Positions 1 to 64,000 of a DNA stretch of 64,000 nucleotides are shown here, one piece after another (position 1 is the stretch's first letter; every line of letters begins with the position of its first letter). A model generated the notes under the pieces. The model did not search any database and was not told the DNA's origin. It worked only from the letters and a program-made list of their open reading frames with translations. Both the position numbers and the translations under genes were made by a program. Location of the stretch: positions 124,001 to 188,000 of the forward strand of contig NZ_CP011308.1 in the NCBI RefSeq assembly GCF_000987835.1, in the 5' to 3' direction. The DNA comes from Sulfurovum lithotrophicum (GTDB lineage Bacteria > Campylobacterota > Campylobacteria > Campylobacterales > Sulfurovaceae).

Positions 1-280
1 CAAAGAATTCATAACGGAATTTTCGTGCTTTGCTTTCAAAGTGTGTATCAAACATAGGTGCTTGAATGGTATGACAGAAGAGTTTATGTTCTTTTGCCAA
101 CGCTTTGGCATGGGCTAGCTCTTTTTTACTCTGTTCTCTGATGTTGTAGTCTACAATAGTGATATCGAATCTGATGTTATTTTCTATGAGTAAAAAAAAC
201 AGGGCTGAGGAGTCTATGCCTGCGGAGAATGCTAAAAGGTTTTTTTTGCTCTGTAGATTTTTTGTATCTATGTTTAGCAT
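1..280 (-). CDS. tilS: tRNA(Ile)-lysidine synthase TilS, N-terminal part (runs off the left edge)
   Basis: TilS makes lysidine at position 34 of the AUA-reading tRNA-Ile, using ATP and lysine. Only the first 93 codons are in the window. The translation starts MLNIDTKNLQ and has the PP-loop ATPase signature SAGIDSS at residues 19-25, a variant of the usual SGGxDS. A TilS/PP-loop pattern of IVDYNIREQS and HTIQAPMFD follows. The ATG at 280 follows GGAAAT. It lies downstream of rimO on the same strand, a neighbour pair I associate with Campylobacterota. The third residue of the PP loop is Ile where Gly or Val is common. The C-terminal half cannot be judged. Confidence 0.82.
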   Translation of the reverse strand, partial: MLNIDTKNLQSKKNLLAFSAGIDSSALFFLLIENNIRFDITIVDYNIREQSKKELAHAKALAKEHKLFCHTIQAPMFDTHFESKARKFRYEFF

Positions 281-351
281 TATTTCCTCTTTATTCAATG
301 TGTGGCATTGTTTCTCTCTTCATTTTTTTAGAAAAAACGAAGCAAAAAATC

Positions 352-397
352 GTCTCTCCTCTCGAATCGCTTTGCTTTCAAGGTCGTTCGGAGAGAC
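352..397. repeat. Inverted repeat in the rimO-tilS gap
   Basis: Perfect 8-bp arms GTCTCTCC (352-359) and GGAGAGAC (390-397) enclose 30 bases in the 147-bp gap between rimO and tilS. On the gene strand a short A/T-rich stretch follows, so it could be a weak terminator or an mRNA-processing hairpin. No coding sequence is seen in the gap. Confidence 0.4.
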
Positions 398-427
398 AAG
401 GCACTCTTTGAGTGATTTATTGAGGTG

Positions 428-1750
428 CTATCGCACAGGTTTTATTAAAGTCGCGAGTAGTTGATCCCCTACAAGTTCTGTCACCTTTGCTTCATACATT
501 TTACCATACTCAATCGGCAGATCTGAAGTATCGTTGATGAGGATCTCACCGTCGATATCCACTGCCCACTGCAGCGGTCTTGCGGAAAGAAGGTATTCGT
601 GTTCGTCACTCTCTCCATCAACAACAAGTTCTACGGTTTTCCCTACCATCTTTTCAAGCGATCTGAGGGTCGATCTCTCGGCTATCTCTCCGAGTATCTC
701 GGCTCTCTCATCGATGACCTCTGGCGGGATCTGTTCCATCTGGTAGGCAGTCGTTGTCTCCTCGTTGGAGTAGTGGAAAGTGTTGAAGCGGTCGAAACCG
801 AACTCCTCCATAAAAGTGCAGAGTTTTTCGAAACTCTCCTGACTCTCTCCGGGATGCCCCGCAATGACCGAGGTTCTGAGAAAGGCACCCGGTTTGCTTT
901 TCATATGTTCAAGCACTTCAATGGTCTTTTTCTCTCCGAAACCGCGTTTCATAGTTTTAAGAACGGTATCGTCGATGTGCTGAATGGGCATGTCGTAATA
1001 GGTCTGGAAGATCTTGGAGTCAGCAATGGTGTCTATGAGTTCAAAAGTTGTTGTACTTGGGTAGAGGTACAGGATACGTGCGGAACGTACACCTTCAATG
1101 GCTTCGACTGTTTTGATGAGGTCAATGAGCCCGTCTTTGAGATCCATATCTCTCCCGTAGCTAGAAGAGTCCTGGGAGATAAAAGAGAAGTCGTAGTAGC
1201 CCTGCTCTGCCAGCATACGTACCTCTTTCTCGATGGAAGAAAGTGAACGCGAGTGCAGTTTCCCCTTGAAGCTCGGAATGGCACAGAAGGAACAGCTTTG
1301 GTTGCACCCCTCGGCGATCTTGATGTAGGCATGGTAATTCGAGCCGGTAATGACTCTTCCCGATGTCTCCGTTGCCAGATAAACTTCCGGAGAGAAAGTA
1401 CTCTGTTTGGAGGCGATGAGTTCATCGATCTTTTCGTAGTCACCTACACCGGTAAAGATGTCTATTTCGGGCATATCCTGCTGCAACTCTTCTTTGTAGC
1501 GTTCGGAGAGGCAGCCGCTCATAACAAGGATGGAATCTTCTTTGCGTTCATCATGCAGGTTGAGCACGGTGTTTATACTCTCTTCTTTCGCAGCATCGAT
1601 GAACCCGCAGGTATTGACGATGATGACATCTGCTTCCGTATTGTTATCGGTGATCTCATACTCCTTGAGACGGCCAAGCATTACTTCGCTGTCGACGAGA
1701 TTCTTAGTGCAGCCGAGGCTGACAAGGTGTAGTTTTTTACGACTCGGCAT
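428..1750 (-). CDS. rimO: Ribosomal protein S12 methylthiotransferase RimO
   Basis: RimO is a radical-SAM enzyme that adds a methylthio group to an aspartate of ribosomal protein S12. The 440-residue length fits the family. The N-terminal methylthiotransferase domain has its three cluster cysteines at C14, C48 and C80. The radical-SAM motif CNQSCSFC gives C149, C153 and C156. The C-terminal part (about 370-440) is the TRAM domain. The ATG at 1750 is preceded by GGGAGG at good spacing. It lies upstream of tilS on the same strand. The split between RimO and the related MiaB rests on the start SLGCTKNLVDSE and on the TRAM region, both RimO-like. Confidence 0.95.
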   Translation of the reverse strand: MPSRKKLHLVSLGCTKNLVDSEVMLGRLKEYEITDNNTEADVIIVNTCGFIDAAKEESINTVLNLHDERKEDSILVMSGCLSERYKEELQQDMPEIDIFTGVGDYEKIDELIASKQSTFSPEVYLATETSGRVITGSNYHAYIKIAEGCNQSCSFCAIPSFKGKLHSRSLSSIEKEVRMLAEQGYYDFSFISQDSSSYGRDMDLKDGLIDLIKTVEAIEGVRSARILYLYPSTTTFELIDTIADSKIFQTYYDMPIQHIDDTVLKTMKRGFGEKKTIEVLEHMKSKPGAFLRTSVIAGHPGESQESFEKLCTFMEEFGFDRFNTFHYSNEETTTAYQMEQIPPEVIDERAEILGEIAERSTLRSLEKMVGKTVELVVDGESDEHEYLLSARPLQWAVDIDGEILINDTSDLPIEYGKMYEAKVTELVGDQLLATLIKPVR

Positions 1751-1882
1751 TTAGTGCCTCCCTGCATTGAATTTTAATTCTTATAGTATTTGACATGATG
1801 GTTTCTCTATAGTGTAAATTTAAACTTTTGCAGCATTATAGCTAAATATGGTTTCTGTTATAAGGTTGGAAAAATATAAATA

Positions 1883-1929
1883 GGTAAAAGAAGAAAGAAA
1901 AGTTAGAGCCAGGCAAAAGCCTGAACTCT
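1883..1929 (-). terminator. Rho-independent terminator of the porin gene
   Basis: On the minus strand, AGAGTTCAGGC, TTTT and GCCTGGCTCT form a hairpin (1905-1929). It is followed by a T/C-rich tract (about 1883-1904). It begins 26 bases after the porin stop codon, as expected for a strongly expressed single gene. Confidence 0.7.
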
Positions 1930-1955
1930 AAGAATAGGTCTGTTTAAAACAGTTC

Positions 1956-3314
1956 CTAGAAATCGTAAGAAGCGATCAGACGGATAACGTTGTTTGTGTC
2001 GTCTCCACTGTTCACACCTGCTTTAGGAGCACCGTCGAAGTCCTGGTTGATCCACATTGCTTTAAGACCGAGGTCACCGTAAGCAGTGTTGAATGTTGTT
2101 CCATAGATGAAGTCGAATTCACCATAGTTCCAGTCATTCTCTGTATCAGAGTTAGCGTACTGAGCAACGAATTTACCGCCAAGACCTTTGTATACACCTT
2201 TGATTTGCCAAGTGTCAGCGTCACCGTTGTGACCATCGATGAATACCTGGTTAAGTACTTGCTGAGTATAAAGTGGAGATTTAACACCTGTACCTAGGTT
2301 AGTTACAGAAATACTATTTGCTTCCATATCAACACTTGTATAAGCTGCAGATAGAGCAATTGGTCCAACTTTACCACCGATTCTAGCACCAAATGCTGTT
2401 GTTTGAGTATCGGTTGCACCTATGGCATCATAATCTAGTACACCACCTTGAACAGCAACTGTTACAGGGAAATCAGCATTATTATATTTTGCATCAGCCC
2501 AGAAAATAGTCACATCCATATCTGTAGCTTTTACAAATGAAGGTGCATAATAGAATGAACCAGTCAATGTTAAATTAGCAATAGATTTGTTCTGTGCTGT
2601 AAGCATATATGCTCCATCCTCACCAACATCAGCCCAGTCAGTCATATCATGTGCATTTGTAATAGCAACAATTGAACCAGCCCAACTTCTTGAACCGTTT
2701 GCTCTGTTTACATAAGCACCAACCAATGTAGTGTCCGGAAGGTCCGTGTTAACAATAAGTGCTGCTTCAAAAGTATTCTTGAAGATATTCCAACCTTCAG
2801 AGAATGCAAATGGAGAAAGAGACTTAGGAAGTTCCTGACGACCTACTTTGATCGAAGTATTTCCAAAACCATATGTCAAATATGCCTGGCTTACCCATGC
2901 GCCACTTAATATATCATCAGCATCTGCTGCATTTGCATCTGCTCCAACACTCTGCATAGATGCAGTTACTACACCGTAGTTTACAAGGTTAAGAGTATTG
3001 ATTGCTGTAAGTTCAGCACCAAAACCAAGACCACCAATAACATCTTTGTTTGCTACTCTAAGCTGAAGGCCTGCGTCTGCAGCAGATGATCTTCTGTCAA
3101 ACATGTCATTGCTATCACCAACAACACGAGCATTAGGGTTTACTGCACCATTAATGGTATAGTTCTCGTGATCCATTGTTTGATAATAAAGCTTAGCTGT
3201 TCCACTCCACTCCCAGTTGGAAGTCTCTACTACCGGTGCTGCTACTGGCTCGATGTCTCCACCTGCCATAATTAATGTCGATGCTACTACTGAAAGTAAT
3301 AATGTCTTTTTCAT
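1956..3314 (-). CDS. Major outer-membrane porin (Campylobacterota OprD-like porin family)
   Basis: Predicted 452-residue outer-membrane beta-barrel. A Sec signal peptide (MKKTLLLSVVASTLIMAG) is followed by an acidic, Pro-rich stretch, then amphipathic strands ending in ...IRLIASYDF; a terminal Phe is typical of BAM-inserted barrels. Motifs such as GAWVSQAYLTYGFGNTSIKVGRQEL, given here only as its core (YLTYGFGNTSIKVGRQ), match the plug/barrel style of Campylobacterota porins. I chose the ATG at 3314 because AAGGAGATTAC precedes it; the longer frame to 3413 would add non-signal sequence. It stands alone with its own promoter and terminator. Substrate preference cannot be read from the sequence. 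Confidence 0.85.
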   Translation of the reverse strand: MKKTLLLSVVASTLIMAGGDIEPVAAPVVETSNWEWSGTAKLYYQTMDHENYTINGAVNPNARVVGDSNDMFDRRSSAADAGLQLRVANKDVIGGLGFGAELTAINTLNLVNYGVVTASMQSVGADANAADADDILSGAWVSQAYLTYGFGNTSIKVGRQELPKSLSPFAFSEGWNIFKNTFEAALIVNTDLPDTTLVGAYVNRANGSRSWAGSIVAITNAHDMTDWADVGEDGAYMLTAQNKSIANLTLTGSFYYAPSFVKATDMDVTIFWADAKYNNADFPVTVAVQGGVLDYDAIGATDTQTTAFGARIGGKVGPIALSAAYTSVDMEANSISVTNLGTGVKSPLYTQQVLNQVFIDGHNGDADTWQIKGVYKGLGGKFVAQYANSDTENDWNYGEFDFIYGTTFNTAYGDLGLKAMWINQDFDGAPKAGVNSGDDTNNVIRLIASYDF

Positions 3315-3657
3315 TGTAATCTCCTTGATTTTTTTGAATACAAGCGAATTATAGCACATTATATTTATAAATGTCAAGTAAATTAATAAAAAGTTAACGG
3401 AATTGTTAACCATCTATAATGCCCTGAAATACGGGCTTTCCGTAACTTTAAAAATATTTTTAAATTTTTTTTAAAAAAAATACCTGTTTTTATTAAGAAT
3501 TGTAAACAATTTTTAAACGGTATTTCCTGAAGATAAGAGACTGATAATGAAGTATTATATAAGTGATTCAGTTTATAGGGTAACAGGATGCAGACATATC
3601 TATAAGTCATCATCTAAGTGTATATTTTAAAAATTTGTGAATTGGAAAGTGATTGGA
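3315..3657 (-). promoter_or_regulatory. 343-bp AT-rich leader/promoter region of the porin gene
   Basis: No gene seen here. On the minus strand a TATAAT lies at 3348-3353, 34 bases before the porin ATG, and a second AATATAAT-like box lies just upstream. Further upstream are long A and T runs (about 3460-3520), which may act as an UP element. A short hairpin GCCC...GGGC near 3420-3436 could end transcription of the tRNA-Phe upstream. No FNR-type box was found. Confidence 0.55.
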
Positions 3658-3733
3658 TGGTGGCGCCGGACGGAATCGAACCGCCGACACATGGATTTTC
3701 AATCCATTGCTCTACCAACTGAGCTACGGAGCC
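3658..3733 (-). tRNA. tRNA-Phe (anticodon GAA)
   Basis: Complete 76-nt cloverleaf with encoded CCA. The anticodon stem ATGGA/TCCAT holds loop TTGAAAA, so the anticodon is GAA. The D loop has AGTTGGTA and the T loop is TTCGATT with stem GGCGG/CCGTC. The acceptor 5' strand is GGCTCCG and the 3' strand CGGCGCC, which leaves a T4:C69 mismatch in an otherwise fully paired stem (see findings). Confidence 0.97.
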
Positions 3734-3755
3734 ACTGTTTTTGTAAGTGGCTGAA

Positions 3756-3761
3756 ATTATA
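3756..3761 (-). promoter_or_regulatory. -10 box of tRNA-Phe
   Basis: TATAAT on the minus strand, 22 bases before the mature 5' end. The leader between them carries AGTGGCT/AGCCACT arms (3730-3736 and 3746-3752) that pair across the tRNA 5' end. Confidence 0.55.
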
Positions 3762-3794
3762 ACAGCAAAACCTTAAAGTAAAAAGAGGTTCGTG

Positions 3795-5075
3795 TTAAAG
3801 TTTTTTGACCAGGTCTATAAAAATTTCTCCTCTTTGGGCATAATTTTTAAACTGGTCAAAACTTGCAGCGGCAGGAGAAAGCAGTGCAACATCATTTGTG
3901 CCCATCTTTTTGTCAATATTGGTGACAGCATTCTCAAGTGTTTTCGACGCTACTGCTTCAATGTTATATTCGTTGGCAAGAGAAAGCAGTCTGTCACTGT
4001 TTGTTCCAATGGTATATAATGTAAGGGAAACTTGTGACATGGCATCGAAAAAAGGATGCAGGTCGACACCTTTGTCATCCCCACCGGCGATGAGATGGAT
4101 ATGATGATCATCATAGGCACGGATAGCCTGGATGGCTGCATCGACATTGGTGGCTTTGGAGTCATTTACCCAGAGTCTTCCTTTTGCATCATGAAGTTTC
4201 TGCTGCCTGTTGAGGTCCATTTTGAAAGTGTTGATACGCTCATAGTCGACTTCATCGAACAGGACCCGTGTGATTGCCAGCGCCAGCATGGCATCTTCGA
4301 GGAAAGCTGCTTTGAAGTTGATGCGGGCTGGATTGATATTGAAATAGTCTGAAAGAAAGTCGATGGAGTCATATTCGACAATAAAAGCATTGGTTTCAGG
4401 CAGATCAAGCCCTTTGGGTACAAGCGCGAGCTCTCCCTCTTTCATGGTGAGCAGGGGTCTAAGCTTGTCGGCAGCATAGGCTTCCGATGTACCGTGCCAG
4501 TCAAGATGATCCGGAGTGATGGGAAGCAGCAGATAGATGTTTGGCGAAGCAGTTCGGGTGTGATGCAGGGTAAAAGAACTGGTCTCCAGTACCCAGATGG
4601 GTGCATCGGGATCAAGATCTGCCAGTGGCGTACCGATATTTCCTCCGCTTACCGCACCGCGCTTTTCGAGCAGGTGTATGAGCATCTGTGTCGTTGTCGT
4701 CTTGCCGTTGGTACCACTAATCCAAACCGTGAACGGTTTGGTATGTGTAGGGTGCTGTGCCCTCACAGCACCATTAGTACAGTCCGGGGTTCCCGGTGCC
4801 GTCGGGGGACAGTACCCTGCAGGAGAAAGGAAGTAGTCGTATTCACTGAGCAGGTGTTTCGCTTTTTGGATAAGCGGATGATCCGGTTTGAGGCTTGGCG
4901 TGGTGACTTCAAGTTCGCTTTTGTCCGGATCGAACATGGATGAAGGATAGATATGGTTTCCCATTTCATCCGTGTAAGGTTCATTTGTCTTGTCATCGAA
5001 GAAAGTACAACCACCGCCAAGTTTTCTGGCGATCGCCTTTGTGGTAAGACCGTATCCGAATAGAGTGGGTTTCAT
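3795..5075 (-). CDS. murD: UDP-N-acetylmuramoyl-L-alanine--D-glutamate ligase MurD, with an in-frame repeat-encoded insertion
   Basis: MurD is the cytoplasmic ligase that adds D-glutamate to UDP-MurNAc-L-Ala in peptidoglycan synthesis. The ATP loop ISGTNGKTTTTQM lies at residues 119-131. The middle and C-terminal Mur-ligase domains follow, with the carrier region QQKLHDAKGRLWVNDSKATN and VALLSPAAASFDQF near the end. The ATG at 5075 begins one base after the mraY stop, so mraY-murD form one unit. Residues 86-111 (from AGYCPPTAPG to RAQHPTH) are a Pro/Thr/Gly/Cys-rich insert just before the ATP loop. Its DNA is a palindromic REP-like element also seen between genes elsewhere here. The frame stays open, so the gene is probably functional. 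Confidence 0.95.
   Translation of the reverse strand: MKPTLFGYGLTTKAIARKLGGGCTFFDDKTNEPYTDEMGNHIYPSSMFDPDKSELEVTTPSLKPDHPLIQKAKHLLSEYDYFLSPAGYCPPTAPGTPDCTNGAVRAQHPTHTKPFTVWISGTNGKTTTTQMLIHLLEKRGAVSGGNIGTPLADLDPDAPIWVLETSSFTLHHTRTASPNIYLLLPITPDHLDWHGTSEAYAADKLRPLLTMKEGELALVPKGLDLPETNAFIVEYDSIDFLSDYFNINPARINFKAAFLEDAMLALAITRVLFDEVDYERINTFKMDLNRQQKLHDAKGRLWVNDSKATNVDAAIQAIRAYDDHHIHLIAGGDDKGVDLHPFFDAMSQVSLTLYTIGTNSDRLLSLANEYNIEAVASKTLENAVTNIDKKMGTNDVALLSPAAASFDQFKNYAQRGEIFIDLVKKL
4747..4820. repeat. REP/REPIN-like palindromic element inside murD
   Basis: The element begins GTAGGGTG on the plus strand and ends ACCCTGC. It holds a perfect 9-bp hairpin, GGTGCTGTG (4751-4759) and CACAGCACC (4764-4772) with loop CCCT, and a second imperfect hairpin with GTACTGTCC and GGACTGTAC arms on the minus strand. 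The same outer ends (GCAGGGT...ACCCTGC) flank the paired hairpins at 34645-34730. It encodes about residues 86-110 of MurD without breaking the frame. Confidence 0.75.
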
Positions 5076-5076
5076 A

Positions 5077-6135
5077 TTATCTGATCTTCAGCGTTATGAG
5101 TGCGAGCAGGTTGGTGATGAAAGCAATCATCCAGAAGCGGACGATGATCTTGTTCTCTGCCCATTCTTTGAGTTCAAAGTGATGGTGCAGCGGTGCCATC
5201 AAAAAAATGCGTTTTTTTCGTAGTTTGTAGCTTCCGACCTGTAGAATGACAGAAAGGGTTTCCATAACGAAAACAAAACCGATGAGGATCAGAAGTACTT
5301 CACTTTTGCCCAGGATGGCGAGGTATGCCAGGAATCCACCGATGGAGAGGCTTCCCGTGTCGCCCATGAATATCTCCGCGGGGTAGCAGTTGTACCATAA
5401 AAAACCCATCAATGCGCCGGCAAGTGCCGCAGTGAGCACAAGAACCTCCCCTACGCCTTTGATATGGGGCATGAGGAGGTAGTGGCTGATGATGGCGTGA
5501 CCGGTAATATAGACGATGACCCCGAGGGAGATGAGAGAGATGATGGATGGCACTGTAGCCAGCCCGTCAAGTCCGTCGGTGAGGTTTACCGCGTTGGTGA
5601 CAGCGAGGAACATCAGTATCCAGAAAGGGATCGCGAAATAGCCCATGTCAAAAAGCGGTGTTTTGACAAAGGGTACGTAGAATTCGGTAGGGAATCCGGA
5701 GTAGATAAGCAGAGCTGTGGAAATAAGGGAAATAATGATCTGAAGACCCATTTTCCCGCGGGGCGTCAGCCCTTCAAGATTGTCACCGGAGAGGATCTTC
5801 CCGATGTCGTCTTTGAAGCCTACCAGTCCGAAACCGATCAGGGTAAAAAGTCCTATCCATACATAAATGTTTTCCAGATCGATCACGATGAAAGCGGCAA
5901 TGACCGTGGCAATAATGAAAACAGCCCCGCCCATAGTAGGAGTTTTACTTTTACTGGCATGGGCTGCTACATATTTGCTGATGGGCTGGTTGGCATTTTT
6001 GGAAATAGCCCAGGCGATATATTTGGGCATGAGAATCAGGACAAGCAGGAATGCCAGAAGAAAAGCAAAACCGGCACGTACTGAGATATAGCCAAAAAGG
6101 TGCATGTGGAGCAGGTTGTTTAGTTCATAGAGCAT
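5077..6135 (-). CDS. mraY: Phospho-N-acetylmuramoyl-pentapeptide-transferase MraY
   Basis: Integral membrane enzyme that transfers phospho-MurNAc-pentapeptide to undecaprenyl phosphate, giving lipid I. The 352 residues show about ten membrane segments and the family signatures: [14 protein letters not shown] near residue 61, the Asp-rich [15 protein letters not shown] loop, [16 protein letters not shown], and the His loop [13 protein letters not shown]. The ATG at 6135 sits 67 bases from the divergently read gpmI. murD follows with a one-base gap, the usual order in a division/cell-wall unit. Confidence 0.97.
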
Positions 6136-6202
6136 AGGCGACTTTCATTTTTAGGTTTAAACAAGCTTATTTTACTATTATTTCAATAAAAAAGAGACAG
6201 TC

Positions 6203-7687
6203 ATGGAACTACAGAAAACAGTGTTGATCATCACAGACGGGATCGGATATAAACCACAGGGAGGCTGCAATGCGTTTGAGGCAGCCCAAAAGCCTACCTA
6301 TGACAGGCTTTTCAAAACGGCACCGTATGCTCTGATATCGACACATGGTCTGAGTGTCGGATTGCCTGAGGGACAGATGGGGAATTCCGAAGTGGGACAT
6401 ATGACGATCGGGTCCGGACGGGTCCTGTATCAGGATCTTGTCAAGATATCACTGGCACTGGAAGACGGCAGCATCGAAGAGAACCAGGCACTTAAAGAGA
6501 TACTCGGGGAGAGTGACCGTGTACATCTTATTGGGCTGATGAGTGACGGCGGGGTACATTCTCACATCGAGCATACCATTGGTTTTGCCAAACTGGCCAA
6601 ACGCAGAGGCAAAAGGGTTTTCCTGCATCTCATTACGGACGGCAGGGATGTTAGTCCGACGTCTGCAAAGTGCTATATTGAACAGATCGAAGCGATCTGC
6701 GATGAAGATATCTCCATTGCTACCATAGGCGGACGTTTTTACACGATGGACAGGGACAATCGCTGGGAGCGGGTAGAAAAAGGGTATCGTGCCATTGCGG
6801 AAGCGACTCCAAAAACAACACTGAGCCCTGAAGCCTATGTCGATGAGAGTTATGCGAGGAATGAAACGGATGAGTTCATCGAACCTGTAGCCTTTGAGGG
6901 GTATGACGGCATGAAAGAGGGAGATGCGGTCATTGTAACCAATTTCCGTTCGGACAGGGTACGCGAGATAACCACTGCCCTGGGAGATCCGGACTTTGAT
7001 GCCTTTAAGCGCAAGTTCATCCCCCTGCATATCGCGACGATGACACAGTATGATGCCTCTTTCCCCTATCCTGTACTTTTCCCAAAAGAAGCACCTAAAA
7101 ATACCCTGGCGGAAGTGATCGCACATGCAGGACTAAGACAGCTGCATACGGCAGAAACAGAGAAATATGCGCATGTGACTTTCTTTTTGAACGGCGGTAT
7201 CGAGGAGCCGATGATAGGGGAGAGCCGTGTACTCATTCCCAGTCCGGATGTCAAGACTTACGACATGAAACCGGAGATGTCGGCACTACAGGTCGGCGAA
7301 GCGGTCCGAAAAGCCATGGATGAGGCTTATGAGTTTATCGTGGTGAATTTTGCCAACGGTGACATGGTCGGGCATACAGGCAATTACGATGCGGCACGGC
7401 AGGCAGTCGAGACGGTGGACAGTGAACTTGGAAAGATCATTGAAAAAGCCAAAGAAGACGGATATGCTGTCGTGTTGACCAGTGACCACGGTAACTGTGA
7501 AGAGATGTGTGATATTGAAGGGCATGTTCTGACCAACCATACGGTAGGTGAAGTGTGGTGTTTTATACTTGCAGATGGTGTAGATAAGGTCAAGGAAGGT
7601 GGAGGTTTGAACAATATCGCGCCTACGGTGCTGAAACTGATGGGACTGGATATTCCTGAAGAGATGGATGAACCGCTGATCGTGTAA
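6203..7687 (+). CDS. gpmI: 2,3-bisphosphoglycerate-independent phosphoglycerate mutase GpmI
   Basis: Manganese-dependent interconversion of 3- and 2-phosphoglycerate in glycolysis/gluconeogenesis. The 494-residue length is standard. The alkaline-phosphatase-fold metal site starts with ITDGIGY at the N-terminus. The catalytic Ser lies in [17 protein letters not shown], and the mutase insert has [15 protein letters not shown]-terminal metal ligands lie in [11 protein letters not shown] and [11 protein letters not shown]. The ATG is preceded by AAAAGAGACAGTC. It is divergent from mraY. Confidence 0.97.
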
Positions 7688-7770
7688 TTTGTGAGGTAAT
7701 AAATATTTTGGTACAATGACAGGAGGAATTCATTATCGCTTTAGTAGCGTAATAGCTTAAAGGTATCAAA

Positions 7771-8115
7771 ATGGAAAAGAAGATCAAAGAGTCGGTAGGG
7801 ACATTGCTGGCACATATTATCAAAGTGGATCATCGGGATATTGAGAAAGAGGCACCGCTTTTTTGCAAGATCATGGGGCAGGATTTTGACTGTTCTCCCG
7901 AAGAGGCAAAAGCATTTCTCTACAAGATAAAAGATGCAGAGTATGACCTTGACAAGCATATCGAGATCATCAATCAGGCGCTTTGCGATGACAAGCTCTC
8001 AAAGTTTCACTTGCTTGAACAGTTGAACCATATTATCTATTCGGATGAGATCAGCGAAGAGGATTACAAGATATTCGAGGATATCAAGAATAAACTTTTT
8101 GAATGTGACAAATAA
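7771..8115 (+). CDS. TerB-like small acidic cytoplasmic protein
   Basis: A 114-residue, all-helical, soluble, acidic protein with no signal or membrane segment. The layout (LLAHIIKVDHRDIEKEAPLF, then DFDCSPEEAKAFL, DKHIEIINQAL, KFHLLEQLNHIIYSDEI) resembles TerB/DjlA-N-type helical domains, in which acidic DG/E segments alternate with helices. The exact biochemical role is not known. It lies between gpmI and fabG on the same strand; a TACAAT -10-like box at 7712-7717 and AAAGG before the ATG suggest its own promoter. The TerB assignment is by pattern and should be read as tentative. Confidence 0.7.
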   Translation: MEKKIKESVGTLLAHIIKVDHRDIEKEAPLFCKIMGQDFDCSPEEAKAFLYKIKDAEYDLDKHIEIINQALCDDKLSKFHLLEQLNHIIYSDEISEEDYKIFEDIKNKLFECDK

Positions 8116-8195
8116 ACAGGAAAGTGAAAGCTTCAGCTTCACCAAAAGAGGGGGTGAACTAAAGTATCCACTTCCAAAATCAAGAAAGGACAAGA

Positions 8196-8939
8196 ATGAA
8201 ATTTTCGGGAAATAATGTACTGGTAACAGGTGCAAGCCGTGGGATTGGTGCGCAGATCGCAAAGACACTGGCCCAGATGGGTCTCAAAGTATGGGTGAAC
8301 TACAGAAGTGGTGAGGCGGAGGCCAATACAGTCAAAGCGGATATCGAAGCAGCAGGCGGTAAAGCCGAAGTGATTGGTTTTGATGTGAGTAACGAAGAGG
8401 CATTTGTTGCTGCGATCAAGTCGATCGTTGAGCTGGATGGTGAACTTTCCTACCTTGTGAATAATGCGGGGATCACCAATGACAAACTGGCAATGCGTAT
8501 GAAAACGGAAGATTTCATGTCGGTCATAGAGGCTAATCTCAAATCGACCTTCATCGGCTGTCGTGAAGCGGTTAAAGTGATGGGGAAAAAGCGTTTCGGT
8601 TCGGTGGTGAACATCGCTTCCATCGTAGGTGAGACGGGGAATGCCGGTCAGACCAACTATGCGGCAAGCAAAGGCGGGACGATCGCAATGACGAAGAGCT
8701 TCGCCATTGAAGCCGCGCCAAGGAACATCCGTTACAATACAGTCACTCCGGGATTCATCGCTACTGAGATGACAGACGTGCTTAAAGATGAAGTGAAAGA
8801 TGCTTTTACCGCAAAGATACCGATGGGACGGTTTGGTGAGCCGAAAGAAGTGGCCGAAGCGGTCGCTTTCCTGCTTTCTGACCATGCTTCCTACATTACA
8901 GGAGAAACCCTAAAAGTCAACGGCGGGATGTATATGTGA
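8196..8939 (+). CDS. fabG: 3-oxoacyl-[acyl-carrier-protein] reductase FabG
   Basis: NADPH-dependent short-chain dehydrogenase/reductase of fatty acid elongation, reducing 3-oxoacyl-ACP. The 247 residues carry the cofactor loop TGASRGIGAQIA, the NNAG motif (VNNAGITND), the catalytic Ser in VNIASIVGETGNAGQ, and the active pair YAASKGG. The C-terminus GETLKVNGGMYM is typical of FabG. The ATG follows AAGGACAAG. The stop TGA is the first three bases of a family A repeat hairpin that probably ends transcription. acpP-fabF-accA lie 30 kb away. Confidence 0.95.
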   Translation: MKFSGNNVLVTGASRGIGAQIAKTLAQMGLKVWVNYRSGEAEANTVKADIEAAGGKAEVIGFDVSNEEAFVAAIKSIVELDGELSYLVNNAGITNDKLAMRMKTEDFMSVIEANLKSTFIGCREAVKVMGKKRFGSVVNIASIVGETGNAGQTNYAASKGGTIAMTKSFAIEAAPRNIRYNTVTPGFIATEMTDVLKDEVKDAFTAKIPMGRFGEPKEVAEAVAFLLSDHASYITGETLKVNGGMYM

Positions 8940-9066
8940 GACGCGTTAAGAAAACGTGAACTGCTTCACGTTTTTAGCGTCGAAACCGAAGCGGTGGAGC
9001 AAAGCGACCCGCGTAGGCTGGAAGAACCGTTAAGAAAACGTGAACTGTTTCACGTTTTTAGCGTCG
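8940..9066 (+). repeat. Family A stop-codon-linked hairpin repeat, two hairpins and one core
   Basis: Directly after the fabG TGA come G-AC-GCGTTAAG and a perfect 10-bp hairpin AAAACGTGAA/TTCACGTTTT (8951-8974, loop CTGC). The sequence then reads TAGCGTC and the core GAAACCGAAGCGGTGGAGC...CCCGCGTAGGC (8982-9018). A second copy of the hairpin (9035-9058, loop CTGT) follows GTTAAG and ends TAGCGTCGGAACC. Flanking A and T runs make each hairpin terminator-like in both directions, which suits the convergent genes on either side. Confidence 0.8.
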
Positions 9067-9076
9067 GAACCTATTT

Positions 9077-9736
9077 TTATTTTAACACATACTTCTTCAT
9101 CAAATACCACACCCCCATTAAAATAGCCACTGTCAGGAATCCAATAGAGATCATATGACTGTATGTGATAAGAAAATCTTTAAAGTGACCGATGAGGTAG
9201 ACCCATAGTATAATGGCTATGAGAGTGGCCGAAAGAATGGTCGTTAGTGTTTTACGGTGGTTGAATCCAATGATATAGCCTATAAAACTACCCACGACCG
9301 GCCCTGTCATGGCGACTGGACTGAGCACGAAGAGTATCAGTCCGGGGACACCGTATTTTTTGATATAGGGCTGGTATTTCTTTACTGTTTTTTGTGAACG
9401 TTCAAAAAAGTTATGGAGGGGTTCATAGGTAATGATCTCAAGTTTGTTCCAGCTCTGTACAAACAAGGGATAAAGTATCAGGACCATGATCGACTCAATG
9501 AAAAAGTTAAAGAGTATTAATAATTGGGTATCCATCTGTGCTGAAATACCTATAGAAAGACCGGCCATTCTTCCAAAAATGAGATTGGCTGCCGTAATGC
9601 TTAAAAAAGTCTGGGCTGTTTTTTGAGAAAAGAGGGCACTTAGGAGGATCAGTAAAACAAAAAGCCCTAAAAGTCCCAGGCCGGCGATCAGTATTTTGCC
9701 TTCGGTATGTTTGAAAAATGAATGTTCGTGTTTCAA
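9077..9736 (-). CDS. Small multidrug export-type membrane protein (COG2426-like)
   Basis: A 219-residue membrane protein with about five hydrophobic segments: LGLLGLFVLLILLSALF near the N-terminus, a pair around residues 45-90, VPGLILFVLSPVAMTGPVVG around 130-150, and two near the C-terminus. The charged loop (FFERSQKTVKKYQPYIKKYG) followed by GxxGLxxFVxxPxPxTGP-like sequence matches the Sm_multidrug_ex (COG2426) family, whose transport role is poorly established. It is convergent with fabG across a repeat block and divergent from the two-component system. Confidence 0.7.
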   Translation of the reverse strand: MKHEHSFFKHTEGKILIAGLGLLGLFVLLILLSALFSQKTAQTFLSITAANLIFGRMAGLSIGISAQMDTQLLILFNFFIESIMVLILYPLFVQSWNKLEIITYEPLHNFFERSQKTVKKYQPYIKKYGVPGLILFVLSPVAMTGPVVGSFIGYIIGFNHRKTLTTILSATLIAIILWVYLIGHFKDFLITYSHMISIGFLTVAILMGVWYLMKKYVLK

Positions 9737-9795
9737 AAGAGTACCTTCTCCAAATATGTTTGACCCAGATTATATCATGATAAACCGTTTTGAGG

Positions 9796-9801
9796 TATAA
9801 T
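9796..9801 (+). promoter_or_regulatory. -10 box of the two-component operon
   Basis: TATAAT in TGAGGTATAATCGTC, 125 bases before the response-regulator start. The 189-bp gap has no other gene. Confidence 0.5.
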
Positions 9802-9925
9802 CGTCTATAAATGTGGTATATTTTTCATTCAATACTCCGGCAGTTGCAAACGCAAGCGTCCATTCCATGGGTAGAGTATTTCTTTGTCATATTGGATGAA
9901 AATATTTTTAGAAACTATTGCAAAC

Positions 9926-10591
9926 ATGAAGGAAAAACAGTTGGTATGTATACTTGTGCTGGAAGATGATCAGCTTTTTAACGAGACTCTGGAAGATTTT
10001 CTGGAAGAAGAGGGATATGCGGTAGAGACAGCCATGGACCCTTATTCTGCATTGGAGATGAGTTATAAACAGGTTTTCGATCTTTATCTTTTTGACGTGA
10101 ATCTTCCCTATGAGAACGGTTTTGATCTCTTGCAGAAATTGCGTCAGAGCGGCGATACCACGCCGACGATCTTTTTAACTTCCAGAGAGGACAAATCTTC
10201 TCTTTCAGAAGGCTTTGAAAAAGGGGCGGATGACTATATGAAAAAGCCGATCGACCTGGATGAACTGCTGCTTCGCATACAGGCTGTACTGCGTCGCCAG
10301 ATTCGTCAGGAGAGAATAAGTATAGGCGAATACAGTCTCGATACGGCTGCAAAGACGCTTTACCTGGATGGGAAAACACAGGATGTGACAAAAAAAGCGA
10401 TCGAACTGCTGCTGTTGCTGATACAGGCTAAAGGTGAAGTGGTTAGCAGTGATGAGATTAAGAGCAGACTCTGGGCGGCAGGGCAGAGTGCCAGTGACGG
10501 TGCACTGCGTGTCTACATCACGCAGTTGAAGAAGTATTTCACCGAGAATATCGTCAATGTCCGTGGTGTAGGTTACCGGTGGGCAGAGTAG
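9926..10591 (+). CDS. OmpR-family response regulator
   Basis: Cytoplasmic DNA-binding regulator. The receiver domain (about 1-120) shows the acidic pair LVLEDD, the phospho-acceptor in LYLFDVNLP (D57 from this start), the conserved Thr/Ser in IFLTSRED, and the Lys in DDYMKKPID. The C-terminal winged helix (about 130-221) ends in RVYITQLKKYF and VRGVGYRWAE. Start choice is uncertain: in-frame ATGs also exist at 9884 and 9896, and a TTG at 9941 has AAGGA ahead of it. I chose 9926 because it gives the shortest sensible lead-in. The kinase gene begins 6 bases after the stop. Confidence 0.9.
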   Translation: MKEKQLVCILVLEDDQLFNETLEDFLEEEGYAVETAMDPYSALEMSYKQVFDLYLFDVNLPYENGFDLLQKLRQSGDTTPTIFLTSREDKSSLSEGFEKGADDYMKKPIDLDELLLRIQAVLRRQIRQERISIGEYSLDTAAKTLYLDGKTQDVTKKAIELLLLLIQAKGEVVSSDEIKSRLWAAGQSASDGALRVYITQLKKYFTENIVNVRGVGYRWAE

Positions 10592-10597
10592 GGAAAC

Positions 10598-11458
10598 GTG
10601 AAGATATCGAACCATAAAAAACAGATACTGCTTGCAGCTCTTGGCTATTTTTCCAGTGTAGCAATACTATTGAGTTTCCTCTACTGGTTCTTGAAAAATG
10701 AAGGTTTTTCCGAAGTGAATTTTCTTGTGGCTGTACTGCTTGTGCTTATTCTTGCCGGGGGATGGGGGTATATTATCTCCTCACATATTCTGGCTCCAAA
10801 AGCCCAGCTCGATGCCAACCTTTCGCATCTTAGTTCGGAGATACTGCATGAACTGAATATCCCTGTCGCGACCATTAAAGCCAATGCATCTATGTTGAAA
10901 AAACATTTACAGGAAGAAGAGAGGTCCCTCAAACGACTGGAGCGTATTGAAGCATCATCCGATAGATTGGAACGACTGTATGAAGAGTTGGTTTACAGTA
11001 TTCAAAAAGAGATCCATCCTATCGAAAAAGAGGAAGTGACTCTGTATCATTTGCTTCATGAACGCATAGAAGCATTTAAATCATTCGGTCGCAACAGCTT
11101 TCATCTTGATGTCGGTGAGATGAAGATCAGGGTCGACAGGATCGGTTTTGAGAAGATGATAGACAACCTTCTGATGAACGCGATGAAGTATTCGGATAAA
11201 ACATCCCTGATCTCTGTGGTACTCGATGGAAATGTGCTTACGATCAGCGATGAAGGTGTGGGGATGGATGAGGCCGAACTTCTGAAGGTGTATGAACGTT
11301 ACTATCAGAGTGACAGAAAAAAAGAAGGCAAGGGGATCGGGTTGGCCCTGGTTAAAGCTTACTGTAACGATGAAGGAATAGGGATACAGATCAAATCGAA
11401 AAAAGGCGAAGGGACCAGTGTGTTGCTTGATCTCAGTGGGGTTCATGTCAGAACCTGA
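10598..11458 (+). CDS. Sensor histidine kinase, short membrane type
   Basis: A 286-residue kinase starting at GTG 10598. Two membrane segments (about 11-30 and 41-63) are joined by a very short outer loop, so there is hardly any periplasmic sensor. The dimerisation/phospho-acceptor box is SSEILHELNIPVATIKANA, with the His in LHEL. The ATPase part has the N box (NLLMNAMKYS), G1 (ISDEGVGM) and G2 (GKGIGLALVKAY). It is paired with the response regulator just upstream. The signal is unknown; the tiny loop suggests membrane or cytoplasmic sensing. Confidence 0.9.
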   Translation: MKISNHKKQILLAALGYFSSVAILLSFLYWFLKNEGFSEVNFLVAVLLVLILAGGWGYIISSHILAPKAQLDANLSHLSSEILHELNIPVATIKANASMLKKHLQEEERSLKRLERIEASSDRLERLYEELVYSIQKEIHPIEKEEVTLYHLLHERIEAFKSFGRNSFHLDVGEMKIRVDRIGFEKMIDNLLMNAMKYSDKTSLISVVLDGNVLTISDEGVGMDEAELLKVYERYYQSDRKKEGKGIGLALVKAYCNDEGIGIQIKSKKGEGTSVLLDLSGVHVRT

Positions 11459-11518
11459 GTGCTTTTTATTTAAAAAAGTATATAATAAATCATGTAGAAT
11501 AAAAGGATAGATATTAGG

Positions 11519-12805
11519 ATGATTGCCAAACTGATAATTGCAACATTATTGACGGGTGTTATCAGTGGATTTTTCATTACTTTTTATGAAATGCTGATCG
11601 CATTTACGACACGGCTGCTGTTCATGGGGGACCCTTTTGAAACGATCCCTGTATTACCTACCTGGTATCTTTATGTAGTGCCGACCGTAGCGATCTTTAT
11701 TGTCAATTATTTGATCTCAAAAGACAATTACATCCGCGAATATGGTTTGACGGAGATTGCCGATTCTGTGAGTCAGAACAAGTTGATTATCAATGTCAAA
11801 ACACTTTTTCTCAAGGTTATTGCATCCACGCTTTCGGTTTCCAGTGGATATGCCGTGGGTACAGAGGGTCCGTCTGCAGGTATGGGAGCGATGGTGGCCT
11901 ATCAGATACACCGTCTGTTCAACCTTCCTATAATGCTGGTCAAAATGATGATCAGTGTGGGAGCGAGCAGCGGTATTGCCGCAATCTTTGTTTCTCCGCT
12001 TACTGGGATCGTCTTTTCCATAGAGAATATCGCCTACCAGTTCATCAAACAGTATATAGGATATGTTATTCTGGGTTCAGTGATTGCTTTTTCAATCTCA
12101 GTGAAATTTTTGGATTCCATCTCGTTTCACAGTTCTCTGGGCAAAGAATTTGATTACTACTATGTCATGCCGATCCTGATCTTTATTCCATTCATCACGA
12201 TTTTCATCTATCTCTACCTTTTTATGAAAAAACGACTTTTACATATCATAGACCTTGAGATCTTTAAGAAGTTTCGCACCATGAGGAATATGGTCTTCTC
12301 CCTGATTGGCGGCAGTGTTATAGGAACGATCCTGCTTATTGAACCGCATGCAGGATTTTCAGGGAAAGAGATCGTGATGCATCTTATCAACAATAAAGAG
12401 TCGATCTCAGTCTATTTTATATTTCTGATTATCATTTTGCGTATTGTAGGTACAACGGTCTCTTTATATGCCAATGCCGTGGGCGGGCTTTTCCTTCCCT
12501 TGATGAGTATCGGTGCGCTGGTCGGATACGGTTACGGGGAGATCATCACCTTTTATTCCCATTTTCCTTTTGAGCCATTCTTTTTTGCGGCGGTAGGTTC
12601 TGCGGTCTTTATGGGGGTGGTGATGAAACTACCGTTGACAGCAGTGGTACTTGCCCTCGAACTGACCTTTGATTACAACATTCTGGTGGCTACGGGTGTC
12701 AGTGTGGTACTGGTCGGTTACCTAACCAGTTTGCAGTTCAATATACGCAGAAAGTATGTCACACAGGCGGAAGAGTCATCTGGCCAGACAAATGGTTCGC
12801 ATTGA
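11519..12805 (+). CDS. ClC-family chloride channel/transporter without CBS domains
   Basis: A 428-residue polytopic protein of the ClC family. It has the family motif VGTEGPSAGMGA near residue 118, where the Glu matches the gating glutamate of ClC exchangers, and GAVFIVMKLPLTA-like helix N sequence here as FMGVVMKLPLTAVVLALE. The first motif is GEMLIAF/FYEML rather than canonical GSGIP, so Cl- selectivity is uncertain. No CBS pair follows. A TATAAT at 11481-11486 is a likely promoter and AGG precedes the ATG. It is convergent with the DUF4010 gene, 9 bases apart. Confidence 0.88.
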   Translation: MIAKLIIATLLTGVISGFFITFYEMLIAFTTRLLFMGDPFETIPVLPTWYLYVVPTVAIFIVNYLISKDNYIREYGLTEIADSVSQNKLIINVKTLFLKVIASTLSVSSGYAVGTEGPSAGMGAMVAYQIHRLFNLPIMLVKMMISVGASSGIAAIFVSPLTGIVFSIENIAYQFIKQYIGYVILGSVIAFSISVKFLDSISFHSSLGKEFDYYYVMPILIFIPFITIFIYLYLFMKKRLLHIIDLEIFKKFRTMRNMVFSLIGGSVIGTILLIEPHAGFSGKEIVMHLINNKESISVYFIFLIIILRIVGTTVSLYANAVGGLFLPLMSIGALVGYGYGEIITFYSHFPFEPFFFAAVGSAVFMGVVMKLPLTAVVLALELTFDYNILVATGVSVVLVGYLTSLQFNIRRKYVTQAEESSGQTNGSH

Positions 12806-12814
12806 ACTTTTTTG

Positions 12815-14092
12815 TTAGGGTGTCAATGGCAGTACAGTGTCTATCCAGAGACCTGCTCCCATCATGCCTGTGGTGAGCAGGACGAACCATAATACTCTGA
12901 TACCCAACTTTCTGCCACCCATCCAGAAAACGATCCCCAGCTTGACATAAGTGTTGACGACAGAAGCGATAATGATCCCGTTGACGGCAGTCAGTATAGG
13001 CAGTTTATTGTCGGCTTCAAGCTGTGAGAGCGAAAGGGTAATGGCATCGACATCGGTAATGCCCGAAAAGGAAGAGACAATGTAAACACCGATATCTCCA
13101 TATCCTTGTTTGACTATGGTAATGGCACCATAGATGACCCCGAAAAGTATACCGAATTTGATGGCTTCACTGAGCTGCAGGGGATTCTTATTTAGTATTT
13201 CGTTCTGTATACCCGGTGCTGTTTGGGTAGCCTGTTTATAGATGATATAGACATAGGCGAAACCGCTTAAGGCAGCCAGAGTGTAAGGCAGGAGCAGATG
13301 CCAGGCAACTTCCATATTAATTACCAGCGCTTCAAAAAGTACACGCAGGTACATCAGGGTACAGGCGATGGCAATACCTGCCGCATAATTGTTCAGATAC
13401 TCTTTTTGCGCTGTATACATCTTTGAGAGGGAGATTGAAACAGCAGTAGAAGAGATAAGCCCCCCGAAAAGCCCTGTAAGCAATACACCCTGTTTATTGC
13501 CCAGGATTTTGATGGCAATGTAGCCTACAAATGAGATCGCTGCGATGATGACGGCCATGAGCCATGTTTTGTAGGGATTGAAAAGCTTATAGGGGCCGAT
13601 CATTTCATCCGGAAGGATGGGAAGGATCAAAAAGGTCATGGCCAGTAGCAGAATACTGGCATTCAGGTCTGTGGGAGTGATATTTTTTTCTATTCTCTGC
13701 AGTCTTGGTTTGATGTCAAGCAGGACGATCATTATGACTCCGATGAAAACGGCATATTGTTCCAGATGGAAATAGGCCATCAGCCCAAGCAGATAGGTGA
13801 TGATCGCGGCGATCTGAGAGGTCATTCCCATTTTCTTGTAATGGATGCTCTTCATATAATACGAGAGTATGATGATACCTGCTATAGAGGCAGAGGCGAC
13901 CACTATAATGGAAGGGGCAAATTGGTACATCCATCCTGACATAAATCCCAGAAGTGATATCAGTGCAAATGTACGTGAACCTGCAGCGAATCCGACATCG
14001 TTACTGTAGAGATGGGACATCGTACGCTGAAGTCCTATGGCAAAGCCGAGCAGAACTGCGATCAAGAGAGATTTTACCAACACGTAGTCCAT
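12815..14092 (-). CDS. MgtC/SapB family membrane protein with DUF4010
   Basis: A 425-residue membrane protein with about twelve hydrophobic segments. The N-terminal third has the MgtC/SapB look (LLIAVLLGFAIGLQRT, FAAGSRTFALISLLGFMSGW, GITSQIAAIITYLLG-like GMTSQIAAIITYLLG). The C-terminal half is the DUF4010 type (LTGLFGGLISSTAVSISLSK, SSFSGITDVDAITLSLSQL). The function of this class is unknown; MgtC relatives affect magnesium and phosphate homeostasis. It starts 3 bases after the stop of the antiporter/ATPase fusion on the same strand, so the two are co-transcribed and a joint role in cation homeostasis is plausible. Confidence 0.87.
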   Translation of the reverse strand: MDYVLVKSLLIAVLLGFAIGLQRTMSHLYSNDVGFAAGSRTFALISLLGFMSGWMYQFAPSIIVVASASIAGIIILSYYMKSIHYKKMGMTSQIAAIITYLLGLMAYFHLEQYAVFIGVIMIVLLDIKPRLQRIEKNITPTDLNASILLLAMTFLILPILPDEMIGPYKLFNPYKTWLMAVIIAAISFVGYIAIKILGNKQGVLLTGLFGGLISSTAVSISLSKMYTAQKEYLNNYAAGIAIACTLMYLRVLFEALVINMEVAWHLLLPYTLAALSGFAYVYIIYKQATQTAPGIQNEILNKNPLQLSEAIKFGILFGVIYGAITIVKQGYGDIGVYIVSSFSGITDVDAITLSLSQLEADNKLPILTAVNGIIIASVVNTYVKLGIVFWMGGRKLGIRVLWFVLLTTGMMGAGLWIDTVLPLTP

Positions 14093-14095
14093 AGG

Positions 14096-17000
14096 TCAGG
14101 CTCCTTCTTTTTCTGTATGTGCGTTTTTGGATTTTAACAAGAACCATTCTGTTATTTTGTAAAGTTCGGTCACGACAAAGATCGGCAGGGAGATCTCAAA
14201 GATCAGAAGCCAGTCTTTCCAGCCAAGCGGAACAGTATGCAGGGCCTCCTGCAGAAATGGTACATAAACAGCTGCCACCTGTAAGGAGACCGTCGTAATC
14301 CAGGCGGCAATAAGCCATTTATTGCTGAAGAACCCCATGGTATATATAGGAGCATGCAGTGAACGGTAGTTGAATACATTCATTTTCTCCAAAATGATGA
14401 TGGCTGTGAAAGCAGCGGTCTGTGCCAGCCCAATGGCCTGTGCTTCAGGCAGGCCGGAACTGAGATAATGATGGAATATCCATAGTGTTGCGCCACCGAT
14501 ATAGCCGCCTAACAGTATAATCATGATGATGCCTCTGTACTGAAGGAAAGACTCACTGCTGGCCCTTGGCGGACGATGCATGACACCCTTTTCTGCTTTT
14601 TCCATGCCCAATGCTACAGCGGTCATCCCGTCTGTGACCAGGTTCATCCATAAGATCTGCACAGGCAGGAGGATCAGCGGTCCGCCCAAAAGAATATTGA
14701 CAAAGATCGCTATGACCTCTCCGATATTCGATGAGAGCAGATAGGTGACAAATTTCTTGATGTTATCATACTGTCTGCGTCCTTCTCTGACCGCATTGAT
14801 GATGGAGGCGAAATTATCATCGAGCAGTATCATGTCTGCTGCACCTCTAGCGACATCTGTTCCTCTCATTCCCATGGCAATACCGATATCGGCTTTTTTA
14901 AGTGCGGGTGCATCATTGACCCCGTCACCGGTCATGGCCGTAACCAGGCCTTCATCCTGCAGTATTTTGATAATTCGCATTTTGTCTGCCGGGGTGGTTC
15001 TGGCAAAAATCGCTCCTTCATGTATCGCATTTTTCAAAGCGTCATCATCAAGCGTATCCAGTTGGCTGCCTGTAATACCATGCCTGGCATCCAAACCTAC
15101 CTCTTTTGCGATCGCCATGGCAGTAAGCGGTGCATCTCCGGTGATCATCACTACATTGATACCTGCCGTTCTGGCTGTTTGTATGGCATGATGTACTTCG
15201 GGTCTTGGCGGATCGATGATGCCGACGACTCCCAGGAGAACCAAATCGTTCTCCACCGCATCGGCATCGAGCTTGATCCCTTTAGGCAATACACGTTTTG
15301 CCAGTGCGAGTGTACGCAGGCCGTTTCGTGCCAGTTGGCTGTAGGCATCCTCGAAGGCTTTTTTCTTCTGTGCATCAAGCGCTTGTACTTTTTCCCCGTC
15401 GAAATAGTAGTTCGAACGTTCCAGGAGCACTTCGGGTGCTCCTTTGATATAGGCGATATTTTTACCTTTTTCCTGAACGATGACACTCATGCGTTTTCTC
15501 TGGGAATTGAAAGAGAACTCCGTGGTGATCTTTTCGTCCACTTCCGGCGTCAGCCAGGCTTTATAGGCTGCAACGATCAATGATGCTTCAGTGGGTTCTC
15601 CGGTGATCTTCCATGCATCCTTTTCCCTGGTCAGCCCGGCATGGGTACAGATAAGCCCGGTTTTGAGCAGTTCGATCAGATCCTGTCTCTTTTTGTAATC
15701 CACCTTTTTCTTATCTTTTTCAAAGTGGCCTTTTGGATCATATCCGCTTCCTGTTACATCTATTTCACCGCTAAAAAGCCATACTTTTTGCACGGTCATC
15801 TGGTTTTGTGTAAGGGTTCCTGTTTTATCGGTACAGATGACGTTGGCACTGCCCAGTGCTTCGGCTGCCTGCAAACGGCGGAGCAGGGCTTTTTGACGGA
15901 CCATCGCTTTGACACCGAGTGCCAGTGTAATGGTCACAACTGCCGGCAGACCTTCAGGTACGACCGCTACGGCGAGAGAGATGCCCGTTAGAAACATTTC
16001 CATCATATCTTTGCCCAGAAGGTATCCGATGATTGCGACAAACGCTGCGATGGCAACAGAGAAGATCCCGAGTTTTTTACCCAAAACTGCCAGTTTTTTC
16101 TGTAAAGGTGTCTGTGTGCTGCCTACCTCACTGGTCATTTTTGCGATCTTTCCAAATTCAGTTTGCATACCCGTAGCAACGACGATACCTTTGGCATAGC
16201 CATTGACCACATTGGTGCCCATCCATGCCATGGAGCTCCGTTCACCCAATGCACTCTTTTGAGGTACAGCTTTTATGTTTTTCAAAGAAGCAACGGACTC
16301 TCCGGTCAGCGCGGACTCGTCTACTTTGAGGTTGACTGCCTCAATGAGCCGGAGATCTGCCGGTATTTTATCTCCGATTTCGAGAAAAACGATATCACCG
16401 GGGACCAGTTTGGTTGAATCGATCTCCTTTTTCTCTCCGTCTCTTAAAACCTTACAGCGTAGGGAAAGCATTTTTTGGAGTGCTTCTATGGCTTTTTCAG
16501 CTTTGTATTCCTGAATAAAGCCGAGAATACCGTTCAATATGACAATGATCATAATAGTGACAGCATCTCCTATCTCTCCTATGGCAAAGGAGATCGCCGC
16601 GGCAATAAGCAGGATGATGATCAGAACATCCGTAAACTGCCTGAAGAGTATCCAGTACCATTTTTCTTTGTGTACTGAACGGATACGGTTTGGACCATAG
16701 TGTGCCTGACGCTGAACTATTTCATCTTTGCTTAGACCTTTTTGCGGATCAGTACCCAGGGCCTTGCATACCGTGTCGAACTTTTGGGCATACCACGGTA
16801 TTTGTTCTTTTTCAGGTTTTTCTATTTTTTTCTTTTTTGTTTTGGATACAGCAGACTGCATCAGTGTTTCTTTCCAGAACGAAACCATCAGGGAGAAAAG
16901 AAGCGGTACTACGATCGTAGAGACTGAAGAGGCTGCTACCAGTGCAGTAAAGAGCTGGGTGTCGATCAATTGTGCATCGAGTAAAAGTTTTGCCACGATG

Positions 17001-18067
17001 ATCTCGGTAGTAAGCCTGGCGTTCAGTCCGATCCCGATCGTCCATGCTTCTTTGCTGTTAAGCTGTCCCATAGGGACCATGAGAAAAATACCGATGATCT
17101 TACCTACGAAGGCAGCCAGAAAAAGCAGGATCGCAAGTTCAGGTGCCTTAAACATACCACTGAGATCGACACTCATACCTATCCATAAGAAAAAGACAAT
17201 ACCAAAAAAGCCGTAGCTTACGGCTCGCACTGCCTTGGTGGCCTGAACGCCTACATCCCCTGCCGTATTAAAGACCGGACGCATTAGCATACCTGCCACA
17301 ATGGCACCTACAACCAAACCTAGATCCGTTCGTTCTGCAAACCCGCCAAAAACAAAAAGAACGATGATCATTAATAAAATGAGATTGGCAACCCGTATCT
17401 TTAACCAGTGCGAGAGAGGAAGAAGGATCCATTTACGTACCACCCAGGCAGCAGCAATAAAGATGATGATATTGAGTACAAGGTCGATTATCGCAGTGGA
17501 ATCATTTGTGGCCAACCCGCTTTTATCGCCAATCCACAGAGAAACAAAAGCGATAAGGAAGACTTCTATCACATCATCAAGGACACCCGCACCTACAATA
17601 TAGTTGCCAACCTTGGTTCTGATAAGATTGAATTCATCCAGTATGGGTACTATCACCGCTTCGGCTGTGGGCATACGGGTCAATCCCACCACAAAAGATA
17701 CCATCCAGTCATACCCCAGGTAGCGCATCACTGCTATACCCAGTGCAAAAGGGATGATGGTGTTCAATACCGTGGCTATTATGATGTTTTTGCTTTGCGA
17801 ACGCATCTCCTGCATATCGATCTGCAGACCGATAAAGAAAAGTAAAAAAAGTACGCCCAGTTCGGCAAGCAGGGTAAAGATCTCATTGAAGATACCATGG
17901 GAAAGCAAATCACCGATCGGGGTATAGTGTGCACCCATGGCGACAAAAAGTGCAGCCAGAATACCCGGGATCCTCAAACGTTCCATAAAACCGGCCAAAA
18001 TATAGGTCAGTCCGAAAAGCAGTGCCAACAACAATAAAAATTGCCCTACTATCTCACTGGTCATCAT
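14096..18067 (-). CDS. Fusion protein: CPA2-type cation/proton antiporter plus P-type cation ATPase
   Basis: One open frame of 1323 codons joins two transporters. Residues 1 to about 400 are a Kef/CPA2-like antiporter domain with roughly twelve membrane segments (GILAALFVAMGAHYTPIG, GLTRMPTAEAVIVPIL, GAGVLDDVIEVFLIAF). A basic linker (KTKKKKIEKPEKEQ) follows. Residues about 425-1310 are a complete type II P-type ATPase: TGES in the actuator domain, the PEGLPAVVTITLAL helix, the phosphorylated Asp in CTDKTGTLTQNQ, a KGAPE nucleotide motif, and TGDGVNDAPALKKADIGIAMG. The ATPase part looks most like SERCA/PMR1-type Ca2+ or Na+ pumps. TATAAT (18094-18099, minus) and AAGG lie before the ATG. mgtC/DUF4010 follows. 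Confidence 0.93.
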   Translation of the reverse strand: MMTSEIVGQFLLLLALLFGLTYILAGFMERLRIPGILAALFVAMGAHYTPIGDLLSHGIFNEIFTLLAELGVLFLLFFIGLQIDMQEMRSQSKNIIIATVLNTIIPFALGIAVMRYLGYDWMVSFVVGLTRMPTAEAVIVPILDEFNLIRTKVGNYIVGAGVLDDVIEVFLIAFVSLWIGDKSGLATNDSTAIIDLVLNIIIFIAAAWVVRKWILLPLSHWLKIRVANLILLMIIVLFVFGGFAERTDLGLVVGAIVAGMLMRPVFNTAGDVGVQATKAVRAVSYGFFGIVFFLWIGMSVDLSGMFKAPELAILLFLAAFVGKIIGIFLMVPMGQLNSKEAWTIGIGLNARLTTEIIVAKLLLDAQLIDTQLFTALVAASSVSTIVVPLLFSLMVSFWKETLMQSAVSKTKKKKIEKPEKEQIPWYAQKFDTVCKALGTDPQKGLSKDEIVQRQAHYGPNRIRSVHKEKWYWILFRQFTDVLIIILLIAAAISFAIGEIGDAVTIMIIVILNGILGFIQEYKAEKAIEALQKMLSLRCKVLRDGEKKEIDSTKLVPGDIVFLEIGDKIPADLRLIEAVNLKVDESALTGESVASLKNIKAVPQKSALGERSSMAWMGTNVVNGYAKGIVVATGMQTEFGKIAKMTSEVGSTQTPLQKKLAVLGKKLGIFSVAIAAFVAIIGYLLGKDMMEMFLTGISLAVAVVPEGLPAVVTITLALGVKAMVRQKALLRRLQAAEALGSANVICTDKTGTLTQNQMTVQKVWLFSGEIDVTGSGYDPKGHFEKDKKKVDYKKRQDLIELLKTGLICTHAGLTREKDAWKITGEPTEASLIVAAYKAWLTPEVDEKITTEFSFNSQRKRMSVIVQEKGKNIAYIKGAPEVLLERSNYYFDGEKVQALDAQKKKAFEDAYSQLARNGLRTLALAKRVLPKGIKLDADAVENDLVLLGVVGIIDPPRPEVHHAIQTARTAGINVVMITGDAPLTAMAIAKEVGLDARHGITGSQLDTLDDDALKNAIHEGAIFARTTPADKMRIIKILQDEGLVTAMTGDGVNDAPALKKADIGIAMGMRGTDVARGAADMILLDDNFASIINAVREGRRQYDNIKKFVTYLLSSNIGEVIAIFVNILLGGPLILLPVQILWMNLVTDGMTAVALGMEKAEKGVMHRPPRASSESFLQYRGIIMIILLGGYIGGATLWIFHHYLSSGLPEAQAIGLAQTAAFTAIIILEKMNVFNYRSLHAPIYTMGFFSNKWLIAAWITTVSLQVAAVYVPFLQEALHTVPLGWKDWLLIFEISLPIFVVTELYKITEWFLLKSKNAHTEKEGA

Positions 18068-18183
18068 GTAGCCTTGTTTTAATGTTTTGATTTATTATAC
18101 CACTGATTGGGATAAATATATAAACCATAGCTTAAAGAATAAGGTGTACAATTGACTTATCAATACAATAAAAAGGAATGTAT

Positions 18184-19584
18184 ATGGCTACAGTCGTCTC
18201 CTACGGTGCAGCAGAAGTGGTGACGGGGTCCTGTCACCTGTTTACGATAGACGGAGGTCCCCGTATCCTTGTGGATTGCGGGATGTTTCAGGGTCAGGAA
18301 GAGGAGCGTAACTACGGTCCTTTTGATTTTAACCCTTCCGAAGTGGACTATCTGTTGGTCACCCATGCCCATCTGGACCATGTCGGGCGCATACCGAAAC
18401 TGGTGAAAGAGGGCTTTACCGGAAAGATCTATGCGACCCATGCGACACATGACCTTGCCGAGATCATTCTGCTTGACAGTGCCAAGATCATGAAGGAAGA
18501 TTTTAACACCAAATACAAAAAGGCCCAGCGGCAGGGAAAAGAAGAGGGTGTCATGGAACCGTTATATGTAGAAGCCGATGTGGAGGATGTGTTCGAGTTT
18601 GACTGGCACTATCCGGAGTATGACAAGTCTTTCACTCTGGAGGATGATATAGAGATCACTTACCGGGATGCCGGCCATATCCTCGGGGCCGCTTTTATTG
18701 AAATACGCTATAAAGAGAATGGTGTGGACCATACCATAGTTTTCTCCGGAGATATAGGCAACGATACCGAGATCGTCATGAAAGACCTCGCTCCATGTAC
18801 CCATGCCGACTATCTGTATGTAGAGTCCACCTACGGCGACCGTGACCACCAAGGTGTAGAGGATACTGTTACGGAATTCAAAAGCGTGATCATCAAGACC
18901 ATGAAAGACTGGGGAAATGTCATTATCCCCTCGTTCGCCGTGGAACGGACGCAGGAACTTCTCTGCATCCTGAAGCAGATGCACAGGAGAAAAGAGTTGC
19001 CGCAGTGCAAAATATTTGTTGACAGCCCTATGGCGACCCGTGCAACAGAAGTGTACAGGAACTATTCCGAACTGTTGAGTTCCGAGTGTCAGGAGATCAA
19101 GAAAGAAGATGGAACGATTTTCGATTTTGAGAACCTTGTCTATACCCTTGATGTAGAAGCTTCCAAAGCCATCAACGACATGGATACCCGTGCGATCATC
19201 ATTGCGGGCAGCGGTATGTGCAACGGCGGCAGGATACTGCATCATTTCAAGAACCGTTTATGGAACAAGAAGAATGCCGTCATTTTTGTAGGGTATCAGG
19301 CCGTCGGTACTTTGGGAAGACATATCGTCGACGGAGCACGATGGGTGAAGATCTACAATGAAGATATCCTCATCAAGGCGAGTATCCATACCATTAACGG
19401 ATTCTCCGCCCATGCCGACCAGAAGGGCATTGTCAAATGGATCTCACAGATCGAAGGCCTTAATAGTATCTATCTTGTGCATGGAGAAGAGGACAAGCAG
19501 GTGATCCTCCGAGCTGTACTTGAAAATGAACTGCATGCCAAAGCACATATCGTGGAGCCTGAAGAAGTGATCTATCTGGCATAG
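18184..19584 (+). CDS. Beta-CASP metallo-beta-lactamase protein (RNA nuclease family, KH-less)
   Basis: A 466-residue member of the metallo-beta-lactamase/beta-CASP family, probably an RNA-processing exo/endonuclease. The zinc site is THAHLDHVGRIP near residue 60, with further ligands in DAGHILGAAF and FSGDIGNDT. The beta-CASP motifs are VDSPMATRATEVY, AGSGMCNGGRILHH and GFSAHADQKG. The ATG at 18178 touches the AAGG; the ATG at 18184 has it six bases away and is preferred. It is divergent from the antiporter/ATPase fusion. Ysh1/CPSF-like MBL proteins of this size are common in bacteria, but their substrates are mostly unknown. Confidence 0.9.
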   Translation: MATVVSYGAAEVVTGSCHLFTIDGGPRILVDCGMFQGQEEERNYGPFDFNPSEVDYLLVTHAHLDHVGRIPKLVKEGFTGKIYATHATHDLAEIILLDSAKIMKEDFNTKYKKAQRQGKEEGVMEPLYVEADVEDVFEFDWHYPEYDKSFTLEDDIEITYRDAGHILGAAFIEIRYKENGVDHTIVFSGDIGNDTEIVMKDLAPCTHADYLYVESTYGDRDHQGVEDTVTEFKSVIIKTMKDWGNVIIPSFAVERTQELLCILKQMHRRKELPQCKIFVDSPMATRATEVYRNYSELLSSECQEIKKEDGTIFDFENLVYTLDVEASKAINDMDTRAIIIAGSGMCNGGRILHHFKNRLWNKKNAVIFVGYQAVGTLGRHIVDGARWVKIYNEDILIKASIHTINGFSAHADQKGIVKWISQIEGLNSIYLVHGEEDKQVILRAVLENELHAKAHIVEPEEVIYLA

Positions 19585-19615
19585 GTCCTTTTTATGAATT
19601 GATTAGAATTAACAC

Positions 19616-19655
19616 ATATGGGCACTTCTAGGGTTATTAGATATGCCCATTTTTA
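19616..19655 (+). terminator. Terminator after the beta-CASP gene
   Basis: ATATGGGCA and TGCCCAT arms with a 20-base loop, followed by TTTTTAAT, 32 bases after the stop codon. Confidence 0.6.
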
Positions 19656-19700
19656 ATATATCTTTGCTACACTTCAAAATTCTTACAGTAAAGGGAAGTA

Positions 19701-20423
19701 GTGGTCAAGCATCGTAATCTGGTCTCCTTCATCATTACCACACTTCTCTATGCCCTGCTTTTTGGGGGCTATTTCTACCTGATGCGTACCTATATCATTG
19801 CGGACCAGGCAGCGCAGGACAGTGCCATCCAACTCTGCCTGAGCGAATTCGTCCCTGAAGTGGTTCCTGAAGCCCAGGAGGCAGAAGAGGAACCTGTTGT
19901 AGAAGAAGAACCTGAACCTGAACCAGAGCCTGAACCGATAGTTAAAGAGGAGCCGGTGGTTGAAAAGGTCATCCCGGAACCTGTCAAACCTAAAGTACTT
20001 CCTGTACCTGAAGTAAAAAAGCCAAAGCCAAAAAAGAAAGAGATCAAAAAGAAGAAAAAAGTCAAGAAAAAAAAGGTAAGGACACGAACGGCACAAAGCA
20101 GTAGGGTAGGGGTCAAACGCCGGGGCAGTGGACATGCCAGTGTTTCACAGAAAAACCGTTTTCTATCTACGGTAAGGCAACGGATCAACCAGAACAAAAG
20201 CTATCCGCGTATTGCCAAAAGACGAGGTATGCAGGGGTCGGTTAAAGTACGTTTCACCATACTTTCCAACGGACATGTCGGTAACATTTCGATCAGCGGT
20301 CCAAAGGTCTTCCATTCTTCGGCACGCAGGGCAGTCGAAAAAGCGTTCCCCCTCAGCACGAAGCATATTCCTGTCAGCCTCCCCAAAACGGTAAATTTAA
20401 CGCTTCGGTATCAGTTAAGATAA
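19701..20423 (+). CDS. tonB: TonB energy-transducing protein
   Basis: A 240-residue TonB carrying proton-motive energy from the inner membrane to TonB-dependent receptors. It starts at GTG 19701 after AAGGGAAGTA. One N-terminal membrane segment (about 8-28) is followed by a long acidic then basic Pro-rich rod (EPEPEPEPEP about 73-82, then KPKPKKKEIKKKKK about 112-126). The C-terminal domain has SYPRIAKRRGMQGSVKVRF and ends LPKTVNLTLRYQLR. No exbB/exbD lie beside it. It is followed 96 bases later by a copper-type receptor, so it probably serves that receptor. Confidence 0.9.
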   Translation: MVKHRNLVSFIITTLLYALLFGGYFYLMRTYIIADQAAQDSAIQLCLSEFVPEVVPEAQEAEEEPVVEEEPEPEPEPEPIVKEEPVVEKVIPEPVKPKVLPVPEVKKPKPKKKEIKKKKKVKKKKVRTRTAQSSRVGVKRRGSGHASVSQKNRFLSTVRQRINQNKSYPRIAKRRGMQGSVKVRFTILSNGHVGNISISGPKVFHSSARRAVEKAFPLSTKHIPVSLPKTVNLTLRYQLR

Positions 20424-20519
20424 CGATTTTTGCTCGTTTCCTTATAAAAAACATAAACTTAACACATAATTAACAGAAGCATGCCACAATATCTAAAAAC
20501 AATTTTGGAGGAGTGATAT

Positions 20520-22532
20520 ATGAAAAAGGGAATCTACCTGTCTTTGGTCTGTGCAGCATCCCTGTATGCGGCAGAAGCTGAGCTGGGAACGATCGATGTG
20601 GAAGCGAAGGTCGATACGGAAGTACATAAAGATGTGCATGGAGATGATATTAAATCTGCCGATGTAGCAGAAGCGTTGATGAAGCAGTCGCCTTCCGTGA
20701 TGTTGGTGCGAAGAAGTGGGATCGCAAACGATATTATTGTCCGTGGACAGAAGAAGGACAATATCAATGTTACAATAGATGGCGCGAAGATCTACGGTGC
20801 CTGTCCGAACAGGATGGACCCTCCCATTTCACATGTCCTGGCAAACAATATTGACTATATCACTATAGATGACGGTCCTTTTGATGTAGAGAGTTTTGGT
20901 GCATTGAGCGCCAATGTGGATGTTGAAACACTAAAACCGACCCAGGAATTTCATGGAGATGCCGCTTTGAATTTCGGTAGCTGGAATTACAAAAAAGCCT
21001 CTGCGATGGTCAGTGGCGGTACGGAGCGTATCAGGTTTCTTCTGAGTGCTTCGGCTGAACGTGGCGGACAGTATGAAGATGGTGACGGCAATGATTTTGC
21101 ACAGCAGGTAGATAACTATATCAATAACAATCTCAACGGGAATATGGCACATGACAAAAAGTTGAAAGGACAGGCATTCCTGCCTCAATATCGTGATATG
21201 GATGCTTTTACAAAGAAGACCGTTCTTGCCAAGGTGTTCTGGGATATTACGGATAACCAGCAGCTGAAACTGAGCTATACGGGCAACAGAAGTGATGATG
21301 TCCTCTACCCGACGACACCAATGGATGCCCTGTATGATGATTCCAATATCTATAATGCGGAATATGTCCTCAACGAACTGGGCCGCTACTCCAAAGAGCT
21401 TGATATACAGCTTTACAAGTCAGATGTGGACCATCCTATGAGCAATATGTACAGAAAAGCTTCCAGTATGATGCTGATGAAAAACTGGCTGACGACAGAT
21501 ACGCAGGGAGCCAAGATCAAAAACAGATTCGATCTTGATAAGCACGAGATTACAGTGGGAATTGACTACAGTTTGCGTAACTGGAATGGGGCGTATTATG
21601 GAAAGAACGATATGTACAAAGGGGTGAGCATACCGGATGTTGACACCAGAAATATCGCTTTTTTTACCAAAGACAAGATACATTTCGACAAGTTTGATGT
21701 CGATCTTGGCTTGAGATATGACGATACATCGGTAGAACCCGGTCTGGGAACATTGCAAAGTAATGACTACAACGCGTTGAACGGAAATATATTGTTAACC
21801 TACCATATGGATGAAAAGACGAAAATCTTTGGAGGCGTAGGCCACTCATCAAGAGTACCGGACGGACGGGAACTCTATTTTCAGAAAGCGGGCAAGGTAC
21901 TTGGAACCCCTGATCTGGACCTTGTGACCAATACAGAATTTGACATTGGTGGAGAGACACAGTTTGAAGATGCAACACTCAAAGCAAAGTTTTTCTACAG
22001 TAAACTGGGAGATTTTATCTTCTACAATGCTGATAAAATGATCAACCGTTTTGAAAATATGGATGCGACGCTGTACGGTGTTGAAGTAAGCGGAAGCTAT
22101 ATCGTGACGGATACCCTGTATCTTGACGGGGCGCTCTCCTTTCAGAAAGGTGAAAAGAAGAACCCTCTTAGCGGACAGACCGGAACCAATATGCCTGAGA
22201 TCCCTCCAATGAAACTGGTAGCGGGGATCAACTTTGAAGAGCCTGGTGACTATCTGCTTCGTGCCGAAGTCATTGCGGCAAGTGCATGGGATGACTATGA
22301 TGCAGAGAACGGTGAGCAGTACCTTCCCGGATATGCCGTGCTTAATCTCAAAGGAAGCAAAACGTTCGCGGATCACTTTGAAGTAACGGTAGGTGTAGAT
22401 AACCTTTTTGACAAAACCTATGCCGTTTCGAACACCTATGAGGACCTGACACTTATTTCAGGTGGAGGTGAAGTAATGCTTATGAATGAACCAGGACGCT
22501 ATATTTATACAAACCTGAGTTATAAGTTTTAA
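20520..22532 (+). CDS. TonB-dependent copper receptor, OprC/NosA-like
   Basis: A 670-residue outer-membrane receptor with signal peptide (about 1-18), plug domain (about 25-150: DIIVRGQKKDNINVTIDGAK) and 22-strand barrel ending LSYKF. The key clue is GACPNRMDPPISHV: CxxxM (C95, M99) followed by DPP matches the plug motif of OprC/NosA, where the Cys-x3-Met pair binds copper. NosA is needed for copper loading of N2O reductase in pseudomonads. Here the gene sits between tonB and nosZ, which supports a copper supply role. AGGAG precedes the ATG. No NosR gene is present. Confidence 0.85.
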   Translation: MKKGIYLSLVCAASLYAAEAELGTIDVEAKVDTEVHKDVHGDDIKSADVAEALMKQSPSVMLVRRSGIANDIIVRGQKKDNINVTIDGAKIYGACPNRMDPPISHVLANNIDYITIDDGPFDVESFGALSANVDVETLKPTQEFHGDAALNFGSWNYKKASAMVSGGTERIRFLLSASAERGGQYEDGDGNDFAQQVDNYINNNLNGNMAHDKKLKGQAFLPQYRDMDAFTKKTVLAKVFWDITDNQQLKLSYTGNRSDDVLYPTTPMDALYDDSNIYNAEYVLNELGRYSKELDIQLYKSDVDHPMSNMYRKASSMMLMKNWLTTDTQGAKIKNRFDLDKHEITVGIDYSLRNWNGAYYGKNDMYKGVSIPDVDTRNIAFFTKDKIHFDKFDVDLGLRYDDTSVEPGLGTLQSNDYNALNGNILLTYHMDEKTKIFGGVGHSSRVPDGRELYFQKAGKVLGTPDLDLVTNTEFDIGGETQFEDATLKAKFFYSKLGDFIFYNADKMINRFENMDATLYGVEVSGSYIVTDTLYLDGALSFQKGEKKNPLSGQTGTNMPEIPPMKLVAGINFEEPGDYLLRAEVIAASAWDDYDAENGEQYLPGYAVLNLKGSKTFADHFEVTVGVDNLFDKTYAVSNTYEDLTLISGGGEVMLMNEPGRYIYTNLSYKF

Positions 22533-22538
22533 TACTGT

Positions 22539-22583
22539 GCAGGGTGAGCTGATGCTCAGCCGCATCCCTGCCATTGTTTTTTT
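22539..22583 (+). terminator. Hairpin terminator after the copper receptor (REP-like ends)
   Basis: GCAGGG (22539-22544) pairs with CCCTGC (22566-22571), and TGAGC pairs with GCTCA across a TGAT loop. A run of seven T follows (22577-22583). The GCAGGGTG start resembles the family B repeats. Confidence 0.65.
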
Positions 22584-22693
22584 GTTCTGATTCCTGCATA
22601 CTGATCCCGACAATCCTTTTTTCTTCAAATATTTTAAAATACCAGTAAAAAAGATATCCCTTTCTACCCAAATGTTAAATTAGTGTTAAATTC

Positions 22694-22736
22694 TTGACGC
22701 AAATCAATTATCTTAATAATAATAATAAGCTATAAT
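22694..22736 (+). promoter_or_regulatory. FNR/CRP-type box and -10 of nosZ
   Basis: TTGAC-GCAA-ATCAA (22694-22707) is one base off the FNR consensus TTGAT-N4-ATCAA. TATAAT lies at 22731-22736. If transcription begins about 7 bases after the -10, the box is centred near -42, the class II activator position. The rest of the 261-bp gap holds the terminator above and a strong AGGAGG before nosZ. Confidence 0.72.
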
Positions 22737-22793
22737 GAAGCCATGGGCAATAATGCTGTTGCATTGTTGACTAAAATTCTTTAGGAGGAAATA

Positions 22794-25394
22794 ATGAGCT
22801 ACAAGTTAAGCAAATTGACATCGCTTTTTCTTGGGTCTGCATTGAGTGTATCTACACTTTTTGGTGCAAGTGCCCTGGATAATGTGATGAAAGAGAGAGG
22901 TTTGACGCAGGCTGACCTATTGGCAGCGGCTAAAACCTATACACCAAGCGGCGGACGTGACAAATATATCGTATTCTCTTCGGGCGGTCAGTCCGGACAG
23001 ATCATGGTGTATGGTGTTCCGTCAATGAGAATTCTCAAATACATCGGTGTATTTACGCCGGAACCTTGGCAGGGTTGGGGTTATGATGATGACACCAAAA
23101 AAGTCCTTGCCCAGGGTAATATCAGAGGAAAGAAGATCACGTGGGGTGACACACACCACCCAGCGCTTTCCGAAACAAACGGTAGATATGACGGTAAATG
23201 GCTGGTTATCAATGATAAAGCCAATCCACGTCTTGCTGTTATTGATTTGAAGGACTTCGTTACCAAGCAGATTGTTGTGAACCCTGTTTTCAAATCTGAC
23301 CATGGTGGAGCATTCTTTACACCGAATTCAGAGTATATTCTGGAAGCGTGTCAGTATGGAGCACCGCTTGACAATAACTACCATCCTATCGAAGAGTATA
23401 AAGAGACTTATCGTGGTGGTGTAACAGTTTGGAAGTTCGACCCGAAAATCGGAAGAATCGATCCGAAAAAATCGTTTACGATCGAAATGCCTCCTTATAT
23501 GCAGGATCTTTCCGATGCAGGTAAAGAAGCAAGTTTTGGTTGGGGATTCACCAACTCATTCAACTCCGAGCTATATACAGGTGGTATTGAAAAAGGTCTT
23601 CCTCCATTCGAAGCGGGTATGAGCCGTAACGATACGGATTTCCTTCATGTGTATAACTGGAAAAAACTTGCGGAACTTGCAAAAGATCCTAAAAATGTAA
23701 AAATGATCAATGGTACCAGAGTCGTTCCTATGGAAGTTGCGATCAAGAATGATGCGCTTTTCCTTATTCCTGAGCCAAAATCACCTCATGGTGTCGATGT
23801 ATCACCTGACGGTAAAAGTATTGTTGTCTGTGGTAAACTCGATACACATGCGACAGTGTATGATTTTGACAAGATACAGGATGCGATCAAGCATAAAGCG
23901 TATGTAGGGAAAGATCCGTACGGTATTCCTATTCTTGATCTGAAGAAAACAATGCACTGTCAGGCTGAGTTGGGCCTCGGGCCATTACATAACCAGTATG
24001 GTAAGAACTGGAAAGACGGTGAGATCTATACGTCTCTCTATGTTGACAGCCAGGTTGTCAAATGGAACTACAAGACCTGTAAAGTGGAAGACAGACAGAA
24101 TGTTAACTACAACATCGGTCACCTCTGTGGTATGGAAGGTAAAACGGAAGATCCTCAGGGAGATTACATCATCGCATTGAACAAACTTGCGATCGACAGA
24201 TTTAACGAGATCGGGCCATTGCATCCTCAAAACCACCAGTTGATCGATATTCGTGGTAAAAAAATGCAACTGCTCTACGATATGCCTGTTCCATTGGGTG
24301 AGCCTCACCAGGCAGTAGCCATCAGAGCAAGCAAACTGAAGACAGAAGTACGTTATAAAATGGGTACGAATGCCTTTACAGGTAAAGTACATGAAGGTAA
24401 GACACTTGCCGGTCAGGAAAAGATCGTAAGAAAAGGAAACCATGTCTATGTTTATGGAACAGTGGTCAGATCACACATCAACCCTGAACATGTAACAGTG
24501 AACAAAGGTGATACAGTAACCTTCTATCTTACAAACCTTGAAAGAGCTGAAGATGAGACACATGGTTTCACAGTAGATACGTACAATGTACATACATCTC
24601 TTGAGCCAGGTAAAACAGTTGCTGTAACATTCAAAGCAGATCTTGAAGGTGTATTCCCTTACTACTGTACAGAATTCTGTTCTGCACTGCACCTTGAGAT
24701 GATGGGTTACCTTTTGGTCAAAGATCCGAACAAGAAGTATACAGCAGCCAAGAAACTTAAAATGGCAGCAATGAGTCCTGAGCAGCTCAAAAAAGAGTAT
24801 GACCAGACTGTAGCAGTGAACAATGCGACAGACAAAGTCATCCAAAGTGTTGTGAAGTTCCTAAAAGAGAATCATTATGAAAAATATCCGACTATCAAAG
24901 CACTGGTAACAGATGCACTTGATCAGTATGGTAAGATCGCTGAACAGAAGAAAAAATCAGATGAAGCTGTTAAAGCAGGAGACCTTGATAAAGCAATTCT
25001 GTTCGAGAACATGATCTGGCAATATATGGTTAAGACGGCGGACGTTGGTATCAGAGCGAAAGACCTCTTGGTCAAAAAAGTAGCTAAACCTATGAGCCCT
25101 GCTGCTAAGCGTGGTGAAGCAGCGTATCTTGAAGGTGGATGTAACGGATGTCACGTTATCGGTAAAGTATCTTCAGGTCCAGACCTGACAGGTGTACTCC
25201 AGAGACACGAGAATGGTGAAGCATGGGCGAAACAGTGGATCATGCATCCTGAAAAGATGTATGATGATGACTATATCAAGTCTATGATCAACTACTTCAA
25301 CCTGCGTATGCCTAACCAGGGTATGACAGAAGAACAGACCAACGATATTATCGAATATCTTAAGTGGATCGACGAGAACGCAAACCTCTTCTAA
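22794..25394 (+). CDS. nosZ: Nitrous oxide reductase NosZ, clade II, with C-terminal cytochrome c domain
   Basis: Periplasmic copper enzyme reducing N2O to N2. The 866 residues begin with a Sec-type signal peptide (no twin arginine), a mark of clade II. The beta-propeller holding the CuZ site has His-rich DTHHPAL, SDHGGAF, SPHGVDVS and LHNQYGKN-type motifs. The CuA cupredoxin domain has CTEFCSALHLEM (C625, C629, H633, M636). After a helical linker, a monohaem cytochrome c domain is added (CNGCH at 783-787, probable Met ligand in NLRMPNQGM), as in Wolinella-type cNosZ. TAGGAGG precedes the ATG. Confidence 0.98.
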   Translation: MSYKLSKLTSLFLGSALSVSTLFGASALDNVMKERGLTQADLLAAAKTYTPSGGRDKYIVFSSGGQSGQIMVYGVPSMRILKYIGVFTPEPWQGWGYDDDTKKVLAQGNIRGKKITWGDTHHPALSETNGRYDGKWLVINDKANPRLAVIDLKDFVTKQIVVNPVFKSDHGGAFFTPNSEYILEACQYGAPLDNNYHPIEEYKETYRGGVTVWKFDPKIGRIDPKKSFTIEMPPYMQDLSDAGKEASFGWGFTNSFNSELYTGGIEKGLPPFEAGMSRNDTDFLHVYNWKKLAELAKDPKNVKMINGTRVVPMEVAIKNDALFLIPEPKSPHGVDVSPDGKSIVVCGKLDTHATVYDFDKIQDAIKHKAYVGKDPYGIPILDLKKTMHCQAELGLGPLHNQYGKNWKDGEIYTSLYVDSQVVKWNYKTCKVEDRQNVNYNIGHLCGMEGKTEDPQGDYIIALNKLAIDRFNEIGPLHPQNHQLIDIRGKKMQLLYDMPVPLGEPHQAVAIRASKLKTEVRYKMGTNAFTGKVHEGKTLAGQEKIVRKGNHVYVYGTVVRSHINPEHVTVNKGDTVTFYLTNLERAEDETHGFTVDTYNVHTSLEPGKTVAVTFKADLEGVFPYYCTEFCSALHLEMMGYLLVKDPNKKYTAAKKLKMAAMSPEQLKKEYDQTVAVNNATDKVIQSVVKFLKENHYEKYPTIKALVTDALDQYGKIAEQKKKSDEAVKAGDLDKAILFENMIWQYMVKTADVGIRAKDLLVKKVAKPMSPAAKRGEAAYLEGGCNGCHVIGKVSSGPDLTGVLQRHENGEAWAKQWIMHPEKMYDDDYIKSMINYFNLRMPNQGMTEEQTNDIIEYLKWIDENANLF

Positions 25395-25408
25395 GATCTA
25401 CATTCTAT

Positions 25409-25427
25409 AAAGGGCGTAAAGCCCTTT
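25409..25427 (+). other. Hairpin just after nosZ
   Basis: AAAGGGC and GCCCTTT arms with loop GTAAA, 15 bases after the nosZ stop. No T run follows, so it is more likely a partial terminator or an mRNA 3'-end stabiliser that raises NosZ relative to the downstream genes. Confidence 0.5.
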
Positions 25428-25475
25428 GTAGCCTACATTATAATTCCCACTTATATTTTAAAAATATAATTTAGC

Positions 25476-25517
25476 TTGATAGATATCAAGTCTATTCATA
25501 GAATAAAACGGTAGAAT
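25476..25517 (+). promoter_or_regulatory. Perfect FNR-type box and -10 of nosB
   Basis: TTGAT-AGAT-ATCAA (25476-25489) matches the FNR consensus exactly. TAGAAT at 25512-25517 is a likely -10. The box centre is 41.5 bases from the expected start near 25524. The nosB ATG follows about 70 bases later. Confidence 0.75.
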
Positions 25518-25594
25518 ATATGAAAGATATATAGGTATCTCAAAAAACTTGATCTATTCAAGTTTTTTGGTATATCTATTAAGAAAGGATACAC

Positions 25595-26377
25595 ATGAGT
25601 TCTTTGGCAAAGTCAAGAATATTTACACTGCTGGCATTGGGCATTCTGCTTTATTGGTTCGTAATCCCCGCGGTGTTCACGCACAATGTCGTCGAGATGG
25701 GAAGGCAGGGCAAGGGAGACCAGCTCTCCGACCTTACCATCAAGACCTGGGATTATTATCAGAAGGGCAGGTATGTTTCGCCCAATATCCCCAAAGAGGA
25801 TGCGAACAATCTGAAGAAAATGATCGAGGATGATATGGAGTTGAATGTCGTGACCGCACCGATCTGGTATGTGTCGCTCGAAGCACCGAATTACCCTAAA
25901 GATGCATTCCCGGAAGGAATCCCGGTCTTTTACCATTTTGACGGATTTAGTGGCGATGTTCATGAAATGAATACGATCAACCACTATATCGGAATGGATC
26001 CGATGGAGAGAGGGGCACCATATCTTCGTATGTTGGCTCCATATGCTTTGATCTTCGTAGCGTGGCTGATGGCGATGTTCATGATCTACAACAACAGGAT
26101 CTTCAATCTTCTGATGCTGATCCCTGTGGCACTACCGATCGTTTTCATAGGCTTCTACTCCTATTGGCTCTATTGGTTCGGACATCATATGCATGATTGG
26201 GGAGCCTTCAAGATCAAACCCTTCACCCCTACGGTCTTCGGGGACGGTAAAGTCGCACAGTTTACGACGCACTCTTACCCAACACTTGGTTTCTGGCTCC
26301 TGGTAGCTATCTCTGTGTTGAGTATTTTGGCACTGGCGGCAAAACGTAAATATCAGAAAAGCGAACAAGCAGCCTAA
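25595..26377 (+). CDS. nosB: NosB membrane protein
   Basis: A 260-residue integral membrane protein found next to clade II nosZ genes. An N-terminal membrane segment (about 10-30) is followed by a periplasmic region of about 110 residues (with WYVSLEAPNYPKDAFPEG) and four more membrane segments from about residue 145 on. A His-rich stretch WFGHHMHDWG lies between the last segments. The exact role is unknown in any organism; the gene is a marker of clade II clusters. AAAGGA precedes the ATG. It has its own FNR-type promoter, and nosD starts one base after its stop. Confidence 0.85.
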   Translation: MSSLAKSRIFTLLALGILLYWFVIPAVFTHNVVEMGRQGKGDQLSDLTIKTWDYYQKGRYVSPNIPKEDANNLKKMIEDDMELNVVTAPIWYVSLEAPNYPKDAFPEGIPVFYHFDGFSGDVHEMNTINHYIGMDPMERGAPYLRMLAPYALIFVAWLMAMFMIYNNRIFNLLMLIPVALPIVFIGFYSYWLYWFGHHMHDWGAFKIKPFTPTVFGDGKVAQFTTHSYPTLGFWLLVAISVLSILALAAKRKYQKSEQAA

Positions 26378-26378
26378 G

Positions 26379-27602
26379 ATGTTACAGAAGATCATAGCAT
26401 TCACTATCGCAATCAGTTCACTGTCTCTGGCAGGTAATGTATTGCAGGATGCTATTGATCAGGCAAAACCGGGCTCCCGTCTGGAGTTACCGGCGGGGCT
26501 TTATCATGGAAATATCGTGATAAACAAACCGCTTATCATAGACGGGAAAGACCAGAAAGCCATCATCGAAGGTGATGGAAAAGGTACTGTGGTGACCATC
26601 ACGAGTTCCGGTGTTACCGTGAAAAACCTAACCATCAGACACAGTGGCGAAGAACATGAAAAGGTCGATGCTGGTATTTCCATGAAAAAAACGACACAGT
26701 GTCATATAGAAAATAACAAAATCGTTGATTGTCTGTTCGGGATCGATATGTCCGAAGTGAGTAGTTCGGAGATTAATGATAATTATATCGAGTCCAAACC
26801 GTTTGACCTCGGTATCCGGGGAGATGGTATCCGCCTGTGGTACAGTAATGACAACCATCTGAGCGGCAACCATCTTTACAAGTCACGTGATTTCGTTGTA
26901 TGGTATTCACATGGAAACCTCATAGAAAAGAACCGAGGTGAGTACGGCAGATATTCACTGCATTTTATGTATACCGGAAAGAATATTGTCAAAGACAATG
27001 TCTACAAACATAATTCAGTAGGTATTTTCTTTATGTATTCGCAGGATACGGTGGCTACTGGAAATCTGATACAAAATTCTCTGGGAACAACAGGGCTTGG
27101 GATCGGTATGAAAGATGCAAGCAATTTTGTACTTAAAGACAATACGATCATATATTGTGCCAGAGGATTGTTCATCGACCGGTCACCCTATGAGCCTGAT
27201 ACGACAAACCTTATTGAAGGCAATCGTATTATTTACAACAGTGAAGGGATACACTTCCATTCTTTAAGTCTCCACAATACGTTCGTAAATAATATTTTTA
27301 AAGGAAATATTGAAAATGTAATGAATGATTCGTATAATACAAGAATAACAGAGAATGAGTTTGACGGGAACTACTGGGACGACTATGAAGGGTTTGACAA
27401 GAATGGTGACGGTATAGGGGATGGTCCCTATAACTATTATGCGTATGCAGATAAAGTATGGCTTTTAAATCCGAATATTAAATTCTTTTACGGATCTCCC
27501 GTGATCTCGATATTGAATTTTCTGGCAAAGCTGGCTCCTTTTTCGGAGCCGGTACTGCTTTTAAGCGATAAGCATCCCAAAATGCATGAAGGACAGGTAT
27601 AA
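26379..27602 (+). CDS. nosD: NosD periplasmic copper-site maturation protein
   Basis: A 407-residue right-handed parallel beta-helix with signal peptide (about 1-18). It shows repeated Asn/Asp-Gly strands and the CASH/NosD pattern (LIEKNRGEYGRYSLHFMYTG core, FDGNYWDDYEGFDKNGDGIG near the C-terminus). NosD acts with the NosF/NosY ABC transporter in assembling the CuZ sulfide-copper centre of NosZ. The C-terminal hydrophobic stretch (about 370-390) may anchor it. Its stop overlaps the nosG ATG by one base. Confidence 0.95.
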   Translation: MLQKIIAFTIAISSLSLAGNVLQDAIDQAKPGSRLELPAGLYHGNIVINKPLIIDGKDQKAIIEGDGKGTVVTITSSGVTVKNLTIRHSGEEHEKVDAGISMKKTTQCHIENNKIVDCLFGIDMSEVSSSEINDNYIESKPFDLGIRGDGIRLWYSNDNHLSGNHLYKSRDFVVWYSHGNLIEKNRGEYGRYSLHFMYTGKNIVKDNVYKHNSVGIFFMYSQDTVATGNLIQNSLGTTGLGIGMKDASNFVLKDNTIIYCARGLFIDRSPYEPDTTNLIEGNRIIYNSEGIHFHSLSLHNTFVNNIFKGNIENVMNDSYNTRITENEFDGNYWDDYEGFDKNGDGIGDGPYNYYAYADKVWLLNPNIKFFYGSPVISILNFLAKLAPFSEPVLLLSDKHPKMHEGQV

Positions 27603-28426
27603 TGGAAGAAAAAGTACAGAAAACTATTTCAAAAGAAGAGAAAAAAAGACGCCAGTTCATGAAGCAGGCTGTAGGTCTGGGTGTACTTGGCATAGCTGCA
27701 GCAGGCGGTATCTGGGCGGCAAAGGACTTCAAACTGACAAAGGGACGGCTGCGTCCTCCCGGAGCTGTACCTGAAGAGCAGTATCTTTCAATGTGCATCA
27801 AGTGCGGACAGTGCCTCCAGGTCTGTCCTTATGATTCTATTATGCTGGAAGATATAGATGGGGAAGCAGGTGTTGGAACGGCTTATATCGATCCTCTGGC
27901 AAGGGGATGTTATCTCTGTGAAGCCTTTCCCTGTGTATTGGCATGCCCCACAGGGGCACTCGATCATGAAGCGAACGTGATCGAAAAAGTACACATGGGT
28001 ATGGCAATCGTGGTCAATGAAAGTGCCTGTCTGGCCCTGGATAATAAGAAGGTAACCGATGATATGATCGGACGTATCTATGAGCATACCAAAGTGATCA
28101 GTGATACAGAGCGTCAAAACAGAAAAGTGGTAATGAACCCCAATGATCCTGAAAAAGTAATACTTCAGAAGGAACTGTTGAAAAAACTCAGTGAGCAGGA
28201 AGGTAAAAATTGTAGCCTGTGTGCGGATCTTTGTCCGTTTGAACCTGATCCGAGCCAGGCAATAGGAATGGTGTCAAAAGACGGAGGGCTTTTCCCTGAG
28301 ATACGTGACGCCTGTGTCGGGTGTGGTGCATGTGTAGAACTCTGTCCAACCAAAGTCCTGCAGATACTTCCGTATGCTACCTATGCAGATGTGTATGAAA
28401 AAAATAAAGGAAGTCAAAATGCGTAA
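27602..28426 (+). CDS. nosG: NosG, NapG-like periplasmic ferredoxin
   Basis: A 274-residue iron-sulfur protein with a twin-arginine-type signal (KRRQFMKQAVGLGVLG), so it is folded before export. Four [4Fe-4S] motifs are visible: CIKCGQCLQVCPYD, CYLCEAFPCVLACPTG, CSLCADLCPFEP and CVGCGACVELCPTK. By analogy with NapG/NapH it passes electrons from menaquinol via NosH to the small cytochromes c and NosZ. It starts on the last base of the nosD stop and overlaps nosC1 by 8 bases. Confidence 0.93.
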   Translation: MEEKVQKTISKEEKKRRQFMKQAVGLGVLGIAAAGGIWAAKDFKLTKGRLRPPGAVPEEQYLSMCIKCGQCLQVCPYDSIMLEDIDGEAGVGTAYIDPLARGCYLCEAFPCVLACPTGALDHEANVIEKVHMGMAIVVNESACLALDNKKVTDDMIGRIYEHTKVISDTERQNRKVVMNPNDPEKVILQKELLKKLSEQEGKNCSLCADLCPFEPDPSQAIGMVSKDGGLFPEIRDACVGCGACVELCPTKVLQILPYATYADVYEKNKGSQNA

Positions 28427-28994
28427 TAAAATATTGGTCCTTTCACTGGGAGTCAGCCTGCTTATTTTGACTGGTTGCGGAGAAGAGAAGCCAAAAGAAT
28501 CAGCCGGTAAAGAAGCCAGTGCCAAGGGTATCGTCGTGACTGAAGGTGCTGTGAAAGCCTTGAAAAAAGAAGATGGTTCCAAAGAGAACAGTGGACAGTT
28601 CTACTACTCCTACAATAAAGAAAAAAAAGGCAGTAGTGAATATAATTCTGAAACTTCGAAAGTAAGAACAGAACTTGATGCCTACAGAGATATCAGGTCA
28701 CCGTATGAACGAGTGCAGATCACTCTGATGGTTCAACAGCTCAGCCCGGATTACCGTCTGCTTTGTTCTGCCTGCCATGATGACTATGCCAATGGTGTGA
28801 TCGGACCGGCACTGCTGGATAAGAATGCCACCTTTATCTTTAGCCAGATTAAAGCATTTAAGACTGGAGAAAAAAAGAATGCATTGATGAAAGAACTGGT
28901 GAACCGCATCGATGAGCAAAGACTGCAGGGTATCGCCAAAGAGATAGAAAGATTCAACAGACAAATCAAAGAAATGAGGAGTAAACAGAAATGA
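28419..28994 (+). CDS. nosC1: NosC1 monohaem cytochrome c lipoprotein
   Basis: A 191-residue protein starting at ATG 28419 (AAAGGAAG ahead). The signal peptide ends in a lipobox (ILTGC), so it is probably a lipoprotein. One haem-binding motif CSACH sits in RLLCSACHDDYANGVIGPAL, followed by a helical tail with conserved Lys-rich pattern. It probably carries electrons from the NosGH quinol dehydrogenase towards NosZ. It overlaps nosG (8 bases) and nosC2 (4 bases). No obvious distal Met ligand except ALMKEL. Confidence 0.9.
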   Translation: MRNKILVLSLGVSLLILTGCGEEKPKESAGKEASAKGIVVTEGAVKALKKEDGSKENSGQFYYSYNKEKKGSSEYNSETSKVRTELDAYRDIRSPYERVQITLMVQQLSPDYRLLCSACHDDYANGVIGPALLDKNATFIFSQIKAFKTGEKKNALMKELVNRIDEQRLQGIAKEIERFNRQIKEMRSKQK

Positions 28995-29524
28995 AACACA
29001 TATTAGCTGCAATCGTAACCGTACTTGCATTGGGAGCAATGTTCATGGTCTATCAGTCAGACAGAGAAGTGAACAAGCTCGAAGAGATCCAGAAAATGAT
29101 CGCCAAAACACAGATAAAAGTAAAGCTAGATACGGGTACACAGCTTGTAACACAGGAAGCTCCTGTAGAAAAAATGAGCAATGCCGATATCGAAAAAGAA
29201 CAGGCAAAGAAAAAGAAAGAGCTGGATGAGAAACTTCAGGCTCTGAAAAATAAAGCTGGAAATGTCGCAGCATTCAGTGTAAGCCCGCTTTATAAGCAGA
29301 AATGTTCTTCCTGTCACGGAGTGAACGGTGAAGGGATCATTGGTCCAAAGCTGGTTGGACTGAGTGCTGAGACCGTGCATAAGGATCTGACAGATTTCAA
29401 ATCCGGGAAAAGAAAGAATTACGTGATGTATGGATTGCTCAGCAAAATGGATGAGAGCCAAATGCAGGCACTTTCAGACGAGATCGGCTCATTTGAGCAG
29501 AAGCTTAAAGAGCAGCAACAGTAA
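28991..29524 (+). CDS. nosC2: NosC2 monohaem cytochrome c
   Basis: A 177-residue protein with an N-terminal membrane anchor (about 4-22) and a charged coiled-coil-like stretch (about 55-90). The haem motif CSSCH lies in KCSSCHGVNGEGIIGPKL. NYVMYGLLSKMDESQMQALSDEI supplies the likely axial Met. It resembles NosC1 over the haem domain (GVIGPAL/GIIGPKL), so the two look like a duplicated pair. It starts within the nosC1 stop (ATGA overlap). Confidence 0.9.
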   Translation: MKHILAAIVTVLALGAMFMVYQSDREVNKLEEIQKMIAKTQIKVKLDTGTQLVTQEAPVEKMSNADIEKEQAKKKKELDEKLQALKNKAGNVAAFSVSPLYKQKCSSCHGVNGEGIIGPKLVGLSAETVHKDLTDFKSGKRKNYVMYGLLSKMDESQMQALSDEIGSFEQKLKEQQQ

Positions 29525-29531
29525 AAGCCAA

Positions 29532-29548
29532 AGCAGTTCCCAACTGCT
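29532..29548 (+). other. Intercistronic hairpin between nosC2 and nosH
   Basis: AGCAGTT-CCC-AACTGCT, perfect 7-bp arms, in the only sizeable gap of the core operon. No T run, so it is probably an mRNA-stability or processing element. Confidence 0.4.
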
Positions 29549-29572
29549 TAGCAGCTTTATAAAGGATAGCAA

Positions 29573-30484
29573 ATGGACAGATATAACGGTAGTGTCAGGG
29601 AGCTGATCAATGCACCGCTCCTGAGTACCTTGTATTATAAGACGCAGGCTGGCAAGTTCAGACTGACACTTAGGGCATGGAGATGGTTGAGTATTATCAT
29701 TATCAACCTTCTTTTCTTCCTCTCTTTCCATATCGACCTGCAGATGTTGGAAGGTACACTGAACGGATCGAGACTCTTTGGATTTCACTTGATCGACCCT
29801 TTCACCGCGCTGGAGATCTTTGCTGCAGAGCACCATTTTCATACGAATGTGATCATCGGGTCTGTAACGCTGATCGTATTTTATTTTCTAGTTGGAGGAA
29901 AAGCATACTGCTCATGGGTATGTCCTTACGGACTTCTGAGTGAAATAGGAGAGCGTATCCATCAGATACTGGTACGAAAGAAGATCATCAAAGAGCACAA
30001 ATTCACGCCGAATGTGCGTTTTGTATTTTGGGCGATCTTTTTGGCTGCAGCAGCCATAGATGGTTATCTGGTTTTTGAAGTACTCAATCCAATCGGCTAT
30101 ATCAGCCGTGCGATCACGTATGGATGGAGTCTGGCTTTGGTATGGGTACTGGTCGTACTTGCTATAGAGATTTTTTACTCGAGAAGAGCATGGTGCAAAT
30201 ATGTGTGCCCTGTAGGAACGACCTACAATATGCTTGGCTGGATCAGCATGACAAAAGTCAAATGGGATATGAACAAGTGTGACCACTGCGGTGCCTGTCT
30301 GAATGCCTGTTTTGAGGATCATGTACTGGAATTTATCAAGCCAAAGTATGACAAGGAGCGTAAAGAGAAAGGCGTTGAGACACAGCTGGTGGTCAATGGC
30401 GACTGTACTCTCTGCGGACGATGTTTTGATGTATGCCATACCGATGCATATAATTATGACTTTAGATTGAAGGATATGGTATAG
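29573..30484 (+). CDS. nosH: NosH, NapH-like quinol dehydrogenase membrane subunit
   Basis: A 303-residue membrane protein with four to five membrane segments, two CxxxCP motifs on the cytoplasmic side (CSWVCPYG near 114, CKYVCPVG near 212) and two C-terminal [4Fe-4S] clusters (CDHCGACLNACFED, CTLCGRCFDVCHTD). NapH-type proteins oxidise menaquinol and hand electrons to the NapG partner, here NosG. AAAGGATAG precedes the ATG. nosF begins on the base after the stop. Confidence 0.92.
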   Translation: MDRYNGSVRELINAPLLSTLYYKTQAGKFRLTLRAWRWLSIIIINLLFFLSFHIDLQMLEGTLNGSRLFGFHLIDPFTALEIFAAEHHFHTNVIIGSVTLIVFYFLVGGKAYCSWVCPYGLLSEIGERIHQILVRKKIIKEHKFTPNVRFVFWAIFLAAAAIDGYLVFEVLNPIGYISRAITYGWSLALVWVLVVLAIEIFYSRRAWCKYVCPVGTTYNMLGWISMTKVKWDMNKCDHCGACLNACFEDHVLEFIKPKYDKERKEKGVETQLVVNGDCTLCGRCFDVCHTDAYNYDFRLKDMV

Positions 30485-31126
30485 ATGTTGGTTCAAGCTG
30501 AAAAAGTCAATAAGACATTTATGGGAAGCAAAGTACTCGACAATGTAGACCTGACCATAGAAGGGGGGGACCGTATTGCAATGATGGGGCCCAATGGTGC
30601 GGGGAAGACCACTCTGGTACGCGCTATGCTTGGATTTTACCATATAGACAGCGGAAAGATCTCTGTGGATGGCTTTGATCCGGTGAAGAGCAGAGTGGAT
30701 GTGTTGAAAAACATCAGTTTTATTCCGCAGCTTCCTCCTCCGGTCAAACTGAGCTTGGAAGAATTGCTATTGTATGTAGAACGCAGTTCGGGAGTATCCA
30801 GAGCGAAAATATTTGAGGAATCAGACAGAATGGATCTGGATCTCAAAAAGCATATCTCCAAGCCTTTTTTTAAACTTTCCGGAGGGATGAAGCAAAAACT
30901 TTTGATCGCTATTGCACTTTCCAAAAAAAGCGACCTGCTCATTTTCGATGAGCCTACGGCTAACCTTGATCCCAAAGGCAGGGAAAAGTTTTATGAGCTT
31001 CTGACAGAAATCGATACAGAGTGTTCAACGCTTTTTATTACCCACAGACTCGATGAGATAGAGGGACTGATCAACCGGAAAATATACATGGATTTGGGAA
31101 AGGTAGTGGAAGATGAAAAGATTTAG
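30485..31126 (+). CDS. nosF: NosF ABC transporter ATPase
   Basis: A 213-residue ATP-binding subunit: Walker A GPNGAGKTT (about 37-45), signature LSGGMKQK, Walker B LLIFDEPTANLDP, switch His in LFITHRLDE. With NosY and NosD it supplies a (probably sulfur-containing) species needed for CuZ assembly. Start ATG lies directly after the nosH stop. Its end overlaps nosL by 14 bases. A run of seven G lies in codons about 27-29 without disturbing the frame. Confidence 0.94.
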   Translation: MLVQAEKVNKTFMGSKVLDNVDLTIEGGDRIAMMGPNGAGKTTLVRAMLGFYHIDSGKISVDGFDPVKSRVDVLKNISFIPQLPPPVKLSLEELLLYVERSSGVSRAKIFEESDRMDLDLKKHISKPFFKLSGGMKQKLLIAIALSKKSDLLIFDEPTANLDPKGREKFYELLTEIDTECSTLFITHRLDEIEGLINRKIYMDLGKVVEDEKI

Positions 31127-31586
31127 TTTAACGTTTTTTATAGGGCTTTTTCTATTGCTTGGTTTTGCCGGATGTGAAAAAAAACAAGTAGGTGCGGTGC
31201 AGCAGATGCACTGGGACCGGGATATGTGCGAACGCTGTAAAATGGCGATCAGCGAACGTAAGTTTGCCGTACAGATCATTGACCCGAAAACGGGAAAAGA
31301 TTATAAATTTGATGATCTCGGCTGTGCTGTGCTCTGGATGGATGAAGAGAAGATTCCTTGGAAAGAGCAGGCGATCATCTGGATCACCGATGCCAAGACA
31401 GGCAAATGGATTGATGCTCGTAAAGCCAAATACGTGAGCGGCGCTATAACACCGATGGCGTATGGTTTTGCTGCCTACACTGAAGAGACCGTACCAAAAG
31501 GGGTAGAAACATTGGACTATCCGAAGGTTGCAGAGAAGATAGAAATAATTGAAAAACAGAATAACAAAAAAGTAAGGAGCTATTGA
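31113..31586 (+). CDS. nosL: NosL copper-chaperone lipoprotein
   Basis: A 157-residue protein with a lipoprotein signal (LLGFAGC). It has the NosL metal motif MCERCKMAISERKFA (Cys-x2-Cys-x-Met), FDDLGCAVLWM, and the C-terminal signature DARKAKYVSGAITPMAYGFAAY. NosL binds Cu(I) and delivers it to NosD/NosZ. It overlaps the end of nosF by 14 bases and its stop shares a base with the nosY start, so translation is coupled. This is the canonical one of five NosL-type genes here. Confidence 0.94.
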   Translation: MKRFSLTFFIGLFLLLGFAGCEKKQVGAVQQMHWDRDMCERCKMAISERKFAVQIIDPKTGKDYKFDDLGCAVLWMDEEKIPWKEQAIIWITDAKTGKWIDARKAKYVSGAITPMAYGFAAYTEETVPKGVETLDYPKVAEKIEIIEKQNNKKVRSY

Positions 31587-32413
31587 TGAAAAATCTTTTT
31601 CTGATAGCTTACCTGGATGTAAAAGAGTCGCTGCGCTCCAAATGGTTTTATGTCTATTCGGTGGTATTTGGTGGACTAATGGCACTCTTTTTCATTACGG
31701 GTGTTTCCGACTCTGTGGTAATGGGTTTTACTGGTCTCAGCCGTATGTTGTTGATCTTTATTCAGGTAACGATCATAATTCTGCCTATTTTTATACTGAT
31801 CACCACAGTCAAGTCGATCTCGGGAGACAGGGAAAGCAATGTGCTGGAATATATGCTCTCATTCCCTGTATCGTTGAACGATTACTACTGGGGCAAGATG
31901 TTGGGACGTTTTTTGACAGTCTTTATGCCGGTCTTTCTTGCGCTGATTCTCGGCGTCATCTTCGGTCTTTTTAAAGGCGGAGAGATGCCATGGCGTATGG
32001 TATTTCTTTACTCTACGCTGCTTTTTTCTTTGAGTTTTGTCTTTTTGGGCTTAGCATTCTTCCTCTCAACTATCGTCAAGTCAACGGATATTGCATTGGG
32101 GAGTTCTTTTGTCGTATGGATAGCTATGCTGGCATTCATCGACATTGCACTGATGGGACTGATGCTGCAGAACAGAATGAGTGACGGATTGATCGTTACA
32201 CTGGCCATGCTCAACCCCATAGAAGTGTTCCGGATAGGGGCTATTTCGCTCTTCGATCCTGAATTGACGGTTATCGGGCCTGTAGCCTATTATCTGCTTG
32301 ATACACTCGGATCGACATTTTTGATGATCTATGCGATTATTTATCCTATTATCATAGGTGCATTTTTGGCTTATTTTGGCTATATTGCTTTTAGAAAAAA
32401 AGATCTTTTATAA
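31586..32413 (+). CDS. nosY: NosY ABC transporter permease
   Basis: A 275-residue ABC-2-type permease with six membrane segments; ISGDRESNVLEYMLSFPVS is the typical coupling region after segment two. It pairs with NosF. The ATG at 31586 follows AAGGAGCTATTG; a TTG three bases upstream is less likely. Unlike the usual nosD-F-Y-L order, nosL lies between nosF and nosY here. Confidence 0.93.
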   Translation: MKNLFLIAYLDVKESLRSKWFYVYSVVFGGLMALFFITGVSDSVVMGFTGLSRMLLIFIQVTIIILPIFILITTVKSISGDRESNVLEYMLSFPVSLNDYYWGKMLGRFLTVFMPVFLALILGVIFGLFKGGEMPWRMVFLYSTLLFSLSFVFLGLAFFLSTIVKSTDIALGSSFVVWIAMLAFIDIALMGLMLQNRMSDGLIVTLAMLNPIEVFRIGAISLFDPELTVIGPVAYYLLDTLGSTFLMIYAIIYPIIIGAFLAYFGYIAFRKKDLL

Positions 32414-32422
32414 GGAGTGTTG

Positions 32423-32902
32423 ATGAAAAAAACTATTTTAAGTCTGTTGCTGTGTAGCGGTATAGGTATTGCAGGGACATCCTTTAACACGAAGGTTCTG
32501 TTGCTTGACCAGAATGCATCGGATCCTGTCTATCAGCTACCGTTGAAAAAATATGAAAAATGGCTTTGCGAAGCAGAACTGAAAAACAAAAAAAAGGTAC
32601 AGTTCGTTTCAGTCAAAGCGATGATGCAGGCCTACCAGCATCAGGAGTATTTCATCAAGCATCATTTGCTGCCGACCGGTATCAAAACGATGTATGTGCA
32701 GGATTTCATCAGCGGACAGAGAGTGGATGCTACCAAAGCGGTCTACGTCTTTGGAAGCAGGCTTACGGGACCGCATGGTGATGATCTCATCCCCTTTGCA
32801 TCGGAAGAGAATGCCAAACTCTTCATGATGAAGCATGGAGGAACCAAAATCCTGCCGTTTTCAAAGTTAAGCAAAGGTTTGATCCGGTATCTGGATATGT
32901 GA
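32423..32902 (+). CDS. Second NosL-like protein, without the Cys pair
   Basis: A 159-residue secreted protein (signal about 1-18, LLLCSGIGIAG). The C-terminal half has the NosL fold signature (YVQDFISGQRVDATKAVYVF, then GPHGDDLIPFASEENAKLFM) but the CxxCxM copper motif is absent; the only mature Cys is in KWLCEAEL. Paired NosL domains are known in which one half lacks the Cys; this may act as a partner for the NosL just upstream. AAGGAG precedes the ATG. Its stop TGA begins a family A repeat block. Confidence 0.82.
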   Translation: MKKTILSLLLCSGIGIAGTSFNTKVLLLDQNASDPVYQLPLKKYEKWLCEAELKNKKKVQFVSVKAMMQAYQHQEYFIKHHLLPTGIKTMYVQDFISGQRVDATKAVYVFGSRLTGPHGDDLIPFASEENAKLFMMKHGGTKILPFSKLSKGLIRYLDM

Positions 32903-33245
32903 GCAGCGTTAAAAAATCGACACCTGCGTGTCGATTTTAGCTGCGAAACCGAAGCGGTGGAGCAAAGCGACCCGCGAAGGCAGAGAACAACTTTGAAACC
33001 GAAGCGGTGGAGCAAAGCGACCCGCGAAGGCAGAGAACAACTTTGAAACCGAAGCGGTGGAGCAAAGCGACCCGCGAAGGCAGAGAACAACTTTGAAACC
33101 GAAGCGGTGGAGCAAAGCGACCCGCGAAGGCCGGAAACCCTGTAGAGGCGGAACCGGAGCGGTCGTAACGAAGTGAAGCCGCGTAGGCAGGAATCCCTGT
33201 TAAAAAATCGACACACAGGTGTTAATTTTAGCTGCGAAAGCGGAG
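32903..33245 (+). repeat. Family A repeat block after the nos operon
   Basis: This fills most of the 424-bp gap before the PAS gene. After TGA comes G-CA-GCGTTAAA and a perfect 11-bp hairpin AAAATCGACAC/GTGTCGATTTT (32913-32938, loop CTGC), then TAGCTGC. Four cores in tandem follow (separate entry), then a variant core with GCGGTCGTAACGAAGTGAAG (33148-33188). The block ends with a decayed hairpin (about 33203-33228) in which the central CG pairs are lost, and TAGCTGCGAAAGC. The first hairpin should end transcription of the nos operon. Confidence 0.8.
32945..33131 (+). repeat. Tandem repeat, 50-bp period, 3.7 copies
   Basis: Units start with GAAACCGAAGCGGTGGAGC at 32945, 32995, 33045 and 33095. 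The first three 50-base units are identical; the fourth stops after CGAAGGC. Each holds the core (GCGG...CCCGCGAAGGC) plus a spacer AGAGAACAACTTT. Identical copies point to recent expansion by slippage or unequal exchange. Confidence 0.92.
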
Positions 33246-33326
33246 CCATGAAGGCTGAGAAAAAATAGTGGGATTATAGCAATAGTTCTTTGCATCAAAA
33301 ATGATTTTAATAAAAAGGATTTAACC

Positions 33327-33848
33327 ATGAAAAGACCAGAACCCATCAATGAAGAGATAGAACTTAAAAACAATGTCTATATAGAGAGTGATACCGATCT
33401 GAAGGGTATTATCACGTATGTGAATGACTACTTTGCAGAGATCTCTCGCTATACCAAAGAGGAGCTTATCGGCCAGCCGCACAGCATTGTTCGGCATCCA
33501 GATATGCCAAGAATACTCTTTAAGATACTCTGGGACAGGATACAGAACGGCCATAACTTTATCGCCGCAGTCAAAAATCTTGCCAAGGACGGGAGATACT
33601 ATTGGGTATTTACCGATTTCGACATACTCAGAGACGAAAATGGAGAACCGGTTGGATACAAAGCGTCAAGAAAGAAGATATCCAAACATGTGACCGATGT
33701 GTTGGATCCGATCTATAAAAAGCTGGTAGAAGTGGAAAAAGAGGGCGGGATGGAAGCTTCCGAAAAGTATCTGACAGATTTTTTGACATCTCATGGAGAG
33801 GATATCACTGTTGACAACATGCTTGAGGAAATTCATAGACTTTATTAA
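33327..33848 (+). CDS. Stand-alone PAS-domain sensor protein (Aer-like PAS)
   Basis: A 173-residue soluble protein. Residues about 18-125 are one PAS domain of the Aer/energy-taxis type (SDTDLKGIITYVNDYFAEIS, then GQPHSIVRHPDMPRILF and VKNLAKDGRYYWVFTDFDI). The tail is helical and acidic with no output domain. Such proteins may bind FAD or haem and report redox or oxygen state to a partner. AAAGGA precedes the ATG. It sits between the core nos operon and the NosL/ABC module, so a link with either is possible but not shown. Confidence 0.85.
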   Translation: MKRPEPINEEIELKNNVYIESDTDLKGIITYVNDYFAEISRYTKEELIGQPHSIVRHPDMPRILFKILWDRIQNGHNFIAAVKNLAKDGRYYWVFTDFDILRDENGEPVGYKASRKKISKHVTDVLDPIYKKLVEVEKEGGMEASEKYLTDFLTSHGEDITVDNMLEEIHRLY

Positions 33849-33903
33849 CACTAATTTAACACTACTATATTAATATAAGTTATAAAAACTATAAGGATAT
33901 GAA

Positions 33904-34641
33904 ATGAAAAAATTGTTATTTGTTTTATTGGCATTGGGAGCAATGATAAACTTTTCACATGCTGAAATGAAATGTGCGGCAGGTAAATGTGGAGCTGCAA
34001 TGAAACAGGTAGGTCATCCAAAAAAAATGATGAAAATGTTTCAGGCGGTACCCAAAGGCAAAGCAACACTTTTACAAGAGGGTAAAGCAAAAGTATTTTG
34101 TCCTGAATGTGGTATGACACTTCCAATGTTCTATAAGACAAATCATGCAGCAACGGTAGATGGTAAAGTAAAGCAGTATTGCTCTATTCACTGTATGGTT
34201 GAAGATATGCAAAAAGGTTCAAAATTAACCAATATTAAAGTCGTAGATGTAACAAGTCTTAAATTCATCCCTGCAGAAAAGGCTTTCTATGTTGTAGGAA
34301 GCCGTAAAAAAGGTACGATGACAGCAGTGAGTAAATATGCCTTTGCCAGTAAAGCAGAAGCAGCAGCCTTTGCAAAAGCAAACGGTGGAAAAGTGACCGA
34401 TTTCAAAGGGGCATTGGAAGCTGCCAAAGCAGAGTTCGCCAAAGACAGTAAAATGATCGCAAAAAAGCAGGCAATGATGGCACAAAAAGGTAAAATGATG
34501 TATGGTAAAATGTGTCAGGAAACCGATAAGAAGTTTGCGTCTACGGCTGAAGCCAAAGCATTCATCATAGACAATAAACTTTGTAAAGGTCTTAACGGTA
34601 AGCAGTTGCAGGCAGTCGGACTTTATCTGAAAAACAGATAA
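33904..34641 (+). CDS. NosL-type secreted protein with extra Cys/Met-rich ends
   Basis: A 245-residue protein with signal peptide (about 1-20). The mature N-terminus is Cys/Met-rich (MKCAAGKCGAAMK). A NosL domain follows: CPECGMTLPMFYKTN, the second Cys pair YCSIHCM, and PAEKAFYVVGSRKKGTM. The C-terminal part (about 185-245) is Lys/Met-rich, then has a small helical module (YGKMCQETDKKF ... LCKGLNGKQLQAVGLYL) also present at the N-terminus of the next protein. TTATAAA and a 12-bp palindrome (33866-33877) lie upstream and ATAAGGA before the ATG. Periplasmic copper binding is inferred. Confidence 0.85.
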   Translation: MKKLLFVLLALGAMINFSHAEMKCAAGKCGAAMKQVGHPKKMMKMFQAVPKGKATLLQEGKAKVFCPECGMTLPMFYKTNHAATVDGKVKQYCSIHCMVEDMQKGSKLTNIKVVDVTSLKFIPAEKAFYVVGSRKKGTMTAVSKYAFASKAEAAAFAKANGGKVTDFKGALEAAKAEFAKDSKMIAKKQAMMAQKGKMMYGKMCQETDKKFASTAEAKAFIIDNKLCKGLNGKQLQAVGLYLKNR

Positions 34642-34644
34642 ACC

Positions 34645-34730
34645 GCAGGGTGTTGTATCCTTACAACACCGATAATTCAAATAGATACAAAAATTATATA
34701 TTGAGGGTGTTGTCATGAGACAATACCCTG
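34645..34730. repeat. REPIN-like pair of palindromes
   Basis: GCAGGGTGTTGT...ACAACACC (hairpin 34649-34670) and GGGTGTTGTC-ATGA-GACAATACCC (34705-34728) face each other across 34 AT-rich bases, ending in TGCA. The outer ends GCAGGGT and ACCCTGC mirror those of the element in murD. It fills the gap between two NosL-type genes. Confidence 0.75.
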
Positions 34731-34744
34731 CAAGGGAAATAAAC

Positions 34745-35419
34745 GTGTTAAAAATTATTTTTATAGCATTATGGAGTATTGTATTTCTCTTTGCAGATCA
34801 GAGTAGTGCTATCAAAGCAATGAAACTCGCCCAAAAAGGTGAACGCATTGCCAAAGTAATGTGTGATCAAAGTAAACTTCCTCAGGCAACAGGTACTGTA
34901 GAGACGATAAAAAAAGAGATCAAAGCTTCTCTCGCCTGCAGGCATCTATCCTCTTCCAAACTCGAAGCTGTAGCCTATTATCTACAGCAGGGGAGTGTAA
35001 AAGAAAAGAGTCGTCATCTGACAGTACCTGCAGATGCAAAATGTCCGGTATGCGGTATGTTCGTTTCAAAATATCCAAAGTGGGCTGCCATGATGAAACA
35101 TGATGGCAAAGTCTATTATTTTGATGGGGTAAAAGATATGATGAAATATTATATCTTCGATGGAGATTTTCCGTATGACCGTACCCATATCTCTGAAATG
35201 ATTGTAAGTGATTACTATACCATAGAAGAAATCCCTGCCAAAAAGGCTTTTTATGTGTTGGATGCAGATGTATTCGGCCCGATGGGGCATGAGCTTATTG
35301 CATTTAAGGACAAAAAGAGTGCACAAACATTCATGGCTGAACATCATGGTAAAGCCATCGTGAGATTTGATGAGATTACCGATAAAATGGTCATGGCATT
35401 AGACGGAATAGAACAGTAA
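34745..35419 (+). CDS. NosL-type secreted protein with N-terminal helical Cys module
   Basis: From GTG 34745 (AAGGGAAATAAAC ahead) the product has 224 residues: signal (about 1-17), a helical module with two Cys (KGERIAKVMCDQSKL ... LACRHLSSSKLEAVAYYLQQ, about 30-82), then a NosL domain (CPVCGMFVSKYPKWAAMM, YYFDGVKDMMKYYIFDG, PAKKAFYVLDADVFGPMG). An upstream in-frame ATG at 34715 lies inside the REP hairpin and would put charged residues before the signal, so GTG is preferred. The next gene starts on the base after its stop. Confidence 0.82.
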   Translation: MLKIIFIALWSIVFLFADQSSAIKAMKLAQKGERIAKVMCDQSKLPQATGTVETIKKEIKASLACRHLSSSKLEAVAYYLQQGSVKEKSRHLTVPADAKCPVCGMFVSKYPKWAAMMKHDGKVYYFDGVKDMMKYYIFDGDFPYDRTHISEMIVSDYYTIEEIPAKKAFYVLDADVFGPMGHELIAFKDKKSAQTFMAEHHGKAIVRFDEITDKMVMALDGIEQ

Positions 35420-35674
35420 ATGACCAAGCCTTTTTTTGTGTTGGTGATGCTATTGGCTCTGTCGGTAGGTCTGGTAGCAGTGCATTATCTGCACTACAAC
35501 AGAAAAACACCACAAGAGGTATTACAGGAGATCAGTGCTATAACAGATTTTTCTTCTCCCGCATTAAGTGTGTCATATTACGAACCGAGGATACTTTTTT
35601 ATGAAACTGCTTCAAACCCTGCCTATCCACAGATGCAGGCATTGAACAGAATGGATTTTGTTTATGGAAAATAG
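35420..35674 (+). CDS. Small membrane-anchored protein of the NosL/ABC module
   Basis: An 84-residue protein I do not recognise. One membrane segment (about 4-22) is followed by a periplasmic tail with Tyr/Pro-rich sequence (SVSYYEPRILFYETASNPAYPQ, quoted here as YYEPRILFYETASNPAYP). It begins directly after the upstream stop codon and overlaps the permease gene by 11 bases. This tight packing is the main evidence that it is real. It may be an accessory subunit of the transporter. Confidence 0.7.
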   Translation: MTKPFFVLVMLLALSVGLVAVHYLHYNRKTPQEVLQEISAITDFSSPALSVSYYEPRILFYETASNPAYPQMQALNRMDFVYGK

Positions 35675-36842
35675 TGCTTTTTTACATTTTTTGACCCTTT
35701 TGCTGTTTAAGCAAAAAAGCAAACATATCGGAGCAGTACTGATCTCAGTGATCATCATTTTTCTCTTAAGTGCCGTGCTGTTCCTCTCTTCGTCTTTACA
35801 GCATTCTCTTTTGTCTGCACTCCATAAGCAGGGAGATTTTACTGTGACCAGAGTACAGGCAGGAAAACCTGTCAATACGCCTGTTGAGTGGGTAGATAAA
35901 ATACTTGATATTAACGGTGTTACACAGGTGGCATCCCGGATATACGGAAGATACTTCTTTGCTCCGAGAGAAAAGTCTTTTTTGGTGGTCGGTATAGATT
36001 TTTTTGACGAACAGAACAATCAGGCACTGCAAACACTTTTAAAAGATGTGGATTTGAAACGTTTTCTGTCCAAAGACAGCATGCTGGTAGGCGAGGGTGT
36101 CAGGAAGTTTCTTCAGGCGCACTATTTCAAAGATGATTTTACGTTTAAAACACCCAAAGGCACATTTAAAAAAGTAAACATCTATCAAACACTCCCCCGG
36201 CAAGCCGATCTTATGGCTAACGATATGATCATTATGCCTATAGACCTGGCAAGAGAGATCTTTGGTCTGGGAGAAGATGAGGTGACCGATATTACCTTTA
36301 ATGTTCCCAATGATGCTGAATGGGACAATATTATCAGCAAACTGCACCTTCTCTTCTATGATGTTCGTGTCATAGAAAAAAGAGAAGTGAAAAAAGCCTA
36401 CGAGAACCTCTATAACTACAAGGGAGGACTCTTCCTGATCCTCTATCTGGTAAGCATCGTCACCTTTATGCTGATACTGTATCAGCGGTATTCCATGGTT
36501 TATTCTACAGAGCGAAAAGAGATAGGGATCCTTCGTGCGGTAGGCTGGAGTATTAAAGATATTTTGAAATTGAAATTTTATGAAAATCTGGTGATCGTTC
36601 TGGTAAGTTTCACACTGGGGGTGGTATTGGCATACCTGTATGTATTTGTATGGGATGCACCATTATTGAGCCATATTTTCCTGGGAGGCTCCAACCTTGC
36701 CAATCATGTTACCTTTATACCGGTTGTCAAGTTTGGGGTACTGGGGTCGATCTTTCTTTTTTATGCAGTTCCGTTTTTGGCAGCAGTATTGATCCCTGCA
36801 TGGAAGATTGCAGTGACACCCCCCAAGGAGGCAATGCTTTGA
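35664..36842 (+). CDS. MacB/FtsX/LolC-type ABC transporter permease
   Basis: A 392-residue permease from ATG 35664. One membrane segment near the N-terminus (about 22-42) is followed by a periplasmic domain of about 210 residues, then three C-terminal segments (about 255-275, 310-335, 360-382). STERKEIGILRAVGWSIKDI is the FtsX/MacB coupling motif. Such type VII systems do mechanical work on the periplasmic side (lipoprotein or substrate release) rather than classical import. It pairs with the ATPase at 36937. A TTG at 35658 is a less likely start. Confidence 0.88.
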   Translation: MENSAFLHFLTLLLFKQKSKHIGAVLISVIIIFLLSAVLFLSSSLQHSLLSALHKQGDFTVTRVQAGKPVNTPVEWVDKILDINGVTQVASRIYGRYFFAPREKSFLVVGIDFFDEQNNQALQTLLKDVDLKRFLSKDSMLVGEGVRKFLQAHYFKDDFTFKTPKGTFKKVNIYQTLPRQADLMANDMIIMPIDLAREIFGLGEDEVTDITFNVPNDAEWDNIISKLHLLFYDVRVIEKREVKKAYENLYNYKGGLFLILYLVSIVTFMLILYQRYSMVYSTERKEIGILRAVGWSIKDILKLKFYENLVIVLVSFTLGVVLAYLYVFVWDAPLLSHIFLGGSNLANHVTFIPVVKFGVLGSIFLFYAVPFLAAVLIPAWKIAVTPPKEAML

Positions 36843-36869
36843 GAACAGGAAGTGAAGAATCAAGAGAAG

Positions 36870-36914
36870 GGTGTGCAATTGCACTGTTTGGTGTAGGGTG
36901 TGCAATTGCACACC
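36870..36914. repeat. Two family B palindromes in tandem
   Basis: GTGCAATTGCAC at 36873-36884 and GTAGGGTGTGCAATTGCACACC at 36893-36914, whose 9-bp arms meet without a loop (36897-36914). It lies between permease and ATPase genes and ends 12 bases before the ATPase AAGG. Confidence 0.75.
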
Positions 36915-36936
36915 AAAGAGAGAGTAAGGCATGATA

Positions 36937-37617
36937 ATGGTTGTATTGGAAAATGTCAATAAAATCTATAATGAAGGTACTCCCCGGGCTTTTGAAGCAC
37001 TTAAATCCATTGATCTGGAAGTAAGTGAAGGAGAATGTGTTGTGCTAAGCGGGGTCAGTGGAAGTGGAAAATCAACACTGCTCTCACTGATTGCTGCACT
37101 TGATAAGCCCAGTAGAGGAAAGATTGCTGTGAATGGAGAGTTGATCTCAAAACTGCCTGATCTGCATGCTTCTGCCTATCGTGCAAAAACCATAGGCGTG
37201 ATCTTTCAGCACTTTAATCTTTTGGAGTCACTCAGTGTAGAAGAGAATGTGATCGTTCCGCTGATTAATTCCGGATTTGATATGCGGACGATCAAAGCGT
37301 TGGCGGACAAGAGTATGGAACTGGCAGCGATTTCACACAAAGCATCCCAGGAGGTCAAGGCACTTTCCGGCGGCGAAAAACAGCGTTGTGCGATCGCCAG
37401 AGCATTGATCCATGAACCTAAACTCATCCTTTGTGATGAGCCTACTGCCAATCTTGACAGAGCCAATTCTCTTAAGTTCATAGAGATACTCCAATCATTA
37501 CACGACATGGGTAAAACGATCATCGTTGCCACACATGATCCTTTGTTTGAAGGACTTCCTTTTGTGAGCAAAGTGGTACATATGGAAGATGGCAGGATAG
37601 TGAAGAATGAGCGATAG
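36937..37617 (+). CDS. LolD/MacB-type ABC transporter ATPase
   Basis: A 226-residue ATPase with Walker A SGVSGSGKSTLL, Q loop FQHFNLLESLSVEENV, signature LSGGEKQRCAIARAL, Walker B LILCDEPTANLD and switch His in VATHDPLF. These match the LolD/FtsE/MacB group, the usual partner of FtsX-fold permeases such as the one just upstream. The ATG at 36937 has AAGG seven bases ahead; the one at 36931 is too close. A family B repeat lies on each side of the gene. Confidence 0.92.
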   Translation: MVVLENVNKIYNEGTPRAFEALKSIDLEVSEGECVVLSGVSGSGKSTLLSLIAALDKPSRGKIAVNGELISKLPDLHASAYRAKTIGVIFQHFNLLESLSVEENVIVPLINSGFDMRTIKALADKSMELAAISHKASQEVKALSGGEKQRCAIARALIHEPKLILCDEPTANLDRANSLKFIEILQSLHDMGKTIIVATHDPLFEGLPFVSKVVHMEDGRIVKNER

Positions 37618-37622
37618 GAAAT

Positions 37623-37643
37623 GTAGGGTGGGCCTTGCCCACC
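37623..37643 (+). repeat. Family B palindrome
   Basis: GTAGGGTGGGC-CTT-GCCCACC: 7-bp arms (37627-37633 and 37637-37643), 5 bases after the ATPase stop. The rest of the 81-bp gap (to 37698) shows nothing clear. Confidence 0.75.
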
Positions 37644-37698
37644 ATTTTGGCAGTTCTCATGTCATCCCGGTTTCGCCGAAAGGCTTAGGGAAAAAACG

Positions 37699-38667
37699 AT
37701 GAATGAAATTCTCTTAAACAATGAAGTAATCGTCTATCTGCTTTCGGAGACGGTACTTTATCTTCTTCTTTTTCTTGCATTTCTTGTGACTGTCGGGTTG
37801 GTTAAAAAGTGGAATTTTGATGCTTTTACCACAGAACAGTTCACGCTTGAAAACCGCTCCTATCTGGTGATGACTATTATCTTTTTTGCCATCGTGCTTA
37901 AGATCATATTGCTACCCTATTTTGTTTATACCATCGATACCCTTTCCGATCTTGTCCCCGGTGCGATGTGTGGTGCCGGTGTGATCAAGGCGAATGCCTA
38001 CGGCAATCCTCTGCTGGCATTGAAAATAGCGATCCTCTTTTTGAGCGGACTGTGGCTCAGTATCAACAGTATAGACCTGAAAGCGAAGCGTTATCCCTAC
38101 CTTAAACTGAAATCATGGTTTTTCCTGTTTATCTTTGTTCTGCTCAGTGCAGAATTCCTTTTGGATATACTCTACTTCACCCATATTGAAACTACTAATC
38201 CTGTCAGTTGCTGTTCAGTGATCTTTGGCCAGACAGGTGGTGCGAACAGTCTGCCTTTTGGCTTGGATATTCCTAAACTTCTGATGCTCTTTTATCTGCT
38301 TTTTGCATTGATCATTTTGAGTCTGCTCTCCAACCTTTCTTTTGTCAGTGTGGCTTCAAGCATATTGTTCGTTGTGGTCGGATATTATGCGGTAGTCTAT
38401 TTCTTCGGTACCTATATCTACGAACTTCCTACCCACAAATGTCCTTTCTGTATGCTGCAGGATCATTACCATTATGTCGGTTATGCTGTTTGGGGGTTAT
38501 TGCTTTTGGGAACATTCTTTGCAATTGATTATGCGATCATGAATGCTTTTTTTCATACTGTTTCACAAACTTTAAAGCGAATTGCAATAGTATTACTAAC
38601 TATGTTCGTCCTGCTTTGTAGCGGGTATGTAGCTATTTATTATTTTAAAAATGGAGTATGGTTATGA
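37699..38667 (+). CDS. Polytopic membrane protein with conserved Cys motifs, unknown function
   Basis: A 322-residue protein with about eight membrane segments that I cannot place in a known family. It has three Cys sites likely near the periplasmic face: GAMCGAG (about 92-98), PVSCCSV (about 172-178) and THKCPFCMLQDHYHYVGY (about 244-261), the last a CxxC with following His residues. CPFCMLQ recalls the CxxC of quinone-linked thiol oxidases (DsbB/VKOR), or it may be a metal site. It overlaps the next NosL gene by 4 bases (ATGA), placing it in the NosL/ABC operon. Confidence 0.8.
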   Translation: MNEILLNNEVIVYLLSETVLYLLLFLAFLVTVGLVKKWNFDAFTTEQFTLENRSYLVMTIIFFAIVLKIILLPYFVYTIDTLSDLVPGAMCGAGVIKANAYGNPLLALKIAILFLSGLWLSINSIDLKAKRYPYLKLKSWFFLFIFVLLSAEFLLDILYFTHIETTNPVSCCSVIFGQTGGANSLPFGLDIPKLLMLFYLLFALIILSLLSNLSFVSVASSILFVVVGYYAVVYFFGTYIYELPTHKCPFCMLQDHYHYVGYAVWGLLLLGTFFAIDYAIMNAFFHTVSQTLKRIAIVLLTMFVLLCSGYVAIYYFKNGVWL

Positions 38668-39167
38668 AAAAAATAGTGATAAATTTATTGACTTTTGTGG
38701 TAGTGATCGCTATTTTGGTGATACTGCTTCTCTCTTTTGGCAATGATCAGGGATCAAAATATGTCTATAAAGGCAATACTGCACATAAGATCATCAAGAT
38801 CAAACCCAAAGAATACCAGTGTTCCGAGTGCAATATGAATATTGAAGCATTGGCATATGAGGCACAGATCATTACCCAGGAGGGTAATACCTATTTCTTT
38901 GATGATATTGGGTGTGTGGTACTCTGGTTGAAGAATCACAAACCTGCCATTGCAAAGATCGTAACCCAGACACTTGACACACATCACTGGGTAGATGTCA
39001 GAAAAGCATGGTATACGCGTATTGCACATGACCCTATGGGATATGGATTTGCTGCGTATGAAAAGAAAAAAAAGGGTCTTATATCTTATGATGAAATGAA
39101 ACTGTTAATGCTGCAGGGAAAAAACCTTCATGATCCTTTTGTCAAAAAGAAGCTTCTCGGCAAATGA
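38664..39167 (+). CDS. Membrane-anchored NosL-type protein
   Basis: A 167-residue protein from ATG 38664 (GGAG seven bases ahead, ATGA overlap with the gene before). An uncleaved-looking N-terminal membrane segment (about 4-24, no lipobox) is followed by the NosL domain: CSECNMNIEALAYEAQ, FFDDIGCVVLWLKN, HHWVDVRKAWYTR, DPMGYGFAAYEK. It is closest in layout to the canonical NosL at 31113, sharing FDD-GC-VLW and YGFAAY, and closes the module. Confidence 0.9.
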   Translation: MKKIVINLLTFVVVIAILVILLLSFGNDQGSKYVYKGNTAHKIIKIKPKEYQCSECNMNIEALAYEAQIITQEGNTYFFDDIGCVVLWLKNHKPAIAKIVTQTLDTHHWVDVRKAWYTRIAHDPMGYGFAAYEKKKKGLISYDEMKLLMLQGKNLHDPFVKKKLLGK

Positions 39168-39248
39168 TTTTTTTTGCCCGGGAGAACAAATATGACTTTT
39201 CCTGCACCTAATTTTGGGTGCCCTATGCCTTTTTTATCATTTTTAGGT

Positions 39249-39254
39249 TATAAT
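39249..39254 (+). promoter_or_regulatory. -10 box of acpP
   Basis: TATAAT in GGTTATAATTGTGCG, 35 bases before the acpP ATG. Confidence 0.6.
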
Positions 39255-39288
39255 TGTGCGTATTTTTAACAAACTTAAGGAGAAATCA

Positions 39289-39516
39289 ATGGCATTATTT
39301 GATGATGTAAAAGAAGTAGTTGTAGAGCAACTGAATGTGAGCCCGGATGAGGTAAAAGAAGATTCTAAATTTGTAGAGGACCTTGGGGCGGACAGTCTTG
39401 ATGTCGTTGAATTGGTAATGGCACTTGAAGAGAAGTTCGATATCGAAATTCCTGACGATCAGGCAGAAGCAATCGCTACTGTCGGTGACGCGATCAAGTT
39501 CATCGAAAACGTATAA
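39289..39516 (+). CDS. acpP: Acyl carrier protein
   Basis: A 75-residue acidic carrier of fatty acid synthesis. The phosphopantetheine Ser lies in [15 protein letters not shown]. The ATG at 39289 follows AAGGAGAAATCA. An upstream extension to 39256 would add a non-homologous N-terminus and is rejected. fabF and accA follow on the same strand. Confidence 0.97.
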
Positions 39517-39616
39517 CCCGTGCATACTCCCTTTGTGGGGAGGATGTATAACATATATCTCAATCCATTTATGATGTGTTGATATATATCTTATTTAAGC
39601 AGAGACAGGAGAGCCA

Positions 39617-40834
39617 GTGAGAAGAGTAGTAGTAACAGGTTTGGGAATGATCAATTCTCTTGGACTTGATAAAGAAAGTGCATTTTCCGCGATCATTGAG
39701 GGTAAATGTGGCATCAATACCATAGAGTTGTTTGATCCTTCCAATCAAACAGCCAAGATCGCGAGTGAAGTAAGAGACTTCGATCCTTTGACTGTTATGG
39801 ATGCTAAAGAGACAAAAAAGGCCGACAGATTCATACAGCTTGGTCTCAAAGCCGCTGCGGAAGCAATGGAAGATGCAAAGATCTCTGACGATATCGATAG
39901 AGAGAGATTTGGTGTTGCTTCTGCTTCAGGGATTGGTGGAGTACCGAATATAGAAAAAAACTCAGTGATCTGTGAAAACAGGGGCCCCAGAAGGATCTCT
40001 CCGTTCTTCATTCCATCCTCTCTGGTCAATATGCTTGGCGGTTTTGTTTCGATCTATCAAAATCTCAAGGGCCCCAATCTCTCTTCCGTGACGGCTTGTG
40101 CTGCCGGAACACATGCCATTAGTGAAGCGGCAAAGTCTATTATGGTCGGGACTGCTGATAAAATGCTGGTAGTGGGTGCGGAATCCGCGATCTGTCCGGT
40201 AGGTGTAGGTGGATTTGCAGCCATGAAAGCGCTTTCGACAAGAAACGATGACCCCCAGACTTCTTCCAGGCCGTTCGATGCGGACCGGGACGGTTTTGTT
40301 ATGGGTGAAGGTGCCGGCGCGCTGGTGCTTGAAGTCTATGAAGATGCTGTGGCACGCGGGGCTACTATCTATGGAGAACTTATTGGATTTGGTGAGAGCG
40401 GTGATGCCAACCATATCACAACACCAACCATGGATGGTCCGCTTCGTGCTATGCAGGGTGCCTATAAAATGGCAGGAGAGCCTAAGGTGGATTATGTGAA
40501 TGCACATGGTACCTCCACGCCTGTAAATGACAAAAATGAAACGGCAGCCCTTAAAGTGCTCTTTGGCGGTAAAGAGAACTGTCCTCCGGTCAGTTCCATC
40601 AAAGGACAGGTAGGTCACTGTCTTGGTGCAGCAGGTGCTATTGAAGCGGTCGTTTCACTTATGGCGATGAGAGACGGTGTACTGCCTCCAACGATCAACT
40701 ATACAACACCGGATGAGAACTGTGATCTTGATTATGTCCCCAATAAGGCAAGAAAAGCAAATCTCAATGTGGTTATGAGCAATTCTTTCGGATTTGGCGG
40801 CACGAACGGTGTAGTTATCTTTAAAAAAATATAA
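39617..40834 (+). CDS. fabF: 3-oxoacyl-ACP synthase II FabF
   Basis: Condensing enzyme of fatty acid elongation, 405 residues. The catalytic triad is visible: Cys in VTACAAGTHAIS, His in VNAHGTSTPVND, His in KGQVGHCLGAAGAIE. The C-terminus NSFGFGGTNGVVIF is typical. The GTG start follows AGGAGAGCCA. It lies 100 bases after acpP and 9 bases before accA. Confidence 0.97.
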   Translation: MRRVVVTGLGMINSLGLDKESAFSAIIEGKCGINTIELFDPSNQTAKIASEVRDFDPLTVMDAKETKKADRFIQLGLKAAAEAMEDAKISDDIDRERFGVASASGIGGVPNIEKNSVICENRGPRRISPFFIPSSLVNMLGGFVSIYQNLKGPNLSSVTACAAGTHAISEAAKSIMVGTADKMLVVGAESAICPVGVGGFAAMKALSTRNDDPQTSSRPFDADRDGFVMGEGAGALVLEVYEDAVARGATIYGELIGFGESGDANHITTPTMDGPLRAMQGAYKMAGEPKVDYVNAHGTSTPVNDKNETAALKVLFGGKENCPPVSSIKGQVGHCLGAAGAIEAVVSLMAMRDGVLPPTINYTTPDENCDLDYVPNKARKANLNVVMSNSFGFGGTNGVVIFKKI

Positions 40835-40843
40835 GGAACATGC

Positions 40844-41782
40844 ATGGCAACCTATCTGGATTTTGAGAGTAAAATAGAGAAGATACAACACGAGATCGTA
40901 TCTGCTCATGCCATTGCCAACCTGGAAGCGGTAGAAAAATATCAGAAAGAGCTTGAAAAAGAGGTCGAGAAGACCTTTGGTTCTCTGAGTGATTATCAAA
41001 AACTTCAACTGGCGCGTCACCCGGACAGACCCTATTCACTTGATTATATCAAACTGCTGATGGACGATGCCTATGAGATACACGGTGACCGCGCTTTTCG
41101 TGACGACCCTGCCATTTTATGTTATATCGGATGGATCGGCGGACAGAAAACCATGCTGATCGGCGAACAAAAAGGGCGTGGTGTCAAGAACAAGATCAAA
41201 CGCAACTTTGGGATGCCCAATCCCGAAGGATACAGAAAAGCGCTTCGTGCGGTGAGACTGGCTGAGAAGTTCGATATACCGGTATTAATGCTCATTGACA
41301 CCCCGGGTGCCTACCCCGGTCTGGGTGCGGAAGAGAGAGGGCAGAGTGAAGCAATCGCAAGAAATCTTTTTGAATTTTCCGCAACCAAAGTGCCCATGGT
41401 CTCTATTGTCATAGGTGAGGGTGGTTCAGGCGGTGCACTTGCTATCGGTGTAGCTGACAAGCTTGCCATGTTGCGTTATTCGGTTTTTGCCGTTATCTCT
41501 CCCGAGGGCTGTTCTGCGATCCTATGGAATGATCCTTCCAAGGTAGAGACGGCAACCAAAGCATTGAAGATCACACCAAGTGATCTTCTGGAACATAAAC
41601 TGGTCGATGATGTACTTGATGAACCGCTTATCGGTGCGCACCGTGACAAGGTCACCACAGCTGAAGCCATTAAAACATACTTCCTGGAAAGTGTCAAAGC
41701 ACTCAGGGAACTCTCTCTTGACGAGATGCTGGATCAGCGATACAAGAGATTGACAGCTGTTGGCGCTTATTCTGAAAAATAA
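40844..41782 (+). CDS. accA: Acetyl-CoA carboxylase carboxyltransferase subunit alpha
   Basis: A 312-residue subunit that, with AccD, moves CO2 from biotin to acetyl-CoA, the first step of fatty acid synthesis. Family signatures include [51 protein letters not shown] and [26 protein letters not shown] precedes the ATG. It is in line with acpP-fabF; accD is not in the window. Confidence 0.97.
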
Positions 41783-41788
41783 GACTGT

Positions 41789-42406
41789 ATGATACACGAA
41801 ATAGCCGCTACCCTTGTTGAAACAATAGGGGGTATGGGCTACTGGGGTATCTTCCTTCTGATGTTCCTTGAGAGCACTTTCTTCCCTTTCCCCAGTGAAA
41901 TTATTATGATACCGGCAGGTTACCTTGCCTATAAAGGTGAGATGAATGTGTATCTTGTTGTACTTATCGGTATCTTAGGCTCTGTAGGTGGGGCACTTTT
42001 CAATTACTATCTCGCTATGCACTTCGGCAGACGATTCCTCTTGAAATACGGTAAATACTTTTTTATCAAAGCAGAGACACTGGATAGATTGGAAGCATTT
42101 TTTGCCAAACATGGAGAACTCTCCACCTTCAACGGAAGACTGATCCCCGGTATCAGGCAGCTGATCTCTCTTCCTGCCGGACTGGCACGTATGAATCTCA
42201 TACGTTTTTCTCTCTATTCGGCACTGGGTGCTGGTATTTGGGTGGTCGTTCTTGTTGCTCTCGGATACCTTCTGGGTTCAAATGAGCAACTGATTTCCGA
42301 GTATCTCCACACGGCGACGTTAATCGCACTTATCAGTGTTGCATTTATCACACTTTTCTATATTGTACGGCACAAACGGAGAGAGGAGATACTCGATGGG
42401 GATTAA
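41789..42406 (+). CDS. DedA-family membrane protein
   Basis: A 205-residue DedA/VTT-fold protein, related to flippases for undecaprenyl phosphate. It shows [22 protein letters not shown] near residue 27 (the FP.P.E motif), [21 protein letters not shown], and the charged [20 protein letters not shown] motif with the functionally important Arg residues. Four to five membrane segments. It begins 6 bases after accA and overlaps the end of convergent dbpA by 4 bases. Confidence 0.93.
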
Positions 42407-43764
42407 TCTACTCTCCAGGCAATATACTTTTTCTTTTTGATCTTCACTCTCTTCAAGGCTTTCAGAACTTTGTCGACCACAGTATGATGTAAAGCGATAT
42501 ATGCTTTAGTATCAGTGATAGTGATTTTTCCTATCTCCGTATGATTGATGCCTATCTCTTTACAGAATGTTCCCAGTATATCCCCTGCGCGTAACTTGGT
42601 CTTCTTCCCTCCATTGAGGCAGAGGCTATCAAACTCGGAAAGCATTTTAAAGTTTGCATCGACACGAAGTTCACTGGGGTCTGCTTTTTTTGCCTGAGAA
42701 GTGATCCAGGAACACTTCTCGCTGTCATTGGGAGCGTAGAGAGATATTGCCATACCGGAGGCATCGGCACGTCCTGTTCGTCCGATACGGTGCGTATAGA
42801 CCTCTTTGTCGAAAGGCAGGTCATAGTTGACCACCAGTGAGATATTTTTAATGTCAAGTCCTCGAGAAGCGACATCTGTAGCAACCATAATTCTTTTGGA
42901 ATGGTTGGAGAAGAGAATGACCGCTTCATTACGTTCTCTCTGGTCAAGATCTCCGTGTATATCAATGACTGAGTGGCCACGCTGCTGCAGTCTGTCTGCC
43001 AGAGAAATGACTTCTGCCTTTGTGTTGCAGAAAATGAGAAGTGAGTCTGGTTTATAGGACCCTATGAGGGCATTGAGTGTTTTGAACTTGTCCGCTGTCT
43101 CATAGACAAGCTCATTGATCTTCATTGCTTCCTGCACGGTATCGACTTTAATGGTCAGTGGGTTTTTAAGAAGGGCTTTTGCCAGAGCTTCTATCTTGGG
43201 AGGAAAAGTTGCCGAGAAGAGCAGTGTCTGCCTGTTCTTTGGCATATTGGAGCCAATTTTTACAATTTCATCATAAAATCCCATATCGAGCATACGGTCC
43301 GCTTCATCGAGTACCAGGGTTTTGATGCTTTCCAGTGTCAATGTTCCTTTGGCAAGGTGGTCCTGTATACGTCCTGGTGTTCCTATGAGGATATGCGCTC
43401 CTTTTGCCAGAGAGCCCGCCTGTGCCCGCAGCGGTACTCCTCCGTAGAGTGTCAGTATCTTGAGATTGGCTTTGTAGGCAGCGATTTTTCTGAGTTCCAT
43501 GGCAACCTGCTCTGCCAGTTCTCTGGTAGGGGTGATGACAATGGTCTGTGGTTTGTTTGTCTCTACATTGGTACGTATGGCGGCAGGAATACCGAACGCC
43601 AGTGTTTTCCCCGACCCGGTCTTGGACTGTGCGAGGATATCTTTGCCTTCGAGTATCGGGCCGATACTCTGTTGCTGTATCTCTGTCATTGTACTGAAAC
43701 CGAGTGTTTCAAGAGTACCTAAAAGGGCTTTTGGTATGTTTAATATAGTGCTGAATGCTGTCAT
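42403..43764 (-). CDS. dbpA: DEAD-box RNA helicase DbpA
   Basis: A 453-residue ATP-dependent RNA helicase in ribosome assembly. The helicase motifs are in order: QQQSIGPIL (Q), [10 protein letters not shown] (I), PTRELAEQ (Ia), [13 protein letters not shown] (II), FSATFP (III), [12 protein letters not shown] (V) and HRIGRTGRA (VI). The last 75 residues ([39 protein letters not shown] core) form the DbpA RRM-like domain that binds 23S rRNA hairpin 92. The ATG at 43764 has no strong RBS in view. Confidence 0.94.
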
Positions 43765-43853
43765 GGGATGGTTTCCTGGTAGTGCTTACGGGATATAAAT
43801 GAAATAAAAAATAGGAGGTGAACAGTGCGGGCAAAGCGCCCGCTAAAAAGGAA

Positions 43854-44078
43854 TTATGCTTTGGATTTTCTGTAATCCATGATCATTTTATAGGCTTCAT
43901 CTTTAAGAAGAAGCTTCTCTTTTTTTAATGTTTCAAGTTCCATATCTGTCAATGGGATACGGCCTGCTTCGGCATCTTCTACTTTCTGGTCAAGCTCATT
44001 GTGCTTTTCAAAGATTTTCGCGAAGTGTGCATTTTGCTGTTTCAGTTCGTGTATGTCATCTCTGTATTCGTGTAACAT
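43854..44078 (-). CDS. YdcH/DUF465 family small coiled-coil protein
   Basis: A 74-residue helical hairpin protein with the DUF465 pattern: MLHEYRDDIHELKQQNAHFA, FEKHNELDQKVEDAEAG, ELETLKKEKLLLKDEAYKM. Function unknown; related proteins are common single genes in Proteobacteria. TTAGGAG precedes the ATG. It lies between dbpA and argJ, all on the minus strand, with a family A repeat separating it from argJ. Confidence 0.88.
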   Translation of the reverse strand: MLHEYRDDIHELKQQNAHFAKIFEKHNELDQKVEDAEAGRIPLTDMELETLKKEKLLLKDEAYKMIMDYRKSKA

Positions 44079-44144
44079 GGTTACTCCTAAGGTATATTTT
44101 GGATGTATTTTATCTTCTTTGTGGTTAGAGTAATGTTAAAGTTT

Positions 44145-44225
44145 GCCTTCGTGGCTTCACTTCGCTACGACCGCTTTGGTTTCGAAGCTACTGACTTAAA
44201 GCAGTTCAAGTCAGCTTAACGCTTC
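44145..44225 (-). repeat. Family A stop-codon-linked hairpin repeat after argJ
   Basis: Read on the minus strand: argJ TGA, then G-AA-GCGTTAAG, a 10-bp stem CTGACTTGAA/TTTAAGTCAG with loop CTGC (44191-44214), then TAGCTTC. The variant core follows: GAAACCAAAGCGGTCGTAGC then GAAGTGAAGCCACGAAGGC (44145-44183). The stem sequence is unlike the other copies but keeps pairing. No T run follows the stem directly. Confidence 0.8.
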
Positions 44226-45422
44226 TCAGGTTCTATACTCGGCATTGATCTTCACATACTCATAGCTCAGGTCACAGCCGTAGGAAGTGTAGGCTCCCTC
44301 TCCCATTCCAAGATCACAGGTAACGGTGAACTGCTCCTGTTTCATAATATGGTAGGCCTGCTCTTCACGTTCCTTGTCCAGCTCCCTGAAGGTATCGGAG
44401 TAGATAAGCAGATCATCGTAGTGTATGGTCAGCCTGGTATCGTCACAGGCAACGCCGCTTGCCCCTATGGTGGAAGCGATACGTCCCCAGTTTGGGTCTT
44501 CACCGAAAAGGGCTGTTTTGACAAGCAGAGAATTGCTTAACGCGCTGGAAGCTTTTCGTGCTTCTTCTTCATTTTTGGCACCTTTAACTTCAAAAGCAAC
44601 CAGTTTGTTAGCGCCCTCTCCATCCTTGAGTATCATCATGGCAAGCTCGAACATAAGTTGGTTTAGGACGGCAGAAAAAGCTTCTTTATTGTAGGCGGTA
44701 CTTTGTCCATTGGCAAGGAGCATGGCCGTATCGTTGGTGGAAGTATCGCCGTCGACAGAGATACGGTTGAACGACTGCTCTGTTCCAGCGTGCAGCAAGG
44801 TATCCATGTCGGATTTTGGAATATCCGCATCGGTAGCGATAAAACAGAGCATGGTCGCCATGGCCGGATTGATCATCCCTGCACCTTTACAGATGGCAGC
44901 AATATTGAAATGGCTTCCGTCCGAGAGTTCCACACAGTATGCCAGCTCTTTTTTGAAACTGTCGGTCGTCATAATGGCCCGTGCAGCTTTATGGGAATTC
45001 TTTGCACTGAAGTCCAGTATGTCAAAGGCGGAACAGATCTTGTCAATAGGCAGACGATAGCCTATGACGCCTGTAGAACTCATAACAGGGTTAGTGACAG
45101 AGAGCTTTTGATGCAGTGTTGATATGATGGTATCAATATCTTCTATTCCCTTTTCTCCTGTCATTGCATTGGCATTCTTGGCATTGATCAGTACAAAATC
45201 AGTTTGGAAATCTTTTCCATAACGCTGATAATGCCTGATAGGTGCAGCCTGGAATGTGTTGCTTGTGAATACCGCAGAGATATTACAGGGTACTTCGGAG
45301 CGTATGAATGCCACATCTCCCTGCTCTGTATCGGGACGCATCCCCACATTGACCGCATCGCAGTAAAAGCCTTGAACATTCTCAAGACCGTTCTCTAGTG
45401 GTGTAATTTTATAGTTGAACAT
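44226..45422 (-). CDS. argJ: Bifunctional ornithine acetyltransferase/N-acetylglutamate synthase ArgJ
   Basis: Arginine biosynthesis enzyme moving the acetyl group from N-acetylornithine to glutamate; 398 residues from ATG 45422, which has AAGGAAAAC ahead. The self-cleavage site is the Ala-Thr bond in GMINPAMATMLCFIATDA. Other family patterns: INAKNANAMTGEKGIED, STGVIGYRLPID, NRISVDGDTSTNDT, GEDPNWGRIASTIGAS. A longer frame from 45443 lacks a good RBS. It lies downstream of the K+ channel gene on the same strand. Confidence 0.96.
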   Translation of the reverse strand: MFNYKITPLENGLENVQGFYCDAVNVGMRPDTEQGDVAFIRSEVPCNISAVFTSNTFQAAPIRHYQRYGKDFQTDFVLINAKNANAMTGEKGIEDIDTIISTLHQKLSVTNPVMSSTGVIGYRLPIDKICSAFDILDFSAKNSHKAARAIMTTDSFKKELAYCVELSDGSHFNIAAICKGAGMINPAMATMLCFIATDADIPKSDMDTLLHAGTEQSFNRISVDGDTSTNDTAMLLANGQSTAYNKEAFSAVLNQLMFELAMMILKDGEGANKLVAFEVKGAKNEEEARKASSALSNSLLVKTALFGEDPNWGRIASTIGASGVACDDTRLTIHYDDLLIYSDTFRELDKEREEQAYHIMKQEQFTVTCDLGMGEGAYTSYGCDLSYEYVKINAEYRT

Positions 45423-45480
45423 AATGTTTTCCTTTTTTGACATGAACGTAGATTTATGTCAAAATTTTTAATTTCTAATG

Positions 45481-46611
45481 CTATACGTATTTCAGCTCTT
45501 CGGGTTTTTCTTTTTTACGGATGATCTTCTTGGCATGTCTGATCCCGTCTTCCGTACCGATCAGAAGCAGTTTGGATTCAGGCATGATGATCGTGTCGCC
45601 CTTTGGCATTGGAATGAATTTTCCGTCTTTTTGGCGAATACCGATGATGGTTACATTGGCAACATCCCTGAAGCGTGCGGCTTTAATCTTTTTAAGGATC
45701 AGCCATGAAGTCTTCGAAACCTTTGCCTCCTCCATGTCGAGAGGTGTGTCTTTCTTGTAGAGGAACTCTTGAAGCAGGTTCTCCATATCTGGACGTGCCG
45801 CCATGGCATTGATCCGTTGGGCCATTAGCTTGGTGGCGGTCACCACTTTGTCCGCACCGAGCTTCAGCAGTTTCTGGTCATCTTCATTGCTTTTGGCATT
45901 GGCGATGATGAGAAATTTCCTTTTACGTCCTATCTCACGTTCATAAAGACGGGCTGAAGCGATCGTTGCAATATTGTCTGCGACATTGTCGGCAAGGGTT
46001 ATGACCCCTTTTGCTGAGGAGAGATGTGACTTGAGTATGCCCTCCTCCGTATGCGGTTCGGCGGTTACAAAGTAGGGGTAGTGGTATTTTTTCGCAATTT
46101 CCTCCATATCTTCCCTGGGGTCGACGACCACGAAAGGAATATGGTTGGCACGAAGCTGTTTGGTGACCTGGATGGTAAATTCGTTATGGTAACAGACGAC
46201 AAAGTGCTGTTTCAGTCTGGCGATCTCGTAAAGCATTCTGCGCTCCTTGGCAATTTTTTGGAAGTCTCCCTTTTTCACCACTTCGGCAATGATACCCACA
46301 GCGATGGAGAAGACCACAAATCCGAATATGATGAGGGTAATGGTGAAAATACGACCGATATCCGAGATAGGCCGTATCTCGCCAAAACCAACGGTCGTAA
46401 ATGTGATCCCCGTTTGATAAATGGCATCCATGAGTGGAAAATTATCGATGACCATATAGCCTATTGTGCCCAAAAGCATAATAAGAACAGTAAGTATGAG
46501 AGGAAATCTGAACGGGGCTAAATGAGAGTAAAATTCATCATTCAGTGTAATATGTGGTTTTTGCGCGCTTCTCCAGCCGAGAAACTTTTTAAGCTTTTCT
46601 ATAGAAGTCAT
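45481..46611 (-). CDS. Potassium channel with cytoplasmic RCK (TrkA-N/TrkA-C) domains
   Basis: A 376-residue two-membrane-segment channel (segments about 34-55 and 87-112) with pore sequence TGITFTTVGFGEIRP, whose TVGFGE matches the selectivity filter of bacterial K+ channels. The RCK/TrkA-N domain follows (LKQHFVVCYHNEFTIQV, with the usual GxGxxG replaced by CYHNEF), then TrkA-C (about 290-370). The altered nucleotide loop suggests changed NAD or ligand binding. rpmB lies just upstream. Confidence 0.9.
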   Translation of the reverse strand: MTSIEKLKKFLGWRSAQKPHITLNDEFYSHLAPFRFPLILTVLIMLLGTIGYMVIDNFPLMDAIYQTGITFTTVGFGEIRPISDIGRIFTITLIIFGFVVFSIAVGIIAEVVKKGDFQKIAKERRMLYEIARLKQHFVVCYHNEFTIQVTKQLRANHIPFVVVDPREDMEEIAKKYHYPYFVTAEPHTEEGILKSHLSSAKGVITLADNVADNIATIASARLYEREIGRKRKFLIIANAKSNEDDQKLLKLGADKVVTATKLMAQRINAMAARPDMENLLQEFLYKKDTPLDMEEAKVSKTSWLILKKIKAARFRDVANVTIIGIRQKDGKFIPMPKGDTIIMPESKLLLIGTEDGIRHAKKIIRKKEKPEELKYV

Positions 46612-46644
46612 GATAGGAGAGTATACCCTCTCCTATCTGAAAGA

Positions 46645-46854
46645 TTAATTTGCTGCTGCAGCTTGCGCAGCTTTTTTCTTCATGGTTCTAAGTGTAGAAG
46701 CTGCAACTTTAACTCTTTTGGTTGTTCCGTCTTCCATCGTGATCTTTACAGATCTCAGGTTTGGAAGCTGTCTTCTCTTTGTCTTGTTGTTTGCGTGAGA
46801 AACATTGTTTCCTACCAGTGGGCCTTTTCCAGATACTGAACATCTTCTTGACAT
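46645..46854 (-). CDS. rpmB: 50S ribosomal protein L28
   Basis: A 69-residue basic protein with the L28 start ([20 protein letters not shown]), then [15 protein letters not shown] and [14 protein letters not shown]. The C-terminus is Ala-rich. AAGGAAATAC precedes the ATG. It lies upstream of the K+ channel gene. Confidence 0.97.
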
Positions 46855-46998
46855 ATGTATTTCCTTGAGTGAATTACGTTCGCTTTGAACAAACGTGAAA
46901 AATTTGTGCGATTATAGACAAAATGAGCATAAATTTTGCTTAATGGGACCTGATAGTTGGGTAGATTTATTGACAAATCCCTCTTACCTACGCTGTGA

Positions 46999-47004
46999 TA
47001 TAAT
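46999..47004 (+). promoter_or_regulatory. -10 box of rpe
   Basis: TATAAT in GTGATATAATACGG, 28 bases before the rpe ATG. Confidence 0.55.
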
Positions 47005-47031
47005 ACGGCACTTTAATACATGAGGAATTCT

Positions 47032-47673
47032 ATGTTAGTAGCACCCAGTATACTTTCTGCGGATTTTGGACACCTTGCGCGTGATGTGCAGGCTGTCTGT
47101 GACGGAGGATGTGACCTTGTACATGTGGATGTCATGGATGGCCATTTTGTCCCGAACCTTACCATTGGTCCGGTCGTTGTGGAGGCCGTATCCAAAGCAG
47201 CGACCAAGCCGCTGGACATCCACCTTATGGTGGAGAACAACAGTTTTTTTGTTGACCTCTTCGCCCCGCTGAAACCGGAATTTATCTCTTTTCATATCGA
47301 AGAGGAGAAACATCCGCACAGACTCATACAGAAGATTCGTTCACTGGGTATCAGACCGTCGATCGTACTGAACCCGCATACGCTGCCCGAAGCGGTAGAG
47401 TTCCTTCTGGAAGATCTCGATATGGTACTGCTGATGAGTGTCAACCCCGGGTTTGGAGGGCAGACGTTCATCCCATCCGTGATTGAAAAGGCACAACGTC
47501 TCAAAGCGTTGATCGAAAAACGCAATCCGGCGTGTCTGATCGAAGTGGATGGCGGGGTCAATGATGTGAATGTAAAAGCACTGGCAGCGGCAGGTGTTGA
47601 TGTTGTGGTGGCAGGCTCTTTTGTCTACAAGCACCCGGAAGGGATTAACGAGGCGATCTCCTCTTTAAAATAA
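47032..47673 (+). CDS. rpe: Ribulose-phosphate 3-epimerase
   Basis: A 213-residue TIM-barrel enzyme of the pentose phosphate/Calvin pathways. Motifs: APSILSADFGHL, VDVMDGHFVPNLTIGP, DIHLMVEN, MSVNPGFGGQTFIP, EVDGGVNDVNVKAL and VAGSFVYKH. The ATG at 47032 has GAGGA ahead; that RBS overlaps the alternative ATG at 47020, which would not have one. The gap to trpF (108 bases) holds a small CTACG/CGTAG hairpin and a family B repeat. Confidence 0.96.
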   Translation: MLVAPSILSADFGHLARDVQAVCDGGCDLVHVDVMDGHFVPNLTIGPVVVEAVSKAATKPLDIHLMVENNSFFVDLFAPLKPEFISFHIEEEKHPHRLIQKIRSLGIRPSIVLNPHTLPEAVEFLLEDLDMVLLMSVNPGFGGQTFIPSVIEKAQRLKALIEKRNPACLIEVDGGVNDVNVKALAAAGVDVVVAGSFVYKHPEGINEAISSLK

Positions 47674-47748
47674 GGGAAGCTGCGTATCTACGTACTTTTC
47701 GTAGAGCCTTTGGGTGAGAAGCTTGATTGTATATTAATTTTATTATGC

Positions 47749-47770
47749 GGTGTGTGATTACACACCCTAC
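47749..47770 (-). repeat. Family B palindrome before trpF
   Basis: On the minus strand GTAGGGTGTGT-AATC-ACACACC, 7-bp arms. It ends 11 bases before the trpF ATG and abuts the GAAGGA ribosome-binding site, so it could affect trpF translation. Confidence 0.75.
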
Positions 47771-47781
47771 GAAGGAAAACG

Positions 47782-48372
47782 ATGCGAGTAAAAATATGCG
47801 GAATTACCAACCTGAGAGATGCCATGCATGCGGTAGAATGTGGAGCTGATGCTCTTGGATTTGTATTCTATAATGAATCGCCGCGCTATATTACACCCAA
47901 AGATGCCAAGCGGATCATCGACCAGCTGCCTCCTTTTGTGGAAAGAGTAGGACTTTTTGTCAATGAGGGGGTTGAGACCATAGAAACGGTCTGCAAATAT
48001 TCGGAGATCTCGCTGGCACAGATACATTTTGATGTGGACGAAGAGTCACTTGATGCCATTGCACTCAAAACCCTACCTGTAGTACGTGTGCGCAGCGCCG
48101 AAGATATACACAGGTTCCCGGACCGGTATCGTCTCGTCGATGCCTATTGTGAAGCTTACGGGGGAAGTGGAAAACGTTTGAACCTTGAGTGGTTCGAAGG
48201 GGTGGACTGCTCCAAGATCATTCTTGCCGGAGGGTTGACCCCGGAGAATATTACCGAGGTAAAGAAGTACGGTTTTTACGGTGTCGATGTCAGCTCAGGT
48301 GTCGAATCGGTCAAGGGAAAGAAAGATCCTCAGAAAGTGGAGTGGTTCCTGCGCAATGCGAAAAGTCTTTGA
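47782..48372 (+). CDS. trpF: Phosphoribosylanthranilate isomerase TrpF
   Basis: A 196-residue TIM-barrel enzyme of tryptophan synthesis. Signatures: VKICGITNLRDAMHAVECGA (catalytic Cys in KICG), GFVFYNESPRYI, VGLFVN, LAQIHFD (usual LxQLHG), AYGGSGKRLNLEW, LAGGLTPENI and GVDVSSGVES. GAAGGAAAAC precedes the ATG. It overlaps the exonuclease gene by 17 bases. Confidence 0.95.
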   Translation: MRVKICGITNLRDAMHAVECGADALGFVFYNESPRYITPKDAKRIIDQLPPFVERVGLFVNEGVETIETVCKYSEISLAQIHFDVDEESLDAIALKTLPVVRVRSAEDIHRFPDRYRLVDAYCEAYGGSGKRLNLEWFEGVDCSKIILAGGLTPENITEVKKYGFYGVDVSSGVESVKGKKDPQKVEWFLRNAKSL

Positions 48373-49147
48373 CGAACTCACTTCGGCATTCCGAAAACAT
48401 AGCGGAGTGTTGCGTGAAGAGCAGTACAGGCATATTGCCGTAAAGTATACGACGCTTCTGGAAGACAGCGATACGATCTTCCTTCTGCTCCAGGCTTCAG
48501 GATATCCCATAGAGCAGGATGTGCAGGGGCGTTATCTGCTCAAAACCTTTTTCACCCCCTACCGGGAACAGCGTTACTGTGTCATAGACATAGAGACTAA
48601 CGGTAGCAAACCGGGAACTTCCCAGGTCATAGAGATCGGTGCGGTCATGGTGGAAAAAGGAGAAGTCGTTGACAGGCTGGAAACGTTTGTCGAATGTGCC
48701 TTTCTGCCTGAGTACATTACGAAGATTACCGGTATCGAACCGACCGATCTGGCAGGTGCACCGACACGAAGAGCTGCATTGACGCAGTTGCGGCAGTTCA
48801 TGGGTGACGCGGTCTTTGTTGCGCACAATGCGAATTTCGACTACTCTTTTCTGACCGCTTCATTTGAACGCTTTGGCCTGGGAGGCATCGGCAATCCGAA
48901 ACTCTGTACCATAGACCTTGCCAGGCGGACCTTCGAGAGCGAACGCTACGGCTTGGCCTATCTCATCGACTTTCTAAAGATCGATACGGCAACACATCAC
49001 CGTGCTTACAGCGATGCGGTCTGTGCGGCAAAAGTGATGGAAAAGAGTTTTAAGAATCTGCCGGAGTATGTCAGGACCACGGATGATCTTTTGCAATTTT
49101 CTGTTTCAAGCAGAAAAGAGCGTGGCCAAAAGAACAAAAATCTGTAG
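48356..49147 (+). CDS. DEDDh 3'-5' exonuclease (DNA polymerase III epsilon-like)
   Basis: A 263-residue protein. After an N-terminal helical stretch of about 75 residues, the exonuclease domain shows all three Exo motifs: VIDIETNGSKPGTSQVIEIG (D-x-E), VAHNANFDYSFL, and HRAYSDAVCAAKVM (the DEDDh His and Asp). It may serve in repair or replication proofreading; no polymerase domain is attached. The ATG at 48356 lies inside the trpF end, so translation is coupled. The longer frame to 48281 lies entirely over trpF and is rejected. Confidence 0.9.
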   Translation: MRKVFDELTSAFRKHSGVLREEQYRHIAVKYTTLLEDSDTIFLLLQASGYPIEQDVQGRYLLKTFFTPYREQRYCVIDIETNGSKPGTSQVIEIGAVMVEKGEVVDRLETFVECAFLPEYITKITGIEPTDLAGAPTRRAALTQLRQFMGDAVFVAHNANFDYSFLTASFERFGLGGIGNPKLCTIDLARRTFESERYGLAYLIDFLKIDTATHHRAYSDAVCAAKVMEKSFKNLPEYVRTTDDLLQFSVSSRKERGQKNKNL

Positions 49148-49182
49148 TACCCGGGTATATAAATGTTTTATGCTGCTATGTC

Positions 49183-49213
49183 AGACAGATAAAAACACTG
49201 TTTTTATCTGTCT
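49183..49213. terminator. Bidirectional terminator, perfect 15-bp arms
   Basis: AGACAGATAAAAACA, one loop base, TGTTTTTATCTGTCT. It lies between convergent genes and includes the last codons and stop of the EI24 gene on the minus strand. Confidence 0.7.
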
Positions 49214-49854
49214 TTCAAAATATAATGTAAAAATAGGATCTGGGCAAAGACCGGGGCGAAGATGTTCAGTACCGGTACATAGTTGAAGAGTGAGGCGATC
49301 ATGGCGATGAGTGTTGACTTCTTTGTTTTCTCCTTGATGACCTTTTTGTCGCTGATAAAAAGAGAACTCACATCGTAGGCTGTCGGTGCTTTTAAAATGA
49401 TGGACCAGAGCCAGAGCATCCATACCTGCCCCAATATCGGGATGAAAAGCAAAGGAAAGGTAAAAAGGAAAAGCAGCAGAAAGAGAAGGGCCGCTTTGAT
49501 ACTCAGGAAGACGGAAGTCGTGATATTGGGCGAACCGGCCACCGGTACATTTGGGTAATGTTTTTTGGCAAGTTTGATCAGCAGCGGTTCGACCATCAGG
49601 GAAGTGAGTACGGAAATGATTACGATGAAAAGCATGTAGGCCACTGCCATCGTGGCAACAGAGGCACCGGTTGTCTGAAGCCATTCCCAGGGGATCCATG
49701 AGAGATAGCTCGTGATAAAACCGCTGAGAAAACCTCCAAATATCCAGACAAAAAGTGCCGTGACGATCAGAGAGGCAAAAGTGACCTTCAAAACGAAGAG
49801 GAGGACCTCACCCGAGAGTATATCCTGCAGGCTTTTGGTGATGACCTTATTCAT
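49204..49854 (-). CDS. EI24/CysZ-like membrane protein
   Basis: A 216-residue protein with four main membrane segments (about 18-45, 66-88, 113-140, 185-207). PILGQVWMLWLWSIILKAPTAYD and the start LQDILSGEVLLFVLK match the EI24/CysZ family; CysZ imports sulfate. Sulfate transport here is only a family-based guess. It lies downstream of the gamma-carbonic-anhydrase gene, 2 bases apart. Confidence 0.82.
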   Translation of the reverse strand: MNKVITKSLQDILSGEVLLFVLKVTFASLIVTALFVWIFGGFLSGFITSYLSWIPWEWLQTTGASVATMAVAYMLFIVIISVLTSLMVEPLLIKLAKKHYPNVPVAGSPNITTSVFLSIKAALLFLLLFLFTFPLLFIPILGQVWMLWLWSIILKAPTAYDVSSLFISDKKVIKEKTKKSTLIAMIASLFNYVPVLNIFAPVFAQILFLHYILKDR

Positions 49855-49856
49855 AT

Positions 49857-50381
49857 TTATTGGTACTCATTCTTGAATTTTACATACCGCTCCGCCGAAG
49901 CATACAGTTCGGCCACTTCTTCGTCGGTCAATTCTCTAACAACTTTGGCAGGGCTTCCCATTATGAGCGATCGGGGCGGGAATTTCTTGTTCTTGGTCAC
50001 GAGACTGCCTGCACCCACGATCGACTCTTTGCCGATGACTGCACCATCGAGTATGGTGGCGCTCATGCCTATGAGGCAGGCATCTTCGATGGTGCATCCA
50101 TGCAGCATCACACGGTGGCCCACTGTGACATCGTTTCCGATGTGTGTCGGGTTCCCGTCGGACATATCGGCTTTTTTATGGTGTGTCACATGGATCATGC
50201 TTAGATCCTGTATATTGCTTCTGTCACCTATGGTAATGAAATGCACATCGCCGCGTACCACACAGCCGAACCAGACTGCCGAGTCCTCACCCATTGTGAC
50301 ACGCCCTATAACAGAAGCCCCTTCGGCTACCCAGGCATTCTTTTTGAGTTGGGGTGTCCATTCTTTGAATTTTAAAATCAT
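49857..50381 (-). CDS. Gamma-carbonic anhydrase-like hexapeptide protein (YrdA/PaaY type)
   Basis: A 174-residue left-handed beta-helix with hexapeptide repeats (VIGRVTMGEDSAVWFGCVVRGD, quoted as AVWFGCVVRGD; IGNDVTVGHRVMLHGC; LIGMSATILDGAVIG). The metal ligands are His in MIHVTHHKK, VGHRVMLHG. Members bind Zn or Fe; few have proven carbonic anhydrase activity. AGAAAAAATG start. ppk lies 8 bases upstream. Confidence 0.9.
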   Translation of the reverse strand: MILKFKEWTPQLKKNAWVAEGASVIGRVTMGEDSAVWFGCVVRGDVHFITIGDRSNIQDLSMIHVTHHKKADMSDGNPTHIGNDVTVGHRVMLHGCTIEDACLIGMSATILDGAVIGKESIVGAGSLVTKNKKFPPRSLIMGSPAKVVRELTDEEVAELYASAERYVKFKNEYQ

Positions 50382-50389
50382 TTTTTCTC

Positions 50390-52477
50390 CTACGATTCTT
50401 TGAGAATGCGGCTTGCCAGTCGGCTGACATAGTCCGGTGTCTCTTTTTTGGTCTTGTCGTAAATTTTGTTGACATACTGTTCAAGTACCTCATGGTTGTT
50501 GATCGGCTTGCCAAGCAGCGGTACCTTTACATAGTTCCCGTCTTCCTGAAGTTCCCATCTCAACTGATTGTCCGCCAACTGGAGCATGAGTATCTGCACG
50601 ATCTTCTGTGTCAGTTTTTCTTCGAGAATAGGCGTCATCAATTCGATACGGCGGATCAGATTTCGGGGCATCAGGTCCGCAGAGGAGATGAAGCAGTTAA
50701 CCTTGTTGTTCTTAAAGTAGTAGATCCTTGGATGTTCAAGATACTTCCCGATGATAGAAGAGACGGTGATGTTCTCACTCACCCCTTTGATCCCCGGCTT
50801 GAGACAGCAGATACCGCGTATGATCAGGTCGATCTTGCAGCCTGCCTGGGAAGCGACGTACAGGGCCTTGATGATATCTTTGTCCACCAGGGAATTGGCT
50901 TTAAGGATAATGTGTCCGTTCTTCCCCTGTTTGCCCTCTTTGTCAATGAGTTTGATCAGCTTGGGCTTGATCTGCACCGGTGCCATAAAGAGGGTATCGA
51001 GCTTGGTATAGGTGGAGAATCCTGTCAAAAAATGGAAAAAGTGCGTCGCATCGGTACCGAAAGCCTCTTTGGAGGTAAAGTAGGAGATATCTGTATAGAT
51101 CTTCGCCGTGCTTGGGTTGTAGTTCCCGGTTGCCAGATGTACATAACTCTGCAGTTTTTTCCCTTTTCGTTTGATGACCTGTGCGATCTTCGCATGGACC
51201 TTGAGACCGGGGATGCCGTACACGACATGGGCCCCGGCATCTTCAAGGGCTCTGGCCCAGCGCAGGTTGTTCTCTTCGTCAAAGCGGGCCTTGAGCTCAA
51301 CGAGTACCATTACCTGTTTTCCGTCCCTGACCGCATCGATCAGCGCTTTGATGATGGGTGACTTCTGTCCCGCTCGGTAAAGGGTCATGCGGATGGCAAG
51401 CGTATCGGGATCGTCAGCGGCTTCTTTGATGAACTGTATCACCGGCTCGAAACTGTCAAAAGGATGGTAGAGCAGGATATCCTGTTTCTCAATGGCATTG
51501 AAAATATTCTCGCTGTCCAGAGGCGGCAGAACCTTGGGTGTAAAGGTCGGCAGTACAAGGTGAGAAAGTGATTTGTCGCCCACGATCTGCCACAGTGTGC
51601 CGAGGTTCAGCGGTACGCCTTTGTAGGAGTAGATGTCATCCTCGTCGAGATCAAGATGGGAAAGCAGGAAATGTAACAGTCCCTCATCTGCCCCATCCAT
51701 CAGTTCCAGACGGATTAACGATCCCTTGTTCCTTGAGCGCAGCCCCTCCTGAAGAATTTCAAGAAAATCATCCGCTTCCTCCTCTTCTATCTCAATATCG
51801 GCATTTCTCGTGACCCTGAATGGTGTAGAGGCAAGATGCTTGAACCCGGGGAAGAGTTCGGAAGCAAAATATTCTACGACACTTTCAATGGGCACATAGG
51901 TGTGGTCAATATGAATGAAACGCGGAAGGACCCTCGGAATACGGATCAGGCCGTGTTTGATATTTTTTGAATCATCCTGAAGCGTCATTGCCAGTCCGAA
52001 ACTGAGATTGTTCAGGTGCGGAAAGGGATGTGTAGCATCTACGGCAATGGGGATGATGACCGGAAAGATTTCATTGAAGAAGATCTCTTCGATCTGCGAC
52101 TGCTCGGTCGCATTGAGTGCATCGAAATTCTTGACATGTACACCATGGATATGCAGTTCGGAGATGATGGAAGCATAGCATTTCTCCAGTATCTCCTGCT
52201 CTTTGTGGAGGTACTCGCGTATGGCTTCAAGCTGTTCGGTAGGGGTGAGCTTATCTGCCCCGCTCTCCTGTATGCGTGCTTTGAACAGTGCTTTCAGACC
52301 GGCAACACGTATCATATAGAACTCATCAAGGTTTGTTCCGTAGATCGCAAGGAACTTCAATCTCTCCAGTGGAGGAAGCTTTTCATCGAGTGCCTGTGCA
52401 AGCACACGTGAATTGAACTGAAGCCATGAGAGTTCACGGTTGAAATAGAGTTGTGGAGAGTTAAGGTCCGGAGTCAT
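50390..52477 (-). CDS. ppk: Polyphosphate kinase 1
   Basis: A 695-residue enzyme making polyphosphate from ATP. The N-terminal domain starts YFNRELSWLQFNSRVLAQA. The catalytic phospholipase D-like domains hold LKVHAKIAQVIKRKG (phospho-His) and YVHLATGNYNPSTAKIYTD, and the second HKD-like region has ICCLKPGIKGVSENI and RIYYFKNN. Length and order are standard. It is followed by the gamma-carbonic-anhydrase gene. Confidence 0.96.
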   Translation of the reverse strand: MTPDLNSPQLYFNRELSWLQFNSRVLAQALDEKLPPLERLKFLAIYGTNLDEFYMIRVAGLKALFKARIQESGADKLTPTEQLEAIREYLHKEQEILEKCYASIISELHIHGVHVKNFDALNATEQSQIEEIFFNEIFPVIIPIAVDATHPFPHLNNLSFGLAMTLQDDSKNIKHGLIRIPRVLPRFIHIDHTYVPIESVVEYFASELFPGFKHLASTPFRVTRNADIEIEEEEADDFLEILQEGLRSRNKGSLIRLELMDGADEGLLHFLLSHLDLDEDDIYSYKGVPLNLGTLWQIVGDKSLSHLVLPTFTPKVLPPLDSENIFNAIEKQDILLYHPFDSFEPVIQFIKEAADDPDTLAIRMTLYRAGQKSPIIKALIDAVRDGKQVMVLVELKARFDEENNLRWARALEDAGAHVVYGIPGLKVHAKIAQVIKRKGKKLQSYVHLATGNYNPSTAKIYTDISYFTSKEAFGTDATHFFHFLTGFSTYTKLDTLFMAPVQIKPKLIKLIDKEGKQGKNGHIILKANSLVDKDIIKALYVASQAGCKIDLIIRGICCLKPGIKGVSENITVSSIIGKYLEHPRIYYFKNNKVNCFISSADLMPRNLIRRIELMTPILEEKLTQKIVQILMLQLADNQLRWELQEDGNYVKVPLLGKPINNHEVLEQYVNKIYDKTKKETPDYVSRLASRILKES

Positions 52478-52550
52478 TTTACCTGCCTGTATTACATATT
52501 AAAATATATTTTTGTATATTATAGCAAAAATGTAAAAACATTTTGTAAAT

Positions 52551-54524
52551 CTACAGTTTTTTGATTTTTGCTATCTCATCCCGCAGCCGTGCTGCCTCTT
52601 CAAACTCCAGATTCTTAGCGGCAGCAAGCATTTTAGCCTTGAGTTCCTTGACAAGCTGCTGCCGTTCGGCTTTGGGCATCTTGTCAAGTTTGCTGCGTTT
52701 ATTGTAAAGTTCGCCGGCGTCTTCCACCTTCAGATTGGTATCGAGCTCCCGTATGGTCGTCGTAGGCGTGATGCCGTGCGCTTTGTTGTAAGCAATCTGT
52801 TTCTGGCGTCTCTGCTGGGTGGTCTCGATCGTTTCCTTCATCGAGTCTGTCATCTTCTTGGCATACATAAGCACTTGGCCGTTGGCATTTCTTGCCGCCC
52901 TTCCGGCTGTCTGTATCAGCGAGGTCCGGGAGCGAAGGAAGCCCTCTTTATCCGCATCAAGTATAGCGACCAGGCTCACTTCGGGAAGGTCAAGCCCCTC
53001 CCTGAGAAGGTTGATACCCACGAGAATATCGAACTCTCCCAGACGCAGGGAACGGATCACCTGGTTCCGTTCGATAGCATCAAGGTCTGAATGCATATAG
53101 CGTGCCTTGAGACCAAGGTCATTGTAGTAACTTGTCAACTCCTCTGCCATCTTTTTTGTCAATACGGTGACAAGCACGCGTTCTCCCCTCTCTATCACCG
53201 GCTTCATCCTGTCATGCAGGTCCTCCACCTGGTAGGTGCTGTCGATGACCTCTATCTCCGGATCAAGCAGCCCTGTGGGGCGTACCACCTGTTCAGCCAC
53301 CACAGGGGAGAGTTTTATCTCCAAAGGTGCAGGTGTTGCGGAGACGAAGAGATAATGTGGTGCCTTGTTGATGTATTCGTCAAACATCAGAGGCCGGTTG
53401 TCAAGTGCCGAGGGGAGCCTGAAACCATGGTCAACCAGTACCTCTTTTCTGCTTCTGTCCCCGGCATACATTCCTCTGAACTGAGGAAGAGAGACATGCG
53501 ATTCGTCAACGATCACAAGGTAGTCGTCATGCATCGCTTCAAAATAGTCCATCATTGAGTAGGGAGTCTCTCCGGGCTTTTTCCCGGTTAGATGACGTGA
53601 GTAATTTTCGATCCCTTTGCACATCCCCGTTGCCTCTATCATCTCCAGATCGAACTCCGTTCTCTGTTTTAAGCGGTTGTATTCGATCATCCTGTCCTCT
53701 TTCTGAAAATAGGCCAGCCGCTCATCCAGTTCCTCTTCGATGGTCTTGACCGCCCGTGCCAGTTTCTCTTTGCTGACGATGAACTGGTTGGCAGAGTAGA
53801 CAGTGACCTCTTTGAGATCTCTGTTCTTTTCTCCGGTCAGTGAGTTGAATTCGTAGATCGCTTCCACTTCATCCCCAAAGAACTCTATACGTATAGCAAA
53901 TTCATCCGAATAGGCCGGATAGATATCCACCACTTCGCCGCTGACACGGAAATTCCCGATATCGAAGAATTCATCGTTGCGTTTGTATCCCATATCGACG
54001 AACTTGAGCAGCAGATCTTTCTGATTGTATTCTTCTCCCACGACCAGTTTCTGTACAATGGTCTTGTAGTCTTCCGGGGAACCCAAACCGTAGTTGGCCG
54101 AGACCGATGCGATGACAATGACATCATCGTGACTGAGCAGAGAGGCGGTCGTACTCAGACGCAGTCGTTCCAGCTCTTCATTGACAGAAGAGTCCTTCTC
54201 TATGAAAAGGTCCTGACGCGGTAGGTAGGCTTCCGGCTGATAATAGTCGTAATAGGAGATAAAGTACTCCACATGGTTGTTCGGGAAAAAACTTTTGAAC
54301 TCAGAATAAAGCTGTGCCGCCAGTGTTTTGTTATGTGTCATGATGAGTGTAGGTTTTTTGGTCTTCTCGATCACCTTTGCCATTGTATAGGTCTTCCCCG
54401 ATCCCGTGACACCCAGCAGAGTCTGGTAGCGGTTGCCTGACTCGATGGATTTGACAAGAGAATCGATGGCTGTGGGCTGGTCTCCGGCAGGCTTATAGGG
54501 GCTGCTTACGGTAAAGTCTGGCAT
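52551..54524 (-). CDS. uvrB: Excinuclease ABC subunit UvrB
   Basis: A 657-residue DNA damage verification helicase of nucleotide excision repair. Walker A is [12 protein letters not shown] (about 35-46), the beta-hairpin is [15 protein letters not shown], the helicase motifs include [27 protein letters not shown] and QTAGRAARN, and the C-terminal UVR domain is [16 protein letters not shown]. The ATG at 54524 follows AGAGGAAGT; the frame open to 54554 lacks an RBS. It stands alone. Confidence 0.97.
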
Positions 54525-54702
54525 ACTTCCTCTTCGTGGACTTAAAATAATCATTATAGTACATATAAATGATATGATGTGATTTTAGCATAATATTAAA
54601 AAGATGTAATACCAACGCGGTAAATCATTCAATTTTAGTTCTTAGACTTTACGTCCATTTATCGCCACTCTTTTGACAGGAGAGGATAAAGTGAAGTTAG
54701 AG

Positions 54703-54708
54703 TATAAT
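54703..54708 (+). promoter_or_regulatory. -10 box of the polysaccharide export operon
   Basis: TATAAT in GAGTATAATATCAC, 38 bases before the first gene of the capsule-type operon. The 221-bp gap after uvrB shows no gene. Confidence 0.55.
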
Positions 54709-54745
54709 ATCACTATTATTTCAGGAAAGAAAAGGGGAAGGGGAA

Positions 54746-55498
54746 GTGTCTTATAGTGTGAAATTAATTATTCTGTTTGCCGTTGCCATGCTGTTGAATG
54801 GATGTGCCGGAAAATCAGATTACGAGCTTTTGCAGTCAAATAAGACTATTGAGGAAAAGAATGTAAGCAGCAGAAGTATCGAATACCGTATCCTGCCACA
54901 AGACAGGCTTGATGTGACTCTCTTTAAAGATCCTCAGCAGAATATAGGAACAGGGGCCAGATTAGGAGAATCGATAAAACAGGAAGGAATATTGGTCAAT
55001 GCATCAGGCTATATAACGCTTCCTCTGATAGAAAAGATCAAAGTTGCCGGCTTGACCCAGTCCGAGGCAGCAGAACATATTATGAAAGAGTATAAAAAGC
55101 ATCTGAATTCTCCTACCGTATATGTTGAGGTCATGAATAAGCGGCTTTATGTCCTGGGAGAAGTTAAAACCCCGGGAGTCCTTAAACTGGATAAGGAGAA
55201 AATGACTTTATTTGAAGCATTAGCCTTTGCAGGAGGGTTGACTGACTCTGCTGTAAGGAGTGAAATATTGATCATCTCAAATGATACCCGGAAAGGTATG
55301 AAGATACGTAAAGTTGATCTTACCAATTTTGATACAATGCGTTATGCGGGTTTGATGCTCAGACCAAATGACATCGTATATGTCAAACCGAATAAGTGGA
55401 AAAAATTCAAAGTTGCCTCTGATGACATGACTTCACCATTTGAAACGATATCAAAAGTTGCAGCTCCATTCGTGACACTTAAATATTTAAGTAAATAA
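54746..55498 (+). CDS. Polysaccharide export outer-membrane lipoprotein (Wza/KpsD-type)
   Basis: A 250-residue protein from GTG 54746 (AAGGGGAAGGGGAA ahead). The lipobox is LLNGC. The Poly_export domain (about 48-125: YRILPQDRLDVTLF, GYITLPLIEKIKVAGL) is followed by an SLBB domain (about 130-215: VLGEVKTPGVLKLDKEKMTLFEALAFAGGL core). It forms the outer-membrane exit for capsule-like polysaccharide. An alternative GTG at 54758 would also keep the signal. Confidence 0.9.
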   Translation: MSYSVKLIILFAVAMLLNGCAGKSDYELLQSNKTIEEKNVSSRSIEYRILPQDRLDVTLFKDPQQNIGTGARLGESIKQEGILVNASGYITLPLIEKIKVAGLTQSEAAEHIMKEYKKHLNSPTVYVEVMNKRLYVLGEVKTPGVLKLDKEKMTLFEALAFAGGLTDSAVRSEILIISNDTRKGMKIRKVDLTNFDTMRYAGLMLRPNDIVYVKPNKWKKFKVASDDMTSPFETISKVAAPFVTLKYLSK

Positions 55499-55556
55499 AG
55501 AGTAAATAAAACTCAAAGGGTGATATTGAATAATTATAAATGGGCAGGAATATAAT

Positions 55557-56339
55557 TTGAAATCACGAAAACCATTACATATTTTCCTGGCTGTAGAGAA
55601 AGCACTTTTTCTTAGAGAATTAAATAGAAAAATCAGTGTCGGAAAAGCAGGGCTGTTCTGGACATTCTTTGAACCGTTTATGCAAGTGACTATGTTTATC
55701 CTTATCAGGGTGCAGATTATGGGAAGAGCAAGTGCAAATTACGATATCTATGTGTTTATGGCTTCAGGATTTATAGCATTCAATATGTTCAGAAAAATAT
55801 TTGGGGGATCTTCGAATATATTTATCTCCAATAAAGGACTTTATACCTATAAACAGGTGAAACCTATAGATACCATGATCGCGAAGTCACTTGAATCAAT
55901 GTTCATAACAAGTATCATTATATTTTTGTTCGTATGTATCGGTTTTTTCTGGCAGTATGACAATATGAAACCCGAGAACTTGTTAATGGTGGTTGCCGGT
56001 TATCTATGGCTGGCACTGTTTGCTTTTGGTCTTGGACTTATCGTGGCTGTCGGGAACACTTTCTTTGTCAGTATAGGCAAAATAGTTGCCGTTACTTCTT
56101 TTGGTCTAATGATCGTCTCGGCAGTTTTTTTCCCTTTAATCAGTGTAACACCTGAGTATCAGAAATATTTTCTTTACAATCCTTTGGTGCATTTCATGGA
56201 AATGATACATGGAGCATATCTTTATGACCTGGATGACCGGTTCGTTGATTATAGATATATGGCACTTTGGACCGTTGTTTCTCTATTTATAGGCATATGG
56301 TTGTATACACGACAGGAAAAGAAGATTATATCGATATGA
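55557..56339 (+). CDS. Polysaccharide ABC exporter permease (KpsM-like)
   Basis: A 260-residue ABC-2 permease with six membrane segments: an N-terminal FFEPFMQVTMFILIR, ASGFIAFNMFRKIFGGSSN, then YNPLVHFMEMIHGAYLYDL near the C-terminus, all typical of KpsM. It probably starts at TTG 55557 (AGGAATATAAT ahead). It overlaps the ATPase gene by 4 bases (ATGA). The substrate is a lipid-linked polysaccharide. Confidence 0.9.
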   Translation: MKSRKPLHIFLAVEKALFLRELNRKISVGKAGLFWTFFEPFMQVTMFILIRVQIMGRASANYDIYVFMASGFIAFNMFRKIFGGSSNIFISNKGLYTYKQVKPIDTMIAKSLESMFITSIIIFLFVCIGFFWQYDNMKPENLLMVVAGYLWLALFAFGLGLIVAVGNTFFVSIGKIVAVTSFGLMIVSAVFFPLISVTPEYQKYFLYNPLVHFMEMIHGAYLYDLDDRFVDYRYMALWTVVSLFIGIWLYTRQEKKIISI

Positions 56340-57010
56340 TTGAGCTACGCAATGTTACCAAGTATTTTTTGACGAATGAAGATCAAAAATATATTCTTGA
56401 TGATGTCACCATGACACTACCGGAAATAAATATCGGTATTCTGGGACGCAATGGTTCAGGAAAGTCTACACTTATGAGAATGCTTGGAAAGATCGAATTC
56501 CCGAACAGGGGCAGTATTTATTCTAAAAAAAGTTTCTCCTGGCCATTAGGATTGAGCGGAGGATCCGTACCGAATATGACGGGAAAAGCAAATATTAAAT
56601 TTGTCTGTACCCTTTATAATAAAACACATGAAGAGACAAGAAAGATCATTGAGTATGTCAAGGACTTTGCCGAACTTGGGGATTATTTCGATATGCCTAT
56701 AAAAACGTATTCGTCAGGTATGAAAGGAAGGTTGGGATTTGGATTAAGCTTGGCCTTTGATTTTGATTATATGCTTATAGATGAAACATTGTCAACAGGG
56801 GATGCCAGTTTTAAAGAGAAGGCTCAAAAAGCACTTCGGGAAAAGATCGCACATTGTCATATTCTATTGGTCAGTCACAATATGAAAACATTAAGTGAGC
56901 TTTGTCAGGCAGGTCTCTTGCTTCATGAGGGAAAATTATATTATTATGAAGATATAGATGATGCAATTAACCGTTATAAAGAAATCAACAGAAGCAAAGG
57001 CAGCACATGA
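56336..57010 (+). CDS. Polysaccharide ABC exporter ATPase (KpsT-like)
   Basis: A 224-residue ATPase: Walker A GRNGSGKSTLMRML (about 38-51), signature YSSGMKGRLGFGLSLAF, Walker B YMLIDETLSTGD and switch HNMKTLSELC. This divergent SSGM signature is characteristic of KpsT-type capsule exporters. The start ATG at 56336 overlaps the permease stop, and the next gene starts in its own stop (ATGA). Confidence 0.93.
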   Translation: MIELRNVTKYFLTNEDQKYILDDVTMTLPEINIGILGRNGSGKSTLMRMLGKIEFPNRGSIYSKKSFSWPLGLSGGSVPNMTGKANIKFVCTLYNKTHEETRKIIEYVKDFAELGDYFDMPIKTYSSGMKGRLGFGLSLAFDFDYMLIDETLSTGDASFKEKAQKALREKIAHCHILLVSHNMKTLSELCQAGLLLHEGKLYYYEDIDDAINRYKEINRSKGST

Positions 57011-58101
57011 AAGCATTTATAAAACTTTTTTTCTTGGTTCTATTTATTATGATCTCAATATATATTGTCTATATTGAGACAGAAAGATACGAGTCAACGA
57101 GTATTGTCAGGTTATATGACCTTTCCCAAAAACAGCAACTTGACCTTAGTTCTGCTATGCTTGGTGAACCTTCTGACGATACGCAGGATTCAGCTATCAT
57201 TGAACTTTATATACGTTCCAATGAAATGTATGAGTATCTTGATAAGAAATATCATCTTTCACAATATTATACCAGTGAAACAGTAGATTTCATTCACAGG
57301 CTTTATAAAGATACACCCATACCGTATTATTATGCAGGTAAAAAAAATCTTCTGGAACGATACAATAGTGACCTGGAAGTGATATATGATGAAACATCTG
57401 GTACGATCTCTCTTGCTTTTGCCCATGCGGATCCTGTCAAATCCAAACAGATATTGGACAGTATCATAACGCATTCGGATGAGGTCATCAATAAATTTTT
57501 TCAGGAAAATGCCATATTGGGATTGAGGTTTATCATTCAGCAAAGCAAACAGAATAAAGCTTCGTTTGTGAAAGCCATCAAAGCATTGATCAAATTTCAA
57601 AATGAACATGGGACCATCGATCCGAATATTGATGTGGAGCGAAAAACAACAATCCTCGCGACCCTGGAAACAGATCTTGTAAAAAGTGAAGTAGATTATA
57701 GCAGTAAACTAAGGACTTGGAACCCCAACGGTACTGAGATGAAAATGCTTAAAGAAACTATCGATAATCTTAAAAAATCAATAAGGAAGATCAAAAAAGA
57801 ATTGGCAGGTGCCACGAAGCTGAATGAACTGAACACAAATGTTTTTGAATATGAACTTTTAAAAAGTGAGATGGATTTCAGTAAACAAGTTTATCAACAG
57901 TCATTAATGACTCTTGAAGAACTTAAAACAGAAGTAAGCCAAACGGCCAAACATCTTGTAGTTATTAGTTCACCAAGAGTAGCCGATACATATACCTATC
58001 CGGATGTGATATGGGATCTCTTTACCACTTTGGTTATTCTTTTATTGTTATATTTTATTTTAATGGCAATCCTTATGATCATAAACGATCATAAAGATTA
58101 A
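57007..58101 (+). CDS. Capsule export inner-membrane adaptor (KpsE/Wzz-like)
   Basis: A 364-residue protein with membrane segments at both ends (about 6-25 and 333-355) and a long periplasmic coiled-coil middle (about 170-310), the plan of KpsE polysaccharide co-polymerase/adaptor proteins. SQTAKHLVVISSPRVADTYTYPD before the last segment is the Pro-containing KpsE-type motif (quoted core: VVISSPRVADTYTYPD). It links the ABC exporter to the outer-membrane lipoprotein. Confidence 0.88.
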   Translation: MKAFIKLFFLVLFIMISIYIVYIETERYESTSIVRLYDLSQKQQLDLSSAMLGEPSDDTQDSAIIELYIRSNEMYEYLDKKYHLSQYYTSETVDFIHRLYKDTPIPYYYAGKKNLLERYNSDLEVIYDETSGTISLAFAHADPVKSKQILDSIITHSDEVINKFFQENAILGLRFIIQQSKQNKASFVKAIKALIKFQNEHGTIDPNIDVERKTTILATLETDLVKSEVDYSSKLRTWNPNGTEMKMLKETIDNLKKSIRKIKKELAGATKLNELNTNVFEYELLKSEMDFSKQVYQQSLMTLEELKTEVSQTAKHLVVISSPRVADTYTYPDVIWDLFTTLVILLLLYFILMAILMIINDHKD

Positions 58102-58161
58102 GCCCGAATAGTATTGTAAATCGATGAATATAAATGTAAGTATGGGCCCGGTACTGTCCAA

Positions 58162-60009
58162 ATGTTGAAAAAAATTCTTTATATCATGTGGTATGAGCGC
58201 AAGAGCAACCCTTTTAGAGTGATAAGAAAGTCGTATGCCCGGTTTAAAAAAAATGGGATGAAAGAAGTGCGTTCCCATTTGAACAGAGAATATTATTCTT
58301 TGGTCCCCAGTGCAAGCAGCAACAAAGAGAAAGCATCCACATACAGCCAGTGGATACGAAAGAATGAAAAAGCCGTTAAGAAAATCAGCGAGTTGTCGTA
58401 CAACCCGTTGATCTCCATCATCACACCGACCTATAATACTGAAAAAAAATATTTGATTGCCATGATAGAGTCTGTCCGGAAACAGGTTTACGGGAATTGG
58501 GAATTGTGTATTGCGGATGATGCGTCAAGCTCCAAAGAGACACTGGAGACACTTAAATACTATGAGGGGCTTGACGAGCGTATCAAAGTACTTTATAGAG
58601 AGAGAAACGGTCACATATGCGAAGCATCGAACTCTGCACTTTCTGTGGCGACCGGTCAATATGTTTTGTTCCTGGATCATGATGATATGCTTTCTTCCGA
58701 TGCATTGTACCGGATGGCAAGAAGACTTAACAATAAGCCGGGACTGAAACTCATTTATGCAGATGAGGATAAAATAGATAAGCAGAACAGACGTTTTGAA
58801 CCCCATTTCAAATCAGACTGGAACCCTGACATGTTCTTTTCCCAGAACTATATTTCCCATCCTGCACTGATATCCAAAAAGATCGTGGATATTGTAGGAG
58901 GTTTTAGAAAAGGATACGAAGGCAGTCAGGATTATGACCTGATCCTGAGGTCTCTGCTGCATATAGAAGATGAGGAGATCGCACATATACCCAAAATTCT
59001 TTATCATTGGCGTGCGATCAAAGGTTCGACAGCTTTAGACCCTGCCGAAAAGCATTATACGACCGATGCAGGTATCAAGGCACTGCAGAGTTATTTTAGA
59101 GAAACAGGCGGGGATGTCACTGTAGAGAAAGGAATGTTGGAAAATACGTACAAAGTAACGTATCATATAAGGAGAGAGTATCCGCTTGTCTCACTATTGA
59201 TTCCAACGCGTGACGGGTATGAGGTTCTTTCCAAGTGTATTGAAAGTATTTTGAAGTATACGGACTATCCGAACTATGAGATTATTATTTTGGATAATGA
59301 AACGACCGATGTCCGTACGCTGGAATATTTTGAAAAAATTAAAACATATGAACATATCAGGATCGTGGAATATCACTATCCTTTCAATTACTCTGCGATC
59401 AATAACTTCGGTGCTACTCTGGCGAAAGGTGAAATATTAGGGCTACTGAACAATGACGTTGAGATTATCAGCTCGCACTGGCTTACCGAAATGGTACAGC
59501 ATGCCATACGTCCGGAAATCGGTGCGGTAGGTGCAATGCTTTACTATGATAACGATACCATACAGCATGCCGGTGTCGTGCTTGGTATCGGAGGTGTTGC
59601 AGGACATTCGCATAAATACTTCCCCAGGGGTTCGTTCGGCTATTTTTCCCGTCTGCAGATCATTCAGAACTATGCTGCGGTCACGGGTGCCTGTCTACTG
59701 GTAAGAAAGACATTATATGAAGAAGTGAACGGTTTGGATGAAAAGCACCTGAAAGTGGCTTTCAATGATGTAGATTTTTGTCTCAAACTGCAAGCCAAGG
59801 GCTATAGGAACCTATGGACCCCTTATGTGGAACTCTATCATCACGAATCAGTAAGCAGAGGCTCGGAAGATACAAAGGAGAAGCAGGAACGGTTCAGGCA
59901 GGAGATCAGGTATATGAAGAAAAAGTGGAAAAAGAATCTAGAGAATGACCGTTGCTACAATAGACATTTGACCAAAATGTTTGAAGACTTCAGAATTTCG
60001 CTCAGTTAA
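58162..60009 (+). CDS. Two-domain family 2 glycosyltransferase
   Basis: A 615-residue cytoplasmic protein with two GT-A domains. Domain one (about 90-300) has ISIITPTYNTEKKYLIAMIE and DDASS, then the metal motif LFLDHDDMLSSDALY. Domain two (about 335-570) has LLIPTRDGYEVLSKCIESI, LDNETTD and LNNDVEIISSHWL, then FNDVDFCLKLQAKGYRNLW and HHESVSRG. Such proteins often add two different sugars to a polysaccharide or O-chain. The sugars are not deducible. Confidence 0.92.
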   Translation: MLKKILYIMWYERKSNPFRVIRKSYARFKKNGMKEVRSHLNREYYSLVPSASSNKEKASTYSQWIRKNEKAVKKISELSYNPLISIITPTYNTEKKYLIAMIESVRKQVYGNWELCIADDASSSKETLETLKYYEGLDERIKVLYRERNGHICEASNSALSVATGQYVLFLDHDDMLSSDALYRMARRLNNKPGLKLIYADEDKIDKQNRRFEPHFKSDWNPDMFFSQNYISHPALISKKIVDIVGGFRKGYEGSQDYDLILRSLLHIEDEEIAHIPKILYHWRAIKGSTALDPAEKHYTTDAGIKALQSYFRETGGDVTVEKGMLENTYKVTYHIRREYPLVSLLIPTRDGYEVLSKCIESILKYTDYPNYEIIILDNETTDVRTLEYFEKIKTYEHIRIVEYHYPFNYSAINNFGATLAKGEILGLLNNDVEIISSHWLTEMVQHAIRPEIGAVGAMLYYDNDTIQHAGVVLGIGGVAGHSHKYFPRGSFGYFSRLQIIQNYAAVTGACLLVRKTLYEEVNGLDEKHLKVAFNDVDFCLKLQAKGYRNLWTPYVELYHHESVSRGSEDTKEKQERFRQEIRYMKKKWKKNLENDRCYNRHLTKMFEDFRISLS

Positions 60010-60041
60010 ATATTGAGAAGAGAGGGTATATAAGGATCATT

Positions 60042-61430
60042 ATGAAGTATATAAAAAGTTTTTTAAAGAACAAGTTGATACCAGGGAAAGGAATAGATGA
60101 ACCCCTTTCTCTAAAAGAGAAATATGATCTCGTCCTGCATATAGGAGCACCAAAGTCGGGTACTTCAGCATTACAGAATTTTTTTCTTAAAAACCGTTAT
60201 GTGTTGCAAAACAAAGAGATGGCCTACCCCAAACACGGTATGGATCCAAACGGTATTTCAGGGGGGCATTCAAAATTGGCGATCGCTTTGATAGAAAATC
60301 GTACTGATGATGCAAAGGTCTTGTTCTCTAGCTGGTATAATAATGCAAAAAGCAAAAACAGGCTGTTATTGCTCTCATCCGAATCATTTTTTAATCTTGC
60401 ACAAAAAATGGCACCTCTTTTATCAGGTAAGAGGGTATTGGTCATTGCCTATCACAGAGATATCGTTGAGTACTGTATCTCCGTACATAACCAAGTGATA
60501 AAAAGACATTTTGGTACCCTGAATTTTACCCAGTATGCACAGTCTATATTACGTAAGCAGAATAGTGCAGGCAATCTGATCAATAAGTCTTTTCTAAAGA
60601 TCTATCAGGAGTGGGAAAACTTGGTTGGTAGAGAAAATCTGATCGTAAGGCCCTACGGGAAGGATCATTTTACAGAAGGACGTATCGAAAAAGATTTTAT
60701 AGATCAGCTGGGAATGAAATTCGATGGTTTTGTGCTCAAAGACAAAAAGATCAACCCCAGCTATACGGAAGATGCCCTGGAATTAAAAAGAATGATCAAT
60801 TATGTGCTGGATCGAGAATCGCCGCACAATCATACGATCGATGTCTGTTTACAGGAGTATTCAGAAATGAACTCTGGAGTATCGTCGGGAAAGTATAAAA
60901 ATGGTCTGGATGATGAATTGTATATGCAGTTAAAATCTTTTTTTGCGGAAGAAGAAAAAAAGATCAGTGATACTTTCCTGAATGGTATCGATATCACAGA
61001 CAAGAAGAAAATACTGGTTTTTGACAAGAACAATGTTGCCGATAGGGAGCACATATCTCTTCAGAAGGCCTTTGACTATCTGCAGAAAAATGAAAAGATC
61101 AGAGAATATTTATATCACTGTACAGTTAAAAAACTTGAGCATGGATATAGTAATTATGCACTGTATAAACTGGCAGAACTTTTAAAGATCCCACATATTG
61201 AAAATTACGAAACAATTGACCACTGGTTTAAGCAGCCACAGCTGAATAGAATGAGTTCCGGTAAATACAAAGAGGCAGATATATTAAGAGATATCGCTAT
61301 CCTGCTTGAACGAAGAGGGGATGTGGAGAATGCCTACCGGATTATTAAAAGGGTATCCAGGTTGAGGCCGAAGGGAAAGAACATTGCTGATTTAAAAGCA
61401 TCCCTGAAAACACAGCTGAAATCCCAATAA
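60042..61430 (+). CDS. Sulfotransferase-like protein of the polysaccharide locus
   Basis: A 462-residue protein. Residues about 31-45 read HIGAPKSGTSALQNFF, a P-loop-like 5'-phosphosulfate binding motif of the sulfotransferase fold, and VLVIAYHRDIVEYCISVHNQ (about 130-150, R-D and S residues) resembles the 3'-phosphate site. The C-terminal 120 residues are helical and TPR-like (LERRGDVENAYRIIKRVSRL). It may sulfate a glycan, but no PAPS-synthesis genes are in view. AAGGATCATT precedes the ATG. Confidence 0.75.
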   Translation: MKYIKSFLKNKLIPGKGIDEPLSLKEKYDLVLHIGAPKSGTSALQNFFLKNRYVLQNKEMAYPKHGMDPNGISGGHSKLAIALIENRTDDAKVLFSSWYNNAKSKNRLLLLSSESFFNLAQKMAPLLSGKRVLVIAYHRDIVEYCISVHNQVIKRHFGTLNFTQYAQSILRKQNSAGNLINKSFLKIYQEWENLVGRENLIVRPYGKDHFTEGRIEKDFIDQLGMKFDGFVLKDKKINPSYTEDALELKRMINYVLDRESPHNHTIDVCLQEYSEMNSGVSSGKYKNGLDDELYMQLKSFFAEEEKKISDTFLNGIDITDKKKILVFDKNNVADREHISLQKAFDYLQKNEKIREYLYHCTVKKLEHGYSNYALYKLAELLKIPHIENYETIDHWFKQPQLNRMSSGKYKEADILRDIAILLERRGDVENAYRIIKRVSRLRPKGKNIADLKASLKTQLKSQ

Positions 61431-61434
61431 CGGT

Positions 61435-62364
61435 TTAATCCATTCCAAGAAATTCTTTGGCCTGTTTTCCCAAGGGGATAATGACACCGTCAGGAAGCGT
61501 TTTGATTTCAATCTTGTCACCCTTTTTAAATACAGCAGTCTCAAAAGTAATATGGATGCCGCATTTACTGGTAGAATGACCGGTAATCTCTTGTATATCA
61601 GGACGCATTTTATCCGCTTTTATTTCTTTCAGTAATGTACCATTTTTGTAAATGCCGACTATAACACTTTCAGAGCGTTTCATATGGATTACCCAGCCTC
61701 GTATTGTATTTTCGCTTATTTTACCCACGAGTCCATGGTAAAGTTTTTGTTTTTGTTTTTGTTTTTGTTTTTTTTGAGGTTCTTTTTTCTCTATCAGTGA
61801 CTTTAATGATTTATATTGCTTGGATTCTGATAATTTCCACAGTGACTGGGTATGTTCGTAGAGCTGCAGATCTTTCCTTACGAATATTTGTGTAAGCTCA
61901 CTTTTCTTTACTGCACCGAGGGAAAAAGATGGCCTTTGTATTTCTGCTGTATGAATGGTGATATCAGGAGCAATATGTGTTAAAAAAAGATCTATCTTGT
62001 CATAAGGTACGACGTAGTCAAAAAGTTCAAGACGTTTCAATGCATTTTTGATCCGTTTGCGCATATCCAGTTGAAATGTCTGTGGATTGATGAGGGGAAG
62101 ATAGTTCAGTGTGGAAAACCATGTTAAAAATGCCTCACTGTCTAATGTAGCCATGGCTTGACGGACCTCTTTGGAAAGATTTGGACTCATCTCATTTTCA
62201 ATATGTTGTTCAAGGACAGTATCGAAATATTCATAGGGATCCCGTATGATCACTACCGTAATGCACTCCTTGTTTGTGAACTTTATCTCTTCAAGAGGCT
62301 TGCGAAATACAGTAGCATTTACTATGTTCAGGTCCTGAAAATTCAGAATTTGGAAATCTCTCAT
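61435..62364 (-). CDS. Sulfotransferase-like protein lacking the N-terminal P-loop, with beta-domain tail
   Basis: A 309-residue protein on the opposite strand. ITVVIIRDPYEYFDTVLEQH (about 35-54) looks like the 3'-phosphate-binding part of a sulfotransferase fold, but the N-terminal P-loop segment is absent. The start is supported by GGAAAAGAGGG before the ATG. A Lys/Gln-rich linker (about 196-208) encoded by CAAAAA hexamers leads to a C-terminal beta domain (GWVIHMKRSESVIVGIYKNG core) also seen as an add-on in glycan enzymes. Function unknown. Confidence 0.6.
   Translation of the reverse strand: MRDFQILNFQDLNIVNATVFRKPLEEIKFTNKECITVVIIRDPYEYFDTVLEQHIENEMSPNLSKEVRQAMATLDSEAFLTWFSTLNYLPLINPQTFQLDMRKRIKNALKRLELFDYVVPYDKIDLFLTHIAPDITIHTAEIQRPSFSLGAVKKSELTQIFVRKDLQLYEHTQSLWKLSESKQYKSLKSLIEKKEPQKKQKQKQKQKLYHGLVGKISENTIRGWVIHMKRSESVIVGIYKNGTLLKEIKADKMRPDIQEITGHSTSKCGIHITFETAVFKKGDKIEIKTLPDGVIIPLGKQAKEFLGMD
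61743..61772. repeat. Hexamer microsatellite in the linker of the 61435-62364 gene
   Basis: GTTTTT repeated four times followed by a longer T run (CAAAAA on the coding strand), encoding alternating Gln-Lys. Hexamer changes would alter linker length without a frameshift. Confidence 0.75.
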
Positions 62365-62462
62365 ACAGAATACCCTCTTTTCCTTTTTTGTATTATATCA
62401 AAGAAGAGGTGATATTGTATTGTGCCTTTTCCTGTTACAGTAATGTTTACAATCGATTAGGA

Positions 62463-62468
62463 TATAAT
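62463..62468 (+). promoter_or_regulatory. -10 box of the RgpF-like gene
   Basis: TATAAT in AGGATATAATCCTC, 44 bases before the ATG. The divergent 147-bp gap shows nothing else. Confidence 0.55.
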
Positions 62469-62511
62469 CCTCTAATAAATAGTGCAGAAGAGTAAAGGAA
62501 TTTATCTGTTA

Positions 62512-64000
62512 ATGAAAAAATATCAAAAATGGTTGAAATTTTTTAAATCTCAAACAATTCCCGGGGTTCTGAGAAAAAAAGTATATAGTAAATTTCTTTT
62601 AAAGCTGGATCAAGCAGCATATTTGAAAAAAAACACTGATCTTTTTCTCGCGCTTGAAAAGGGACAAATAGCAAGCATCGATAAACATTTCCGTGATATG
62701 GGGATGAAAGAGCTGTATTCCGGTAATCGTATTTTACTGGAAGGGCTGGACCCTTATGATGAAACAATGTATCTTATGTTGAACAGCGATGTGGATGAGA
62801 AGGTCAAACAAAAAAAATATCTCTCCGGTTTTGAACACTTTCTTCTGGTTGGCTACCAGGAAGTTCTCAAAGGGGAACGTCTTATGAAACCTGAAGAAGA
62901 GATGCAGGACTTCGACCCCTTAGCCATGAACAGAATGCTTATTGAGAAAAGCGGTCTTTTTGATACATCGTTCTATCTTTCCCGTTATGAGGATATCAAG
63001 AACGGTAGTATGGAACCGCTGGAGCATTACCTTATGTTCGGAGCAAAAGAGTTGAGGGACCCCAGCGAAACTTTCAGCACCGGGTATTATCTGAGCCAAT
63101 ACCCTGAAGTGCTTCACTCCGGCATCAATCCGCTGGTACATTATATACTTGCAGGCAAACAGCAAAACAGAAAAACCATGGGGTATAACGTCAACAATGT
63201 ATCTATTGAGCCTTTGCCTTTACCTCTTGTATCCCAGCCTCTTGAAAAGATCGATCTCAAGATCGCTGTCGTGATCCATGCTTTCTATATTGATGTACTG
63301 GAAGATATCATCGGCTCTATCGATAATATCTTCCCCCGGCCGGACCTTTTTATTTCCGTTTCCGAAGATACGAACGTGGAAGAGATTGAAACCTTTTTAG
63401 AAGAAAAAGGGTATAAAAATTTCATGATAAAACCGGTACAGAACAGAGGCCGTGACGTTGCCCCTTTCCTGGTAGAGTTCTCCGAAGCTTTGCAATCGTA
63501 TGATGTCTGCTGCAAGATACACGGTAAAAAATCACTCTATGGCGGAAGTGAACAGACAAACTGGAGAAACCACCTTTACCACAATCTGCTCGGAAGCAAA
63601 GAGATCGTAGACGATATTCTTTCAGCTTTTGTAGAGAACGAGAAACTCGGACTGCTTTTCTCTGACAATTACGGAATGATACCCTACTGGGGGTATACCT
63701 GGCTTACCAACAAAGAAGTAGCTAGAGGACTGCTGCAAAGGCTGCATCTGACGCAGCTGAACCCCATATTGGACCAGACTTACATCGACTATCCTGCGGG
63801 TACGATGTTCTGGTTCAGGCCTTCTGCAATCTCTCAGATACTGGATTCGGATATCGGATATGAGGACTTCCCGGAAGAGCCCATAGGGAACGACGGGACT
63901 ATCGCCCACGGGCTTGAAAGGCTTTTCGCTTATGTAACTCGCTTGAACGGCTATGACTATATAGAACAGAACCGTAAACGGATGCAGTATACGAAGAATG
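62512..64000 (+). CDS. RgpF-like rhamnan synthesis family protein, N-terminal part (runs off the right edge)
   Basis: An open frame of 496 codons from ATG 62512 (AAAGGAATTTATCTGTTA ahead) with no stop before the window ends. Residues about 145-230 contain two related repeats (FDTSFYLSRYEDIKNGSMEPLEHYLMFGAKE core: SFYLSRYEDI, PLEHYLMFGAKELRDPS; then GYYLSQYPEVL, PLVHYILAGKQQNRK). From about residue 245 the RgpF/rhamnan-synthesis domain begins (KIAVVIHAFYIDVLEDII core, NRGRDVAPFLVEFSEAL, CKIHGKKSLYGG, LFSDNYGMIPYWG). It probably transfers sugars onto a surface polysaccharide. Confidence 0.85.
   Translation, partial: MKKYQKWLKFFKSQTIPGVLRKKVYSKFLLKLDQAAYLKKNTDLFLALEKGQIASIDKHFRDMGMKELYSGNRILLEGLDPYDETMYLMLNSDVDEKVKQKKYLSGFEHFLLVGYQEVLKGERLMKPEEEMQDFDPLAMNRMLIEKSGLFDTSFYLSRYEDIKNGSMEPLEHYLMFGAKELRDPSETFSTGYYLSQYPEVLHSGINPLVHYILAGKQQNRKTMGYNVNNVSIEPLPLPLVSQPLEKIDLKIAVVIHAFYIDVLEDIIGSIDNIFPRPDLFISVSEDTNVEEIETFLEEKGYKNFMIKPVQNRGRDVAPFLVEFSEALQSYDVCCKIHGKKSLYGGSEQTNWRNHLYHNLLGSKEIVDDILSAFVENEKLGLLFSDNYGMIPYWGYTWLTNKEVARGLLQRLHLTQLNPILDQTYIDYPAGTMFWFRPSAISQILDSDIGYEDFPEEPIGNDGTIAHGLERLFAYVTRLNGYDYIEQNRKRMQYTKN

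Follow-up and report, generated by a model that had tools for sequence, protein, structure and literature searches.

At 4747-4820 of the window (the whole 64-kb stretch of DNA analysed), two GTAG-type REP palindromes in inverted orientation are read in frame through the essential cell-wall gene murD (Table 1). In an NCBIfam profile search the murD product matched TIGR01087 MurD with 312 bits (cut-off 212). It is the only MurD copy in the studied genome and its P-loop residues are intact. The pair spans 74 nt, made up of 26-nt GTAG units with 22 nt between them, and encodes AGYCPPTAPGTPDCTNGAVRAQHPTHT at residues ~86-112. Unit 1 reads GTAGGGTGCTGTG-CCCT-CACAGCACC on the plus strand and has a GTAG foot. 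Unit 2, for which GCAGGGTACTGTCCCCCGACGGCACC is the reverse complement reading, has GCAG at the corresponding place, and the relative L035 has GTAG there and retains the full foot GTAGGGTGC. At the RNA level the insert site had no match in Rfam and the folded mRNA hairpin was just mildly unusual (z -2.0), hence no RNA role is claimed.

Table 1 Features of murD, its insert and related repeats (window positions)
Feature	Position	Strand	Remarks
murD, UDP-MurNAc-L-alanine:D-glutamate ligase	3795..5075	-	426 aa, intact ORF, carries the insert
3' flank in murD sense, HTKPFTVWISG	4715..4746	-	ATPase domain start; conserved from PF on
REP unit 1 of murD pair, GTAGGGTGCTGTGCCCTCACAGCACC	4747..4772	+	9 stem pairs counted past the GTAG foot
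REP unit 2 of murD pair, GCAGGGTACTGTCCCCCGACGGCACC	4795..4820	-	inverted; diverged foot
Whole murD REP pair, BIME/REPIN-like	4747..4820		in frame; ~27 codons more than the empty site
5' flank in murD sense, ...LLSEYDYFLSP	4821..4857	-	conserved as far as SEYDYF
Intergenic REP pair, GCAGGGTG...CACC / GGTG...CCCTGC	34645..34730		same family as the murD insert
Intergenic REP, GTAGGGTGTGCAATTGCACACC + partial copy	36870..36914		same foot at 36893
Intergenic single REP, GTAGGGTGGGCCTTGCCCACC	37623..37643	+
Intergenic single REP, GTAGGGTGTGTAATCACACACC	47749..47770	-

The murD pair belongs to an abundant repeat family. The pattern GYAGGGTGN(6-22)CACC matched 149 times genome-wide, against 3 matches for the reversed pattern, an 80-nt stretch of the murD insert gave 52 matches in the 2,217,891-bp single-contig genome, and the window has 4 copies of GTAGGGTG where 0.75 would be expected. 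A sequence-only reading of the window had described a palindrome pair in frame in murD, taken it for an inserted member of a repeat family and assigned the same outer ends to several intergenic repeats. All of this was confirmed: the coordinates and residue numbers were right to within one codon, the 149 matches against 3 mark a repeat-family element, and the foot was found at 34645, 36893, 37623 and, on the minus strand, 47749-47770. Surroundings were read for 125 of the ~149 units, in the stretches around repeat matches rather than in a rebuilt genome. At least six stem pairs were present in 118 of these 125, as in a high-copy imperfect palindrome, and inverted pairs occur at many loci (for example L002-L005, L009 and L022). 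The repeats are mainly intergenic, with ~5 of the 125 units read lying inside three conserved genes (two units in murD, one in pdxA and two in priA).

The studied genome has three Y1 transposase genes, one of which (L033) encodes a REP-associated tyrosine transposase, RAYT (NF047646, 150.7 bits, cut-off 80), and has GTAGGGTGTGCAAT-type GTAG REPs on either side. The murD REP pair is very probably a short non-autonomous repeat moved by a RAYT (Y1 HUH) transposase; that RAYT acts on these REPs we infer from knowledge of the family and from the gene context. One match, at L023 (GTAGGGTGTGGTACC...), was rejected as a chance match with no proper stem. Long ORFs crossing REPs were discarded as apparently antisense, unsupported or upstream extensions at L073 (217 aa), L065, L066, L010 and L013, and on the same grounds at L022, L354, L359, L360 and L376. 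A separate repeat family lies between two genes at 32945-33144, where four 50-bp repeats (GAAACCGAAGCGGTGGAGCAAAGCGACCCGCGAAGGCAGAGAACAACTTT) stand head to tail and adjoin a hairpin related to one at 8929-9071.

AlphaFold run on the single MurD sequence gave a model that was not usable (mean pLDDT 37), and a 50-sequence alignment was used instead. With it the mean pLDDT was 86.8, the closest structural matches of the model were MurD enzymes, and a single segment fell below 50, residues 87-110, between the last N-domain helix and the strand that runs into the P-loop. The insert is thereby predicted to be the only disordered segment in an otherwise normal MurD. The complete genome G024 carries the same murD insert in a MurD that is 93% identical. 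Outside the insert, murD evolves under strong purifying selection (dN/dS 0.087 between the two genomes). Within the insert, 10 differences are nonsynonymous and 2 synonymous (Fisher p=2e-4 against the rest of the gene). Among 97 aligned MurD sequences the insert linker is the sole internal site with minority insertions of at least 5 residues, and MraY, encoded by the gene adjoining murD, is 352-354 aa long in 78 of 80 sequences. That the added peptide is tolerated, as the sequence-only reading supposed, is supported.

Comparison across the genus

We compared MurD in 78 Sulfurovum genomes, 73 of which gave a murD match. The 98 distinct sequences fall into four states at the insert site: 51 are empty, 10 short, 10 carry a REP and 27 carry other inserts. 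Many congeners have an empty site of the form SEYDYF-xxx-MPFSIWISG, so the inserted residues are not common to all relatives; the insert is absent or replaced with both flanks intact, as the sequence-only reading had predicted. Every insert of other species is in frame. They include REP pairs with differing stems (L034/L035, L038, L041/L047/L137 and L050), single REPs (L051, L053 and L059), TCAACGC-type heptamer arrays (L106 and L120), a composite insert (L191) and some inserts of 8-17 aa with no recognisable repeat. Blocks of (GGGAGCA)n and (CTCCTCA/CTTCACT)n heptamers occur in many inserts, often flanking GCATCGCAAAGCGATGC. Given that REPs and heptamer arrays are different families, not all inserts were counted as REPs. 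The codon phase relative to the REP also varies by insert type (GCA-GGG-TAC in L034, GT-AGG-GTG in L050), and the reading frame was therefore not inherited from a single event.

On a MurD tree of the 98 sequences, built with the insert columns left out, the four insert states require at least 22 changes, and the REP label alone requires 7, at least 5 of them forced by well-supported branches. These state changes are at least partly due to recombination. The murD of L137 is a mosaic, with 92.8% identity to L047 left of the insert and a right part 90.5% identical to the insert-less L130, and on this sequence evidence its insert arrived through recombination of murD. The two parts belong to different lineages, pointing to recombination between species. 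Because recombination explains L137, the near-identical but scattered inserts of L041, L047 and L137 were not counted as independent. Judged by element sequence, the MurD site would have received at least four distinct REP events and at least two heptamer types.

The inserts follow the repeat content of their genomes. In genomes whose MurD contains a REP the median REP count is 100, compared with 16.5 otherwise (p=5e-5, uncorrected for shared ancestry), and heptamer arrays number 12 in genomes with a heptamer-class MurD insert against 0 (p=2.5e-9, likewise not adjusted for shared ancestry). One genome, G047, has a REP-like MurD insert yet few REPs (5), which counts against the explanation preferred below, as do the inserts of 8-17 aa that match no known repeat pattern. 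No target-site signature was resolved at the MurD insert, since the flanks of filled and empty alleles differ by several codons. Heptamer arrays also lie just 5' of the murD start in three genomes (G014:C45:91662-91687, G020:C17:41599-41624 and G016:C1:251914-251939), which gives G014, G016 and G020 two repeat-prone murD spots.

In the studied genome pdxA likewise carries a single GTAG REP in frame (L243 / G000:C1:721138). The site is one loop ahead of PLVPDVAF that takes up four repeat types across the genus: the GTAGGGTG REP in the studied genome and L248, a GTAG REP with another stem in L246, L249 and L254, a CTTCGACARGCTCAGG...CTGAGCCTGTCGAAG palindrome in L250, L253, L257, L263 and L268, and heptamers, themselves of two types. 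The pdxA of G024 has no REP at this loop, and the insertion in the studied genome is therefore probably recent. Compared with L243, PdxA of Campylobacter jejuni (PDB 3tsn) has extra residues of its own at about the same loop, which suggests a long-standing length tolerance there. The studied genome also has an in-frame REP pair in priA (L351:698-2569; G000:C1 about 314997-316868), which falls exactly between the 3'-DNA-binding domain (3'BD, 16-93) and the helicase domain (from 125).

Discussion

The explanation we hold to be very likely is that a REP pair, very probably moved by RAYT, landed in frame in the MurD linker, and that such insertions persist where selection lets a permissive linker keep them and then travel further by recombination. 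RAYT-type and other repeat insertions would land widely in the genome, selection would purge nearly all of those within genes, and the survivors would build up at the few linkers or loops that accept extra, disordered residues. In MurD the pair sits in the linker joining the UDP-binding N-domain to the ATPase domain. Because stops are rare in them, REPs and heptamer arrays would be easily accepted: the GTAG foot shuts just one frame (G-TAG), and the stop-free heptamer arrays seen here yield one heptapeptide, identical in all frames. An established insert could then drift nearly neutrally, an insert of another family could replace it, and homologous recombination of murD could pass it between species. 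Different repeat families repeatedly fill the same MurD and PdxA spots, and we therefore regard the MurD linker and the PdxA loop as places where repetitive DNA lands recurrently and is tolerated. In a wider form, to which we incline with less assurance, certain protein linkers may serve a whole genus as landing pads, at which unrelated mobile palindromes and tandem repeats are time and again inserted, exchanged and, through recombination inside essential genes, handed from species to species, a continuing source of new disordered peptides for core enzymes.

Instead of marking where insertions survive selection, the MurD and PdxA sites could be targets that the insertion machinery prefers, drawn by a local motif, by lagging-strand ssDNA exposure, or by a resident palindrome that attracts insertion or template switching. 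The reuse of a single site per protein by different families fits such targeting, as do the CTAC end of the PdxA REP, which coincides with a TAC that some empty alleles have, and the arrays just upstream of murD in G014, G016 and G020. However, GTAG REPs, CTTCGACA palindromes and heptamers are unrelated families, for which a common targeting rule is not expected, and the sites are domain linkers and loops, as tolerance alone predicts; we consider targeting unlikely. An adaptive insert, one whose peptide tunes MurD (for example the movement between its domains) and is therefore retained, is favoured by its presence in about half of the species and by its position at a hinge beside the P-loop strand. 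Against this, the sequence, origin and length of the insert (0 to 56 extra residues) vary freely, AlphaFold predicts it to be disordered, its differences are rich in nonsynonymous changes and many close relatives are without it, making an adaptive role very improbable.

We give equally little credence to one ancient insertion in the ancestor of the genus, with the present types as decayed versions of a single element that has since diverged or been lost. Some insert-bearing alleles of different type do have the flanks FLG...KPFT in common, but the inserts match distinct repeat families that their own genomes carry at other places, closely related sequences have different types (heptamers in L043/L046 and REPs in L051/L053; L034/L035 and L036/L037), and the pdxA REP of the studied genome is missing from its nearest relative. 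That the insert is an artefact of assembly or annotation, or murD a pseudogene, found no supporting point at all and can practically be set aside, given that the genome is a single contig, the complete genome G024 has the same insert, dN/dS is that of a constrained gene (0.087), and the studied genome has just one MurD, with intact P-loop residues.

Landing and filtering of repeats at linkers thus remains the preferred reading, and in part it concerns a known kind of element. The sequence-only reading knew of no such coding insertions in Campylobacterota. GTAG REPs have been reported in epsilon-proteobacteria, with Sulfurovum sp. NBC37-1 named as a host (Di Nocera, De Gregorio and Rocco 2013, PMC3733652). 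Since the same study reports in-frame intragenic GTAG and CGTC REPs in many other species, including in replication and repair genes, an in-frame REP is of a known kind. The elements described here resemble those GTAG REPs in their foot, in being high-copy, mostly intergenic imperfect palindromes of 20-30 bp, in their inverted pairs, in a RAYT flanked by REPs and in their in-frame occurrence in replication and repair genes (here PriA). MurD is not named in the main text of that study, although its supplement may list the NBC37-1 murD. The study also describes different REPs at about the same recB site in two Xanthomonas species, that is, a shared site in one gene of two species, whereas here the MurD and PdxA sites are reused genus-wide by unrelated REP and non-REP families.

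The likeness to Rickettsia palindromic elements that had been proposed holds for behaviour and fails for membership. Those elements, of ~150 bp and several families, are the classic coding palindromes (Ogata et al. 2000, 2002; described in PMC10969869 and PMC3733652), and both kinds are palindromic repeats tolerated in frame in housekeeping genes (here murD, pdxA and priA). In contrast to the 74-nt pair found here, they measure ~100-150 bp. In R. conorii, intragenic REPs belong to the CGTC type, without a transposase, and their CGTC end is that of RPE-4/RPE-6 (PMC3733652), whereas GTAG ends and a RAYT are found here, in Campylobacterota.

Short tandem heptanucleotide repeats are known from cyanobacterial genomes. 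The arrays seen here are likewise dispersed and built of 7-bp units, but they stand in frame at MurD and PdxA coding sites that REPs use in sister species. Our literature search found no description of single protein sites being reused throughout a genus by several repeat families that are unrelated to one another. This reuse is the new part; in-frame REPs and Rickettsia elements were already known. It makes selection on mobile-DNA insertions visible at the resolution of a single loop, at linker sites that take up whichever repeat family abounds in a given species. Natural insertions show which linkers of MurD, PdxA and a few other core enzymes can take extra residues, and the rate at which new protein segments arise from repeats, RAYT targeting and the spread of alleles between species all become testable.

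Other proteins

In Dxs of a few species (L291, L292, L290 and L320) a CTTCGACA...TGTCGAAG palindrome lies past GNGVGRA and encodes LRQAQGTV.EPVE; most species are without it. In-frame inserts of the CTTCGACA type also occur as single cases in Mfd-like, FolC-like and AnmK proteins of relatives (L279, L287).

Follow-up and report, generated by a model that had tools for sequence, protein, structure and literature searches.

An OprC-like candidate copper receptor paired with tonB beside clade II nosZ in Sulfurovum lithotrophicum, and a rare direct repeat upstream of receptor and nosZ

N2O reduction is copper-demanding and, to our knowledge, copper acquisition by clade II N2O reducers is poorly known. 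In the sulfur-oxidizing bacterium Sulfurovum lithotrophicum, a putative gate for copper import, its own energy-coupling protein and the N2O-destroying copper enzyme adjoin one another, which raises the question of whether the receptor belongs functionally with nosZ or only lies beside it. We analyzed this locus in a stretch of 64,000 nucleotides (the window; contig NZ_CP011308.1, positions 124,001 to 188,000) and compared it with receptor and nosZ loci of related genomes.

The locus and the identity of the receptor

The gene coordinates in the window confirm the order tonB, receptor and nosZ that a first-pass annotation had described from the sequence. The row and the genes that follow it are:

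19701..20423, + strand: tonB, GTG start, 240 amino acids; TonB_C (PF03544) 48.3 bits, cut-off 24.6
20520..22532, + strand: OprC-like TonB-dependent receptor, 670 amino acids; PF07715 and PF00593 above cut-off
22794..25394, + strand: clade II nosZ; TIGR04246 862.4 bits, cut-off 625
25595..32902, + strand: accessory genes of the nos cluster (B, D, G, C1, C2, H, F, L-like, Y and L)
33904..39167, + strand: NosL/ABC module, closing the nos block; Pfam matches and neighborhood
39256..42406, + strand: acpP, fabF, accA and dedA, right flank of the slot; gene order in related loci

The tonB product has the C-terminal domain of its family, and NosZ passes the curated model for the clade II, Sec-dependent enzyme. 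The accessory gene names B, C1 and C2 follow those of Wolinella. The NosL/ABC module encodes three NosL-family-like proteins (33904 and 34715 above the Pfam cut-off, 38658 below it), an FtsX permease (35658), a LolD-like ATPase (36931) and a membrane protein (37699) that had no match in the family search.

The Pfam matches and a fold match over 588 residues indicate that the receptor consists of a plug and a 22-strand-type barrel. Its best relative of solved structure by sequence was OprC (6fok, E 1.5e-25), to which it is about 21% identical. The top 13 structural matches were OprC chains (Z 38.7 over the 588 residues) with ChuA as the next family (36.9), and Foldseek gave OprC 4.5e-42 vs. 1.4e-34 for PhuR. 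The Cys-x3-Met plug motif of OprC, recognized in the first-pass annotation, was found at residues 95-99 (CPNRM, followed by DPP), and C95 and M99 align with C143 and M147 of OprC. The barrel half of the copper site had been missed; it is H305-P-M307, aligned with H323 and M325, and the OprC ligands are those named in the available portion of PMC8610252. All four ligands (CxxxM-HxM) were kept in 109 of 110 aligned receptors, a set that includes five duplicate contigs; the exception was L069. The OprC/NosA model TIGR01778 was the best model for the receptor, and because its score of 184.7 bits is below the cut-off of 472.45, we use the name OprC-like rather than OprC.

A receptor for another ligand (zinc, heme, or a chelate) would be consistent with the match to the heme receptor model TIGR01786 (133.8 bits) and with the position of heme receptors after OprC in the fold list. 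However, model scores and fold list both favor OprC, and on these grounds a zinc or heme receptor was rejected; with an OprC-type site invariant but for L069, and with neighbors and putatively co-regulated genes linked to copper, we regard another ligand as very improbable. The comparisons support the first-pass annotation in treating the receptor as an OprC-like candidate for copper import, and they extend the conserved site to all four ligands.

The tonB gene had been described as dedicated and as lacking exbBD; its evolutionary pairing with the receptor supports the first description, and the second holds at this locus. Among the open reading frames inspected at the locus, exbB and exbD were absent, and a complete exbB-exbD-tonB-receptor operon is therefore not present. 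The family search gave three receptor barrels, two TonB_C and two ExbD-family genes in the genome, and an exbB-exbD pair lies about 620 kb away (G000:C1:764491, L006). The products of this pair are 66 and 70% identical to ExbB and ExbD of Sulfurovum exbBD-tonB-receptor loci. By eye, a gyrA-like gene adjoins the distant pair. A tonB gene lies upstream of the receptor on the same strand in all 35 nearest named loci (L038-L072), preceded in 11 of them by exbB-exbD. Of the 124 receptor loci found, the best 80 make up the named set; tonB is missing from 45 of the 80, five of which have fewer than 400 bases upstream. Outside the named set, tonB precedes the receptor in 9 of 29 loci. The pair is missing in some close kin. 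As read from gene order, the older unit is the tonB-receptor pair, not receptor-nosZ.

Transcription units, the direct repeat and its candidate regulator

The following elements lie between or before these genes:

20459..20475, + strand: direct repeat TTAACACATAATTAACA, 45 bp before the receptor start
22536..22583, + strand: terminator-like hairpin followed by T7 (22577-22583); -18.2 kcal/mol, z -2.49 vs. shuffles
22673..22689, - strand: direct repeat TTAACACTAATTTAACA, upstream of nosZ
22694..22707, + strand: FNR/Nss-type box TTGACGCAAATCAA; consensus TTGA-N6-TCAA as given in the portion of PMC11539149 available
33845..33861, + strand: direct repeat, third copy, before the NosL/ABC module

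The receptor and nosZ are probably transcribed separately. A single tonB-receptor-nosZ operon was set aside as improbable in view of the hairpin and T7 after the receptor and of the putative regulated promoter region, with direct repeat and FNR/Nss-type box, ahead of nosZ. The fold evidence for the hairpin is by itself modest, since the hairpin was not among the terminators from a consensus scan and the fold of a nearly identical stretch in L120 was not significant (z -0.25).

The sequence TTAACA-N5-TTAACA occurs at exactly four sites in the 2.22 Mb genome (reversed control, 0), which precede the receptor, nosZ, the NosL/ABC module and a gene for a DsbD_2 membrane protein. The rarity of the repeat suggests that receptor, tonB and nosZ are switched on together, and because nosZ has the same upstream repeat as the receptor, one regulator could raise both. 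In a test that covered 74 of the 80 named loci, the repeat before the receptor was exact in 32 and had at most one mismatch in 34 of 35 Sulfurovum-clade loci. Among 26 genomes, hand-picked as were the sets of 20 regions each, an exact repeat within 450 bp preceded 15 of 25 receptors and 7 of 20 nosZ genes (0.03 expected) and was missing from the other 10 and 13, respectively. It was found in 12 of 20 nosZ upstream regions, representing both NosZ lineages, and before 6 of 30 DsbD_2 homologs. In other genomes the repeat lies ahead of exbB, NosL, PCuAC, SCO1, a COX1-type oxidase subunit and OmpR-type regulators, and in L133 it precedes another TonB-dependent receptor. Three sites in 20 further regions had no plausible copper target and four were ambiguous; sites without a copper link include those before manC and prs. 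G025 contains no exact site at all, despite having nos, exbBD, tonB and receptor genes close together. A conserved direct repeat in a fixed place before its targets, as in an OmpR-type regulon, was found. No description of this repeat, or of Sulfurovum loci in which tonB and a receptor adjoin nosZ, was found in the open-license PMC literature, outside which most subscription journals lie.

The candidate regulator is encoded in the window by an adjacent pair of genes:

9884..10588, + strand: RR1, OmpR-family response regulator (PF00072 and PF00486); translation may in fact begin 3' of the TTG at 9884
10598..11455, + strand: HK1, histidine kinase of 285 amino acids (PF00512 and PF02518), linked with RR1

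For RR1, the best match in each of 26 genomes was considered, and RR1-HK1 relatives lie directly 5' of exbB-exbD in 10 of 18 regions examined. The repeat-bearing regulators of G040, G193, G138 and G171 are only 41-43% identical to RR1, which counts against it. By its neighborhood, RR1 is the most likely candidate for the regulator of the repeat. It could be a bystander, because RR1 lies before nosZ as well in cases where the receptor has relocated and because a different pair, RR2-HK2, adjoins the receptor in L076, L090 and other loci. RR2-HK2 as the sole candidate was rejected, since this pair was not found at the window locus.

A direct repeat of 11 bp is usual in the OmpR/PhoB family, and the repeat may instead serve a regulator of another signal (phosphate, oxygen, or envelope state), with copper genes only part of its targets. 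RR1 scores similarly against the models for PhoB, RprY and heavy-metal regulators, none above cut-off, and the sites at manC and prs would fit such a regulator. In contrast, each of the four S. lithotrophicum sites lies before a gene linked to copper, NosL or DsbD_2, and sites elsewhere precede PCuAC, SCO1, oxidase, NosL and exbB genes. We consider a regulator of another signal rather unlikely.

The link to nosZ across the order

Adjacency of receptor and nosZ was found, among the matches listed, in 4 of the 72 genomes of the order that have both genes and in 4 of the 28 (counted by eye) with both on one contig, and adjacency as a general trait was rejected on this basis. In 15 of the 35 nearest named loci, acpP, fabF, accA and dedA lie directly 3' of the receptor, and in genomes without nosZ the NosL/ABC module occupies this position. 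Of the 136 genomes of the order with a receptor, 64 lack a nosZ that scores over the cut-off, and of the 94 with nosZ, 22 lack a strong receptor match; the receptor is therefore not specific to NosZ. The first-pass annotation had placed copper import in the same functional block as nosZ; the shared rare repeat favors this, whereas one transcript, general adjacency and a NosZ-specific receptor are not borne out.

These distributions would also be expected if the receptor imported copper for general use, mainly for the cbb3-type oxidase, and its place beside a functionally unconnected nosZ were neutral. Consistent with this, nosZ beyond weak matches is absent from 25 of the 35 nearest named genomes, which are incomplete drafts, and nosZ adjacency is scattered over the receptor tree, with seven changes. 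The precedent invoked earlier, that NosA-type receptors supply copper for N2O reductase, is contested: a later nosA knockout, as cited in the available text of PMC8610252, left NosZ activity and copper content unchanged. However, general use alone does not account for the repeat common to the receptor and nosZ upstream regions, for two different NosZ lineages in the same slot, or for the further linked nosZ-receptor arrangements in G025 and G222. Across the order, genomes with one of the two genes also tend to have the other (odds ratio 4.6, p 6e-8), although Poisson and Fisher values here treat genomes as independent of kinship. We judge a nosZ without functional connection to the receptor to be unlikely.

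Proposed mechanism and comparison with known systems

The reading we favor, and hold to be probable, is a copper-acquisition system tied to nosZ by a common upstream repeat. It draws on gene content, conserved ligands, fold match, the tonB pairing and the conservation and position of the repeat; copper transport, the identity of the regulator, copper limitation as the signal and the steps of copper hand-over are its inferred parts. The tonB-receptor pair would be the outer-membrane and energy-coupling part. The receptor would bind copper ions at C95/M99 in the plug and H305/M307 in the barrel, and TonB, powered by ExbB-ExbD now encoded elsewhere, would admit copper to the periplasm. NosL-type proteins, the FtsX/LolD-type transporter and the DsbD_2 membrane protein may then pass copper to NosZ and heme-copper oxidases. 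An OmpR-type response regulator, most likely that of RR1-HK1, would raise copper import and nosZ together through TTAACA-N5-TTAACA, and the FNR/Nss-type site at nosZ would add an anaerobic or nitrogen-oxide signal. Counting against this explanation, nosZ of Nitratiruptor, also of the Campylobacterota, is among the genes listed as increasing in response to copper and cadmium stress in the part of PMC10092412 available.

More tentatively, and at somewhat less than even chance, there may be an undescribed copper-acquisition regulon in the Campylobacterales in which RR1-HK1, ancestrally encoded with an ExbB-ExbD-TonB motor, acts on the repeat. Its targets would be the receptor, motor, NosL/ABC, DsbD_2, PCuAC, SCO1, NosZ and cbb3-type oxidase genes, and N2O reduction would be wired to copper supply. 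By eye, HK1 has two hydrophobic segments separated by only a very short loop and almost no periplasmic sensor part, and for this reason it may read the state of a membrane transport complex, not copper itself. If repeat and regulator are real, a link between copper supply and N2O loss becomes directly testable in dominant vent and sediment bacteria, and the old idea of NosA, a copper receptor serving N2O reductase, would gain a regulatory footing outside the pseudomonads.

The locus resembles clade II nos clusters of Campylobacteria in having nosZ with B, D, G, C1, C2, H, F, Y and L and Crp/Fnr-type TTGA-N6-TCAA boxes, as described in available portions of PMC6279868 and PMC11539149. Those portions contain neither the receptor nor the NosL/ABC tail nor the direct repeat, and TonB has no occurrence in the main texts of the two papers. 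As in OmpR/PhoB-type metal regulons (CopRS, CusRS), an OmpR-family regulator and kinase, metal-transport targets and a direct repeat are present; in contrast, RR1 and HK1 reach none of the curated cut-offs of the 25 best models for each, the targets suggest uptake rather than efflux, and HK1 is nearly without a periplasmic sensor part. CrtA of Bordetella pertussis likewise transports copper in a TonB-dependent manner and is tied to respiratory copper enzymes, and ScoI and PCuAC genes occur in crtA operons; as a difference, CrtA is reported to cluster by sequence apart from OprC and to take up Cu(II) in chelated form (PMC12914433, in the portion available). With OprC of Pseudomonas aeruginosa and NosA of P. 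stutzeri, the receptor has in common the TonB-dependent receptor fold, the aligned CxxxM-HxM site and a possible link to NosZ. It differs from them in its low identity and sub-cut-off TIGR01778 score, in being encoded with tonB (in kin also with exbBD), and in having a cis element in common with nosZ.

Identity of the receptor, TonB and NosZ

The first-pass annotation had placed tonB and an OprC/NosA-like receptor directly before nosZ, and these gene positions were borne out in the complete, 2.22-Mb genome of S. lithotrophicum:

19701-20423, +, tonB
20520-22532, +, OprC-like receptor
22794-25394, +, nosZ, with nos accessory genes following to 32902

The TonB C-terminal domain scored above the Pfam cut-off, the receptor contained Pfam plug and barrel domains, and NosZ belonged to clade II (TIGR04246, 862 bits vs. 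a cut-off of 625). The top curated model for the receptor was TonB-copper (TIGR01778), at 184.7 bits far below its cut-off of 472, and haem-type models ranked next. OprC was the top solved-structure relative by sequence search. Receptor residues C95/M99 and H305/M307 aligned with OprC C143/M147 and H323/M325, which the available text of PMC8610252 gives as its copper ligands, and M268 aligned with OprC M286. The C-M-H-M ligand set was conserved in 109 of 110 aligned receptors (window counted, five duplicates among them); the sole exception, L069, has a glycine for C95, which may be a sequence error, and keeps the other three ligands. Structure modelling had also been proposed, and an AlphaFold2 model (mean pLDDT 83.5, pTM 0.83) gave OprC chains as its first predicted structural matches (Z 38.7, rmsd 2.5, 588 residues), ChuA as the next family (Z 36.9) and OprC first again by Foldseek. 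The window receptor is very probably OprC-like, and its chemistry is the best supported step of the proposed mechanism. One OprC-like match was present in this genome among the matches listed; its second receptor adjoins a binding protein and an ABC ATPase and its third adjoins apparent thiamine genes (by eye). Since these two occupy different gene settings, the window receptor is the only OprC-like one found in the genome.

Of 80 receptor loci (the best 80 of 124 found), the 35 nearest (54-80% identity) all have a same-strand tonB at most 1 kb upstream of the receptor, and the remaining 45, of which five are cut short upstream, all lack tonB there. It was also upstream in nine of 29 further loci outside the 80, and two genomes of the window's genus (G215 and G232) have the receptor without an adjoining tonB. 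The conserved unit is tonB-receptor. The absence of exbBD from the window locus, reported earlier, held, and it is likely secondary because 11 of the 35 nearest loci have the order exbB-exbD-tonB-receptor; a pair of the same type is located about 620 kb from the window receptor.

Several other features were observed. A beta-CASP nuclease gene (18178-19584) lies between accessory genes and tonB, and among NCBIfam models it best matches that of type VII CRISPR Cas14, well below the cut-off (420.9 vs. 800 bits). By eye, the 1323-aa open frame at 14096-18067 is a fusion of two halves, one resembling a cation/proton antiporter and the other a P-type ATPase. Near-repeated peptide segments in a frame between the last nosL and a PAS gene (32743-33249, minus strand) suggest a short DNA repeat array. 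Two Sulfurovum-like receptor loci (L063 and L068) come from records titled Clostridia bacterium and Candidatus Endonucleobacter, and their contigs were probably binned into the wrong genome.

A repeat upstream of receptor and nosZ

The repeat TTAACA-N5-TTAACA was detected upstream of the receptor, nosZ and the NosL/ABC module (33904-39167, +). Four exact copies occur in the whole genome, three of them in this receptor-nos block, and the reversed pattern has no exact copy genome-wide; chance expectation in the window is 0.41 matches even at one mismatch. Downstream of the fourth copy is the gene for a DsbD_2-family membrane protein whose tail is rich in Cys. Independently, G018 (L211, 2562-5333) links DsbD_2 and receptor, having a DsbD_2 gene directly behind an OprC-like receptor. 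Beside the nosZ repeat, TTGACGCAAATCAA fits exactly TTGA-N6-TCAA, a consensus reported for Campylobacteria in the available text of PMC11539149; this box was found in 14 of 20 nosZ upstream regions examined. A hairpin and then seven T follow the receptor stop, and receptor and nosZ are, judging from sequence, probably separate transcripts.

Of 74 loci scanned over the 200 bp upstream of the receptor, the exact repeat was present at 32 of the 35 from the Sulfurovum clade and at 7 of the other 39 (34 and 20, respectively, with one mismatch allowed); shuffled sequences gave 0.0% and 0.4%. The best 80 of 124 loci (1.25 Mb) contained 61 exact copies, whose downstream genes were the receptor (41), tonB (7), nosZ (4), NosL-like genes (3) or unassigned (6); the reversed pattern gave no copies and other spacings 0 to 3. 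Twenty-six hand-chosen whole genomes had 84 exact sites in total, and a repeat was located within 450 bp upstream of 15 of 25 receptors and 7 of 20 nosZ (0.03 expected from average density). It also preceded six of 30 DsbD_2 homologues. Twenty other hand-chosen repeat regions had a copper- or TonB-linked target in 13 cases (exbB, other TonB-dependent receptors, NosL, PCuAC, SCO1, a COX1-family oxidase subunit or an OmpR-type regulator), an ambiguous one in four and none in three. We consider it likely that receptor and nosZ are under shared control.

Distribution of nosZ adjacency and the chromosomal slot

Across 248 Campylobacterales genomes, a strong receptor match (E < 1e-40) was found in 136 and nosZ above the model cut-off in 94, with both genes in 72, receptor only in 64 and nosZ only in 22. 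Among the matches listed, the two were neighbours in four of the 72, all of one genus (the window's genome, G195, G129 and G140), and 28 hold both on one contig (by eye), the others being drafts with separate contigs. Two genomes showed looser links: the genes lie 12.5 kb apart on opposite strands in G025 and 9.4 kb apart on the same strand in G222. In the 35 nearest genomes, nosZ was above cut-off in nine and partial in one more, and five of these ten have it beside the receptor; a 76-row receptor tree showed seven changes of this trait. Adjacency to nosZ is rare and local. The gene order first noted is confirmed, and the proposal that copper import forms one block with nosZ is partly supported: receptor and nosZ share the repeat, their adjacency is not general, and joint transcription is unlikely.

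The nos genes occupy a slot ending at acpP-fabF-accA-dedA, with a regulator-kinase pair on its left:

9884-11455, OmpR-type response regulator and histidine kinase (RR1-HK1), left flank of the slot

The acpP-fabF-accA-dedA run comes after the entire nos block in the window, G195 and G265, and acpP or fabF lies within 3 kb after the receptor in 15 of the 35 nearest loci. In G259 and G260, the nos cluster is flanked by RR1-HK1 on one side and the NosL/ABC-acpP run on the other, and the receptor is located elsewhere. The NosL/FtsX/LolD module, which includes a 322-aa membrane protein without known family (37699-38667), comes after the copper receptor where the nosZ search gave no match; NosL-like genes directly follow the receptor in L042, L051, L056, L062, L063 and L067, in whose six genomes that search found none. 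Window NosZ falls in one lineage and the NosZ of G265 and G260 in another, the two being well separated (support 99/95 and 100/99). Comparison of L121 and L124 with window 22794-32902 showed one slot with two distant nosZ lineages in different Sulfurovum-like genomes; the genes either were replaced at this site or arrived there more than once.

Candidate regulator and proposed mechanism

In 18 regions around the best RR1 match in other genomes, exbB-exbD directly followed RR1-HK1 in ten. G068 has tonB-receptor directly after the pair, G027 has the pair beside the receptor, and in G018 the run extends to NosL-like genes, FtsX and LolD. In G096, the repeat lies immediately upstream of an RR1 relative (48% identity). 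RR1 may nevertheless be a bystander, and a different pair, RR2-HK2, sits at the receptor in several loci; we give RR1 an about even chance of being the regulator that acts through the repeat.

With RR1 as that regulator, low copper, sensed directly or indirectly, would activate RR1, which would bind the repeats; receptor and TonB would bring copper in, NosL-type and DsbD_2 proteins would hand it out, and NosZ, also under anaerobic control, would receive it. Copper is somewhat favored as the signal of this putative regulon. The available text of PMC10092412 lists Nitratiruptor nosZ among genes up under copper and cadmium, a rise at odds with simple copper repression in that organism. No description of the regulon was found in the open-licence literature searched. 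The receptor and TonB belong to known kinds; the novelty is the shared repeat and the linked two-component system, both quickly testable.
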